Assembly (NCBI GenBank): GCA_002224055.1
Contig: AZLU01000011.1
Location: 1 to 64,000 of the forward strand
Length of the DNA: 64,000 nt
From: Pezizomycotina sp. ARF18
Lineage: Eukaryota; Ascomycota
Direction: 5' to 3'
How positions within the stretch are numbered: position 1 is the stretch's first letter; every line of letters begins with the position of its first letter. Below are positions 1 through 64,000 of this stretch, piece by piece. The translations under genes were made by a program, and so were the position numbers. The notes under the pieces are model-generated. The model saw only the letters and a program-made list of their open reading frames with translations, did no database searches and was not told the DNA's origin.

Positions 1-3000
1 AATACTACTTAGAGGATTAGTACTAGCTCTTATAAAATATAAAAATTTCTAAAACTAAGGGCGATTAAAAGTATTAAAAGAGAATATTACGTCTAAAGCT
101 ATTTTAAGAAAGCTAATTATGAATAAAACTCTTGTAAACTCTAGCGTACTTTCCTATATAGGCTATATTATAATTAATAAAAATTATTAATAAAATTATT
201 TTAAATAATAAAATTAGTAATAAAACTCTATATATATATTTTTATATACTTACCTTAATTATTTTATTAATACGTCTATTACCTTTATAGACGATTACTT
301 TCCGTATATAGTAAACGCTTTAAATAACGTATAAGAGATATTAGTCCACTTTTACTATAAGATAAATATTAAAGATTTTTTATATAATATTTATAACGTA
401 TATAAGGGTATCCGCTATATATATCCGCTCCTTATTAAAGTTCAGAACTATATACTCCTTCTTATTACTAAATTATATTCTACCTATACTTATAATACTT
501 TCTATTAAAGGCGCGCTCTATTTATCGTTCTATTCCCCCTTTTAATAGCTTTAATAGTATAAGGAGTATAGCGTACTACCTATTTAGACTAGGCTATAGA
601 CTTTATTAAATATAGCCGTTTATCGTCATAGAGACGGTAATAATAAGCGAATATTTAAAATTATTATAAAATAAGTCGAAATAATATTAAGAATAGAACT
701 TTCGGTAATAAATAGATCGTTAAGCTATTAGTTAATCTATAAAAAATCGAATATCTTCTCGGAGGTTATAACCGAAGTTAACTCTTCTATAAAGGATCTT
801 TAACTAGAAGTTAGGGAAGATATACTAAATAAAATTAAGATATTAAAGAGATTAGAATAAAAAAAGGATAAATTATAGAATATTAATACTTTTTAATCTT
901 ATAAAGTTCTTTACGATATAATATATAATAAATTTTAGATATTACTACGTCCTAGTTTTATTATACTCGAGGTAAGTCCCTAATTTATTAATAATAATAT
1001 TATAGAACGTTAGCTTTCTTTTTATATTCTTTTTCTTTTCTTTTTTATATATAACTTAGATTAATAATAAAAAATTAGCTTAACTTAATAAGTTTAGTTA
1101 GATCATATTATAATTAAACTCGTTATAATAGAAGAATTATCTACTTAGCTTATACTATAAAACTTATTAATACTATACTTCGTAAGTTTTAAAGAATTAT
1201 TATACTAAGATATATATTAAGCCTAATCCTATAGATTTTCTTAAATTAATAGTATATCTATTTTCTAGTAATTCTTATTAGACGTAAAGTTATAAAAAAA
1301 TAAGTATTTTTTTATTTTACTCTTATTTTTCTTCTTTAATTCTATCTTTATACTACCGTATAAGTATTAATTATAAAAACGTTAATTCCTTTTTCGTCGA
1401 TAATATCTTACTTTAAACGATTTTACTATAGTATCTTACTCTTATATAATCTATACTAATACTTATATACGAGATATAGATATTAATAGCCTATCTTATA
1501 GAATAGTAGAAGCTAGTTAAGAAGATTTATCTATCTATTACTAAAGTAAAATAAACGAAGAAAGAAAGTGGTACTTTAATCGATACGTTAAGAAAATTAG
1601 AGGCTAGCTCGTAAATCCTAATCTAAAAGAGTTCGAATAATATTTTAAAAAAGGGGTTCTTTATATACGGTATTATTTATATAAGCTTATAATCCTTAAA
1701 GAACCTTTATAACTATTAGTATTATATTCTAGGAGTAGTATAGATCTAGTAACTAATAATATTCCAGTAGTTAATATCGGTAAAGAGCTCTTTAAAATAT
1801 TTCTTTCTTTTTATTTCTAACTAATAAAGCTATACTAAATAAACTTAAGTTAGACGACGATACTAGTACTTAGAAGAATTAGACCTTAAGGAGTTAATTT
1901 GGATACTAATAAGCTATTCTAATATAGCTAGATAAATTAGATATACTAGTATAATTAAAAGCTAATAAATATATTAAGTAATCTTATTTTATTTTATATT
2001 ATAAATTATAGAGTAGTTAAAAAAAGAAAATATTAATAAAGTCTAAGTTAATTTGGGTATATAGGTTTAGTAACGTCGTTTAAAACGTTTAAACGGTCTA
2101 TTCTATATCTAGTTAAAGTAAAAAAGAAATACTAGTATAAAATTAGAATATAATAAATATATCGAGTATCTTATTTTTTTATATTATAAATTATAGAGTA
2201 GTTAAAAAGAAAATATTAATAAAGTTTAAGTTAATTTAGGATATAGGTCTAGTAATATTAGTTTAGAAACGTCTAACGGTCTATCCTATATCTAGCTAAA
2301 AATAAAGAAAGAGATATTAGTATAAATTGAATATAATAATATATTAAGTAATCTTATTTTTTTATATTAAATTATAGAGGTAGTTAAAAAGAAAATATAA
2401 TAAAGTCTAAGTTATTTAGGTATATAGGTCTAATAAGTCGTTTAGAAACGTCTTAATAGTCTATCCTATATCTAGCTAGAGTAAAGAAGAGATACTAGTA
2501 AATTAGAATATAATAAATATATCGAGTAATCTTATTTTTTTTATATTATAAATTAAAAAGATAGCTAAAAAAACTTATAGATATTAAACTTACTCTAAGC
2601 TTTTTTAGATAGTATAAGTATCTTAAGCTAGTTTTACTAGAAAAATCTTAAGAACTTACTTTTTATTAAGTTCTTACCCTTTTTATCCGATCGCCTTCTA
2701 CCGCCTTATCTTCTTTAGGTTTAGCGTTATTATCCTCCTTTTTTTTTTCTTTTCCTCTTCTTTTTTTCTCTTTTTTTCTTTCCTTTTTTTTCCCTTTTCT
2801 TTCTTTTTTCTTCTCTATAGGTTCCTCCGTTCCGCTTTCCCTTCTCGTTTTCTCATTACTATTACTACCTAACGATTTAGTATTATTAGATATTTAAGTA
2901 TATTTTATTTTAGAGCTGCGCTATTAGCTCTAATCTCGTTAGAAGATCGCTATTTTACTAAGATACTTAATAATAAGTTAATATATTACTCTTAAAGCGG

Positions 3001-6000
3001 AAAGAGCGTATTTATTAAGAGGAGTAAAAACTCTAATATTTATAAAGTTAGTTACTTTAATATTTCTTTATCTAAGTAAATAAACCGTCTCTCTATTTTT
3101 TTTTTTACTACCGACTAGTCTAATCAGTCTTTAGAATTTATAATTATTATACTCTAGCCTAAAAGTCTACTTTCTTTTTAATTCTTACGGCGAGATTATA
3201 CTTAGTATCTTATTACTTTTACTAGCTCCGTAGGTTTTTTTTTTCTTAAGTAGAAAGCTTCTACTATCCTTTACTATATTATTTTTTAAGAGTACGTTCC
3301 GCTATAATATAGCGCGTTTTATACTAGTTTTACTTAGCCTTAATCTTATAATCTTTTACGTATTAAGGTATTCTTTATCCGTTAATTATGCTTTTTATTT
3401 TTTTAACGTCTTAGACTCTTTATTAGTAGAATTAATATATTAATATCGACTTATACTTAAGAAGTATAATTATTAGATACTACTAATAAAAAGAAAAATA
3501 AAATATCTTATTAATATCTATTTAATATATTAATTAATTTTTTATTTTTTATTCTTATAAATATAATTTAAAAGCTATATTACTTTTGCTTAAAGTACTT
3601 ATTAATAAAAACTAAGAGTATTCTAAAGATAACGAAAGCTCTAATAAAAAATATAAGCGATTTATAAAGAGAAGAGATAAAATTCTAAAATTTATCGAAG
3701 TATTACTTATTATTAATTATAATATCGTAAAAAGTAATAAAAAGTAAAAAAGAAAAAAAGGAGAAAGAAGTAAAAATAATTAAATAAGTAAGAAGATAAT
3801 ATAATTAAAGGCTTATATTATAACTTTAAATTATTATAATAATCTCTTTTAATATATTTTAGTACTATATTTCGTTTAATTAGAATTACGTTTATTATTT
3901 TTATATATTACTTTATTATATTACCCTTTTAAGCTTTTCGCCTTACTCTATAAAAAGAGGTTCTAATATAAAAAAAAAAATATAAATAGATTTATTTTTA
4001 TCTTAAACGTACCTTTCCGCCTATCTTATTATAAATAGCTTTTTTTCTCGATTTATATTAGTTTATTTATTAGTTTTCTTTTATACGGAACTTATTATTT
4101 AATATAGGCTTTTTAAATAGGATTTTTTCTTTTTTCTTTTTTACTTATTAATAAATTAAATTTTTTTTTCTTATATTCTCTTATTTAATACTAAGATATA
4201 TATATAAGTTTTATATTTATTTTTAATAAATAGAATACTTATAGCTATAAAAACGTAAATAAATAACGTAGTAGAAGCTAATTTCTCGATATATAATCCT
4301 TTTATCGCGATATTACGATATTCGCTAAGTAATCTTAAGGTTTAATATAAATTAGGCGGTAGTAGCGATCTAGGCGTATTATAAGTATAACTTAATAAAT
4401 TCTTTTACTTTTTATTTAAATTTAAGATTTTTCCTATAGTTTATAGTTTACTAACTCTTTTACTAGATTAGATTAAATATAAATAAAAAAATCTTTTTAT
4501 TAATAGAATTATATAACTTACGTATTTTAAGTAAAATAGCTCGTTTAAAATATTTTAAATATCTTTAATAAATATGCTATTAATACGTATAAAGCTTTAA
4601 ACGGCTTTAATAAACTAGCGTATTTTCGCGATCTAAATAGCTCTTATAAATAGATCTCTATAAAGCTCTTAAATAGCTTTTAGAGAAGACCTTTTATAAT
4701 ATAATAATATAATATAGATATTTAGTATTTTTATTTTAAAGAGGATTTTATAGAATATTACTTTATTACGATAGAATTAATTAGATCTATTATAATTTCC
4801 TAGTTTATTAAATTTAATAACTTAGAGTATTTCTATCGTAATATTTAAACTTTAATATAAGTAAAATCTACTCTTAAAAAATTCTAAGGGCTTTAAAATC
4901 TCTAAAACTCTCTAAACCTCTCGGTTAGACTAATAAGATGTTTAATTTCTTAATAATTATACTATAATAAACTATATCTTAGCGGACGACTTAGTATTTA
5001 CGGAGGCCAAAATAGCTAATCCGTAGCTTTTACCGCGAGTTTAATAAATAGTAATTTTAGATCCTATAAAGATTATAGTATTTTTTAAATAATAATAGAT
5101 ATTCTTAAATAGGATATATCTAAGTTTACCGACTTTATTATATTTTAAAGTCTGGTAGCTCTTAACGCGCGGTTTAGAAGTACTATCGAGATAGCGCTCT
5201 TACCGTAGCTGAAACCGCCTAAATTAAAGAATTTCTTTAAGGTTTATTGAGGGATAGGAGTACTATAGGTTCTACGGAATAGTTAATTTTCTTATAGATA
5301 ATCTTGAGATATTAGCTAGAAAGTAACCCGCGGTTAAACGTCTATATAATCGAACTTTAGCGGTGGTAGATTAATGGAACTAGCTTACTTTAGAGGAACG
5401 GGAAGTATTTCTCTAGCGGTATAGGGCTATAGAATACCCTAGTTATATTTTATCGGGATTAGAAATAAGGGACTTTTATTTAAGACTAGAATATTAAAGT
5501 ATTAAGCTTTAAGGGATCTTTAGGTAGATATATAAGAGAGAGAATATAGTTAATCTTTAAAGAGGAGGAAATATTAGACTTAAATTTAATCTTTACTTAG
5601 GCGTAGTATTTTATAATAAAGAAGAGGAGAAAATTAAGTAGCTAATAAGGTAGATAGGTATTTTTAAGGAGAAGTAAGATTAGATTATTAAATAGTATAT
5701 ACGTAAGCTTTACCTTTTAATAACCGCAGAGTATATTTACTTTAAGCTAAATTTACTTAGTTTAGAGATTAGTATACCGATTAGAAGGTAGATATAGCGT
5801 ATCTTATATATATAGGTAGGTTTTATATAAAGAAAGAACCGCGGTTAAAGAGTAGTATAAATAGTAGGTACTATTAAAGGCCGCCGCGAAAAAGACTAAG
5901 AAGCCGAAGGGTACGAAACCGTCGAAGAAGGGTATAAAGCCGTTAAAACGGCCTAAAGATCTCTAAGAGCGGTGTCTTTAAGGTTAAGTACATAAAAAAA

Positions 6001-6764
6001 GAAAGTACGTTATACTCTTTAATATATAGAGTTTTCCTTTTTTTTATATTTAAAAAATATAAATTAGCTAATTTTATATCTTACTTATTTTTATTTTTAA
6101 AGTAAAGCGATTAGAGAGATTAAAAAGCTATAAAAGACTATAAATCTCTTAATTCTTAGAGAGCTAATATAAAGGCTAATTCGCGAAATAGGTTAAGAGG
6201 AGTATAAGGTTTATAATAATATATATTAGAACGCGGACTTTATAAGGAACCCTCGCTAGACGAAGGCCGCTTTAGATATAGTTTAGGAAGCCGCCGAGGT
6301 ATTTAATTATATAATATTTTAAAGGAGCTATATTAATAATAGTTTACGCGTATCGTTAGATATATATTATTAGATTTATAGAATTATCGGACTATTATAA
6401 GGCTCCGTAATCTAGACTTTTTATAGAAGCTTAACGATATAAAGAATAGGATTACGGGGAGGATTAGGCGCTAATAAGGTAATACTTTTATTTTAGAGGT
6501 TTTATAACTTTTAAGTATATAGTTTAAAATTTAAATTTATAATATATATACTATATATTAAAATAAGATAGTAGTAAAGTACTAATATAAAAAGTAAAAT
6601 AGCTTAGTAATATATCTAATAAATATTTATATAAAAGGAGCGGTATAAAAAGCTCTTTATATATCTAAAAATTATCTAAAAATTATAAGATCTCTTAAAA
6701 TATATTATAAAAAAGTTAAAAATATTCGATATGTTTATTTATTTTTTATATATAAAAAGGTCTT
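1..6764. repeat. AT-rich RIP-mutated repeat block, unidentified eroded elements
   Basis: Composition is extremely AT-rich on both strands. CpA and TpG are nearly absent while TpA is in large excess, the known signature of fungal repeat-induced point mutation. No open frame of useful length survives. A plus-strand stretch at about 5,300-5,990 and another at 6,100-6,480 keep some coding-like periodicity (lysine-rich end near 5,880-5,960), so they are probably former genes of repeats. I could not assign them to a family, and they may or may not belong to the Copia fossil downstream. Poly-pyrimidine (about 2,730-2,815) and poly-purine (about 3,720-3,780) tracts are also present. Confidence 0.85.
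1941..2572. repeat. Tandem repeat, about 178-188 bp unit, 3.3 copies
   Basis: Copies begin near 1,973, 2,161, 2,343 and 2,521, giving units of about 188, 182 and 178 bp. The last copy breaks off after about 50 bp. Each unit carries the same order of landmarks: a TATTTTTTATATTATAAATT-like stretch, AAGAAAATATTAATAAAGT, ATATAGGTCTAGTAA, GTTTAGAAACGTC and CTATCCTATATCTAGCTA. Copies differ by transitions and small indels, as expected of RIP acting on a local repeat. The function is unknown. It could be a subrepeat of an LTR or untranslated leader. Confidence 0.8.
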
Positions 6765-6891
6765 AGCGAGAATTCGCGTCGCGCTCTGGGACGGGCCAGT
6801 CGGCGCGGCGGGCTAACAAAAGTGGCACCGGGAACCCGGCGGGCCAACAAGAGGGTCCCCAAATCGTCCCGTCTGGCGCGAGATCGAACAC
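6765..6891. other. GC-rich island inside the RIP block
   Basis: About 125 bp with normal or high GC sits between AT-rich flanks. Unlike its surroundings it keeps several CpA dinucleotides (in AACAAAAG, GGCACC and CCAACAAG). It contains an imperfect direct repeat, GGCGGGCTAACAAAAGTGG (6,808-) and GGCGGGCCAACAAGAGGGT (6,838-), and the hairpin CCGGGAACCCGG. It has no open frame worth naming. It either entered after RIP or was too short or too unique to be recognised by RIP. Confidence 0.75.
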
Positions 6892-6899
6892 TAGATAAT

Positions 6900-9320
6900 A
6901 TTATTAAAAAATATATTTATAGGCCTAGAGGCTTATAATATTTATTAAGTCTAAGATTTTACTATTTATAAAGTATTAATCTATAGAGATATTTAGATTT
7001 TAATTAAATTAATCTTTAAAGTACGTAACTTTATAGAAGATAATAAAGATCTTTTAAGTATGTTAAAGATACCTTAGAATAGGTTTAGTCTAAGGATAAA
7101 ATAGTAACGGTGTTAAATTATAATTAAAACTTAATTTCTAATTATTAATTAAATATTTATAAGATAATTACGCTAGAATAGCCCGAGGATAAGAATAAAG
7201 ATCTTAATAACGCTAGTCTATAGCTAAGATTTAAAAATACTTACTCTTATAGAGGAAGTTATATAGATACTATAAGATAGATCTATAACAATTAACTAAA
7301 GATAATAGGCGTATTTTTAGAATTATTAAAGATAAGATCTAGTAGTTAAACTAAAAAGATACTTTATAGGCTAGGATACGTTAGTAAAGATCTAATAACT
7401 ATACGCCTTAGAGAAAAGTCTATAAAGAATTAATAGTATATATTAATAAACTAGAGCTATTTATCTATAAAGAGGCTATAAGCTCTATAAACTATAAAGG
7501 ATAGCGTATATTAATAGATTAAAAACTATCCTTAATTAAAGAATAAGATGTATAAACCTATAGATTTTAAGATCTTCTCCTAAAAGATAATATCGTTAAT
7601 AGTAAATAGATATTTAAATATAAACGCGATACTATTAGTCGGATTATAATACTTAAGTCGAGACTAGTCGCTCGAGGCTTTATATAAAAGTAAGGGATTA
7701 ATTATAATAAAATATACGTACCGGTAACTAAGATATTAATAGTAAGGCTATTCTTTATACTAGTAGCCTAGCTTAATCTTAAATATAAGTAGATAGATAT
7801 AATAACGGCCTTCTTCGTACCTAAACTAAAATAAAGAATTATTATTAGGCCTCTAAAAGAGAATAAAATTAATAGATTAGTTTAATTAATAAAGACTTTA
7901 TACGGCCTAAAATAATTATCTTAAAAATAGTATAAAGAACTTATCTTAGTTTTTAAATTATTAAAATTTAAAGTTTATCGGCTTAATAATAGTTTATTTA
8001 TTAATAAGGATCGTCGGCTAATAATAATTATCTACGTTAATAATCTATTAATAGCTAGATCTAATAAATATAAAGTTAAAATACTTAAGTAAGATCTTAG
8101 TTTATACTTTAAGATAAAGGATATAGGGCTAATAGTTTATTTCTTAAGTATATAGGTAGAATAATTAGGTTTAGAAATTAACGTCGCCTAGTATTATATT
8201 AGTCTATATATATATAATCGCTTTTAAGAGATTTAGGCTCGAGGATACTCTTAGAATTAATATTTTTATAAAAAGGGGAGGTATTCCTTAAATAGAGGAT
8301 TAAAATATATACTAGTAGTATAGTATCGATAGATAGTAGAAAGTTTAATCTATATTCTATTTATTAGGCTAATTGATACCTTTATTATCTCGATATTAGG
8401 GTAATACGTTAGCGAAGTAAACTAAACTTATAAGAAAGTAGTAAGAAGAATACTATAATATTAAGAAGGATTTCTTAATCGTATATTTACGTACTATATT
8501 TATAAGATAGAGGATAAGATACTAGATCTATATATCTACGTAGATACTAATTAGACTAGATATAAGCTTATTTATAGATCTATTATTAGCTACGTAGTAA
8601 CGTTTAATAGAATAGCTATCTTATATTATTTAAAAAAGTAATATATTATAGTTACTAGTAGTACTAAGGTAGAATATATAGCTATAGGAGAGGCTTTACG
8701 GGAAGCTCTCTAGGTACTTTAAATACTAAAGGATATATAGCGAGCCTTTAAGTTTAAGGCTCCTAATAGTATTAAATATATATAGATAATTAAAGTACTA
8801 TTAGTATTATAAAGGATCCTAAATACTATAGTAGAACTAAGTATATTAATATATAATATTACTTTATAAGGGAACTAGTTCGAGAAAGAACTATCGAGCC
8901 TCGATATATAAGATTAGAGGATAATATCGCGGATATACTTACTAAACCGCTTATAAAGATATCTTACGATAGCGCTATAAAGGCTATAGGTATAAGAAGA
9001 TAAGATAAAGATTATTAATATTATTAATAAGGGGAAGTGCTAGCTATTAGGTATACTAAAAAGGTATAATAAATCTATAGGTATCGAAGTAATACTTATA
9101 TAGCTAAAGAATAAGGAACTTTAGCTAGAGATATTAAGATCTTAGCTGTAGATATTAAGAAGATTACGACGATAAGGCTCTATGAGCCGTCGAGGTAGAC
9201 TATATATATTATATTAAGATTATAGTATTATCAGTTTATTATATATAGTATCGTATATTCCCTCAGTTAGTCTAGTTAGTTCTATAGTTAAATCTACAAG
9301 TTCGATCCCATCCTACATTA
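6900..9320 (+). mobile_element. Fossil Ty1/Copia LTR retrotransposon, 3' part
   Basis: The plus strand still shows the order of a Ty1/Copia pol gene: an integrase C-terminal linker at about 6,930-7,060, reverse transcriptase from about 7,450 to 8,300 (including the YVDD-type active-site region near 8,030), and RNase H at about 8,530-8,960. These are followed by a polypurine tract (AATAAGGGGAAG at 9,026-9,037) and a 3' LTR beginning TGCTAGC at 9,038. The LTR end near 9,310-9,320 is approximate. No matching 5' LTR was found, so the element is probably truncated on the left. It is a dead fossil with many dozens of breaks, mostly RIP-type transitions. It is old relative to the last RIP-active generation, and its age cannot be estimated without a sister LTR. 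Confidence 0.85.
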
Positions 9321-9654
9321 TTAGATATCATACCATACATCTGCGCCAGCAGGTACTGTTCAAATAACATAACCATTCCCTAATACCACTCCTTCACCAC
9401 CTGCCATATTTTCTATTGGATCAGGACTACCTAGGACCATTCTATCCCAAAGATTTGTGAATGGCAGTGACTGAGACATACAGCAAAGGCTGTTTTACAT
9501 CAGACGAAGAAATTCGTAATCGATACAATCCCCAGCGCGCAAATTTACTTTTCATCCTTCAATTAGCTCCTTGCTGATTATAACGACACCAAACAAGATC
9601 ATTCAACGAAACTTTACCTGCTTAGGTATTACAGGACTCCACCCAAAGTAGCAT

Positions 9655-11360
9655 CTATATAGCTTTCCCAAACGACATGATAGGCTCGGACTTAGCTGGC
9701 TGCGTCGTGGATTCATTCGTGTCTGTAGTTTTCGCCGTGAAGTTCGACTTCACCGAAGACACGTTCGGTGAAGCGTTCGTTGTAGTAAACAAGTAGTCAC
9801 GAAGCCCCATCCTCCTCCTCTTTGGAGGAGTAGCAAGCCCCTTCTCGCCGTCGGCCTCATTGTCTGCAACAACGGCAGCCGCTAGGGCGGCTTCGGCGAT
9901 AGCGGCGTCGCGCTTCTTTCGTAGGCTCCAATCAAGGATTGCCTTCATTGCGGGAATGCAGGAGATGACTATGGAGCACACCAATTCAATACTAAGAAAT
10001 GAGCTTTAGTCTATCGCCGCCAAATTATCGAGGACATCAAGAACTATCCACTTACAGCGACCACACGAGAGTTTCGTTGCCAACGTAAATGAAGTCCGGG
10101 CTTCGGATCCATGCGCACATCGTAATAATGCGTTCGATGCTGGTAATACAATGCTAGATAAGAATATTAGCAAATGCCTAATCATAAAGACATAGACTTC
10201 ACCACAGGCGAAGACTTACAATCCGCCGAATGCGAAGATGCCAATGACGACGATCTTTTCTCGCAGCTTCAGGTTCAGGCGTAGAACCGGTGGTATAGGT
10301 AGCAGCCTAGATCGATTTTAAACAATTTTCAGTTGGCCCCGTGTGATTAGTCGCCTCATAAACAATTCAGGCTATTGAAATTGAATTTTCCCTTCTGTTT
10401 CTCTCTCTTTTATCTTCCTGTTCTTCTTCCCTCTTTCATGGGGATGAAGCTTACAGTATCACGAAATCCGTGAATATATAGATGCTGCCCAGAATGTAAA
10501 CACCTTGACTTTGTCGTAGCATTTGGCTATTTTGTAATGGTCCCAGTAGTTCACCGGAATACATTGACACGCGATGGATGCGGGAGCGGCAATTCCGTAG
10601 GCGCAGATGAAAATGCCAACCGCGATACAACATTTGCGATACACCTTGTCCGGCGTGAGAGAGTAATAGAAGAGCAGAAATGTCAACTTGGTAAAGGTGT
10701 GGCAGGTGACGAAGACGAGCTCCCCGGACATGGTTAACTGGAAGGTTGGAATTTAGTATAACATATACCCTCATATAGGCTCTATTTACTTGGGGGAGAA
10801 GATTTACCACGCTATAGAGCTTTATTTCGTCTGAGAGGGTATTTCGTCTCTGTTAGCTTCGAAATCTTCGAATTCCGGGCAAGTTGAAGGTTTGCGGGAC
10901 ATGACGTGTTGTTTGGTATACCTAGAGTCGCGTCCCAAATATGAGTTCCAGCGGCTGCAATACTATCCACTAAAGATGGCGAGTTAGTATGAAAAAAATT
11001 ACATTCAAACAAAAGTCAAAGAGAGCAGATAGGTTTAGGGGGCCATCGGCGGTAACACCCTACCTGTTATCCAGTGCGCCATTGTGACAAGATACAAAAG
11101 CTGTCCGCCGCATCAACCGTATTTAGAACATGTTTTGTTGTTAGGATCACCCAAATAGAAAAGAAATGAAACTGAGAGGGGAGGAGGAACGGCGAACCAG
11201 CGCAATAAAACACATCCAATCTTCTATCCTTATCTTCCCCGTAAAATACTTTCTCGCAAGAAGCGCATTACGACAGCTAGAACTGCAAATATCGACATGA
11301 TAACGTAATGCACTGTTGTCTGCCGTCCATTTGTATCGTGTGGTAGTGTCGGGAGTGTTG
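9655..11360 (-). CDS. Pth11-like fungal rhodopsin-domain membrane protein (frame broken here)
   Basis: This belongs to the seven-helix fungal rhodopsin-type family (Pth11-like), plasma-membrane proteins of which some sense surfaces or act as G-protein-linked receptors. Pieces appear in the family order: helix 1 (YVIMSIFAVLAVVMRFL, near 11,300), the HIWD motif (near 10,945), helix 3 (CHTFTKLTFLLFYYSL, near 10,700), helix 4, TDFVILLLPIPPVLRLNLKL (10,480 to 10,300), CITSIERIITM (near 10,130), and helix 7 (CSIVISCIPAMKAILDWSL, near 9,960). A hydrophilic tail ends SFGKAI at 9,655. Introns with good GT/AG ends lie at about 9,989-10,052 and 10,155-10,218. The frame slips by one base near 10,500 and again near 11,320, and no clean start ATG is seen. 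It is either a pseudogene or an intact gene with assembly base losses. Confidence 0.75.
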
Positions 11361-12743
11361 CATTTTAAAGTTTGGAGCTCTTCACGGGATCGCTAATACC
11401 CGCTTTTGAAAACGCGGGGCCGAGGAGTGAGGTTATTTCGGTCTTCGTTTTGGTCGCAAGGAGGCGACGACGACCTGCGTCATCGTGAGGTTGTTGAGGT
11501 GGTTCTCCTCACCTGCTGTGATTTGCACCAAGAAGCCGAGGGTAGCCGCCTCCGTGGCTGATAGCGTTGCAAGTCGAGTTCGCCATATTTTTATTTGTTC
11601 GCGCGCCGTTAATTCCGACGAAAGTCGTGAAGAAATTGCTTGTTATTTTCGAAAGATGGAATCGTGGAAGATGGAATCCACTAGCTATATATTTACCCCA
11701 CAACTTCAGAAAACATCAAAAAAAGAAAACCACTCTCCGCTACCCCGTATTCCATCTTGTGTTTGCTGGGCCGTCCCAGCTGAAGAAACACCACTTATGA
11801 AATCTTGCATTCCGCAATCTCGAGGTAAAAGGGGGATGTGGCAAAGAATACGAGAAATAAACTTCACCAGGTTTCCGCGTAGGACGGTTCAGGATTAGAG
11901 TACGAGTTGATTACTAGTAATAGGCTCATAGCAAACCCCGAGATGGGAAACAGGTATAGGATTTCGTGAACTCGCTTAGTTCAGCTTCCGACTAATCACG
12001 CGAAGTTAGTCCAATCGTTGACAGTTAATCTTATCACCTCAATTAATTTTATTCTTTTACTGTATGTTATAAATATGTATTTCTTCGAATCCACAGTGTG
12101 GAAAATAGGAAACAACTTAAAGATCGTTTGTTTGTTGAACTGTGGTCTCCTCGCACTCTCTTAGTCCCTCCTCATTCAACGGTCTCTTGAACCCCATCTC
12201 CTTGGATAAGGCTAGCTGCCTGCCATTCTCTTCCTTTTGTTCACTAACCTCCATGATTGTTTTTTGATTTCCCTCAAAGTTCGTGAGGTTTTCCGCGAGC
12301 GCACGACGGCTCTGGATGCGCTTTTGCAGGTATTCAGGGATAATCTAGTCCCCGCTTGGGATATCAAGGTGGGCGAAGAAAGGATTGTCAAGCTCTACAA
12401 GAATCACTCAGTCGATTCTCGGGATTTCTATCCTCAAAGTGCAGGTTTGCTTTCCGTCGGTTGTCTTTCTTTGGTTGCTGGAAATTCGGTTATTGAAAAT
12501 TTGGTTCTTATTACGGTTGCGTGATCCATTTAGCTATTTAACAGGGAGAATTTTCTCCTACACGCACTCCGTACTTCATTTAATTTTTTATAAACAAGAA
12601 ACTTCCTTGGATTTTAAGCCCGTACATGCTTTTCTTCACACTTCTTTAGCATAATCTTTTTACAAGACATATAGATGAAGGAAGTCTTTATCCACCGAAA
12701 CTCCAACCCTACCCTTCATCTCAGCCTTGCGCTCCTTAACCCT
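11361..12743. other. Intergenic, one weak exon-like stretch
   Basis: Nothing was recognised over most of this interval. A plus-strand frame at about 12,255-12,450 encodes a plausible charged segment (VREVFRERTTALDALLQ, then VGEERIVKLYKNHSVDSRDF). It could be an exon or gene fragment, but no start, family or partner exon could be found. Confidence 0.4.
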
Positions 12744-13361
12744 CTAGCGAATAGGTTTGCCCTTACAATAGTCCTTTAAGTATCTCAGCAAAGATTGGAC
12801 GTTAGCGTATTGAAGCATCCACACATCTACTAATGTCATCTTCATTGCATTGAGGACAATGTCTTCCACCGTGATCGCTCTTCCGGGAGATTCTATCAGT
12901 TCTATGGGTGTATACCTATGCTGAACGTGATGGAAGATCTTAGGTGCGGCCGGGGACGTCGTGTTCTCTTTCAAAACCCCAAGCAGATTTTTGAGCCTAG
13001 TCGGTGCCGTCGGATTATCTGCATGATGACACAGATTCAACTGCTTTCCGGGCTTGTTAATCCAGAAGGTACAATTTTCGCAGTTTTTCTTGCGAAGCTG
13101 TATTTTGCCGATGGAGAGTGCAGGCGCGGTGGTGTCATCGATCATATCGAATACGGGATAGAATTGAACGGGTTGAGTGTTCTCCGCGTTGGAAGCGAGA
13201 GATACGGTGTTGCGGAGGAGCTTTTTGTCCAGCGCGGTTGCTTTCATCATACCGGTGCCTCTTAGCAAGCTATTGAAGCGCTTGCAGACGCGGCTAACGT
13301 TGACTTTGACGTCGATGCAAGAGACCTCCCCAAATATTTACAGCCATAACTCGTTTGGAAG
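12744..13361 (-). pseudogene. F-box protein, family A copy 1
   Basis: The product would be an F-box adaptor of an SCF ubiquitin ligase. The F-box starts at LPNELWL (about 13,361) and continues through IFGEVSCIDVKVNVSRVCKRF. After it come the family A marks: a YPVFDMI segment (family form HPAFxxL), SPAAPKIFHH, and ITVEDIVLNAM, ending about 205 codons after the F-box start. An in-frame TAA at 13,338-13,340 interrupts the F-box where a CAA glutamine codon is expected, a C-to-T change of the RIP type. Downstream of it the frame is open for about 200 codons. Closest relatives in the window are at 21,088, 22,000 and 22,585. Confidence 0.7.
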
Positions 13362-15208
13362 CTGTGCATTGTGTTAGCGGTTTGAGACCAGCTCGGTTAT
13401 GGTTCAGCGATGTAAATGAGGGCACTAGGAACCGAGCCTTTGGAACCCTTGATGCGGCGAAAGTGTTAGGCGGTTAATTGAGAAACGAGAATATATGCTC
13501 TGAAAAGTGAGACGCCTTCAGGATGTCAAGAGTAGGATGGTGGGCGGTGCTCCGAAAAGCTTGTTACAGTCAGTCAAAGATCGGTGCGACGAAGGACTTG
13601 ACGGAGGAGTTGAAGTACAACAAAGATAAGACGAAAGCTCGGCAAACTCTTGTTAACAAGATAGAGACGGTGAGAGATAAATTCATGAGCGGATTCTTCA
13701 CTCACGTCAATGGTACTGTATTCACTATCTCCACGGCCATCACTCTTGAAATATAGCTAGGATGTTCTGTCAGAGTATCGTGTATATAAGGGGCCCTGTT
13801 CCCCCATCCATCTCCATGGACATCTACATACATCAATTTATACGTCCAACTCTCACATCTTCCCAGTGTTCCAACATGTTCTATATGCATTATCAACTGC
13901 AACAACACCCCCGGCCCCGTTCTCCCCACAAAAGCCAGCATATCCGACCTGGACCCCCTGGTTTAAAAATAAAAAATAAAAAGAAGAGGGGAAAGATGTT
14001 CAACTGGATAAAATTTCAAAATGCTGTAAATCACAATGACAACACAGCATCTTTGTTTATGAGTATGATATGCTCAAGTTGGATGTCGCGGGCCGGATTC
14101 CAACACTTGTTCGCCCTTTCGGGAAATCGTATTGTTCCCCTAGCTAGTTACAAGGATAACGAGTAGGATGGTCTTAGTCAGTAGTCTACGCGCGATAGTG
14201 GCGAACTTGCTCAATATTGTCCTCTTAGAGCTCTTACTGCGACGCAAAATTGCAGTGCCTGGGGATCCGTAGAAATCAATCTGTATTCTGGAAATCTTCA
14301 CTTCATCGGGAATTCTTTGTTATAATCGGCGCCAGTGAGTGGCTTGCGGTTTAATACAGCTCACCGTGTGGAGTTATATACTGGCCAAGCCGTATTTTAT
14401 AGTGAGTCGCGTTGTTTTTTTCCGGACTCATTGAATTTTAGTATGTAAAAAATAGCAAGTTGAATAGTCGCAAATGGTATACTTTTTGACTCTCCGATAC
14501 GGCCTGGCAGTGGTTTTTACCAGTAAAATAGCCAAATAGGCGGTAAAATACCTCAATTTAATCTTATTATCTTAGTAATATCGATTATTTTTAGATGAAA
14601 TACGCTATTTACGTGCCTGTAATTTACAGTATAGTAATTTTACTAGCATCGCCAATGGCGTTACGTTATATTTCAAGTCGGATTAAGAAACCTGGGCTAA
14701 ACCCCATGCCACTCCACATCGTGAACTGTATTGTTGCCGGACACGGGGGGGGTTCTCGAACTCTTATTGCAAATGCTCTCTCAAGCGTTACTCCTGACAC
14801 CGACTCGAACTCATCACTAAAGATCTATGGGGGTTACCGAATGCCCACAATCCTGTATATAAATCAATTGTTGTTTCGCCGTAGCCTGTGGGTCGTCAGC
14901 TCCAAAATGGAGTTGGGTAGCGAATACGAGTTTATAGCGTGGGGATTCGCGTAAGTGGCGCTATTTAGCTTCAGAAATCTTATCACGGATCACGGATCTG
15001 ATACCGTGCACGGACAAATACTGGTACGGGTGGTTATAATTTTTACAATCACCGGGTAACGGAAAACCTGAAATTCTGCTTTTATAAAAGGCTTTTCAAA
15101 TCCAAATCTCGACCCCCCTGTTTGTCGTTGCGTTCGCTCTCTCACCAGTTTCTAGAGTATGGCACCCGTGTTGCCCAGGACACTCTCATAGTATTTCCTT
15201 CAAGAACC
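13362..15208. other. Intergenic, no gene recognised
   Basis: Two short frames start with ATG: plus 13,523-13,756 (lysine-rich, coil-like middle) and plus 14,595-14,954 (119 codons, hydrophobic start, Gly-rich middle). Neither matches a family I know, and neither has supporting context. The rest shows no coding signal. Confidence 0.5.
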
Positions 15209-16338
15209 ATGTCGATAGAGACAACATACTTGTCCCTAGAATGGACTTACATCTTCCTCACTCTATGTCTTGTCTTGAACAGACTATACGTTCGGGCGTT
15301 GCACCGTTCCGAAGCGCGCCTTAACCGCAACAAGTGATGCGCTCGTGGTTATTGCCTGGATTTTCGTCCTCCTTTCGGCCGCTTTCGATTGCGTAACTTA
15401 TTCGAAGGGCTGGCTAGCGCACGTCGGAGATTTTTGATGTCGATGCCAACAGTAATAGTTATTTTTATCAAGGTATGTGGTTGTATATTTTCCGCCGAGG
15501 CCATGGTCGAAGCATTCGCTAATGTCATACGCAATCGCTTTGAACAGATCCTATACCTCGAGACCTCTTCTACTACGTGCCACTGTACTGTATCAAGGCA
15601 GCAATACTCTGCTTCCTTCTTGAAATCACACCTCCAGTACTAGTACACATCCGCCGAGCAATATGGGTTGGCGTCGGTTTTCGTAATTATCGGGTTTCTA
15701 TTTAATATGGGCGCTTTCTTGGTCTACTGCCCGGGGGTTCCGACTACTGGCATCCCTTTGAGTCGATCAATTGTGACATTGCAGGCAATGCTGCTGTTGC
15801 CGCGATTGGTTTACACATGTTTACCGACCATATAGTAAGTCGTATATAATCAAAAATCTATTGCAATTATGATGTATTATAATGCTAAGAATGATATCCA
15901 CCGCCGCAGTCTACGTGATCCCATTCTTTCTCATCCGAAACTGAGCCTACTCTCATGGCTTCAGAAATTTCTGCCCTGTTCATGTTCAGCACGGCTTTCT
16001 CCTCGTGGGTATTGCGTTCCTGCAGATTGGTTTTCTGACGGATACAGCTAGTTCGTTCTCAAATATGAGCTTCATGTTTGGTCTTTTCTGCTGTATCCAT
16101 GAGCAAAATCTCGCGATGGCGTCGCATGTCTCCCGCTCTGCGTGCGACGATTAGGCAGATATATAAGTTATTCACGGATGGCGATACCCACGGTGTAAAG
16201 GCGAAGAGGAGGAGCAGAAGGAGTATGCTAATTGATGGGATCAGAAGGGAGAACGCAGCACGAGGGAAGTCTTTTCTCAGGGTGGAACAGAAGTTAAATG
16301 CGATGTGCTTGAGGGAGATGAAAAGGGAGACGCAGTGA
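15209..16338 (+). pseudogene. Second Pth11-like rhodopsin-domain gene, several frame breaks
   Basis: The start ATG is taken at 15,209 because helix 1 (YIFLTLCLVLNRLYVRAL) follows. Next come SDALVVIAWIFVLLSAAFDC (helix 2, about 15,335-15,400), YYVPLYCIKAAILCFLLEI (helix 3, about 15,575-15,640), VFVIIGFLFNMGAFLVYCPG (helix 4), DYWHPFESINCDIAG with GLHMFTDHI (helix 5), then IPFFLI. The C-terminal part is SPALRATIRQIYKLFTDG followed by a basic tail ending at 16,338. The pieces lie in at least four different frame segments, so the gene is broken as written. It is in the same family as the gene at 9,655-11,360 but diverged from it. Confidence 0.65.
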
Positions 16339-17248
16339 CCTCGAAGGTAGAGTCGTCGCACGGAAGCGCGATTAATGTCTACCAACACGGCTCTGATAGA
16401 GATAGCAACGTCTGACGATATTTGCGATTCACTGGCAAATAGAAAACATTTGCATAATTTATTATCGGTCAAAGATACATTAAGGCCTTGTGATTAAATC
16501 TTTATACCTTGATAAATTTACGCCGAGTTTGTGAATCGCGCACTTATGACGTTTGTAGGATGGTACAAAAGGATAAATATCAAAAAATGTAGAACGTATT
16601 AATAGCGCGAATCTAAGCGAAATTCCCTATTTGATACACGACATGACCGAAAAAAAAAAATGGTGAAGCTCGCCTGGCGGCTCCGCTGCCCGATTTTCTA
16701 TGCAGCACTGAAGGCCTAGCTACTAGCTGTCTAGCCACTAGCTGTTTTTGACGGCCTAACTACTGGCTGTTCACTGCATTACCTACTCCGCACCGTAAGC
16801 CATGGGCTTAGGGGGAGAGGGAGGCCCGGAACCCCCTCCCACTCACAAATTGGCAGTGCACAGAAAGCCAGAAGCACCTTCATATACTTCATGCACCAAA
16901 ACCTAACCGCTACACCGATCGCTAGAACGAAAAATGCCATAAGTATGCAAAAATCTAACTAGTTTAGCAAGATCTCGGCTACGATATTGCTCAAGGATTC
17001 ACGGGCCTTAGTCGGTCATGTTCTCGCCACTGAATATAAAATCGAATTCGACTTATGAATGTTACAAATATAAAATAAAAATGCAAATATTTTTTAAGGT
17101 GTTCCTCTACATTAGAACGTATGTCAGGATGGCGAGAGAAGCGGTAAGTAGAAAAGGCTATCCTGAAATAACGAAGCCATTAAACCGGGGAACTGGATTT
17201 ATTATTTTTTTTATTTTTTTTTACTTTCAGCTAATTAGAAACTTCTCT
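16339..17248. other. Intergenic, no gene recognised
   Basis: A low-complexity stretch at about 16,680-16,800 repeats the phrase CTAGCCACTAGCTGTT/CTAACTACTGGCTGTT (three imperfect copies of a CTA-CTAGCTGT motif). No coding signal was found on either strand. Confidence 0.4.
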
Positions 17249-18915
17249 TCAGTTGTCCTCCTGGAGTTTATGTAAATCTGCCGCGACTTCTTCCTGAAGT
17301 CTAGCAATCCTCTCCGCAACCTTGTTCAATGCCTCCATAAACCTATCCACAGCTTCATTGTATCTCTCCACCACTCTTACTCACCCCTAGCCAAACTCTC
17401 CTGAATATGTCCTACTTCCTCGGCAGTTCTTCTTTGCAAATCGGCCAAATCCCTCTGCGTATCTCCGTACTTGCGCTGGAACTTATCTAGCTCTTTGCGG
17501 TTCCCTGCAAGCAGTTGACGCGTATTCGTCGCAGCGTCAGATACTGCTTGGACAGCATCGATGTGTAATATTTCGATTGCGTGATAAGGTTTGACAGCTT
17601 CTTGGGCAATTTAGATTCTGCCTGTGGTGGCAGTTTTTCAGGTACCATGGTTTTTAACGTCGAGTTGCCGGGCTTGTAGACGAGATGTTTGGTGGTTCAT
17701 TAGTTCTGTACCGTCATGTTGCCAACTGGTCTCTCTTGGGACGTTATATTTGCAGCTGCTATTGGAAGATCGGAGACGGTCCCGTTGGTAGCGGTTTTAT
17801 TCAACAACGCAGACGTTTCCACCGGAAGGTTTTGATGTTTAGTTACCGGGTTAGAAGCATCACCAATCGAATTCAGCATACCCGCCACTTTTACGAGGTG
17901 ATCGGCGACGTGACTCTGGAGTTCCGTGCTGAGACATTACTCATACACGCGTGAAGCTCGCCCTGCTCTGCAGCTCAGGGACCGTTGTCGCGTTCGCTCC
18001 AGATGCCATATCATGGTAAAAGAACGGTCCAAACTCGTCAATGGCGCCGCCATTATCAAAATGGGTCCCGTTACTTGGAGCCGCCAGCGCGTCTGCCTTC
18101 GTAACGGTGCAGGCGCAGTCTCAGTCTGATTAACGGCTAGCCCGCCTTGAGCCCCTTTCCCTTTAAAGTTACAGTGAAGTTAGCAGGTTCCACTTGTATA
18201 CATATGATTCAGATGGAACAGTCGCGCGGCTAGGAGCCACATACCCAGGTTAACAAATCCTTTACAGATACCGCATCCCCCATTTTGGCCCACAATGCTC
18301 TAATATCCGCTAAATCTCCATCGACAACTTGCACTATACTATTTGCCCCGACATAGAATTGTCGCCTAATATCCTCGTAATTCCTCCATTACGAACACCT
18401 CTTACTGTGCTCAGCCATAACGAATTCAACTGATCCGAGGCCTGATATATTTCATTTTGCTTTGCTGCCAGGGAACTGACGACAGCACTAGTGGCGGTTT
18501 ATTTCTTACGAGGTATTGCTCCGGCTGAGAACCGATTTGATTCAGTATCCCGAGATTTATTAATAGCTTGCGGAATAATGGAAGCGCTTCTCGCTCGAGC
18601 TCTTCGATTACGAAGTAGCCACCCGCTTTCCAGCGTTAGTGATAGTAGCTGTTTCATTGGTAGGAACCTGAATAGCAGCTGCAGAGTTCTCAGCCGTTGC
18701 TGGACGAGCAGGAGTGACATGTGGTTGCGCTGCGGCTTTCACTGTGCTTTTCGGTACCGGAGAGGAGCTAGTCGCTTGATCAATAGTGCAATAGCACCGC
18801 CAAAAGCTGTATACCGCGCATTTTCTGTGTTCCAGTACTTTATGGTCTTTCTGATTGTCCGAAGTAAACGAGACAGTTCGCCACGGTCGTCTGAGACAGA
18901 GACGCTAGCTATTCA
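17249..18915 (-). CDS. Unidentified protein with C-terminal coiled coil (frame broken here)
   Basis: On the minus strand the sequence codes almost without gaps in changing frames. It opens with ELSRLLRTIRKTIKYWNTE and a short hydrophobic stretch AFGGAIALLI (about 18,850-18,790). A Ser/Thr/Ala/Pro-rich linker (VTPARPATAENSAAAIQVP) follows, then EELEREALPLFRKLL, a Gly/Asn-rich section (NGTHFDNGGAIDEFGPFFYH), and a long coiled coil (ELDKFQRKYGDTQRDLADLQ and ERIARLQEEVAADLHKLQED). It stops at 17,249. I do not recognise the family. At least five one-base frame slips occur. The plus-strand frames over the same region are shadows. Confidence 0.5.
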
Positions 18916-19959
18916 ATTCCATGACGAGCATTATATTCACCGTTCCATGCGCTGTTCTAGAACCTCATATGGACTGCTTTAATGACGTGCAAGAAAAACC
19001 TTTGACGAGGTCCAGATTTAGATTCCTAGGAATTAGCTTTACCTATAGCCGGCCAGTAACCATAAGACATTTAAGGTACGGGAGAATAAATTCTATGATG
19101 CACAAGCTTCCGAATCCAACTGTTCGAGAATATCTCGAGCCACATCAAGTGCAAACCATCCTCAAAGCCATAATTCGTTTACACCTATTTCTAGGTCCCC
19201 CTTCCGTGGATTTTTTTACATTGGAGCCTCGCGTAGGTATTGAATACAGCGGAATACAGCGAAAGCCTACTGTTCTATCAATGATCTCTCACAGAGCAAA
19301 CTTATGTATTTTGTGGCATCGCGGTGGTACATAGGCATGGTCGTATCATGATTAGTTAACTTGGCTCAAAAACACAACCTACTAGCAGAATGGAGCGAGA
19401 TACCAACTTGTACTTTAATGCCTTAAGGAAAACCAAAAATTGTAATACGACAACCTGAACCACGAATAATCCTCCGCTTTCCCAGGAAACAGAATTAAAG
19501 CTAGACTTATACCAAACCTTATTCTTTATAATAATAAAATACTAAGCGTGATAGAAAAAAGAAAAATTCTCGTGGCGCTTATTTTTTGTTCCCAAGTTAA
19601 CAGCGACCAGTATTGGTTTAACACCACGTCAATAGAGGCCTAAAACTGGTACTATAAATATTTCATAGTATTTTCTGATCAACTTACATCATAAAACGGT
19701 TGCGATTCATTCTTCCCGCCATTAGAGAATCATAAATTTAATGTCTTATACGAGCGATATACTTTCGCGATATTACGGTAGTATCTAGTTAGCGCCGGTA
19801 CTATAGCATTACATAGGAGAAAAAAAAAAAACCACGAGATTGTCCCGAGACTTAAATTCCGCACAATATATAATGAGAAGATGCAATTCGCATGAAAAAA
19901 TAAAAATAATGCAAAAACGCTGTCTCATCTGTTACTTAAAATAATATCACTGATGATTA
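18916..19959. other. Intergenic, no gene recognised
   Basis: AT content rises from about 19,340 and an A-tract lies at about 19,820-19,830. No conserved segment was found on either strand. Confidence 0.4.
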
Positions 19960-20467
19960 GTTCATCCGGGCAGTTCAATGCCTTTTTCAGAGTGGCTACT
20001 AACGGAATCGGGTGCGTCTGTCTCGCAGGTACGTCGATGACATTAGCGACACTTTACAGTCTCGCAGGCAACGTTCTTGAACAGCAAAGCAAGCGTCCAA
20101 CCGGAAAGCAGCCTCGCCCCACGCGGCCTCAGCAGTGTTAAAGACATCGCAAAGCTCAAGGCCGAGGTTAAAATCTGGTACAATGGCCTCCAAAGGACTT
20201 TTTTCCCTTAAGGGATGACATTTTGAATATGGAAGGCAACGACTTTATGAAGACGATGTGGAGAAGGCTTCCAAGCTGTTACAAACACACATCGTTTTTA
20301 ACCTTGGCATGCTCGAAAAAGATCTGGACGCGCGTAACCCAAGCCGATCTTGGTACTCACGAGGTGAGGGCAAATACGCCGTGCTAGAGAAGCAGTGGAC
20401 TGACGGAAAGGCGAAGATTGACAAGGACGTCGAGAGCCTTTCTAACATGATTTACAGCAATAAATAA
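19960..20467 (+). CDS. Unidentified small charged protein, C-terminal part clear
   Basis: The clearest part is the last 70 codons (20,258-20,467): EKASKLLQTHIVFNLGMLEK, then a YSRGEGKYAVLEKQWTDG segment and VESLSNMIYSNK before TAA. It is amphipathic and helix-prone. Upstream (20,010-20,200) the plus strand gives RRYVDDISDTLQ and KDIAKLKAEVKIWYNGL in two other frames, so the gene probably starts near 19,960 and is split by one-base slips. The family is unknown. Helical content suggests a small cytosolic protein, but that is inference. Confidence 0.4.
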
Positions 20468-21087
20468 GATATTGTTAAGGAGGATTAGGGCAGATAGAGC
20501 TATATCACTCGGTAGGAAGACTGAGACTAGACTATATCGTGCTTTTTTTGTTTTAATTTTTAATTTTTAATTTTAATTTTTAATTTTTAATTTTTAATTT
20601 TTAATTTTTAATTTTTAATTTTTAATTTTTCTTTTTCTTTTTCCTTTTTCTTTTTCTTTTTCTTTTTTCTTGCCGTTGTAGGCCGCGGGTTCGAGGGGCA
20701 TCGGAGTATCTCTAGATAAACTTGAACCAATAGATCGCTATAGACATTGTACGATCATTCTTATCGTTGGTATTTCATACACTTGGACAAAGGCTGTTAA
20801 CTTGTGATATTTTTTTTGCCCCTTCGCCAACGATGGGACGTGCAACGCGTTTCGCGTTTCGATTTGTATTACCCCACTTTGCTGAGTCAATCGCAGTTCG
20901 AAAAGCCTCAGGCCCATCAGATGCCTCGTCGCAATCTCAGCCTCCTCGAAGAATCCAGTTTTATATCTCACTTTATAGACCTAATTAAAGCTTCCTCATT
21001 GTCTTTTCGTCATCCGTCACTGTTCCCAGCAGCTCCGCAGCAACGCACTTCATTCGAGCTTCAAATTTCTCCCAGCCAATTACCGCG
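20468..21087. other. Intergenic with promoter region of the F-box gene at 21,088
   Basis: The interval contains the microsatellite at 20,540-20,668 and about 400 bp of leader before the F-box start. No gene was recognised. The proline- and serine-rich frame seen upstream of 21,088 is a shadow of the CT-rich leader. Confidence 0.4.
20540..20668. repeat. Compound microsatellite (AATTTTT)n then (CTTTTT)n
   Basis: About 11 copies of a 7-base AATTTTT unit run directly into about 7 copies of a CTTTTT unit, all T-rich on the plus strand. The tract ends just before CTTGCCGTTGTAGGCCGCGG. It has no sign of function. Confidence 0.9.
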
Positions 21088-21672
21088 ATGGACACTCTCC
21101 CGACCGAGATTCTCATCTCCATCTTTTCCTACCTCGAGGCTCCTCCTACTACGACCTGAAACTCAACCTCCCTGCCGTTTGCAGTCGTTTCCGCTCCGTC
21201 CTATCTTCCAACATAACACGTACCGGTGATCTAGATATCGCCCTCTTCCGCGACACCCCCGATGTATCAAGGCTTCCTTTCGCGACGAAGACGATTACAC
21301 CACCCATCCCGCTTTCGAAGTCCTAGACTATTTCTTCACCGGGAATCTCTCGGACGTTGTGTTCACGGGTCTCAACGGGAAACGTAACTGGAAACTAACG
21401 GACACTTCCGTCGCGGCTGAAAATGCTATTTCTCCGGCGGTAAACAAGATCCACCTCTTGTATAACAAAGCCTACGTCGACGAGATAGAGAATCCCGGAG
21501 GGGTTAAAGTTCTGGATGTCATAAACTCGGTCGTCGAGTTTTTCAACGATGCTGGGACGAAGTTTGGGGTTTTTACAAGTGGAGCGGCATGATTTACGTC
21601 GGCGTAGAATCCGGGGGAAAGGTTATCATGGTGCTCGGCTCATTCGAGAGGACTGAACCACCGGCTTATTAA
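21088..21672 (+). CDS. F-box protein, family A copy 2 (three frame slips)
   Basis: The likely role is a substrate adaptor for an SCF ubiquitin ligase. The F-box begins at the start codon (MDTLPTEILISIFSYL) and continues YYDLKLNLPAVCSRFRSVL in the next frame. After it come IALFRDTPD, the family mark HPAFEVLDYFF, DVVFTGLNGKRNWKLTDTS, ISPAVNKIHLLYN, and ENPGGVKVLDVINSVVEFF. It ends near 21,672 with IYVGVESGGKVIMVLGSF. The frame changes three times (near 21,142, 21,265 and 21,575), each time as if one base were missing, while the protein on both sides stays clean. It is probably an intact gene hidden by assembly deletions. Confidence 0.7.
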
Positions 21673-21999
21673 AAAGATTTGTGGAGGAAATCTTCTTTTG
21701 TCAATACACCGAGGCATAGCTTTTGAGCCTATGGAACCTCGTTCTCCTATGATCTCATCGATTCTGCAACTAATTAATCAACTCTTCCTTTATTAACTTC
21801 TTTACTTCACGTCCCAAGTACTTGTCCAAATCCGCGAAAAGGTAAACTATGGAAGCCTATTTTACTAAGAGAAATCATACGCATATTTTTACCCTATATC
21901 GTCGTAAGCGTCGACAATTCTTACGATCTACTAGTATCTATCGCGAAAAGATACAGGGTTGTGCATCCTTGCTAGAATTCTTCCTGCGCGATCGCAGAC
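21673..21999. other. Intergenic between two F-box genes
   Basis: Nothing was recognised. I looked here for the missing C-terminal half of the truncated F-box gene at 22,000 on the minus strand and did not find it. Confidence 0.4.
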
Positions 22000-22323
22000 T
22001 CAGAGTTTTATTTTACTGATGGAGATGTCTGTCACCCTACCTAAGAAGTCGCAAGAGATCAAGTCGAGAGCAGGCTGTAATTCGATATCAATATTGCGGT
22101 TGGAGACAGTGTCTAGGGCTGGAGCATCGCGGAAGAGGAGCCTGACGATCTTTGAGGGGGAGCTTTCGGAGGATCGCCGCAAAAATGAACGAAATTTGCG
22201 ACAAATACGCTGCAATCGCTTCAGGTCGATGTAGGACAGATTTTCGAGGATCAATAAGAGTATCTCTGATGGAAGGTCTACGACATGAAGCTCCTGTGAT
22301 GGCATATTTTCCATTGTTGTCAT
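22000..22323 (-). CDS. F-box protein, family A copy 3, truncated
   Basis: An intact 107-codon frame starts at ATG 22,323. An acidic N-terminus precedes a textbook F-box (VDLPSEILLLILENLSYIDL, then KRLQRICRKFRSFL at residues about 16-50). Next come LLFRDAPALD and the family mark QPALDLI. It ends at residue 107, where the other copies go on for about 90 residues with the SPAVNKI and VLDVI segments. The product is therefore an F-box with almost no substrate-binding part. Without its partner half it may act as a decoy that occupies Skp1, or be a remnant. It stands 260 bp head-to-head from copy 4. Confidence 0.75.
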   Translation of the reverse strand: MTTMENMPSQELHVVDLPSEILLLILENLSYIDLKRLQRICRKFRSFLRRSSESSPSKIVRLLFRDAPALDTVSNRNIDIELQPALDLISCDFLGRVTDISISKIKL

Positions 22324-22584
22324 ACCAGGAGCTTGTTATTTTGTTTCTTTCTGTAAATTCCTGTTTTTTTCCCTTTCGTTTTTTTTTTTTTGCCGATTGC
22401 CAGCAGCGATCGGCGACAAAGTTACATGCGGGATTGAGTCATCGGCTCACCGCAGAGCTCAATATTTCAAAAGCTTGACTGTTTCCCACGGACGTAGCCA
22501 CTTAGATCTTTTCATCTTCATCCTCTTCTCGTAGAGTTTTAGTGAATTCAAGTAATATTTTGCGGCTCTCTTTTGCCAATCGTA

Positions 22585-23187
22585 ATGACAATGCAGCGTC
22601 TCGGCTCCTTCCCCCCAGAACTCCTCTTACCTATCTTTAGCTACCTCGATTACTCCGACCTGAAACTCCGTGTCCGCTCGTCTGCCGAAAGTTCCACAAC
22701 CTCCTGCAGAAGGCCTCGCCGACTCCGCGTCCAAATTGACGAAATTCTATTCAGAGACGCCCCGCGACATCGCGCCGGAAGACCGCGGTTACACTACATC
22801 ATGAGTTAGTCAATCTGGATTGGTCCTACACTACCGATGTAAATGACGTTTCCCTCAAGCGCGGAGAAGATAAGGAGGAGAAAAACGAGGAGTCTCGGAA
22901 GAAGATCAAGCTCGTGGACACACCCCTCGCGCGCGAAAATATTTCGTCACCGTCGGCCAAGACGGCGGTGTATCATATGACGACCATGGACGGCCCGACC
23001 CGGACTTAAAAATCACCGGAACAGGGACGGTGGAGCTGTTACGATCCTCGACGTAATGAGCGCTGTTGCCCTAGATGGTGTTAAAACCAGCTGGGAAAAA
23101 ATCAAATGGGCGATAATGGAATGGGACGGTGTAGAAAAGGCCGAGATTGTGGAAAACGTTTACATCTCTACGATGAATTCCATCTAG
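22585..23187 (+). CDS. F-box protein, family A copy 4 (frame broken here)
   Basis: Starts at ATG 22,585 or 22,591. The F-box reads SFPPELLLPIFSYLDYSDLK and continues CPLVCRKFHNLLQKAS one frame over. After it come IDEILFRDAP, the TLHHELVNLDW segment in the HPAF position, TDVNDVSLKRGEDKEEK, SPSAKTAVYHM, and AVTILDVMSAVALDG (family mark VLDVI), with the end VYISTMNSI and TAG at 23,187. At least four frame changes separate these blocks. Most fit one missing base and one needs two. The block order matches copy 2 throughout. Confidence 0.65.
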
Positions 23188-23654
23188 ATGATTCGTACAG
23201 GATGTAAATATCGCTGAGGATTGGCGTACTGGAGCCAATTTCGTTTTCTAAATCCTTGAAAACAGAAGCGGTTGGAGGTTTATAGTCTGGACGGGTATTC
23301 AATTATACAAATGTATAAATACATACTCTGAGTCGCGGGAGGACTGTATTATCGATCTTCTAGACGGCACGATGCATACCAATATATAGGGGTCTTCAAG
23401 TTATGCAGCAATTGTTATTTTATTTTTGTTTGTAATTTTGAAGACTTCTTTGATCATTGTTTTCTCAGCTATACCGCCTTTGTGTTATTCCGATTTCCTG
23501 TTGTTTCTTTGATCTCCCTTTTGTATAATTTGTTTTCCCTGTTGTTTTGTCTCACCTCAACTTAATTTTTCCCCCTTCTTCTTAAGTATTATAATATTTA
23601 GAAGCAAAAGAGTTTGAACCATTTCCTCAGCAGTAATAAAATCCCAAATGTCAT
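23188..23654. other. Intergenic, no gene recognised
   Basis: T-rich 3' region between the F-box gene and the P450 fragment on the other strand. No coding signal was found. Confidence 0.4.
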
Positions 23655-24370
23655 CTACCTTTCAGTAAATTTCAAATTAAATTCCTCTGAAGAAAGCGAA
23701 ATGTTCTATTTCGCTTCCCTAATCTTTAGCCGTTTTCCTATTAGCAAACGATACATTTTATTTTATAAGGATCTTCGCGATGATCGAACGAGCGCTCATA
23801 GAACCAGGGGACGCCCGATGCATAAATACGGACCTAGTTATACTATTAGTAAGCTCAAAGTCGGATTCCAATCTTGCGAAAGTACAGTTGCAGTGGATAC
23901 GTACACCTCCAAATGGCGCGAAGGAGCTCTTGTCCTTAACGTCTTCAGTATCTGAGTACTAACGCTTAGGCTTGAAGGCTTTAGCATTAGTATAAACGTT
24001 CTCGCCTAAATATATTCTTAATTAGTTAATACTTTTTCAATATTTTCCCTTTAGAAAAGAAAAGAAAAGGGATATTAAGGGAGAGGGAATAATAATACGT
24101 ATTTATTATAATAGGTTACTAAGGATAGACGACCGTGATGTTTCCTAGAATATAAGTACCATTTATAGAAATCCCTTTAGGTAGAGTTAGGTAGGGAGAT
24201 AAGCTAAGATCAGAAATAGAGGCAGAGCGATTTATTTATAAGGCGTTAAGGTATCCTATAGTCTATAACATTTATAGGGATATAGCTAGATTATCAGCAC
24301 CTCAAGTAGTTCTTCATAGATTTTGGCTGTGTTCAGGATGGTGAGTAAGATTGTTAATACTATTTACCAA
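23655..24370 (-). pseudogene. Cytochrome P450, RIP-damaged C-terminal copy
   Basis: This is a partial duplicate of the P450 at 25,531-27,290. Matching blocks on the minus strand run in the same order: LTHHPEHS followed by KIYEELLE (near 24,340-24,300), ENVYTNAKAFKPKR, DTEDVKDKSSFAPFGG ending at a GTACGT donor, then after an intron GPYLCIGRPLVL (heme-cysteine motif, near 23,830). The tail EEFNLKFTER ends at TAG 23,655. In-frame stops stand where the sister has coding codons (for example the R-stop-YS position against RWYPGS), and the middle (about 23,960-24,290) is AT-shifted and CpA-poor, which points to RIP. The N-terminal half is absent. Confidence 0.75.
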
Positions 24371-25530
24371 AACATACCTTTTTTTACTATTTCTAATAGC
24401 AAATCCGTGCACAACACGCGCTGAAGAGTAACATTGCTCTATCCCAAGAACCACTTCGTACCAAAGAGAATAAAATACTGTGTCCCGAGGGGACTCTTTT
24501 TTCACTTTCCCGAGACCGTTTCTCGCGAAAACGAAGGACCGTGTGCGCAAGAAGGGGAAGGGAACCGACAAAATTTTGTGATTTGTTTTTCTTAAATAGA
24601 TTCCACAAGAAACTGATGAACGGGGACCTCATTGCCCTTTTAACCTCTTTCAAAAACAAAAAAAAAAAAAAACACACATTAAGTTTATATCTACATACTT
24701 ATAACAACACCGTCGCTTAATCCCGACCACTAGGAATTAACTTTTCTTTCCACACTTGTTCCAACTGCTATCTACACTCTATAAAATTTAACATCTGTTT
24801 ATATGCCCCTAAAACTGACATACACACGTTCGACGAGAAAAACAAATTGTTCCAACTTGTATCCCACATACAAATGCTACCTGCGAATGCATAGTCCAGA
24901 TCAAAATTTGGGTCCAGCGACTATCTCGCCGTAAATTTTGCCCATGGGCCCGTTTATAACCTGCCTGGACCAAAATTGAAAACGGGTACTGTACCCATAC
25001 AACTAGACACTTTCTACTTCATTGGAGGGTCCTCCGATGTCTCCCTATGTTACCAGCCTTCCCACCTCCTGGGAAGGACCCCACTCTTATAACGGCTCAG
25101 TTACGGTACCCCCCTCCTGGGTACTCCCTGTCTACGCTATCGCGATCGCTAGTACCATCCCGCAAGCGGTCCCTTGAGTTCCTGGGCCCAGCCCTTTATA
25201 AGGAATCTTATAATAAGGGCTAGGATTAAACTGCGTTCTACTATTCTAGGGGGCTATATGCGGGTAGATCGAGAAAAATTAACCTAAACCGCGTCGACCC
25301 ACCGGGTAAACTTACTTACAGAGCCTTTGCCTAACAGGCTTAATCGGCGGTGACTAACCTTAAAACCCGACTCGGACCGACCATGTAGAACACTATAGCT
25401 AATAATAGCTATATTATAAAATTATAAAATTAATGAGTTATTTTTATATTATAGCTTAATATTATAGTTTTGGCGGGTAATTTAAGAAATGTTTGAACAA
25501 TTTTACCATGTTTAAAACCCGCCAATTCAT
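24371..25530. other. Intergenic between two P450 copies, composition patchy
   Basis: No gene was recognised. A 600-bp stretch at about 24,780-25,390 differs from its flanks in being richer in C and in CCC/GGG runs, with an AT-rich end at 25,390-25,460. It may be an old repeat or insertion, but I see no terminal repeats. Confidence 0.35.
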
Positions 25531-27290
25531 TTACCTTTCAATAAACCTCAAGTTGAACTCCTCCGGGCAGAGCGAAAAACGCTGCCTAGCCTCGACGATA
25601 CTCTTGCCCGTCTCTCCATCGGCAAAGGAAACATCGTACTGCAACAGTATCTTGGAGATGAGTGTGCGGGCGTTCATCAAAGCAAGCGAACGACCAATGC
25701 ACCCGTATGGACCTACGTAGTTCCGTCAGTAATTTCAGGATCAGTCTCCGATCTTTAAAAGAAGGGGGAACAAAAGATGCAACGTGGATTGAACACGTAC
25801 CGGCACCAAAGGCCCGAAGGCAGTCTTTTCTTTGACTCCATCTGATCCCGGATACCAACGTTCGGGAATGAATGCATTAGCGTTGGGGTAAATGTCCTCA
25901 GCTAAAGAGTTTACTTGATTAGTTAAAATATCTTCGGTTTATGTTTCCTAGAGAAAAGGAGGATCAAACTCAAAGTGAAATCGATACGCACTTTTACCGA
26001 TAGCACCTTGGGGACAAATAACCGTCGTGTTGCCGGGAACGAAAGTGTCACCAACATAAATACCTTCCGGAGGAGTAAGACGCGGCAAGTAACTAGGAAT
26101 CGGGGAATGAAGGCGGAGTGTCTCGTTGATCACAGCATTGAGGTGCTCCATACGCTGCAATTCCTGATGGGAGACCTGACCAGTTTTATCGACACATTTG
26201 AGCAATTCCTCGTAAATTTTAGCTCTATGTTCGGGATGACAGGCAAGCTCGTAGAAGATGCTGGTGAGTGCGCCGGATGTAGTATCACTATCGAGTTTGT
26301 CAGCCTCTTCTAATCGTACCTCCAATAGTGACTGTCGGATGTTGGCACTTGTAGGATCTTACCTTCCCGCAATGATGACCGTCAGCGGATCTAATTGAAG
26401 TTGACGTTCCTGTTCCGGGGTGGGTTAACTTTTTGTACGGTTCCAGGAGCGTGCTCATAATATCGGGGACATCCGGGGTGATCTATCGTATCATGATGTC
26501 AGTAACTCGGTTGTGATATTCCATCATGTTTGTTCAGAAGGAATGGGATTCCCTACCTTTCTCCTCTCGCCCAGCTGCTCACCGCAATAATCCTGGAACC
26601 CCCACCAGTCTTTGGCCAACCCGGGATGGCGTTGAACGTCCTCAAAAACCACGGAGGGAACATGTGCCCAGTAGCCGCAAACCCGTTGTGGAAAAGCTTA
26701 ATGGCCCAGTGTTTTTCGCTAGACGCAGCATATTGAAGGACTTCGCGAAGGCGAGGTCACCCATGATGTCGTAGGTGTACAGGTTGAACCACGTGGTGAC
26801 GTTGACCTTGTCCTTATTTCCAGCGATATGAGCCAGCAGCTTATCCTGATAAACAATCATCCTCTCTCCGTACCCCGGAGCGCTTTTTCGCTGAAGGCCG
26901 CACTCTAGATTCTTCGGCGCTTGGCGTGGAAAGCTTGGTCTCTCGTGGTGCTGAGGGAAGTGGAAGGGAGAAGATCGTAGAAAAGACCCTTTCTGCACTT
27001 GGAACCGTGGCCGTAGATGATATTGTACGCCTTGGGGTGGATTATCGACGAATCGTTGGAGCCAATGCGGACAAATTCGCCGTATTTCGCGTGGAGGTTT
27101 TCGATGTGCTTATATGCCATCTTGTCACGTACGTGATAGGGGAACCAGAGGCTGCTAACCTTTGCACCAAAAGCGCCGGGGAACTTTTTAAAGGACTGAG
27201 GAAGATACGCCACATGAGGAGAGACGCATAGAGGCTAATAAGATACAGGATGAAAGCCGCAAGTGTTTCTTTAAATGCAGAAGTGAACGA
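25531..27290 (-). CDS. Cytochrome P450 monooxygenase (frame broken here)
   Basis: This is a heme-thiolate monooxygenase of the ER membrane, probably in secondary metabolism or detoxification. The parts in order are: an N-terminal membrane anchor (FILYLISLYASLLMWRIFL, about 27,240-27,180) and the hinge PLKKFPGAFG; GEFVRIGSNDSSIIHP and KAYNIIYGHGSKCRKG; YDIMGDLAFAKSFNML (C-D helices). The I helix is DSDTTSGALTSIFYEL, followed by the K-helix ETLR motif (INETLRLHSP, near 26,130) and PERWYPGSDG. The heme loop is FGAGPYGCIGRSLA, split by an intron of about 80 nt at 25,717-25,797. The end FNLRFIER precedes TAA at 25,531. No start ATG was found, and several frame slips (one just before the heme loop) each need one base. 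A RIP-damaged sister lies 1.2 kb away. Confidence 0.8.
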
Positions 27291-29433
27291 ATGCGCTCCA
27301 ATGCAGGTGAGAGATTTTTCTGCTTGTTCTTAAACTGTGCTTTATCAGGATTTCAAGGATATCCTTCTGAACTTCGTTGTTTGAATATATTTCTGAATGA
27401 GGTCGTTGGAAAATCGTTGGTGAAAAGGTTGTTGAAAATTTGCGACAAATCATTATAAGGGAAAGAAAAAATTCAACGACCGCTAAATTTCGATATTTTA
27501 TACCCATAATTGCCAAAAGGTAAAAAGAGTATTCTAAATGCGCTCTCTGATATTATATTGCCGTTGATTATTAGTGATAGTTAGACCTGGTAATCTTCCT
27601 CTATTTACGTCACCGCTGGATCGAATACAGACAAAGAGCCCTCGAATTATATGTCTAGTGATGGAAATTAGAGTTGAATTGTTCAGAGCACTATATATAT
27701 AACATTATTATCTATGGGTCGGCCTGAGGTCTTGAAAACCAGCCGTCTCGTGGATTGTGCACTAACAACCTCATCCGGTGCAACAATCATAGGCAACACT
27801 TAAGACCAACCTTTGCTTCTACCACCTTCGCTGGCACCTTACACTGAACTGAATAGCTTTTTTGGTCATACTCTTTGTGTTTCCCAAGAGCAATGAGATA
27901 TTTAAGGTGTACTGGCCGGCCTCCGTGGCATGCCAGATGGAAGAGTATAGAAATAATATGTCAAGTAATTACGTAAGTTCTAACTAATTCCTCCTTTTAT
28001 CTTTCTTATTTCTTCCACTAATGTGCTAGGTGTTTCCCCAGCACGCTCATCTGCCCCTGCGTAATCCGCTAGATAGCTGTCAGTAATTTTACCAGTGGAA
28101 CCTCAGGATAGTAAAAGATCCCGATCGTGCAGCGTTTCACCGTAGTATATTCCCAACTGGCGACATTTGGGGCGGGTGGTTTTAAAGGTTTGAAGATATT
28201 GCCTAATTAGGAAATTTTACCGCATCGGGTTCCAAATTTACCCGTACAAAATCGGAATTGACAACCGGTTCAGGATAAATAGATTCCCATGCAGTCCTTC
28301 ATATATGTTCTTCAAATATTAGAATGAGGAGATACGCGCGTTTATCGGCTCTTAGTCTCACCCACGGTGGTTGTACGACTGCTAACGACATGCGGGCCGA
28401 CGTTAGTTAGAGCTAGATGAAGCTACGGAGGGAAGCTCCAGGATAAGCGAACGGACTGGTGAGCGGAAAAGCTGTATGGGAAAGAGGTAGTGGATGAAAG
28501 AACTTCGAAGGTTGGAAAAACGGCACTCGGAAAAACCTCACCAGCATAACGGCTGTGTCCAAAGAAACTACCTCGTACGGTCATTAGAGATCAAGTCTCA
28601 CTTGAGAAACCCGCCCATGAGTATCAGCGATGGGTTTCGAGAGGTACTTGTAGAGACACAATATCGAATGTAGATCTAAAGGAAACTTCAAGCGACCGGC
28701 GCTTACTGTAGCTATCATTAGGTGAAACAAACAAAGGAAATGGTGGTCAGGCATGGGCGCTGTTAGGTAAACTTGAACATATCAAATGCAAAATAGTGTT
28801 GAAAATAAACACAGCAAGGCAGTCAAACTTGAAGATATGGTTCTTATAGAATTGTGAATTTAGTGACTTCGCCTCTCTCCCCTAGAGCCTTCTCAAACCG
28901 TTTCCTTCGGCTTTTATATACAATCGTAACTTCCTTTGCTCCCATTTGACTACTCAGAAAGAGTATGAGTCGGATTGGCATGGCCGCACGGCGAATAAAT
29001 CTGTTGAAAATTTTATGGCCAGATGCTACGAATCTGGCAGGGCATTCCTTTCTTCACTATGTTAAGAGAATTTACCGCCACGGCCCCAAGGACTTTTGCT
29101 TTCTTCCTTACTTTCTCTTTTTCCTTTCATAGAAATTTCTCTCATTTCTTTCTTTGCTCCTCTATTTCTAGTCCGTTCTGTGTTCCTTCTTTACCTTCTC
29201 TGAGCTTTCATTTTTGTATCTACTTAACTCTGGCTTCTTAGCAAATGGATTGTTTACTTTCTTCCTAAAGTTCGGAGATAATCTTTTCGTGATCAATTTA
29301 TATTTCTTCAATTTGTAGCCGTGAGAACTTCACTGCCTGAGAAACCAGATTTGCAGTAAATCCAGCGGCAAATAACTGTACCTCCTCTCTCACCACGAAG
29401 TCAGCCCACAAGAAAACTAATGACATCGACAAA
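27291..29433. other. Intergenic, 2.1 kb, no gene recognised
   Basis: No conserved protein segment was found on either strand, and no tRNA-like or repeat structure. A plus-strand frame at 29,023-29,241 is a CT-rich leader, not a gene. Confidence 0.45.
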
Positions 29434-30161
29434 ATGGACGTAGAAATCAGCCTAGAGTATCCTCGAACGGTCATTGATTCCAGGATAGAAGCTTACTACA
29501 TCCTAGAACACCCCACAAAATACGGCGTTGCCACCGTCATCGTTTTATCCAACGCCTACGAACGCATGCGTCGAGCTCGGGAGCGGATCTTAGGAATGGA
29601 ACACGCAGCTCTTAAGCACTTCATCGACCATGTCCGATACGGTATTATGCCGGACGACTGGGACACCTTTCACGAAGCCTTGGATGAATTTAAGCCTATG
29701 ATGGGGATAGATCTAGAGGAAGGCACCGTTGGTAGCATAGAGGATCGATACTATTGCATGTAGTACGAACTGAAAGAACAGTTGCGTCGATCCGCCGCCT
29801 TTAGGGCCCTCATACACGATATGCCGCGGAAAAGGGCGATGAACATCGCCTGATTGGCGATATACCAAGATAAAGCTGCAAAATTGAAAGAGGGGGCAAT
29901 TGATTGTTCAAGGAGGATGATGACGAGATCTACTGGCATGAGAGGAAAATAAATAAGTATCTAGAATTAGCGGAAGTGCACGAAGCAGATTACAGGGAAG
30001 CTAGGTTGGGCACAAGACGGTGTCAGTTGACAGACAGACCTTGGAGGATGTGTGATGCGGCGCTAAGCATGCACAAGAGATACAGGAGAAGATGTAGGTT
30101 GGAGCCTGCTATTCGGGAGCCTGTCTTTTTAGAATATGATCTCTTCTCACGATGCTTGTAA
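29434..30161 (+). pseudogene. Unidentified acidic/helical protein with in-frame stops
   Basis: From ATG 29,434 the frame encodes MDVEISLEYPRTVIDSRIEA, then a helical section (ERMRRARERILGMEHAALK) and an acidic one (FHEALDEFKPMMGIDLEEG). It meets TAG at 29,761-29,763. The same frame then continues sensibly (ELKEQLRRSAAFRALIHDM) through a TGA near 29,851. After a one-base slip near 29,904 it reads FKEDDDEIYWHERKINKYLE to a stop at 30,161. Both stops are one C-to-T change away from CAG or CGA. The family is unknown. An alternative is a shorter 109-residue protein ending at 29,763. Confidence 0.5.
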
Positions 30162-31123
30162 TTGGGTACCAAGCAGATACAAGCTAGATAGAAACATATG
30201 AAATCATGGATAAGCTTGATTATATACCGTACAATAAACTCCTCAGTTTCCATCATACTATTCAGGTAACACGAACTGTAGAAGTGGATAAACATGCTCC
30301 ACTACGATAGTAAGAGAAAACAAAGAAAAAGAAAAGTGGTATGAGCGTCCAACGGACTACATAATACCATTCCGATTTATTCGATCTTTGGTGGCCATCG
30401 AATCTATCAATAACCGAGTCAAATGACAGGAAATCGCCGTATCGAGAAACTATATAAAGACTGAGACCCGGACGTATTAATCAAATGAAGTACATGCAAG
30501 ATTTGGTATCATGTATCTAGCTATCTAGCATCAAGTCCACTTAATTCTCTGAGCCTATGAATAACAAGAACCCTTTACTACGCAATCACCATGACATAAA
30601 TTAAACTACAATTTGATAGTATTAGCCAATATAACGACGATCCAACGGTTATACTTACTCTTAATTACTTATGTTAAGCGTTATTCCTACATGTAGTTTC
30701 TATTTTGCTGTTTGAATGAATTTCCTTCTGTTATTTTTATATAGAATATTGGCTAGAAAAAAAAAAGAAAAAAGAAAAAAGAAATCAAAGAATTAAATCG
30801 AAGGAAATTCAATAAAATTACTTAGCGAATAAATATCAGCAGTAGAATACTCTAATTGACGTAGCAAATAACAGAACAATCAAATCGTCACTTTTTCTTA
30901 ATAAGTATTATATATATCTCTACTCCCGTATAACGTTCTTCATACGCTTTCCATACTCTACTCTTCCAGTTAAGCTCTATCACAAAATCAAACAAGAATC
31001 AAGTTTTCCGTCCTTTACCCCCAAGATCTGGTCGTCAACCATGCGTACCTCCTTCTTCCTGTTCGCAAGAAAACCTCCCACCCCCCTACGTCTTCTTCCT
31101 CCTCCAATAAACGTCCCCAGAAA
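30162..31123. other. Intergenic, AT-rich, no gene recognised
   Basis: Poly-A/AG tract at 30,758-30,785. The last 150 bp before 31,124 are CT-rich, typical of a fungal promoter and leader. Confidence 0.4.
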
Positions 31124-31919
31124 ATGGCCCGTTCTACTCTCTCTTCCTCCGCATCCTCCTCTAAACTCCCTCAACAGACTTGGTTCGAACAAATCACCGA
31201 AGAAAGCCCTGAAAAAACCCTTGAAAAAGTCCTCCAAGAGGGCCCTGACGTCAACGCGTCAGGACAACTCGTCGAAAGCGCTTCTCCGAAGCCTGAATTC
31301 CCACCGCCATGTTCGAAAGCGCGTCCCCGGAGCCTAACTTAACCACTAGCATCTTCGAAAGCGCGTCCCTGAGCCTCGAATTCCCCACCGCCATGTACGA
31401 AGAGCTCCGCCGCGGCTTCCGGTGCAGCGCGAACGCCCAGCGCAAAGACGTCGCGTACGATCAGCTCAAACTCATCAAGGACGTCCTTTCGAAAGCCGAA
31501 GCCGAAGCAGATGAAAACATGCGCGTGCAGAACATCATATCCGAACTTATCGAGGAGCACAAAGAGAAGCTCCGTGAAGCTGCTGCAAACAAGGACGCTT
31601 CTGCGTTTACGGAAATCAAGGAAACCATCTCGAAGCTAGAAGAAGAGCTGAACGGGTTCAAGCTGAGGGCGCTCGGTTACGGGGAAAAGCTGGGGGAATA
31701 CTACGACAAGGTCGATGATTTGAGAGGACGGCGTGGGAGTTTGCGGGTACGAACATGATGAAGGAAGTGGAAGATCCGCCCCCGAGGGTGATGGGCCCGC
31801 CGAAGAAACCTGCTCAGAGGAGGACGATCCAGAAGAAGATTCTTCCGAAGAGGATCACCTTTAAGCTTACTAGGCCGCCGGTTTCGAAATCAACGGCTGT
31901 CCAAGAACCAGGAGAATGA
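31124..31919 (+). CDS. Unidentified coiled-coil protein with a three-copy 14-residue repeat
   Basis: Starts at ATG 31,124 with a Ser-rich head and a WFEQITEESPEKTLEKVLQ helix. Three tandem 42-bp/14-residue repeats follow: ESASPKPEFP-AMF, ESASPEPNLTTSIF and ESASLSLE-FPTAMY (31,273-31,396). A long coiled coil comes next (EEHKEKLREAAANKDASAF, ISKLEEELNGFKLRALGYG) and a basic, proline-rich tail ending VQEPGE before TGA at 31,917. Repeat 1 is 41 bp where repeats 2 and 3 are 42: it has CCCA where repeat 3 has CCCCA, and this one base alone causes the frameshift. A second one-base slip lies near 31,732. The family is unknown and the fold is mostly helical. Confidence 0.6.
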
Positions 31920-32357
31920 TACGGATGATAATCGACTGGTATTAAGGTGGAATAAAAGCTGCCAGTGGGCTTCATCAAACATATAGGTTCGTGGAGCTTT
32001 TGGTTTTCTCTCGCACAGCTACCTACATTCTGAATTCGCTCACCGCTCCGGGTTCCAGTCACCAGGCTATATAACCGCTAACATTCTGCATTTTATCACA
32101 GCATATCTTATTAAACCTCTCCCCAAGAAGATCTAAAAAAATTTTTTAAATAGGTCACGGTCCCAGAGAACGTTAGTCTATAGTATATTTTAGCATCGGA
32201 TAAAGGGAAAGAAAAAAAAAAAAACAATAATGATCAGGATCAAATTAGGACGGTTCAGGAAAAATACGTTTAAATTGCTCTACTTGAGTAATCAATCATC
32301 GAGTTTGAGTGCTTCATATATCGGAACCTGTCGTGATGTTCGCCTGGAAGACTCTGT
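31920..32357. other. Intergenic, no gene recognised
   Basis: Contains a poly-A tract at 32,211-32,223. No coding signal was found. Confidence 0.4.
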
Positions 32358-33019
32358 TTGTCGAGTGTTTCTGAAGTGCTCTGTGCTGAATTCTACGCCA
32401 AGTTGAAGAATAGTGGTCACGGTCCACTCGCACCTGTGTTTGGAGAGGTGGTTTCGAAATCGTCTCCGGCCAACTACCAAAAATATATCGCGCTCGCCAA
32501 TAGTTCAAAGTCTACCTCAATCGAAATTTTAGAAGCCGAGTTTAAGTCTTTACTAATCAAGCGCATTAATCTGGCGGCACGGAGTTTAAGTATGATATCC
32601 CCGGGCGGCTCGCCGGCGGCCAATCACAGCGGTCCGAATGTGGACCGGCACGCGTTCTGAGATCCAGATGTCTCGGGAGCCTCCTCCGAAGTCAACATCT
32701 CAGTTTGACAGCCTACTGTCTCTAATCTCCACATCATGATGTTGATCCGGAACGCCAATTTACGTATGGTCACGCTCTATGATGGGCCCATCGCGAGCCT
32801 TATAATTCACGGAGAAATGATCAGCAATCGGGTTGATGTTCCCGCTTTGTCTCCACAGATCAGCTCAAATCAGTGCAGTTTCTGGCATTCTCGTCCGGCT
32901 TAAGGCTGGAGAGCACTGGCACCGAACGAAAAAGTGCGATAACATGGACGCGTTCACAACGTGTGCTGAAGATCATCAAGGAAGTAATCCTCGTGCTTTC
33001 TCCGATTTTTAAGTTATAA
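32358..33019 (+). CDS. Unidentified protein, frame broken here
   Basis: Coding signal in three consecutive frames: SVSEVLCAEFYAKLKNSGHG and SIEILEAEFKSLLIKRI (32,361-32,580), then LIRNANLRMVTLYDGPIASL and ISNRVDVPALSPQ (32,735-32,870). The last block, LKSVQFLAFSSGLRLESTG and VLKIIKEVILVLSPIFKL, ends at TAA 33,019. Joined in order these would give a protein of about 210 residues. I recognise no domain. The start is uncertain because no ATG stands at the head of the first block. Confidence 0.35.
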
Positions 33020-33159
33020 ACCAAAACTATGGTATTTGTTGCCATGTGTTAACCCGGATTTATATCTCCACGTTTTTCTTATCAACATGTTGTAATAATT
33101 GTCTATCTTATGAGGAACTATAAGCACATGCGCTTCCGGCATATGAAATCCCTTCCTTA

Positions 33160-33455
33160 CCAGGATCGTATATGCAAACTGCGAGTAAGCTTCGGAAGGC
33201 TTACTTCGCCGTTTACTCTCGTATCGAACAAAATGTTGAGAGGGAATCGCGAATGAAAATGCGATTAGGAAAGACGTTTTGTTGAAACACCTGCAAGCAC
33301 GACATCGCCATATCGCGGGCAAATGGAATATGGATGACCAGTCCCAGTCACAGTCCTGGGACCCCGGCCTCGACCAAGGGCCTGCAAGTGAACTCCGCCG
33401 TCTGAAGATGCACTCCTCTCTAACGAGCCAATCTCTCCTCAAATTTGCAAATTAA
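33160..33455 (+). CDS. Short unidentified basic protein or gene fragment
   Basis: The plus strand gives MQTASKLRKAYFAVYSRIEQ and then, one frame over, VLLKHLQARHRHIAGKWNMD. An acidic/Gln-rich piece follows, with the end SQSLLKFAN at TAA 33,455. It is helical and basic. The long minus-strand frame over the same DNA (33,014-33,442) is judged a shadow because it lacks periodic hydrophobicity. Family unknown. It may be the second half of the gene at 32,358. Confidence 0.3.
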
Positions 33456-33916
33456 ACAATTCATATTATTACCTCTTCCACTTGGCTTCTCGAAGAATAA
33501 CTGCCCTTCGTTTGCCACGTATGGCGGGGTGATATCGTAAGCAGTAACGTTACACTGTCAAAATATCCGCGTGCGGTCGGATCCGCCGTTTGTTTTGCCC
33601 TTGTTGCCTGGCTTACACCGGTCTTGGTAATAGTCTTGGTAAGTATTCTTTCTTTCTTTTCCTTGTTCAAATTTAACTTATCTTACTTATCAAGAACCCT
33701 GGCCTTCCCTCCCTTGAACCTTGAAGATTGCATAGCCATTCCCCTTCCCTGTAGCTTTTTCTAGTGTTTTGGTTTTACAACAGTAGCCTCCTTCCGAGAT
33801 GGAAAAACAGGCGAGATTTCATTCAGTAACTGATTAAATTTTTAACAAAGGGAATTGGGAAAAACACAATTTCTTTTTCAAACCCTGAATATTCACGATT
33901 TGAACTAGGAATTGCC
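33456..33916. other. Intergenic, no gene recognised
   Basis: No conserved segment, and no start codon with a sensible frame. Confidence 0.35.
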
Positions 33917-34283
33917 TCAAGCACGTTTTTTTTCTTTTCTATATTTTCTCATGATACTTCTCGAAACCTCCGGGGTCTCGATTTCGATCAGCGTTCTAAA
34001 AATTTCCTTGAGTGCTTCCCACGGCTTTCGGAATAATGCACAGGCAGCCAGTATGGCAAGGATTTCAGCTTTTCCAAGTTTCTCGTCATTGGAAACCGGT
34101 TGGAGTCTCCGCGCGAAAAAAAAACCAAATACTCCTGGATCTAGAACTATTTTTGACAAATCCCGAGTGGGGTTCCCAGCGTTTCATTCGTCCATCTATC
34201 TGAAGCCGAAAGAGGAGAATTTGAAAATCCGAACCCGTATCTGACGTGAGCGCTTTCGCAAGTCTTTCAGTTGAGATCTGCAT
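33917..34283 (-). CDS. Unidentified helical protein fragment
   Basis: The minus strand encodes ISTERLAKALTSDTGSDFQI, then after a slip EKLGKAEILAILAACALFRK and PWEALKEIFRTLIEIETPEV, ending in a basic tail at 33,917. It is leucine-rich and helical with no known motif. A plus-strand frame of similar length overlaps it. The minus strand is preferred because its hydrophobic residues recur as in an amphipathic helix. Confidence 0.25.
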
Positions 34284-35425
34284 GTCGCCCCACAGAGCAA
34301 CTAGCGCTGGCGATCGTTCTTATGTCTCTCGTCGTTTTCGTGCGATAAAAGAGCGGAAACCAGGGATAAGTCTTTTTACTCTCCCTCGTGAAAAAAATGA
34401 GAAGTGAGAAAAATAGTGGAGAGTCTGAGGCCCTCGGTGTTACCATACTAGTAGCCCAACTGAAATTCTCTGATATACGGAAAACAGCGTTTGGTCCCCG
34501 TCGAAAGTGTCTGATTCTGCTTCGCCAGCGCCTGCTTATTCTAGGCGCTGTCGCCGCTGCAAGAACGGGAAGGTTCGAAACTGATAGTCACTCTTGCTTC
34601 TTTTTGCCAAGATGGACACTTTAGAGAAGGGAGGCAAAGTAAATCGTGTCGTGTAACTGCCGGCAGGTGAACCAAACCAATGCCAATTTTTTAACCTCCA
34701 CGCTTTAGCGGACAATTGCCATTCGTTCCCCCAGAAAAGATTAAGTGCTGACAGACGCATGGTGACCAAGTCTGGGATAATCGTTAGGGGGGAAGAAAGA
34801 AGAAAGAAGAAAGAAGGGGGGGGAAAGAATGAGTGATCGTCGGGAAATCTCAGCTCCCAACAGGGGATACCGTAGAAACTTCACACCCTGCGACGGGATA
34901 TTTTTTGTTCTTTGTACGAAAGAGTTATTCCGCTTAAGGGGGTCTTTCTTCGAAAAGTTATCTGTGTGTTGTTTTGGAAGCCTTGCGAGAGAGGGATATC
35001 GGAAGCACTTTAATTGGCTATCGAATCTATACTGAGGAGGTGCGTCTGCTTTCAGAGCGTATGTATTCCGGATTTAAACTGGTGAAAGTTCTTGATAAGG
35101 GATAGGGATATAGAAAGAAGAAAGAGGGTATTTAAATAAGAGACAACCCAATTTCCAGATTTCTGGGTCTGAATAGTTTTGAGCAAAGCTTAAAGAAGAG
35201 GATTTTCGATTCTGAGGTTGAAAGTTTCAGTAAAAAGTTCAGAAGAGACCATAAAAGAGGCGGGTTCCCACCCTTTTCTTATAGATATCTAGCTCCGCGG
35301 AGAAAGGTACATACAAAACGAACTTTCGACACTGGTTGTTAGGTTCCTGCATTCCGTCCCTTATTCGACCCTGTTTCTTGAAACACGAAAGTATTACACG
35401 CGAACCTTACATAGCGACACACGGC
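34284..35425. other. Intergenic with possible regulatory leader of the MFS gene
   Basis: No gene was firmly recognised. A purine-rich tract lies at 34,790-34,828. A half zinc-cluster-like motif, CRRCKNGKVR, occurs on the plus strand near 34,540 but has no further cysteines in frame. Confidence 0.35.
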
Positions 35426-37048
35426 ATGGAAACGCCACCCGCCGAAGCCAAGAGCCAGTATGGCTACGCTTCCGATGACGATGCACAGGCTGCTGCGTCG
35501 CCGCCGCGGCCCGCGCCAAAATCGGGTTAGATCCGGCCAAGGAAGCGAAACTGCTACGGAAGTTAGATCTTCATGTACGTTAATATTCCATATTTTATTG
35601 CTTTTTATAAACAAAGGCAGAGAGTTGTGTAATGGAACAGAATAACAATTTCGGCAGTTGTGTTTTCGCGATGAGACTTTGTTCCTCGCTAATATGAGAT
35701 TTCTTGCAGATCATTCCTCTCGTCATGTTTCTCTACTGCTGTTCCTTCCTCGACAGAGTAAATATCGGTAACGCTCGTCTTTTTGGCCTGGAAAAGAATT
35801 GAAGATGAAGGGCAACGACTATCAGATGGCTGTTTCCATCCTCTTCGTCACATACCTTACCTTCGAGGTCCCGTCCAACCTGGTGCTTAAGAAGTTTACG
35901 CCGTCGCGGTGGATCGCCTTCATCGCGGTCTCATGGGGTATTGTAGCAACGCTCGTCGGCCTCGTCCAATCATTCGGAGGTCTTATCGCCGTCCGTCTCG
36001 TCCTCGGCGTATTCGAAGCCGGATTATTCCCCGGAATAACGATGTACCTCACCTTCTTTTACACACGAAAGGAGCTTGCTCTTCGCTTCTCGTTCTTTTT
36101 CACATCCGCCGCCATCGCCGGTGCCTTCGGCGGTTTACTTGCCTACGGAATCGCGCACATGGACGGCCTGCAGGGCATGCGCGCCTGGCGCTGGATCTTC
36201 ATCATCGAAGGAATGCCGACCGTCATCGCCGGTGTTCTCGCGTACTTCTTCCTCGCTGATTCGCCCGAAACCGCGTACTACCTGACCGAAGAGGAACGCG
36301 AGCTCGTGTGCCTCCGCCTCCGCTTCCAGCACGGTGACGTCGAAACCAACGAGGAATTTCGCAAGGAGACTCCAAAGCCGCCCTCAAGGACTGGAAGGTT
36401 TGGCTCACGGGTATCCTGCAGTTCGGTTTCTTTTCCATGCTGTACGGCTACTCCGTCTTCCTCCCCACCATCATCAAGGGTCTGGGCAAGTGGTCTGCGA
36501 CGGAGATCCAAGGCCTTACCGTCCCCTGCTATGCCTCGGCGCCATCACGTACATCACCGTCAGCTTCTTATCCGATAAATATCAATTGCGAGGCGTGCCG
36601 ACTGTAATCTTCGCGTCCGTATCATGCATCGGATACATTATCCTCCTCTCTCCCGCACCGCACGCGGCACACTACTTCGGCTGCTTCCTCGTCGCTATGG
36701 GATTGTACGTCGCCGCCGGCATCCCGGTCTCGTGGAACAGCCAGAACTACCGCGCTACGGCAAGAGGACCACCGCGAGTGGTATTCAAATTGCTTTGGCG
36801 AACTCTTCTGGTATCGCCGCGCCGTTCTTCTACCCCACGAATGGAGCCCCGAGGTTCATCATGGACACGCCACTACGCTGTCGCTTGTTCTGTTCGCAGC
36901 GACGGGTTACGGCCTCTTGAGTCTGTATTATAAAAATGAGAACAAGAAGAGGGACGAAGGACTGAGGGATCATCTGATCGCTGGAAAGACGAGGAAGGAG
37001 ATCGAGGAGATGGGAGACGATTCGCCGACCTATAGATATGTTTACTAA
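35426..37048 (+). CDS. MFS transporter, Dal5/anion:cation symporter type (six frame slips)
   Basis: A plasma-membrane transporter of the ACS family (allantoate, vitamin or organic-anion permeases); the substrate cannot be told. Start ATG 35,426 precedes a cytosolic head (PPAEAKSQYGYASDDD) and DPAKEAKLLRKLDLH. A 135-nt intron follows (35,575-35,709, GTACGT..TGCAG), then IPLVMFLYCCSFLDRVNIGN, the family helix 1 with its DRxNIGNA motif. Next are VSILFVTYLTFEVPSNLVLK, GVFEAGLFPGITMYLTFFY, AWRWIFIIEGMPTVIAG, GFFSMLYGYSVFLPTII, ITYITVSFLSDKYQ, SGIQIALANSSGIAAPFF and a tail ending at TAA 37,048. All expected helices are present and in order. Slips lie near 35,520, 35,790, 36,367, 36,533, 36,752 and 36,862. 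Each is repaired in reading by one extra base in a short run (AAAA, TT, GG, CC, G, GG), with no nonsense change. Confidence 0.85.
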
Positions 37049-37564
37049 GGGCGGAACACATCGCGAAAATTTACTTCGTATAATCAATCGCTTAAGAAGT
37101 TTCTGAGTCATTAAGTCTAAAATATCAGTGGCCTAATACTATGAGCTTAGTACATAACTTAAATAATACATTCGTAATCAAAAAGTCGTAATCAAAAAGC
37201 ATCATTCTTCCTTTACCGCCAAATGCTCTCTTCTTAAAACAGACGGGCACATAAAGTCATGATCGTGATCTTCCACCTAATTTACATTGGTAAATTGCGG
37301 TTTTGAGTCCAGTATCAATCTAGTATCAATCTGAAAGTTTTTGCTTGTGATATTAGGCAAGGCGTGCTATGAATTCAAAGCTGGAACAAAATACAATAGA
37401 CGAAATACATCTAGGTTTAAAGAAAAGATGCGCTAATATCCAGCTAGCCTGTAAACAATGGCAGGACAACACGTAAATCTAACTACCGTTCCGAGAGCCC
37501 GCGCGGTTCAGACAATGCCTCTTATTTCGACTTCCCCAAACATTCAGCCACTGCAGCTACCTGT
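37049..37564. other. Intergenic, convergent 3' ends
   Basis: Lies between the ends of the MFS gene (plus) and the F-box gene (minus). AT-rich, no coding signal. Confidence 0.4.
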
Positions 37565-38690
37565 TTAACTATTTCTTTTTTTAAGTATATTTGCAACAAC
37601 GCCGTAGCCATCGTCCACGTCGAGAGGGAATTTCCCAAACACTACTCCCTCGGGGCCAATAGAGAAACGAGTTTGACGAACGTCTATACAAATCCAACAA
37701 CTTTTACCGCTGCATCTAGCGTCAAACGTGAGGCCTCTAGTTAAGGCATTAATACCTCCCTCGCCAGCGAACTCTTTTAGCTTAGGACACTTTTGGAAAC
37801 AGCCTCTCAAAGCGGATTCAATTTCCCTGGTGATATTGTGTTGCTCAGCTACTGCTGCGACTGCGACCTCGAGCGACGTGACGTCAGCGAGAGGCATTAG
37901 ACAAGTTTCCATGACGTCGCACCCCGTACGCATCGGGTCATCAATTGCAATAAGCTTGATATGTGTATTGATATTCTTTCGTGCGCCTAGCTTGCAAATG
38001 GCTTTGAGGAGAGAGGCAACATCGTCCATGTTCGCCCCGACAACGGGCGCGGATACGTCAACGCATCGCAGGCGTGGCATAACATCGAAGATTCTCGGTA
38101 GGGCGTGCTTTGTGAAATTTTCCTGTGCGCGCGTAGATAGTCGGAGAAGTGAGCAGAGCACATATTCCTCGAGGTTGTGTCGAGAGATATCTTGATGTTA
38201 AGGTCACGGACCGTTGATAATGTCTCGGGAAGTTCGCCGTCTACGACAGGCGGTAGAAGAGCACCTTCGGCGTCGGATTTTTTGAATCTCGCCCTGAACT
38301 TATCTTTGCCATTCTGGATCGAAGCTTCCACTTTCTTGCGGAAGGTGGGCGTGGGATGCGCAGAACCAGTTTTCTTTGCATCCTCCAATTTGGTAGCCTG
38401 TTGGCATGTTAAATTACCATCTAAACCCGACTTTTCGCTACAAAAGAGATATCCCGCCGTATTTATGTGTGTAATGTAGCCGTGGATACCGCAACGCCCT
38501 TGTTTAATTCCATAACCTAGGTCGATGCTCTGTAGCTTGAGGATAGCATCATGTTGAAACTGGGAGGCAATGACGGCGTTAAAGCGCCGGGAGACAAGAC
38601 GAAGCTCCCTATAGCTTTTTATCTCTAGTGCTTTTGATTCGGTCTAGATATCCAGGAATAGCTCATTAGGAAGGGATTCAAATTTTGAAT
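37565..38690 (-). pseudogene. F-box protein of a third type
   Basis: The F-box reads SLPNELFLDI, a TAG stop, then TESKALEIKSYRELRLVSRR and FNAVIASQFQHDAILKL (38,680-38,550). The rest follows in frame to about 38,170, then shifts one base (near 38,165) to LCSLLRLSTRAQENFTKHAL, PRIFDVMPRLRCVDVSAPVV and a repeat-like leucine-rich region, ending at 37,565 with VVANILKKRNS. The TAG at 38,644-38,646 replaces a likely CAG, a RIP-type change. Total length would be about 370 residues. It lacks the C-terminal signature of family B and the marks of family A, so it is a separate F-box gene. Confidence 0.6.
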
Positions 38691-39589
38691 TTCCGTTGAC
38701 TTTGGGTGCACGAATTCGGATATATTTCTGCGTTTTGGCATCCTCCGCATGGTATTTTGGCTGCCATCTGCCTTGCGAAATTGTAGAGACATTGCGAAAT
38801 ATTTGGCGAGTTGTTTTCTCTGACTTTGATTTCCCAGCAGTCGGATTTAGCCTGTGTATATATACCTATCTCCCGCGGATTTCTCAAGCGCGGGTTTTTC
38901 TACATGGCGACTCAAAGCAGCTCACAAAGTTGGTTTTGTTCAGCTGAAGATTAGTCAAATCGTCGTGATTGACCTATTTGCCTGTCAGCCTCATCCGCAC
39001 TTCAGTTATTCTGAAGCGGGTATTATTATTGGCGATGCAATTTCTATAACCAGAAAAAAAAAAAAAAAAAGACTTTTATCATGAAACTCTTGCAGACATA
39101 CCATTACCAACATTTTACAACAAGTATTTGCCCACAAGAGAAGTGTTTCTTGATTTTGATTTGCTAACCCTTACTGTAAGAGGTGACTGAATTTTTCATA
39201 CATAGAAGGAAAGAAAATGAGGAAAGGCAGACCAGAAGACTTTGTTACAGCTTATCTTCCACATTGCATCAAAAGCTATGTGCACAGTATGAGGGCCCAA
39301 ATGGGACGTTTATTAGAAGGCGGCGGAGTTGGCGTATTGGCCATCCTTTTGATGGCATCTTTACCTTGAACTCTGGCCAGAAAAAGAAAGGAAGCCTGGT
39401 TAACCAAGAACCCGATGCTCTGTCAGTTAGCTTCCGGACGAAACGTTTAAGGCTAGGGCTGGCTACAATCGTGACTGCTGCTAGCACTGGCGGTTAAAGG
39501 TCTGTCAGGCTAAACAAAGCCTACGAAAATTATGCGTTTTCGAGAAAAAATGCATTACCAGGTATGGATATCTTGCAATTTGCTATACT
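38691..39589. other. Intergenic, no gene recognised
   Basis: Holds a 17-base A tract at about 39,053-39,069. No supported gene. Confidence 0.35.
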
Positions 39590-40555
39590 TGCGATTCTTT
39601 CCTCGTAGTACAAGATCGCATGAATCCCGCTAAATTCGTTCCTATGACTATAGTCCCACAGGATTTCGGTGTATATCAAAAGGATTGGCTGGGGCATTGC
39701 AATGGCTGGAGTCCAACAGATATCCGTTGAAAGATTTATCCGGATAATAAAACGCCTCTCTTTTACTGAGTTTTAGCGCCCCATATTAAATTTGGTAGAT
39801 GATAGCATCTATTCACTAGATTTAGAATACATTTTTGCTAGGGGTTGATATGTTCAGAAGTAGCCCAAGTTTACGGACATAGTCGGAGCGATTCTCATGG
39901 AAATAATACTAATTACCTCACAAGCAAATAAAAAGGCTAAGCCTCCCGGGGAACCCGGAACGCTGGATGGCAAATGGGTTTGATTCTTTCGAATATCAAC
40001 CATAGTATTCTTGCAATTGACTATCATTTTGAATCTGTTTATGCGTCCTCGGTCCCTAAATTAGAAGATATAGCCCCGGCTATAGCCTACGTATCATTTA
40101 GGATCTGCATCTTCATGTGCGCTTCCAACGAGGCAGACCGTCGCCTAAGGGCGACAAGTTATGATGCCTTGATTGGCCTTAGGTTTCCAGCAATTTTGGC
40201 GTAAAAAAAGACACCAACTATCGTGGCCCCACCCGAGGAATCAACCTATACCGACTGCGACTCAGTTGAGCTTCCTGGACTGCATGGTAGCCAACGCTAA
40301 AATCCCCAAGCGATGTTTTCGCTGGAACTACATGCCCCCGGGGGGATTACGACTAGATAGAAAGGATAAGCTGATTCTGGGCGATTGCACTTGCCCGAAT
40401 CCGGTTTTGGATCGATATTCAACCGGGTGCGCTGAAAGTGTATGGCTTCCCCGGAGCGGTGGGTTGTCATTACTCAATTCCGGCACACCGTTCATACACG
40501 ATACAGAAGCAAACTTTCAGAAGTGGGTCAAGGCAATAAAATCACGGTAAGGAAA
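39590..40555 (+). other. Weak coding signal, unidentified
   Basis: Two plus-strand pieces look protein-like: FLVVQDRMNPAKFVPMTIVP with GVYQKDWLGHCNGWSPTDIR (39,600-39,727), and CFRWNYMPPGGLRLDRKDKL with TGCAESVWLPRSGGLSL (40,310-40,490). They lie in different frames with about 600 bp of poor coding sequence between them. They may be exons of one gene or unrelated fragments. The second overlaps the first codons of the frame starting at 40,442 and cannot code together with it. Confidence 0.25.
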
Positions 40556-41482
40556 ACCCAGCTCCCGGGGTGGGCACCGGAGATTTACTACAATGAATGC
40601 TCGGCAACCCTATCCGCTATCCATTCATGGTCAACACAAGTTTCTCTTGCCAGGCGTCTTCATGAATGTTTTATGGATATCACAGCCTGGATTCTGTTAC
40701 CTTTCAGTGCAACCGCAAGCACAAGAGCCGTTCGTTTATGGAATGCCGTTTTTTTTTTGGGGGCTTTTTCTAGAAGCGTGAACTTTAATCACACGGCGAT
40801 ACTCACTTCTATCGTAAGATACCAGCTTTCTTCTCTCCATTTCCCGAATTTGTCAGCTGCCAAGCTACACACCTCAGACCTTGAAAGGATATCAACTTTC
40901 TGGAATTCTGAATACTCAGCTAGTTGTAAAGAAACGGAGCGATACCTGACAAGTCTCAAAGAAATCTATATCAGCTCCAACGATGCTTTTGGCGATGCGC
41001 AGAAGGGTTCGACAAGATTTCAGACCATGAGCATTTTGGAACTGTGGTTAAATCGTTTCGAGAATTTAAAGAAGCTTGAAATCCATCAATCGGGACTAGA
41101 TGCCGCCTTCGGGTTACGCATCTTACAAATCTTTGCGTCTCGAGAACTGGGCTTCGATTATATACGCTTCAAGGATAACTTGTCCGGCTTCATCCGGGAA
41201 CAGGAAAAGCTTCGTCAGCTTACTATTACCCGGTTTTCAATCTCTCCAGATTGCGATGATACATGGGGGAATGTTTTCGAAGTTTGTGTCGGTCTGCGAT
41301 ATTTAATCTCGGTTCAATTTAAAGGATTATATTACGTCGGCGGACACGATATGGCGAGCCATGTGATCTGTACGCCCCACGAAGCGGACAAGGAAAGTCT
41401 GTCCCAGATGATTGAGAAATTTCAAGGAATTGTTGATCCGAGGCTGTGTTGGTCATTCAGTGTCTGTACAAATCGTCGTTGA
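40442..41482 (+). CDS. F-box/LRR-type protein, family B copy 1
   Basis: This is the longest uninterrupted frame in the window (346 codons). The first in-frame ATG is 40,442, but family similarity begins only near 40,750, so the true start may be a later ATG or an upstream exon, and no F-box is visible. From there: TSIVRYQLSSLHFPNLSAAK (FPxL segment), a leucine-rich repeat region (FENLKKLEIHQSGLD, EKLRQLTITRFSISPD), and the family signature DDTWGNVFEVC, then LYYVGGHD and ICTPHEADKESLSQM, ending at TGA 41,482. Such proteins select substrates for ubiquitination through the repeats. As drawn it has no Skp1-binding part. Confidence 0.65.
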   Translation: MASPERWVVITQFRHTVHTRYRSKLSEVGQGNKITVRKTQLPGWAPEIYYNECSATLSAIHSWSTQVSLARRLHECFMDITAWILLPFSATASTRAVRLWNAVFFLGAFSRSVNFNHTAILTSIVRYQLSSLHFPNLSAAKLHTSDLERISTFWNSEYSASCKETERYLTSLKEIYISSNDAFGDAQKGSTRFQTMSILELWLNRFENLKKLEIHQSGLDAAFGLRILQIFASRELGFDYIRFKDNLSGFIREQEKLRQLTITRFSISPDCDDTWGNVFEVCVGLRYLISVQFKGLYYVGGHDMASHVICTPHEADKESLSQMIEKFQGIVDPRLCWSFSVCTNRR

Positions 41483-42837
41483 TCTTTCTGAGCATATATC
41501 GTTTGCTCTTACTGATTGCTTTACTACACTAGTCATGTAATCATTTCCGGTAAATTCCTAGTATTTAATCTTTTTTTCTCGTTCTGCTAACCGATAAAAC
41601 CTCCGGTAGAAGAAATCTGTCCTGGAGAATTCGTACAGAGAAAGATGCTAAATTATAAACTGGCATGTTAATTCTCAATAACAAATACAGCTGTCTTATT
41701 AGAACCAAGAGAATTGGCGAAGGGTACGAGTAGCGGCCGCTAATGAGAATTTTACCATGCTACAATGTATAAACAGGAAATTTAGTGGCAGAACGATTCA
41801 CACCCTTTTACCTTGAGATACGGCTCGTGCTAAAGAGTCCGGGGGAAACAAGCAATAGAGGTACGCAGAGGCTTGCTGAGCCTGGATTAGTAAAGGAGGT
41901 AAAAATATATACCATTTAATTTGATCTATCAAGGCGTCTTTTACAATATTATGATGGTCATGCAGTTGGCAGATGTGGCACCGATTTGCAGGATGGTTCG
42001 CATCTCAGAAACAAAACGGGCTTCGACGACGGTTAAATTAGCCATTAAATTAGCGAAAGATGAAGTGCGGAACTATCTCGCAGGTCCAATCGGTCTTTTA
42101 AAAGTCCGATCGCAAAACATTGCTTTAATCATCACATTTACGAGCTTCGCTTTCTAGCCAAAATCCTTTAGATTTATATTTATAAGTTGGAGTGGACGTC
42201 TTGATACCTTCCTAAATGGTTTCGCGTTTCCACGCTCCGGAGACAAAAAAAGCTATTTCTGTTCTGCGAAAGAAATGTTCCTTCGCTCAATAAAATACGA
42301 AAATAATAAGGTACTGGGGCTTCCGTTGTACAAATCGTGTGATGTGTCAATATTACCAGAAACAAGTGCCATAAAATTTGTTTTACCGACCGCGACCGCG
42401 ACCAGTCATAGATTGCAATCGATTGTTGAGCTCTTCATTGCGAACGGATTAAGCTCCGTTCGTTGAAAATGGATGAGGGAAATATCTAGGAGTAGTCACT
42501 ATGTGTCTCGATTACTCCTTCGACTGGGTCTTCTGAATTATTTCACAGTCATCTCGTCGCAATTTATGCCAAAGGATTGCTTCAATCCGATAACAAAAGC
42601 CCTCGCCCCACAACGTGTGAGACCTTTCGCCGTCGATATCGGCTTATAGACTCACTCAGACCACACAGACAGCGATAACCCCGGTACGCAAGGCTGAACA
42701 TGATGCGTAATCCTTTCTAACGAGATGCAAACCAAGACTATAAATAAAGCTGTTTTTCTTGGGTTATAACTAGTTGCCTAGTTTAAAGCTCCTTACGCTC
42801 TTTGCTATAAGTTCCCATATTTTTTAATCCAACAAAT
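41483..42837. other. Intergenic, 1.3 kb, promoter of the secreted-protein gene
   Basis: No gene was recognised. A 78-codon frame at 41,921-42,157 has no context. TATAAATA-like sequence at 42,741-42,747 lies about 95 bp before the start codon of the secreted protein. Confidence 0.4.
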
Positions 42838-43302
42838 ATGCAATTTTCTCTTGCCGTCGTCGCTGCTCTTCTCAGGTATTTTTCCTGCTCTGAAAGGCTC
42901 TGAGTAACCTAAGGAGCGTATAAGACTAATAATTATCCTTTTATCAATTAGCGCCGTCTCTGCTGTCCCAAGCCTCAGATCACCCCGCACCAGAGGTACC
43001 CGCCCAGGGAGGCCAAGATGACACCTGCCGGCGTCTAAGACTATTACGAGCGGATTTATGCCATGCCCGATGATCAGTGTGCATCGCCGATCGATGGACC
43101 CTGTACTCCTCTGAAGACTGTTACTGGTAAGTTAGAAGTTTTCTCCGGCCTTACCGGGTTTTCTATTCGCTAATAAGCTCGATACAGTCTGGGAACACTA
43201 CAGCTGCCAAAGGAAACCTCCCACAACGACCACCGTCCGCCACCTTGCCCACCCAACGGTTGCAGCTGCCCTAAAGCTACGGTTACCGCCTTCAAGCACT
43301 AA
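42838..43302 (+). CDS. Small cysteine-rich secreted protein, effector-like
   Basis: A signal peptide is encoded across two exons: MQFSLAVVAALL from ATG 42,838, a 76-nt intron (42,876-42,951, GTATTT..TTAG), then SAVSAVP, so cleavage after SAVSA is likely. Exon 2 carries DYYERIYAMPDDQCASPIDG and PCTPLKTVT. A second intron (43,127-43,187, GTAAGT..ACAG) leads to WEHYSCQRKPPTTTTVR and PPCPPNGCSCPKATVTAFKH, with TAA at 43,302. About six to seven cysteines fall in the last 50 residues. Frame slips occur in exon 2 (between about 42,985 and 43,045, with a TAA in one reading) and near 43,240. The mature protein would be under 110 residues. An intron inside the signal peptide and Cys-rich ends are common in fungal secreted effectors, but the role here is inference. 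Confidence 0.65.
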
Positions 43303-43649
43303 GAGAGAAGATAGTGCCTTGGTAGAGGTTTGCTTATTGCTTCGGTGAACTTAGCAGACAGATCTTGTACAGTAAAAAGAAAATTGCAGCATTTACAAGG
43401 AGGATTGGCAAAAGTTTACATCGTGTGCTCTAGAACTTTTTTTCTTTTCTCTTCTTTCCTTTCTTTCTTTCTTTTTTTGGATTTAGCTTTTAGACAAGTT
43501 TTCCGAAAGGTACCAGAACCAGTTTTGTAACATGAGCATTCTCCAGCAGTACCACTATCATTAATTTTTATAAACTATAGAGATGAATAATAGTGTAGTA
43601 GGTGAAACTGAATTACTAGTACTATTGCAAGAGCTGGTGGAGTTATTCC
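43303..43649. other. Intergenic, no gene recognised
   Basis: Contains a CT-rich tract at 43,437-43,480. No coding signal apart from a short shadow frame. Confidence 0.35.
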
Positions 43650-44423
43650 GAAATATTCGGCGAGAGCTGCCAGCCGAGCGATAGTTGGAAGTTCCAAAAT
43701 CTTGAAACTTTGCTAATTCTGCAAGATATAAAAGTTACACCGATGTTTAGTGCCTTGAGCAGCATATTGAGACACGCTAAAAGGCTAGAATTTATCAAGC
43801 TCCAGGTGTCCAATTCCGTGGAGCTTGATGAAGCTATGCCTTTCATACTGTCTTCACTCGCTGTCTCGCCGCTTTACGATTTCTAAACCTGAGGCAAATT
43901 ATCCTGGACAACTCCTTCATCGGTATGGCGGAAGCATTTTGGTCTCGCGCCTGGTGATATTACGGAGATATCTTGACTAGAATCTGTCCCAAATCACTCG
44001 TTTCCGTATGGAGTACCATCCTATCGCAACGAAGAGGACAAACCTAAACATAGGTCCAAAGACCTACGAAGATTCGAAAATTGGTTGAGTTTGATCCTGG
44101 TGGATACAAATTTCCAACGGTTAGTTATATTTAGTAATTTATTGGTTTCTTATCCACACGCTGCTGATAAGTTCTTGATAATGATACTTGAGTTTATACA
44201 TGTCGCAGATTTTATCCTAATATCTCTCCAGCCTTCTCATCGCAAGACTAATAGGGGCCTTGTGCAGGTCATAGCCTACGAGCACGATTTTGCCACCTGT
44301 TATAAATTCTCAACGTTTTACCAAACAACCCCAGGTCATGCCAACCCGATGTCTTCAGCATCTGCTTTGCCGAAGACGCGGCTAATGTTTGGCCTTAGGC
44401 AGTGGAGCTTGATAATAATATAA
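43650..44423 (+). pseudogene. F-box/LRR family B copy 2, partial
   Basis: The leucine-rich part of family B is visible: FQNLETLLILQDIKVTPMFS, SSILRHAKRLEFIKLQV, then one frame over LRFLNLRQIILDNSFIGMAE and AFWSRAW (the family FPxL..FW segment). Next comes NLSQITRFRMEY (matching NFSQITSFRTDI in the next copy), then RSKDLRRFENWLSLILVDTN. Beyond 44,130 the similarity fades, and neither the C-terminal W..VF signature nor an F-box could be found. It lies directly upstream of copy 3 on the same strand, so the two may be a tandem duplication. Confidence 0.5.
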
Positions 44424-44759
44424 ATTCCCTGGAACCTCATTTTAGTTCCCCAATAGTATTGGCCACTCGTCCAGAGTTTCCCTATGCGGTCGGAGAGCAG
44501 ATTCCTCGAATAGTTATCATCTTCAACTGCTCCCAATTATCCGGACGAATATATAACTTCAAATTGGATTACGTTTAGTTAATTAAACCGATGGCAGAAC
44601 GATGGCACTCCGTATCTACCAGCGGAGCTTATACTCAGGGTAAGGAAGCACCACATTGATACCACGTAATACGATAACTAGCAACTTATAAAGTATTCAT
44701 GTTTACCTCTGACGCCGGGTTCACCTGAAAAGGTCCTGGAAATAGCCACCCCAAAGACA
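44424..44759. other. Spacer between family B copies 2 and 3
   Basis: No coding signal that I trust. A minus-strand frame (44,336-44,536) has no family marks. Confidence 0.35.
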
Positions 44760-46038
44760 TGTACGAATGGTCTCAATGTAGGGCTAAGAAGAATTTCTTT
44801 TGACACTTTGTCGTACCAGTCGCCTCTGCTGCTTGTTCGCAAGGAAGGAGCTGTATAGCAAACTCGCCATACCCGTGATTCCTCAGCTGCTACGCGAAGA
44901 TGCGGAATTTCTGAGGCCAGTCGCACATCGGATGCAATGTCAAAAAGTTGTATTTAATGCTTTACGATGAGATGGATGAGGACGACTATGGATTCAAGGC
45001 ATCTGACGCATATTTGGCGAAATATCCAAACGGACGACCACGACGCGCTGTGAACTATGAGGCACCCATTGGTAACCACGAGATTGCGGCACGTCAAACT
45101 GTGAAGCAGGGTAAGCCGTTGGCGTGATAAACTAAGTTAAGCTTGAGTTCGTGACTGAGGAAAGCTAACAAAGAATTTGCAGGCACCAACTTATCATTTT
45201 TGACTGCCGATATCGCGATTCACCTGGGTAATATCAGGAAGGACTGCCACGAACTAGAGTGGTTGAAGCTCAAAACCACCGCGGCCATCGATATCGACAA
45301 GGCTACTAGTTTCAATGGCTTTGTTGCTCGTTGCCTCGCTTGCTTTCGCTTTCCGAAGCTCAAATCGCTGTGATGGGAAATGGCTCTATTGGGATGGCCA
45401 GTGCTGTTTAGGGTCCCGATCGAGTGATAGGCAGGGGTTATATGGACGAAAACTTTTCCCAAATCACTTCTTTCCGAACCGACATAGATATCTAACAACA
45501 ACGGATCCAAGCCGAGGCACGAATCACGAGATCTAAGACTTTTCAAGGAATAGTTGAGCAAACTTCCATTGGCTAAACTAAACTTAGGCAGGTTCGAAGG
45601 CTACGAGTGTTCTCCGCTGCATGTCGGTCGATTTCGGAGCATCATGGGGTTGCAGACGCTCGATCTCTCCAGCTTGAACATAGAAGACAGTCTTTCAGAT
45701 GTTCTGACAGCCTTGCCGCTGCTGTCTAAAGTAGCCATATCGTGGTGCAGGATCGAGCCCGAAGCTGACCGTGGAAAGCTGTGCTCGACACACTTTTTGC
45801 TCGCATACAAGATCTTACATATATACACTTAAGCACTCTAGGCTATGCTTCTGGGCCGGGACGTTACTGCACAGATTGCACTCTTTGCTCACCATACAAT
45901 GAAGACAAGGAGTCTTATGAAAAGTTTCGCGATGCCTCTCTACAACAGTCACTCATCAGGCATGGCCTAAAGGCTTATCTTTGTTACTCCGAAGGATTAG
46001 AGATATGTGAATCAATATACGATGACGAGGACTGGTAG
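44760..46038 (+). CDS. F-box/LRR protein, family B copy 3 (frame broken here)
   Basis: Blocks in family order: the F-box-like LRRISFDTLSYQSPLLLVRK (44,790-), ELYSKLAIPVIPQLLREDAE (matching the IPRLLREEA block of copy 4), and KKLYLMLYDEMDEDDYGFKA up to a donor near 45,111. After an intron ending TTTGCAG (45,181): TNLSFLTADIAIHLGNIRKD, ELEWLKLKTTAAIDIDK and CFRFPKLKSL with TGA (45,371) then WEMALLGWPVLF. Next are NFSQITSFRTDI, LSKLPLAKLNLGRFEGYE, LQTLDLSSLNIEDSLSDVL, and the signature LDTLFARIQDL, LGYASG, CTLCSPYNEDKESYEKF, ending at TAG 46,038. The TGA reads as a C-to-T change of CGA; the other breaks are one-base slips. Confidence 0.65.
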
Positions 46039-46746
46039 GGGCACTGTCACGAAATCTTAGAAACTTAATGCACTGGTCTTATTTTTCTTCCGGTTTCAGG
46101 ATCGGGTCTCGTTCTTCCGAGTTGTAATAAATTAGGTCTGCGCTACACAGAAATCTACTAATAACCTTGAATTATTCGAGGAACCGGTAAAACCATCTTG
46201 AATCCTTTCTTCTGGAAAGCGATTTGTATTTAAAAACAACTGAGCCCATGGGTGTTTGAAGGAATCACATCAATGCTATTCCAAGTCTATAGTTGTGCAT
46301 TTTTCAACCCATGAGCCTAGGCATGATAATACCAAAATTGGCATGACTGTGTCGTAGCATTGAGAGGTAAGGCTTGACACCCCATCAGACTCCATTACCG
46401 TCTTCGAAATAACGAAGCATTAAACTGTTTGTTGGCGTTTCTAATAGTGTCTGGGCATGAGTTAGACTTATAGAACGAGAGAAACCAAGACACAAACCCA
46501 ATTTTCAACAATCCTGTATTTCTTGTTCTTTTCATTCCAGCGTCCGAAGTCTTCAAACCTACCTCAAGCGTCACGATCTAGAATCTTCTCATTCCGTAGC
46601 TCATACTCCTCCCTGCTAACATTCGCTTGTACTAGTCGAAACTCCTTCAATGGTTCCCCTTACGCTGTTGACATTCGTCGGAACAGATGATTTCTTCCTC
46701 CTTTAGCCATGGAAATCAACGACATCGGGTTTAGGAATTCCTTACC
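46039..46746. other. Intergenic, no gene recognised
   Basis: Convergent 3' region. No coding signal was found. Confidence 0.4.
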
Positions 46747-47522
46747 CTATATAGCGCACGAATGCTGGGCAAACATGCGCAGGCTAATGCAAATTTGACC
46801 TCCGCGATAGAAGTAAACGACAAGTTGCCACGTGTACGCGCCTGTGTCCGGATCATTCTTTGAGGTCATAATTATGTGAATGCGGTAGATGCATATTATC
46901 CATACCCTATTTTCCGCTGTTAGTATTGGAGGATACAAAGCGTTTCCCAGAGAAGCATGTAAAGGGTCTAAACCGTCCAGGGGAAACTTACAGGGCACCG
47001 AGAGCCATTAATCCCAGAACAGCGAGATGCGTACGATCGAAGAGGTAAAACGAGTTTGACGACGATAGCAACCGGAAGGATTATTCTAAGAGACAGGGTT
47101 ACTTCACCGCTGGTGCCGGGCGGGCAAGGAACGTAGTACAGCATGAGAAATCCGTTACTGTATGAAAAACGCTTATCGCCACGCTCGAGTGAAATTCCAT
47201 CATGTAGCAGCTCCAACTCCCGCCACGGACATTTTGCTCCGGCTTTCAGCCGTCACAATCCCCTTGCATACCGCCCAGAAAGGCGGAATCTGCGCGATGG
47301 TTCCTAGAATACATAACACACGCAATGCTTAGTTCAACCGCCAGAATAGGAGGTTGGGCGAGAGGCTAAGATAGAACATCAGGATAGGAAGCTGCACGAG
47401 CAGATGGCTGACGAGACCGTGCGTCATTCCTCTAATAACGTTCTATTCTGAGTCAGCTTCAAGCCCCGGAATTCCTGGAGTTTGATGGCGGGAATAGCCT
47501 TTGCCAAAGTTCCGGTTATCAT
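46747..47522 (-). CDS. Unidentified protein with predicted membrane segments
   Basis: Start ATG 47,522 (MITGTLAKAIPAIKLQEFRG). A hydrophobic helix follows (GLVSHLLVQLPILMFYLSLS, near 47,400), then AQIPPFWAVCKGIVTAESRS and ELLHDGISLERGDKRFSYSN. A second hydrophobic stretch is SLRIILPVAIVVKLVLPLRS. After a likely intron (GTAAGT near 46,989 to TAACAG near 46,918) comes NRVWIICIYRIHIIMTSKND, and the frame ends at 46,747. Three or more one-base slips separate the blocks. The family is unknown. Two or three membrane helices are likely. Confidence 0.4.
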
Positions 47523-47843
47523 AATGTTACTATGCCAATCCAGATGTGGGTATACGCCTAGCGGTTTGCTTTATGTAAAAGTTAGTATTGTTACATTTCC
47601 CATATGACGACGCTTAGTATCGAGACCAGATTTTCTTGAGGATATTTACGCTATGGTACAATCATGAGTAGGCCAACGGCGATGTTGAGAATCTGTGTCC
47701 GTTCGTTTTTAGATTAGTGCCGCGTTATATATATGAACAGCAAGCCTAGTAGCCTAGTATAACCTACCAACGCCCCAAAAACCATCCAGTCGTCAATCCT
47801 CAACCAGACCGGCAATACTTTCCATCTATAAATAGCCTTAAAA

Positions 47844-48210
47844 TTACAAAAATCGTAGAAATGCATTAATGACCAAGATAGCGGCGACGAAAGCTATTAA
47901 AGATCCTACTGAGTCGTGATGATTTAGATTTTGCTTGATGATCTTCTGCGCTTCGGCGATCGTCGTATTGGGACGAATGCGGCGGTGTATACTCCAGCAA
48001 ACCTGTGTCGATTTAAGATCGCAGCATACTGCGGTGTATTGATACAATCCGCGATTGTCTCATTTGGGAACTATCCCATCGTGATCTGGGCAAGGATGCT
48101 GACATAGTAAGTGTCAGGAACCGAAATTTCGAGGAGGAGGACGGGTTCGCCATTTTTCTCTTCCCTTCATGATCAACTATCCTCCTCTTTGATGAAGTTA
48201 CTTCAATCAC
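47844..48210 (-). CDS. Unidentified small tail-anchored protein
   Basis: Reading the minus strand: IEVTSSKRRIVDHEGKR, then one frame over EKNGEPVLLLEISVPDTYYV and SILAQITMG, a TAG, then FPNETIADCINTPQYAAILN and RHRFAGVYTAAF. After a further one-base slip come RPNTTIAEAQKIIKQNLNHH and the C-terminal hydrophobic helix GSLIAFVAAILVINAFLRFL just before the stop at 47,844. A single terminal helix with a basic end is the layout of a tail-anchored membrane protein. No family was recognised. The start lies at or just above 48,210. Confidence 0.4.
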
Positions 48211-48865
48211 AGCCCAAGAAACGTCTCCAGACTATTTGTGTAACTAAGGATACCAGGGGTAAGGAGGATAAAAAATGGTTCCTAAGGTTTAAGTACCGTC
48301 TGCATTGCGTTCGAAACCCACATCCAACTGTTTATCGATGCAAAGAAAGTTTAGCTAAGTTCAACTAATAACCCACTTGCCCACCTGGGCACACACAAAT
48401 ACGATACTATAGGCCACTTTACAATCAAGATCGACAGGCCCCATTAATTGCCATTAGTTACCTGTCCAATTTTTTTGGTACTAGCACCATGGCTTTTTTT
48501 CTTAGGTGAATAGGGGATTAAATGACGTGGCGGATTTCACAAACCTAAAACCTTTCTCCGCGTTTCGTTTCAGCAAAATCGTGGGACGAAAAATAAGCCA
48601 TCATATTACCGTCATTCGGGACAAGTTCGTTCAGCGTCGAGATTTAGTATAGCCGAGTGGTGGGGACGGCTGGTTGATTGAAAATACTTATCCAGCGACT
48701 ACGCACCATTTCTATTCTGACCGTAAGTTAAAGAATTGAATAAAGGGAGTGATGGGGCCTCGTTCCGCCCCTATAATTCATTCAGTAGGTGATATACTAA
48801 AATTTAGCCTGCGGTGGTTCTAAAAAAAAAAAGCTAGTGAGCATGGTGGAGTGTTATAAAGTTCA
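48211..48865. other. Intergenic, no gene recognised
   Basis: Contains an A-tract at 48,822-48,831. A tRNA-like A-box near 48,650 has no matching B-box. Confidence 0.35.
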
Positions 48866-50381
48866 TCACTCGACCCACGAAGTAAGAAGATCTAATACTT
48901 CGAGCGATGGGAAATCATCATTGCTCAGAGCAGAAGTATAATTCTCCTCCCAATCTTCCTCTTCTACCTCGAACTGCCCAGAATGAACCGGACACACGAT
49001 CCAAGGCGGATTTTGAGAGAACCACGCGCGCATGATTTCGCGCGAATATAACCCTGCTTAAATTCGTGAAAACTGTCGCAATCTTCCGATATGTCGTACA
49101 CAGCGTCCCATAATCGCACCACGCTTCACGACCATCGGAGTATCCGAGATGCGGATCGAGACGTCTTGCAGGAGCGGGAGATTTCCGAGCGCTTTGAAAA
49201 TTTCCGCCCACGTATCCTTCTCGTGAAGTATCAGCACTGCGGTGAGATGAATTTTCTGCAAGACTGTGAAATTTGATAGAGCCTCGGAGAAACCATTATG
49301 AATTTGTGCAATTGTTATAGTAAGAGTCCGAAGTGTACTGAGCGTATTGAATGTCGAGAAGTACATGTACGTCTGCATTTGATTAAGAGGAAACTCGTCG
49401 TATGAAGACAGCCTCTTTAGGGAGAGGGTTTTCAGCGGCAGACGACTTAAGAAACCCTCGAAGTCACGAAGCTTGTGGGCTTATGTTGCGGCCCCCTGGA
49501 ATCCACGATGCCGTTCGAAGACTGAGGCCGAGATATTTGTAGCCGTAGATTTCGTCTAAAAGCGAGAAATCGTGAACTCGCGAGAGGTTCTGGAAGAGAA
49601 GATCGTTCGTGTCTGTCCAGAAGGGCTTTGCGATGCCTAAAGAGTCGACGCCAAAGCCAAGTGCCCTAAGACTGGGAAAATTGACAGCTGAAAGAATGTC
49701 TGCGAGGACCCAGAAGAAAATCTCTCCATGTTCGACTGGAACAGATGTCGTGACAATCACTGAAAGCGAGCGTAATGTCGGCGCACACGATGTCAAGATT
49801 TGGTAGAGATACGGATAAATTTGTTTCATCCGTGAAGGAAAGGGTGGCGCCTCTGTTCGATCTAACAATTGTTCTGAGGGTTGAGGACCCGGAATATCCA
49901 AGTTGCTTAGAGGTTCCGTAAGAACAGTCTCGAGAAGGTCGTCCAAGTTCTCCAGTCTCCTCCGAAACATGAATCGTCCGTCTTCCCGCCTCCTTACCGA
50001 TTCAATTTGCCGGATATCCCGCTTGACCTCGTAAAGCGCGATCTTTAGCGACCGAACGTGTTTGCCATATGAGACTGTCCGAGTATAGCAGCTTCTTCCC
50101 GAAGTAGTCGAGGAATAGCGTCGATAGTTAGTGACTCGAAGCGCTTCGACCTGGCAAACTTGCAAAACAGACGGCTGGTTCGAGAAAACGTGTATAGCAA
50201 ATCGGCGTTCGTATTTCGGCATTCACGGCGGGGCTTCACGCTGGTGCAAAGTTTCCATGCCTGCTCGGCAATCTACGCAACCAAAAAGCTCCGTCAGTTT
50301 CCCAGTAACGAAAGGGATAGAGAATCGGAAGTGGCGACTTACCTGCTCTAAGAGCTCGTTTGGCAGATAAGGTACTGTCAT
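48866..50381 (-). CDS. F-box/LRR protein, family B copy 4, nearly complete
   Basis: Start ATG 50,381: MTVPYLPNELLEQ, a 70-nt phase-0 intron (50,273-50,342, GTAAGT..GCGTAG), then IAEQAWKLCTSVKPRRE, LLYTFSRTSRLFCKFARSKR, FESLTIDAIPRLLREEAAIL, RSLKIALYEVKRDIRQIES and a 252-codon block. That block has the repeats LTSCAPTLRSLSVIVTTSV, NFPSLRALGFGVDSLGIAKP and LLFQNLSRVHDF. Next: LRDFEGFLSRLPLKTLSLKR, LSTLRTLTITIAQIHNGF, the signature DTWAEIFKALGNLPL, LGYSDGREAW, YGTLCTTYR. An acidic tail (FEVEEEDWEENYTSALSND) ends at TGA 48,866. Four or so one-base slips, no nonsense change. This is the best model for the family: about 490 residues, F-box at the N-terminus, LRRs, then the signature. Confidence 0.75.
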
Positions 50382-50878
50382 GATTCTTGACTCTCTCGAT
50401 ATCTGCCGTGACAAAGTTGGCAGGAGCTAGATCAAATTATAAATACCTACTTAAGTGGGGTTCGAAGAGCCAAAATAACGCGCCGAGAATTCGAGGGGAA
50501 AAGGCATGGAAATGGAGGATCGGAGGTGACGCGTCTTAAGCCGGCAAAAGAAAACAAGAAAGTTAACCTTGCTCCGTGTCAAAAGAAGCCAAACTTGAAG
50601 GATGAGGATCAATACTATTATCCTCTCCTCCTAATAACATTTCCATTCAATAAGTCGTGACTATTAGATAGGCTATCGCCGGGTAAACTAACATGATATA
50701 TATTTAGCAACCAAATTTGAACGTTGTGCCATCGTAATCGTCTATCATTCTTGGCCAGTATAGTAGCTGGCATTAATTATCTCCGCAGTTGTGGCTTGAG
50801 TCTGTCGGCTACTTTCTCAAATTTGACACTGGCTCTAAAGGTCTAGAACAAAATTACTATGAGGAAGGCTCTCAACAT
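50382..50878. other. Spacer and promoter between family B copies 4 and 5
   Basis: About 500 bp on the shared strand. No coding signal was found. Confidence 0.4.
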
Positions 50879-52002
50879 TTAAGTACGAAGCACAAGATGG
50901 CCCCCTTCACAAACTACCTCTGTATCTTTTTCAGGCCTGTGCTGTCCCACGACCCGCTGGACTGCAGATTTCTTTACGAAATCAAAGAAGGCAGCTCTAT
51001 CCTCGCCGTACGGAGAGCACAATGCATGTGATCCTCTAGAAAAGCAAGTGCGGTCCGGCCGCTGTTCAGCCAAATAGTAGTGAACCTGTAATAGCTTAAC
51101 ACCTTCGAGTGGCAAGTCCTTCACAGCCTGGAAGGCCTCGCACCATCCGTCTTCTCGCGGGTTTAGGTATAAAAGCGAAGCTTCAAGCACCATAGCACTC
51201 TGAGAGACGTCACTACCACTGAAAAGCCGGCCTTTATATCCATGGAAGAAAATGTTATGCTGCGTAGGGAGACCGAGTCTAAATCTTTGAGGATCGCGAA
51301 AAGCTTGGCCGTCTCGAGATCTAGTTCTTCTAGCCAAGCTGTGACAAATGGATGTCTTTGTTATTGTAAGAACTATCCCACCTCATAGGAAAAGAGGCAT
51401 AGTTGCTCCGCTGCACCCAAGCGAATATGGCGAATAGACGAGTAATTAAGCCTCAATATGGTTGGCTTGGAAAATAGATGAAAAGGATTCCACAACGGGG
51501 CCGCAAATGAGATTTCATCGGTGATCAATCTCAAGGTATTTAGTCTAGGGAACCTGAAAGTCGACAGAATGCCGAAGACAATGGAATGAAACGCGTACGC
51601 CCGTTGCAAATCAACCTGAACAGCGATCCGGTCGCGCATTTGAGCGTCAAACTTGGGATTCATGGCAACCGCGCTCATCAGCTTTGTAGGATGGATTGAG
51701 GTTTCTCCTGCCCGGCTCGCGGCACGAAAGGTTACGTCGTCGAAAATTTTAGTTAAGGTAACGCGACGGTAACAATTTGCAAAGCGTTATTTGATGAATA
51801 CTCACATTGCCTTTCACTCTCGCGGAAGCACCACAAAGCATTGTACTACCAGCGGTATTCATTGAGGGATTCGGTCTATATAGTCTCTTCAGGCTCATTT
51901 TGCCATATCAATGGTCAGGCGTAAGCAAATGAGAAAGACAAATGTACGACCTACCTAGAGCAGGACCTCATTCGGGATCAATACTGCTTTCCCCTTTGAC
52001 AT
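50879..52002 (-). pseudogene. F-box/LRR protein, family B copy 5
   Basis: Start ATG 52,002: MSKGKAVLIPNEVLL followed by TAG and a GTAGGT donor at 51,954, i.e. the same exon-1 end as copies 4, 6 and 7 but with a stop (51,955-51,957) in the last codon where GAG or CAG is expected. The acceptor is probably near 51,880. Clear coding resumes at 51,770: IFDDVTFRAASRAGETSIHP, FGILSTFRFPRLNTLRLITD with EISFAAPLWNPF and SSIRHIRLGAAEQLCLF. One frame over is WLEELDLETAKLFAILKDLD. Last come the signature GWCEAFQAVKDLPLEGV and CSPYGEDRAAFFDFVKK, ending at 50,879. Confidence 0.65.
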
Positions 52003-52375
52003 CTTTTGATAACACGCTGCCTATTTTCCTTTCTAGGGGCTTCTGAACGAGTTCGGAATTACTTACCCGCTCTCTAAACTATTCTTGGCGCGACTCTCCT
52101 TGTTTCGGAGGAGCGCTCGTGAACTCTGCCGTATATTTCCTTTAGTGATCTTAGAGCTAACACCACTTGATACATCTTCTCTCCATTTGGTATTACCATC
52201 CTCAAAGTCTTAATAATATTCTAATTATCATAGCCGAGATTATCAAACGATAATAACATGAACAAGGTTAGCGGTATCATGTAATGTAGGGAGTACTAGA
52301 ATCGGAAAAGAGAAGTTTAGACACCCGCAAAAGAGGTCATGAGCGGAAACAGAGCACCGCTAGGGAACCATTTTT

Positions 52376-53786
52376 CTCCCTGCAGAGATATTACTGCACG
52401 TGAGTATAATGCTAATGACTACGATGGCATACCATTTTATATATTATTTACCTGGAAAATATAGTCTCAGGTACGGAATCGCTAACGTGACATTTGATTT
52501 CCAGATAGGCAAAGAATGCGTTCTCGAGGCGGAAGCACGCGACGCAGGAGATGGATTGGGAGATGAGCGTATCTTGTGGACACTCTATAAGGTGAATAGG
52601 CTTTTCTGCGACTTCGCAAGGTCGAAGCTTTTCGGCCATCAACTTTTGCATGTGGAGCCCTGAATTCTGCATTCGGCCGCAGATATTTTGAGTCAGCGCC
52701 ACATTGCGAGATATATTACGTCTGTATGCCTGCGCCTCGACTTTCGGGACTGCTCGAGGGGATTGCGAGAATCGACGGGGTTTCGAAGCTCTTCGATCGG
52801 GACATTCGCACTATGAAAGGAACAGTTCCGATTCTAATGCCAATAAGCGAGGTATATTTCCGACCATTGAAAAACTTTTCCTCTTTGGAAAATCCATCAG
52901 ATTCCGAGGCTAATCGAGGTCGTGGTGGAAGCAGATATGACCGTCTCGGACTGGCTTTCTCTAGTTTCAATCAGCCTTACGAGAATTCTAACAGTCATCC
53001 AGCTGGGATTAAGCTGCTTGGAATTCGACATGGCGGCATCCGGCGATTTAGAAACGTGCTACGATATTCACAACATCGCCGTCGGGATCCTCTGTTCGTT
53101 GCGCTTCCCGCGGCTGAGATCCTTGAGGCTTAATACGGAAAGTGTGGGTATGGTTGCGCCGTTCCGGAACCACTCGATGCGACTTTGACCCTCCATCAAA
53201 ATCTTGCTAGTCTAGATACTTTCATCCTAGGACCCGGACTAGAAAACCCAGATCACGATGCAGAAGAACTCCGCTCATTTGAGATGTGGCTCGGAGGTTT
53301 AACCGGTTTGCGGAGGTTAGAACTGAACGCGCTCGAGACTAGAGGCTATCAGGATAAAGCTTCGTTCCTTGCCCTCCCACTCGAAGCCTGTAGCCAGCTC
53401 CAGCAATTGAAACTGAAGGATCTTTCGGTTGCGGATAAAATTTCGACGGTACTTCTGGCAATGAAAACACTACAGAATTTAACGCTTCATAACTGCGCCA
53501 TAGACCGAGAAGTTGATACCTGGCGTGATGTTCTTTTAGCGTGCCTTCCGCTGCAAACCCTCCGGCTAGCAGGGTTGTCTTATTATGTCATAAACTGGTT
53601 CCAAGGCTCGCGCTGCTCAAAATCAACTCTTTGCACGGATTACGAGGACGACAAAGAGACGTTTGGGAAGTAGGAGAAAGGTTGATATTAAGCGGGGTAA
53701 TAGACGAAGATTGTGCGAAGTTCTGGAGTTATGTGACGACGTCCATCCTTAGGACGCCGACGAGTCCCGATCTGACTTGTCAATAG
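52376..53786 (+). CDS. F-box/LRR protein, family B copy 6 (frame broken here)
   Basis: Exon 1 ends LPAEILLH at a GTGAGT donor (52,400); the intron runs to 52,504 (TTCCAG). No ATG stands before LPAEI in frame, so the start is uncertain. Exon 2: IGKECVLEAEARD, RILWTLYKVNRLFCDFARSK, LHVEP with TGA (52,661-52,663), then ILHSAADILSQRHIARYITS. Next: WLSLVSISLTRILTVIQLGL, GILCSLRFPRLRSLRLNTES, LHQNLASLDTFILGPGLENP, LTGLRRLELNALETRG, SQLQQLKLKDLSVADKISTV and the signature DTWRDVLLACLPLQTL, CSKSTLCTDYEDDKETF. A tail ends at 53,786. It is divergent from copy 5, with 370 bp between the two. Confidence 0.65.
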
Positions 53787-53951
53787 ATCTCTTACCATAG
53801 AAAGACCATGGAATACAACTCAAATTTAGAAACGTAACAATAAGATACGTACTAGGCCAGTAGTAAGATAAAGTAGAACACAGGAAACCAAGATATGATG
53901 GAGCTATCAAATGATGCTTAATATTATTAAGTTAATTCAGAGAGGCTCTTT

Positions 53952-53988
<37 letters not shown>

Positions 53989-54277
53989 TTGCTTTACTGT
54001 CTATTTTTTACGCCTTATTTTATTGTATTTCAATTTTTTTTTTCTGCTCCCAACAAGGAAAATCACTACTCATTTCATCCCGTATAGCCTCATGATCAGA
54101 ACTGACCATATTTTATGACTTCGTAAGGACCAAGAAGTTGACTTTTCAGGTAAATATAAACCTGTACAAACATGGAAAACTGTTATAATCACTTCAAATA
54201 TTTGCTAATTATTTATGCGATTCTAAGTGGAGACTCAATAGTTCACGAAGTACTTGAGCAGTCGCAACGATATGTAA
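53787..54277. other. Intergenic with a 32-base T tract
   Basis: A run of 32 T lies at 53,956-53,987, followed by more T-rich sequence to 54,042. No coding signal was found. Confidence 0.5.
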
Positions 54278-56142
54278 TCAAAGACTATTCTCAAGGACGA
54301 TGGCGAACCTCCGCCGTTTAGTCTGACAGACTTCCTCGAGTTACAGAAGAAATTGGAACTTTGTGATGGAAAGGTTGTTCGGATACGTGAGTTGATTTTC
54401 CTTAGGGACCCTTCACGTTGGGTCGCGATGTATCAGCGCGAAATTTTGATCATGAAATCAATCAAGATCTGCTAACACTTAAAAGTCTTGCTCTTAGGGC
54501 GACCAGCGGTGAAAGTGGTGGTGGAAAAGACCCGAAGGCTGGTGAGGAGCTTAAAGGAGCCTCTCAGTTGCCGTTGTCCGTTGTATCTGGATTACAAGGC
54601 GAAGAACTGTACGTCTCAATGATTTATCATCCACCCGCCTCTCCCGTTGGGCCTCATTCTCGCGCCATTCCGCGCGCTCGAACATCCAATCTCATGAGGT
54701 AACTTGCCTGACTTTTATCAATGTAGCTGTAACTGGCTCACGATCTCGAAGAACAATTTTCATAAATGCAACGGCGCGATGTTTCAGCAATTCCAGGAAA
54801 AGTTTAGGTTGAATGGGTAAAACAAACTCCTTTATTAGTATCCGTACTCATAAATACGGTCCCTGACGCTTTACCTACTAACTTTATCATCAACCAGTGC
54901 TGGCCTCAGGACGATGCCCGAACATGGCAATGATATCCACCCCGAAGAATCCGATAGCACTCGTTCGGTCTCGAAAACTCATGTCGCATCTTCAAACATA
55001 GGCGCCAGCAAGGCCGTCCTCGGTCCCGTACGTCCAACTCAACCAGCTCCAAATTCCACTGGCCAATCCAGAACGAACCAAACCTCCGGGCAACCGCAAA
55101 TGGCAATCCAAACCTCTCAATGCACCCCCTTGTCGAAACGACCATGCAGATTACCCTCTGCTTCCGGCCGTTCATTTTTTTCTCTCTCAGAGGATCAAGA
55201 TATGGAAACCATCTGCAAAATCATCAAGCACATGTTCTCTGCTACCGTCCACCTCTCCACCCGCCACCACCGTACCAAAGAAGCGGCTGCTTCGTGTTTG
55301 CCCAGGCATTAAAGGCTTTTAACCTACCAGAGGGGTTCGTCGATCCGTGGAATTAGCATTCTTGTGTGATGACGGGGTAGCTATGCTGTCTATGTTTCTG
55401 AGGAGGATGTGGAAGCGAAGTGACCGTTCGTACCGATCATCGAGAAGGAGGATGAACTGGAAGTCGCGGTTGCGTGTGTGCTGGACCCGCTGAATTTCAT
55501 GGAGTGGGTTGAACATTCTGGAGATGGAGCAGGAGAAGATGATGATTGGCGTTAGTATTATTAAGGCGTATCAGAGGGCTCTGGAGTATGACACTACGTA
55601 AGATATTCCCTTTCTTTCTTACTCTCTTTTTTGGAGGTCAACTGGCCCCCTTTCACTATGGTTTGCCTTTGCTAATGCGAGGTGTGTTTATAATAGGAGG
55701 CGGGAGGAATATTTCGGACCGTCGGGGCCCGCGAATGTTTTAGCAACGCTGGACAGTAGACCCTTACAGCAAAACACTGCCAAAGAACCCGAAAATCAGG
55801 AAGGAATCGTCCCAAGGAGCTTTCACTACCCTGTATCGTACCAGACGAAGCAGCAAAACTTGAAGAGGAAATGTGATTCGGGCGACGACGGTAAGTTAAA
55901 TTCCCTGAAACGCGGATGTTATCATCATAGCATCCTTTACATTGTGTTCAAAAAACTGTGAGGCTAACGTGGAAATTGGCAGGGCCGGCGTAGAGGAGTT
56001 TTCAGATGGCGAGGTCGTCGAGAAGCCGACGGTACCTAAGCCTTCCAGCTTGAACAAGCGCTTGAAAACTGATATTCTCGTAGAGAAGAACGAAGATGTC
56101 AAACCTGTCCTGGCCAGGAAACTACGTTCGTCTAAAAAATAG
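54278..56142 (+). CDS. Unidentified multi-exon Ser/Pro-rich protein
   Basis: Coding blocks in order: KTILKDDGEPPPFSLTDFLE and LCDGKVVRIRELIFLRDPSR (54,280-54,425), then FDHEINQDLLTLKSLALRAT with a Gly-rich loop to 54,702. A Ser/Pro/Gln-rich stretch (54,914-55,310) contains FSLSEDQDMETICKIIKHMF. Next are YAVYVSEEDVEAK, PFVPIIEKEDELEVAVACVL and IGVSIIKAYQRALEYDT. Two clean introns follow: 55,598-55,696 (GTAAGA..TAATAG) and 55,891-55,982 (GTAAGT..GGCAG), both keeping the frame through EEYFGPSGPANVLATLD and VSYQTKQQNLKRKCDSGDD. The final exon, EEFSDGEVVEKPTVPKPSSL, ends at TAG 56,142. No domain recognised. Basic C-terminus and low complexity suggest a nuclear protein, which is inference. The start is not resolved. 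Confidence 0.5.
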
Positions 56143-57169
56143 CTAAATATCTTTGAGTACTGCGGTGGCGAGGATTTTACGCATTCCAATATCAAGAGGG
56201 GCCGAAAGAAAGGATCACAAATAGTCCAGCTTCCCTTTATAACCTCGATCTTCCGTTGATATTGTTTGATGTTACATTAATTGAAGGCAAACTTTCGGAT
56301 TATAAATATATTGATTCTTTCCTTTCGTGACTTTTTCTTCTCTTTTATATTTCTTTTATTCTATTCATGTATTCTGTTTTCTCACTTAGTGATTACAACT
56401 GCAGCCTTCTATTACAAGTATCGATCAATGAAAGTGGATTATGACCCTCCTATGATCTTGTGAATGTTGAACTCATATTAGATCCTTGTAGAATATCGTA
56501 GTTGATCCTGAGCAAAGAGGTTCTTTCATGTTTGTATTAAACGACTTTCTCACAATACTTCTCGCAACTCCTGGAAGAATATAGATCTACTTTTTTTTTA
56601 ACATGGACTTGACACATGTAACTCTTCTAGAACGAGACTCACCGCTAGATTGGCCTAGTTTGGTGAAATTCTTAGCTGTCCATATCTGTTAAGCTTCCCA
56701 TTATGGGACTTCAAACATTTTCGACGGCCTTACGACTGAGGCGGACTCGATTTCTACCGACTAATTTTCATTCAATAGAATATAGTTTCTACAATCACCT
56801 TTCCAATGGGACGTAAACACTACAAAAGCCAGAATCAACAGAAAACGATTAGACATTAACTAGTATACTACGCTGCATGAACAGAAAAACTAAATATTAT
56901 AAATTGCGGACTAAACAGGTGAATGTGCTTAATTCCTCCCCATTCGCTCCTCTGCGCGTCAAGTTCGAACGAAGGCATCTCCCCGTGGCGGCCTTATCTC
57001 TGCCAATTGCTTCCAGGCCCTATCAATTCACCACGTAACCGTATTGGAATCTGGCGTAGAACCCCTAGGTGCATTCGCCGTCTCCGCCTCAGCGGGCGCG
57101 CGGCGAAGGACTTTAGCGTTAACGAGCGGTAGAACAGATATCGGCTGCGACATAACACAGGTTCTGATA
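56143..57169. other. Intergenic, 1 kb, no gene recognised
   Basis: AT-rich in 56,270-56,660. The plus-strand frame at 56,923-57,132 shows no domain. No repeats or RNA gene seen. Confidence 0.4.
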
Positions 57170-57601
57170 TCATTTCGCAGTACCCCACGTGGCTAATAGA
57201 TTTCCGGGGGGCTGAGTTCCGTTAACAGCGCTTGAATCGGTGTCGGTGTCATTTTGGTTGCCCCCCAAGCTGCCCTCCTGTTGAAAGTTCGGGCGCGGAT
57301 CTGTGATACACCTCTGTTCCGAACGTGATCGCCTCAAGGCTTGCATGCCCGCGTGGAACTCTTCTGGTGGATCGCGTATAGTTCCCCTGTGTTGAGCGAC
57401 GTTCTGGGCGATGTGTCGGCCAACCTGCTGGCTGACATGGTGCGCGAATCTCCTTCGGAATACCTTGACTGCCGATATCATTCGGGCCCGGTTTGTCGCA
57501 AAGTTCCACCACCCTGCTGCGTCGTTTGGGGCGGGAATGACTGGTACGGCTTGGACAAACGAGAATACAGCAGCGACGGTGAGAATAATTAAAACCGTCA
57601 T
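57170..57601 (-). CDS. Small secreted protein, intact
   Basis: A clean 143-codon frame. ATG 57,601 is chosen over the upstream TTG because it starts a classic signal peptide (MTVLIILTVAAVFSFVQA, cleavage before VPVIPAP). The mature chain is about 125 residues: AAGWWNFATNRARMISAVKV, a basic His/Gln-rich helix (FRRRFAHHVSQQVGRHIAQN), RDPPEEFHAGMQALRRSRSE, and a Gly/Asn/Asp-rich C-terminus (GGNQNDTDTDSSAVNGTQPP) ending TWGTAK. It has a single cysteine, so it is not a disulfide-rich effector. It would be secreted to the cell wall or medium. Family unknown. It is one of the few long genes here without any frame break. Confidence 0.75.
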   Translation of the reverse strand: MTVLIILTVAAVFSFVQAVPVIPAPNDAAGWWNFATNRARMISAVKVFRRRFAHHVSQQVGRHIAQNVAQHRGTIRDPPEEFHAGMQALRRSRSEQRCITDPRPNFQQEGSLGGNQNDTDTDSSAVNGTQPPGNLLATWGTAK

Positions 57602-58799
57602 TTCCAATACATAGGACCTGATATGATATACGGAATAGTGTAGGAATGTTGATTGTAAGTATATACCTTCGAGTGAAGATGCAGTTGGTGAAAGAGAGTG
57701 TCGGGTTTCGACGATATGACTTCAACGGTGTTAGCTGTGTCCCTAAAAGAAAAAAAAAAAAAAAGAGTTCATAGTGATTCGCGAGACCTTGGGTTTAAAT
57801 AATATCAAGTGGGCTCATATCCTGAAAAACCTGTTATCTCTTCATATTCGTTCTTATCGAGTGTTGTAGCATGATACGGGATCAAAATACGGGAGTAACT
57901 TTTACGGAAAATAGTTCGAATCAAGAGGAGATTGGTCTTAGATGACAAGATCTTCAGATTAAAGAGAAAGACTGTTCCAATCTTGAGATCTACCACATGG
58001 CTTCTATGAACTAATGTTTTATCTTCCGAGCAGCACGAAAAACTCCGGGCCCGATTCCTTCTTTGTCCTTATAAAATTGTTTCATAAATTGACGTCTTTG
58101 AATCGATAAGATGCATACCCAACTGCCGATAGTATTTGGAACATACGAAGTGGCGCTATAACGGTTTTATAGCGATCCGCTCCAATTGAATTAATGAATT
58201 CAGCATAAACAATGAGATCCTATTATAGAGCATTCATTGCGGGAACACTACATAGTGCAACTTCATGGAGAGACAACTGGCCTCCGCTTTTTCGCGTAAA
58301 TTATTAACTATCTAAATCGTTTGCTAGCCTGCTGTTTCTAGGATTCTCACTATACAAATTTCTTTCCCTTGTACATGCGAAACTATCCAAAAGCCCGGAA
58401 TTGACCCAATTGTTAAGCATGTTTGAGCGTCCGAGCTTCGATTTGCGAACGTGGATGACCAAGTAGGAGCTTGGAAATGTTCGCTAGAGGTTTATTTTTC
58501 CAGCTTTCGTTCAAAGAGAGTCAGCAGTTTAAATCATGAATGTTTCAAAGAGAGTCAGCAGTTTAAATCATGAATGTTATGGAAATATAACATATACATG
58601 CAGGAGAACAACTGCGCAAGCGTCTGCGGTAACGTCATAAGACTTTGCTACGCAGATCCCTCCAGCTTCCGGTACCCCTGAACCAGAGCCCGTACGCTCT
58701 GCGGACCGTAGAAGCAAACTATTCTATAAATATTACTGATGTCCCTGTTTCCATGACGCAAATCAACGTCTACAAATATCGCGGTTTACCGAAAAGAAA
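57602..58799. other. Intergenic, 1.2 kb, with a short tandem duplication
   Basis: Contains an A-tract at 57,750-57,764 and the 34-bp duplication at 58,510-58,577. It separates two secreted-protein genes that are transcribed away from each other and may hold both promoters. No gene recognised. Confidence 0.45.
58510..58577. repeat. 34-bp perfect tandem duplication
   Basis: The unit starts TTCAAAGAGAGTCAGCAG and ends AATCATGAATGT. Copy 1 is 58,510-58,543 and copy 2 is 58,544-58,577, with no differences. It is probably a recent slippage event, lying about 225-290 bp before the start codon at 58,800. Confidence 0.9.
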
Positions 58800-59085
58800 A
58801 TGAAGGCCTCTCAGATTTTTGTTCTCGTCGCCTCCCTCGTAACAGTCCAGGCCGCCCAGCGGCCACGTTAGGCACCACCAACGCTAACGATAACCTTCGA
58901 GGAGCTCTGGATACGATAAACCACAGTCAACCCGCGGCCCTCGAATTTTCGGCCCGGGTCGGATTCAGACTACCTCTTTCCAAGAGCCGAACATTGCAGT
59001 CCAGAGAGTTGCGAATGCGAATGAGGGAGTTCCCAATGCAGTCAACTTGCCCCGTACTCGACCACGGTTCTCTCCCCTGAAATGA
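58800..59085 (+). CDS. Small secreted protein (frame broken here)
   Basis: ATG 58,800 opens a strong signal peptide, MKASQIFVLVASLVTVQA, with likely cleavage before AQRPR, where the frame meets TAG after 23 codons. One base over it continues LGTTNANDNLRGALDTINHS and PAALEFSARVGF, and one more slip leads to FQEPNIAVQRVANANEGVPN and AVNLPRTRPRFSPLK with TGA at 59,083-59,085. The mature protein would be about 75 residues, Asn/Ala-rich, basic at the end, without cysteines in this reading. If the breaks are real, only the signal peptide is left. Confidence 0.5.
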
Positions 59086-59719
59086 GAATGCTCGTCCCGT
59101 CGTGAAGAAGAAGTAAATTCAAGACCTCTGGTATTAGTGCTGTACGTACACAAGAACAACATTGAAGCTGGTTTATCATCAGAAATCTTCTTGTCAGAAG
59201 AATATAATATTTCATGTACTGTTCGCCTGTATTTTCACGACGAATATAGATATATAAACAAGCGTTTGGTCATTTCTTTGTTAAAGGGGTTTTGGTTAGT
59301 TCGATAGAGATGTATTTCTTATATTTCGATTATCTTCTCATTCGCATCATTTCATGTAGTTAATGCATTCATTTAATACAGTAGGTGGCTATGAGTTGAT
59401 GATTGTTTTGCAAGTGCGATGCTCACCAGAAGCTATGTAGACATCGCAAGATATCAGCACTGCGATTCATAGTTGATCAAGAATCTTTAGATGTTAGAAT
59501 GACTTGATATCAAAATATTACCACGACCACCTAAAATGACTCTATGTGAAAATTTCCGAAACAAACAATGCAAAATTGAGATACACAACAATATCAATCT
59601 GATACCTACAAAACCCTAATTTCCTGATTAATTTGCCCCACTTGCTGGGAAATCTCGTGTGTCTCTTCATGACCCTTCGCGCATCCCTTTTTTCTTCATG
59701 AGTTTCCCACCTTAAGCTC
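59086..59719. other. Intergenic, no gene recognised
   Basis: AT-rich convergent 3' region. The coding-like extension of the oxygenase frame on the minus strand below 59,720 is a by-product of a frame slip near its end. Confidence 0.4.
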
Positions 59720-60718
59720 TTAATCTTTGTAAAACACCAAAGTTCTAACCTCAATACTCTGCTGCCTTTCTCCCCCTCGGGTGTATCCGGGTCGAGGAAC
59801 GCTGTATGAGGTGTACACATTGCAATCCCCTCCTTTCCTCCCGGTAGTTCTTGTCCCCATGAATCAAAACATTTGATAAACATCGTCTCGTCGGGTCGCA
59901 TACCCTTGACGTAAAAGAACTTATGCCTGTCGTTAGCTTGAACGCCGTACGTCTCTCCCTTGGCAAAGTATCCTTCCGTGGAATGCTTATCCACCTTCAA
60001 CGGTAGGGCTTCTTTTCCGCGGTCGTCGTCACCGTGGTTGTGAACCCCGTTAGATTTAGCGGCGGGTGCAACTGTGGGGCGGGTGTATCCATGTGGGTAG
60101 AGCAGATCCACCGGCACGAAATCGGTCTTGCTTGTGCTGCGCCAGTCTACGACGGCGAGCGGGAAATCAACTGCAGGATACCCGATGGGCCGCCAGACAT
60201 TGATAATTTGATACCTAACTCCGCTCTTAAGTAGTTCTTCCGCTTCTTCTTCCGGTAAATGACGGCGAACTCTGTTCTCGGCAGCTTGTGGGTCTGGTCG
60301 ACATGTACGAGCTGCACCGGCTGTCGGGGACTATCTGGCCGCCGTCGGCGGATTGTGTGGTCGAATATGACAACTTTGGCGACGTTGTCCAGCTTATCTT
60401 TCAAAAGAGCCTCGATTTCGTCGTAGTACGGCCCGCGCACCTTCCGTCATCCGCATTGAAGAAGTCATCGGCTTCTAGTGTTGTCGGCCAACTATGAACT
60501 GAGAAGCCGACATTGTCGGTTGTGTATGAGGAGATATTCGGTCTAATGTCAGTTACGGTTCGGGGGTGCTCGGTCACTTCGTAGGAAACACCGCCACCGT
60601 CGACTTTGCTCCATGGCTTAGCGGAGACAGCCTTGGGGTTGTCGGCGCCGAAGGAAGCAGGGTCAATGTGCCGAAATATACCGGTGGTCGTTACCGTTTC
60701 AGTCGCTGCAGGCGCCAT
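59720..60718 (-). CDS. CmcJ/AsaB-like hydroxylase/desaturase family protein (frame broken here)
   Basis: Member of the fungal family typed by CmcJ-like and AsaB-like enzymes (hydroxylase/desaturase, often in secondary-metabolite clusters; iron/2-oxoglutarate chemistry is reported for relatives). Start ATG 60,718 (MAPAATETVTTTG, then a DIRPNISSYTTDNVGFSVHS segment). Family blocks follow: YYDEIEALLKDKLDNVAKVV, IFDHTIRRRRPDSPRQPVQ, VHVDQT (near 60,300), VRRHLPEEEAEELL, IINVWRPIGYPAVDFPLAVV, VPVDLLYP. Last come DRHKFFYVKGMRPDETMFIK, CFDSWG, CTPHTAFLDPDTPEG and the end SIEVRTLVFYKD at TAA 59,720. Histidines in DHT, HVDQ and TPHTAF are the family's conserved ones. About four one-base slips, no nonsense change. 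Confidence 0.8.
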
Positions 60719-61610
60719 TCTAAACACCAGTTTAGGTTACGTTGTACAAATGAGAATTGCTTAATGGAAAACTGCTGAAGAAATTCCAGAGAGCGTGATA
60801 GTACCAGTTAACACTTTCAATTATCGATAAATTACTGGAATCTGTGAGGTTCAATCGCCACATTTTTATACCGCGGATCGAATTTGTAATGATGCTCGGT
60901 TATCCCGGAACTCCTCCGCAAATTGACTTCGCGAATCTTGAAGTTTACGCTCCATCATCTGATTGCGTGCTCGCACCTGATGCTTCCGCTGACAAAAGAA
61001 GTCAAGTTTCGCGATACCTAGGATTATGACGACAGCCTGAGTGGAAGCAGACTCTGTTATGAAGCATTGAATCCTACTTGCGTCGATGGACGGTATTTCT
61101 CCGAGTCTAAGGTTAACTTGCTTCCTATGTTGCTATACGATCGACCTCGTGTAAAAGCCAGTAGGAGGACGAGGGTTACTAATTGGATATAGTTTTCGCA
61201 GTTTCTGCTTCGCAGTCTGACAAAGCAAAAACCGCAAAGTACCAATCTCTCTATCTCCTTCACAAATACTGCTTATCAACCCCGGCAACAATACTCCGCG
61301 CCGTCGGCGGAAGTGTGAATCCATCGCGTATTCTCATTCGTTATACTATACTCCTTTCCCAATCTCTCTCTCTTTCCTTTCCTTCATATTAGAAGGGCCT
61401 TGTTATCGATAAAGTTTAATTACAGCCTATTATTTGTTTTGTATGATCGCCAATACAGAACCAACGTTGAGTCATCGGCCATGGGTGGGACGCGTGGACG
61501 CGTCCACACGTGTGTCCCCCCTCCTTCGACCACATTTCAAAGCTCTTGGCGAGAAGAGTTTCAAGAGTTCAACAAATGATATCCAAATTATAACCCAGTA
61601 AACTGCAAGA
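60719..61610. other. Intergenic between oxygenase and family B copy 7
   Basis: No gene was recognised. It serves as divergent promoter space for the oxygenase (minus) and the F-box gene (plus). The only standout is the palindrome at 61,487-61,518. Confidence 0.4.
61487..61518. promoter_or_regulatory. Palindromic cluster with two ACGCGT boxes and a CACGTG box
   Basis: A perfect 14-base palindrome GTGGACGCGTCCAC (61,494-61,507) is flanked by GGGACGC on the left and ACGTGTGTCCC on the right, so most of 32 bases can pair. It contains ACGCGT twice (the MluI cell-cycle box bound by Mbp1-type factors) and CACGTG once (E-box for bHLH factors). It lies about 93 bp before the start codon of the F-box gene at 61,611. 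Its function as a binding site is inferred from those known motifs. Confidence 0.45.
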
Positions 61611-62964
61611 ATGACGATACCAGTGTTACCAAGGGAGGTTCTGATAGAGGTAAGCTAGTTTGAATCAAGAATAAATTATAGCCGTCCAACTTACGCGAAA
61701 TTCTCTATCGACTGTTAGATAACATCTCACTTCATAAAGACGAAAAAAGTCGGAGGAAAGGAAGCCTTCCACCATCGCGATGGGGACAGACCTTGCGTGC
61801 TTTGCATGGCACCTGTCGCTTTCTCCGCGACTTTACACGCCCTCATATCTTCGGAGAATTAATGCTATCCATGCAACCCGATCTCCTCCAGAAAGACGCG
61901 GATTTTCTAACAACAGGTCACGTAGCCCCGTACGTTGAAGTCTGAGCTTCATCATATCTCATGAATCCAGGCGATTATCAGCGGAGTTGACAGGCGAACG
62001 AGACCTGGGGCTTTCCAAAGTTCAATGGAAGTGGAGGTATAAATTGCCCAAAAATTTCATCATTCCAAGTCAAACTGATGGCTCACGTTATCGCAGGGAA
62101 TTGCTCCACGACTGGCATATTGTCGAAATTGCGATACAACTCACGCGTATATTTAGTGTCTGTGCGCCCCGCTTGCGTACATTGGAAATCGTCAACGCGA
62201 CGAATTTCGTAGACTTCGATTCTTCTATTCGTCTATATATATGTGCAATTTCTTTAAGAGCATCCTCCGTATGCTTTCAACATTCCGGCTCCCGCGTCTA
62301 GATGAATTGTATCTCTCCACTCCGGATATCGGAGATGTCGGTGCCTTCTGCGATCCATCAGAATACGACCGTATGGAGGGAAGCTGTTGAAGGAGAATAT
62401 GAATCGTTTGCGAAAAGTCGTCTTCAGCTCGACTGCGTACTCGGTAGGGGGACGCTGTGTGTTCTTCCCACTCATCAATACAGTAATTTTCTCGGCTTTC
62501 AGCACTGGGTCACGACTTTACCGCTCCTTGAAGAACTAGAGTTGGAAGACATCGGGCGGCGTGAGAGAAGTACCTTCGTAACATCTTGGGGCTGTGCGCT
62601 TCCACTCAGGCCACTGCGCGGCCTTGGTAAGCTACGGAGCCTGTCGCTGACGGAAACAGAGGTCGCCGACAGCCTTTCAGTGCTGTTACAGGACCTTAAA
62701 TCGTTGAAAAAGCTCAAACTCGTTACGTGCGCCATTCTCTATTCACGCGATGACTCGTGGGGAGAGGTATTCGACGCCTGCGCGAATTTGCCACTAGATA
62801 ACGTGGAGATGTCACGTCTTATGTATGTTAACAACAAAAAGCTGAAGAAGGACTTGCGTAATGGGAAAGATATATGCCGATCAGATCGCACGGCTTTTAA
62901 TAATATGCTCGAGAGCTTCAGAGAAAAATGCGTAAAGTGGACTGGGATTGATCAAGGGGAATGA
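61611..62964 (+). CDS. F-box/LRR protein, family B copy 7, nearly complete
   Basis: Start ATG 61,611: MTIPVLPREVLIE, then a 69-nt phase-0 intron (61,650-61,718) at the same place as in copy 4. Exon 2: ITSHFIKTKKVGGKEA, then RALHGTCRFLRDFTRPHIFG and LLQKDADFLTTGHVAP. A possible 41-nt intron (61,930-61,970, GTACGT..CCAG) leads in frame to RLSAELTGERDLGLSKVQWK. LRR part: FSVCAPRLRTLEIVNATNF, SILRMLSTFRLPRLDELYL, ENMNRLRKVVFSSTAYSV, TTLPLLEELELEDIGRRE, LGKLRSLSLTETEVADSL, LKSLKKLKLVTCAILYS. The signature DDSWGEVFDACANLPLDNVE leads to a C-terminus whose usual CxLC cysteines are replaced (GKDICRSDRTAFNNM). Stop at 62,964. Three or four one-base slips. Confidence 0.75.
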
Positions 62965-63673
62965 ACGCAACGATCGTCACCATTATTGGGGACGACAAGC
63001 CTCAAAGTCGGCCGTCTTTAAGAGTCTTGTGAGGCACTCTTTATTTGATCTCTTAGTCTTACAAAAATGTCCAGCATCATCGTGTAGTATATCATACAGA
63101 ATAGGTGTTTTCTTCCATCTTTATTCGACCTTCAGCTTGATATTACTGCTTATGCTTGAACGACGCGCGAAACTGAAAGCTTCAAAAGCATACATGTTTT
63201 TGACGGATTCCAAGATACCAGTAGACGAAAGAGGGCCTATGTCTAAACCACTGACAAAGCGGAAGAAGCGATAATACAACTGTAGCATATTGCCCTACAG
63301 AAGTAAACGGGCTCCGTATAATAAGGAATAAGAAATAATTGGCACACACAATTTTTGTATCGTTTCGAATGTTTTTTTTATCTACTGAAACTATGATCCC
63401 GCTAACCTCCGAAGTCGCCACTAACAGTTCGTTTCTGCTGAAACTGGGGTTCTCCAGATGCCTAAGCATTACCAAGGCAAGACCAAAGTTAAAAGCAAGG
63501 CTCGGCGGCGTTCAAATAGGCGAGTTCCAAGAAACGACCGTTCCTGTAACCCCACTATATAACGCATTGCAAACCCTGAGATTGTCCGCGACGATTGGCT
63601 TGAGAAAATGTCCGATATTAAGCTTTTGCATCTACTCTGATATTGGAGAGCAGGTAAGAGGGTGGGAGTAAAG
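62965..63673. other. Spacer between two convergent family B copies
   Basis: No gene recognised. The frame at 63,339-63,671 starts with a run of unlikely residues and overlaps nothing known. Confidence 0.35.
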
Positions 63674-64000
63674 TTAAGCCAAAGCCTTGCAAGTACTCCA
63701 GTTAACAAATGCTGAACTCAGCCCACGTGAAGCCAAATACTCCCGCAAGTTGTCGAAAGCAATAACATCCTGTTTCGTTTCCGGACAAATAGTTCGCCTG
63801 CATCGTTCGTGTGCCTCATGAATCCCATCCATGTAATAGAGCGAACTGAGAGAGATGGAAGTGAGAGGGAGCTCAATCATAACTTCAAAAACGTTGCTCC
63901 ACCGATCATCACTAATTGAGAGTCGACAGTTTGACAGCTGAATAGACTGCAAAAGTTTGAGATCCTTGAATAGAAGGGATAGTTGATCAACCTGCGCGTC
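63674..64000 (-). CDS. F-box/LRR protein, family B copy 8, C-terminal part, runs off the window
   Basis: The minus strand from the window edge encodes QLSLLFKDLKLLQSIQLSNC (last LRR), then the signature DDRWSNVFEVMIELPLTSIS, LYYMDGIHEAHERCRRTICP and DVIAFDNLREYLASRGLSSA, ending WSTCKALA at 63,674. It is continuous, without slips, over the visible 109 codons. The F-box and most repeats lie beyond 64,000. It is convergent with copy 7, their ends 710 bp apart. Confidence 0.7.
   Translation of the reverse strand, partial: DAQVDQLSLLFKDLKLLQSIQLSNCRLSISDDRWSNVFEVMIELPLTSISLSSLYYMDGIHEAHERCRRTICPETKQDVIAFDNLREYLASRGLSSAFVNWSTCKALA

Follow-up and report, generated by a model that had tools for sequence, protein, structure and literature searches.

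The window, a stretch of 64,000 nucleotides, is almost certainly the start of contig 11 of the public low-coverage PacBio/Canu draft of ARF18, a nematode-parasitic fungus of the Orbiliaceae (PMC5571426). It holds a gene for an MFS transporter of the allantoate-permease-like kind, whose coding frame is broken repeatedly in the sequence as given (Table 1). With the stretches of this gene taken in order as the query, 2,663 proteins matched at E ≤ 0.001 among 7,998 candidates scored. Among the 120 matches listed, the homologues are 51–64% identical and come mostly from ascomycetes, several of them being named allantoate permease or nicotinic acid transporter-like. The family PF07690 (MFS_1) matches the largest stretch of the gene (35,775–36,365, E 6.6e-22).

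Table 1. Genes of the window and the intron of the MFS gene, with the basis on which each was placed.
Feature	Position	Strand	Basis
Cytochrome P450 gene, in several frames	25531..27234	-	ORF list; PF00067 on 25,951–26,358, E 2.5e-22
MFS transporter gene, allantoate-permease-like kind, two exons	35426..37048	+	Translation, homologues, alignment to three relatives, PF07690
Intron of the MFS gene, ends approximate	35575..35712	+	GT-AG; same place with three references
Gene earlier labelled oxygenase, in several frames	59720..60736	-	ORF list

The first part of the window (1–9300) is an AT-rich block of 22–25% GC with marks of repeat-induced point mutation (RIP). The TpA/ApT ratio in the block is 1.44–1.50 versus 0.85 in the rest of the window, and (CpA+TpG)/(ApC+GpT) is 0.06–0.08 versus about 1.09. 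The edge of the block is sharp, near 9.3 kb, and outside it the base composition is normal. A GC-rich island (6781–6890, 68% GC) without RIP marks lies within the block. Distant copies of one protein family, 25–37% identical to one another, are spread over both strands at 41,000–41,500, 49,100–49,400, 53,200–53,600 and 62,300–64,000. The stretches 40,436–41,479 and 49,467–50,222 gave no Pfam match, and no tRNA genes or Rfam families were found in the 64-kb window.

In a three-frame translation read by eye, the coding frame of the MFS gene consists of seven stretches split by six steps in a single direction (0>2>1>0>2>1>0), near 35.5, 35.79, 36.37, 36.53, 36.75 and 36.86 kb. The frame alone cannot distinguish one-base losses from two-base gains, and the distinction was drawn from alignment to homologues. 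Three intact relatives from the 120 listed homologues served as references for a frameshift-aware alignment in which GT-AG introns were allowed and a missing base and an extra base were charged equally. Each reference gave the same result: five one-base losses, no gains and no two-base events, with no in-frame stop over 453–462 codons. Four of the five loss sites fall on identical bases with all three references, and the remaining site is shifted by 3 bases with one of them. The sixth step, near 35.5 kb, lies beyond the aligned part and is read from the translation only. The first-pass annotation had described six one-way frame changes with no nonsense change between them. Both statements hold, five of the changes being anchored as one-base losses, the sixth being seen in translation, and the freedom from stops applying to the conserved part that was aligned. 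By itself, a one-way set of five or six lesions is suggestive rather than decisive.

The same direction had also been claimed for the P450 gene and for the putative oxygenase gene. Three steps in the direction of the MFS gene are seen in each, where the ORFs were joined by eye and the frames followed by hand without a homologue as anchor. To that extent the claim stands; the oxygenase label itself found no backing, as the two stretches of that gene that were scanned match no Pfam family at E ≤ 0.01. The further claim for the F-box copies at 21,088 and 22,585, the repeat gene at 31,124 and family B is unconfirmed. Their relatives within the window share just 25–40% identity, too little to reveal the direction of loss, and four alignments among them (three distinct pairs) contain no events in either direction.

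If the losses are errors of the assembly, they must also turn up in genes whose death the fungus could not survive. The genes for Prp8, the CCT chaperonin and Hsp70 are essential. A control set was accordingly made of seven genes on seven other contigs, namely Prp8, CCT3, CCT4, CCT6, mitochondrial Hsp70, cytosolic Hsp70 and BiP. Across the contigs of the genome, PF00118 matches at 8 places on 7 contigs and PF00012 on 7 contigs, in both cases as strings of pieces; PROCN of Prp8 occurs at one genome place only, and the pieces of Prp8 are about 90% identical to Prp8 of Orbilia and related species, which places the fungus among the orbiliomycetes. The aligned sample comprises three of the eight CCT-like places and three of the seven contigs with Hsp70-like matches, the others being left out. 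Nearly all of Prp8 was aligned, to two Orbilia sequences, and CCT3 was likewise aligned to two references. For CCT4, CCT6 and the three Hsp70 genes, parts were aligned, with chains of solved structures as references. No tRNA was found in the 19 genome loci examined.

All seven genes carry the losses. Prp8 has 22 one-base losses, 1 two-base loss and 1 gain, and the counts are the same with both references. BiP has 12 one-base losses and 1 two-base loss, mitochondrial Hsp70 5 and 1, and CCT3 3 and 1 with one reference; against its second reference, CCT3 additionally shows a single in-frame stop and a further two-base loss next to an intron. One-base losses alone were found in CCT4 (6), cytosolic Hsp70 (5) and CCT6 (2). 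Pooled with one reference per gene, the seven genes show 55 one-base and 4 two-base losses versus a single gain, and no in-frame stop in 14,520 coding nucleotides. The count of insertions against deletions that had been proposed as a check therefore gives 59 losses among 60 events in these genes (sign test, 1e-16), next to five losses and no gains in the MFS gene.

The density of these events is 4.1 per kb, or about one base left out per 240. It is uneven between genes, ranging from 2.4 to 12.0 per kb (dispersion p 0.008). The MFS gene is ordinary in this respect, with 5 events seen versus 5.7 expected from the other genes. BiP, near 203 kb on the contig labelled C3, stands at the upper end with 12.0 losses per kb, about three times the density of the other genes; a stretch of low read depth is perhaps responsible. 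The possibility that the aligner favours one direction was addressed with eight artificial pieces of another ascomycete's Prp8, into which 40 losses and 40 gains were planted. The aligner recovered 36 of the losses and 34 of the gains, along with a single two-base gain. Since planted losses and gains are recovered about equally, the aligner is not the source of the asymmetry.

A second line of evidence comes from contig C50. The positions of its tRNAs recur about 215.4 kb apart (pairs picked by eye), all 8 matches to the NADH dehydrogenase family PF00361 lie on it, and the second copy extends to the end of the contig at 231,088 bp. On these grounds C50 is taken as a self-overlapping contig of a circular mitochondrial genome, probably of about 215 kb and with many tRNA matches. 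Such a size is large for a fungal mitochondrial genome. An alignment of the two copies over about 2.7 kb shows 8 mismatches and 75 gap events, of which 68 involve a single base; 53 of the gap events belong to the copy at the contig end and 22 to the inner copy. The differences extend to tRNA genes. ARAGORN reports a tRNA-Ile (gat) in the inner copy only, within the shared stretch, and the two versions of the tca-anticodon tRNA are 71 and 70 nt long. In principle, the two copies could instead be a real near-identical repeat, but the divergence of real repeats is rarely made up almost only of indels. Different indels are what an assembly artefact yields when one stretch is assembled twice independently, and the two copies of C50 behave in this way. 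It counts against an artefact of low depth that this contig end is rich in errors, though a mitochondrial contig should have high depth.

The sequencing record is of a kind in which such errors are expected. The ARF18 draft was made from 142,598 PacBio reads with a mean of 7,686 bp, which by our own arithmetic amounts to about 24x, and was assembled with Canu 1.1 following the low-coverage instructions and then scaffolded with AHA; the paper mentions no polishing step (PMC5571426). The published draft comprises 46,639,970 bp in 412 scaffolds, with an N50 of 177 kb, an L50 of 76 and a GC content of 44.6% (PMC5571426). The genome examined here has 46,361,250 bp in 408 contigs, and so differs slightly from the published totals, by 279 kb and four sequences. 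Its contigs 75, 76 and 77 measure 179,233, 177,964 and 173,450 bp, so that contig 76 agrees with the published N50 and L50. A passage of the Canu paper describes the consensus accuracy attainable from low-coverage data as limited and recommends polishing (PMC5411767).

Whether the missing bases come from homopolymers is a separate question, since uncorrected undercalling of such runs had been put forward as the cause. Of the 64 bases missing at the contig end of C50, 55 belong to runs of at least two, compared with 58% of all bases. In positions 9,501–64,000 of the window there are 144 A/T runs of 5 bases and 31 of 6 bases, versus 161.5 and 54.3 expected under a third-order Markov model, whereas A/T runs of 9–15 bases number 13 versus 3.4 expected. 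A published account describes long-read errors as mostly short indels tied to homopolymers (PMC12007338). Together, the runs at the mitochondrial end, the scarcity of A/T runs of 5–6 and that account make a preference for short runs likely. Around the 60 nuclear sites the longest run has a mean length of 2.42, versus 2.36 in the background. This measure has low power, and in a simulation it could not tell losses spread evenly over all bases from losses that favour runs. The observations are likely best fitted by a mild preference for short runs, with no sign of systematic truncation of long ones. The undercalling claim is thus likely for short runs, where missing bases at the C50 end accumulate, and finds no support in the long A/T runs, which are still present.

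An artefact of the nanopore kind, in which long homopolymers are truncated, would draw on the same preference for runs of two or more at the C50 end and on the same deficit of A/T runs of 5–6. Nevertheless, A/T runs of 9–15 bases exceed expectation, runs near the nuclear sites resemble the background, so far as that measure of little power can tell, and the published record is one of PacBio sequencing, if the assembly is the same. We consider truncation of this kind very unlikely.

Alternatively, the MFS gene and its neighbours could be dead by natural pseudogenisation. In favour of this, their frames are interrupted many times in the sequence as it stands, and the window starts with a block apparently destroyed by repeat-induced point mutation. 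However, base composition is normal outside that block, the MFS gene has no in-frame stop, all five of its anchored lesions point one way, and lesions occur at the same density in genes that a fungus cannot lose. The lesions in housekeeping genes and the lack of stops lead us to reject pseudogenisation, to which we attach hardly any probability. The MFS gene was also considered as a pseudogene in its own right, for which nonsense changes and a mixture of insertions and deletions are expected; 0 stops, 5 losses and 0 gains were found, and the candidate was set aside. Beneath the artefact, some of the fast-evolving genes in the window, such as the F-box and LRR-like ones, may nonetheless be truly dead.

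A further idea is that the sequence is correct and that frequent −1 ribosomal slips carry translation through most genes of the fungus, among them Prp8 and the chaperonins. In its favour, a lost base and a −1 slip are alike in frame, and nearly all steps go that way. Its probability is practically nil, because the motif is absent (1 of the 60 sites has a slippery XXXYYYZ heptamer within 10 nt, versus 3.2% of background positions, and no 4-mer is enriched at the sites after 241 tests) and the two mitochondrial copies disagree, also in tRNA genes, which are untranslated, while the listed Orbilia Prp8 proteins, as predicted by others, are full length.

We therefore hold with great confidence that the frame changes in the MFS gene are not mutations but consensus errors of a low-coverage PacBio/Canu assembly that was probably left unpolished. 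The direction and density of the losses, their presence in housekeeping genes, the disagreement between the two copies of C50 and the fit to the published draft form the observed base of this reading. Most of the lesions are one-way losses of a single base, in the MFS gene and in the seven housekeeping genes alike, and they are genome-wide, reaching essential genes on all seven of the other contigs sampled. At about 24x PacBio depth and with the low-coverage settings of Canu, the consensus would leave bases out, and coding sequence would come out short of about four bases per kb. A consensus that drops bases at low depth would account both for the losses in coding sequence and for nearly every gene being broken in the draft yet intact in the living fungus. 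The missing polishing would then be the cause of the losses, and in the fungus itself the genes are most likely whole. The suspicion of an assembly artefact rather than gene death, with which the analysis began, is borne out by the similar one-way losses in housekeeping genes, the differing C50 copies and the PacBio/Canu record, in which no polishing is mentioned. Most likely, the one-way losses are an ordinary sequencing artefact of a known kind.

The consequences reach beyond the MFS gene. The published annotation gives 14,461 genes with a mean length of 1,028 bp (PMC5571426), and a later paper repeats the gene count, in the available part of its text without comment on quality (PMC8015330). 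With 4.1 events per kb in coding sequence, these gene models are not to be trusted, and the warning that a gene count from this assembly would be unreliable is upheld. By a simple Poisson estimate at this density, about one coding sequence of 1.5 kb in every 500 would be free of frame errors. To infer gene loss or gene-family decay from the ARF18 draft is premature before polishing. It is feasible to apply the same quick test to other windows, by inspecting Prp8, CCT and Hsp70 of the same assembly before a gene is declared dead.

The window gene shares PF07690 and an identity of 51–64% with fungal allantoate-permease-like MFS transporters, which we take, partly from the names of the hits, to belong to the ACS family. 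It differs from them in that its frame is broken in the assembly, and its putative link to allantoate is drawn from the names of its database hits. As to the errors themselves, polishing tools report their edits as bases added to the draft. In the Nile tilapia paper, Quiver and Pilon made 92.95% and 98.68% insertions, respectively, when a Canu assembly of 44x PacBio data was polished (PMC5414186); we read these insertions as bases added to the draft, although the wording allows the opposite reading. So read, the tilapia draft before polishing, with 93–99% insertions, resembles ARF18 with its 59 losses among 60 events. The two differ in that read depth is lower in ARF18, about 24x versus 44x.
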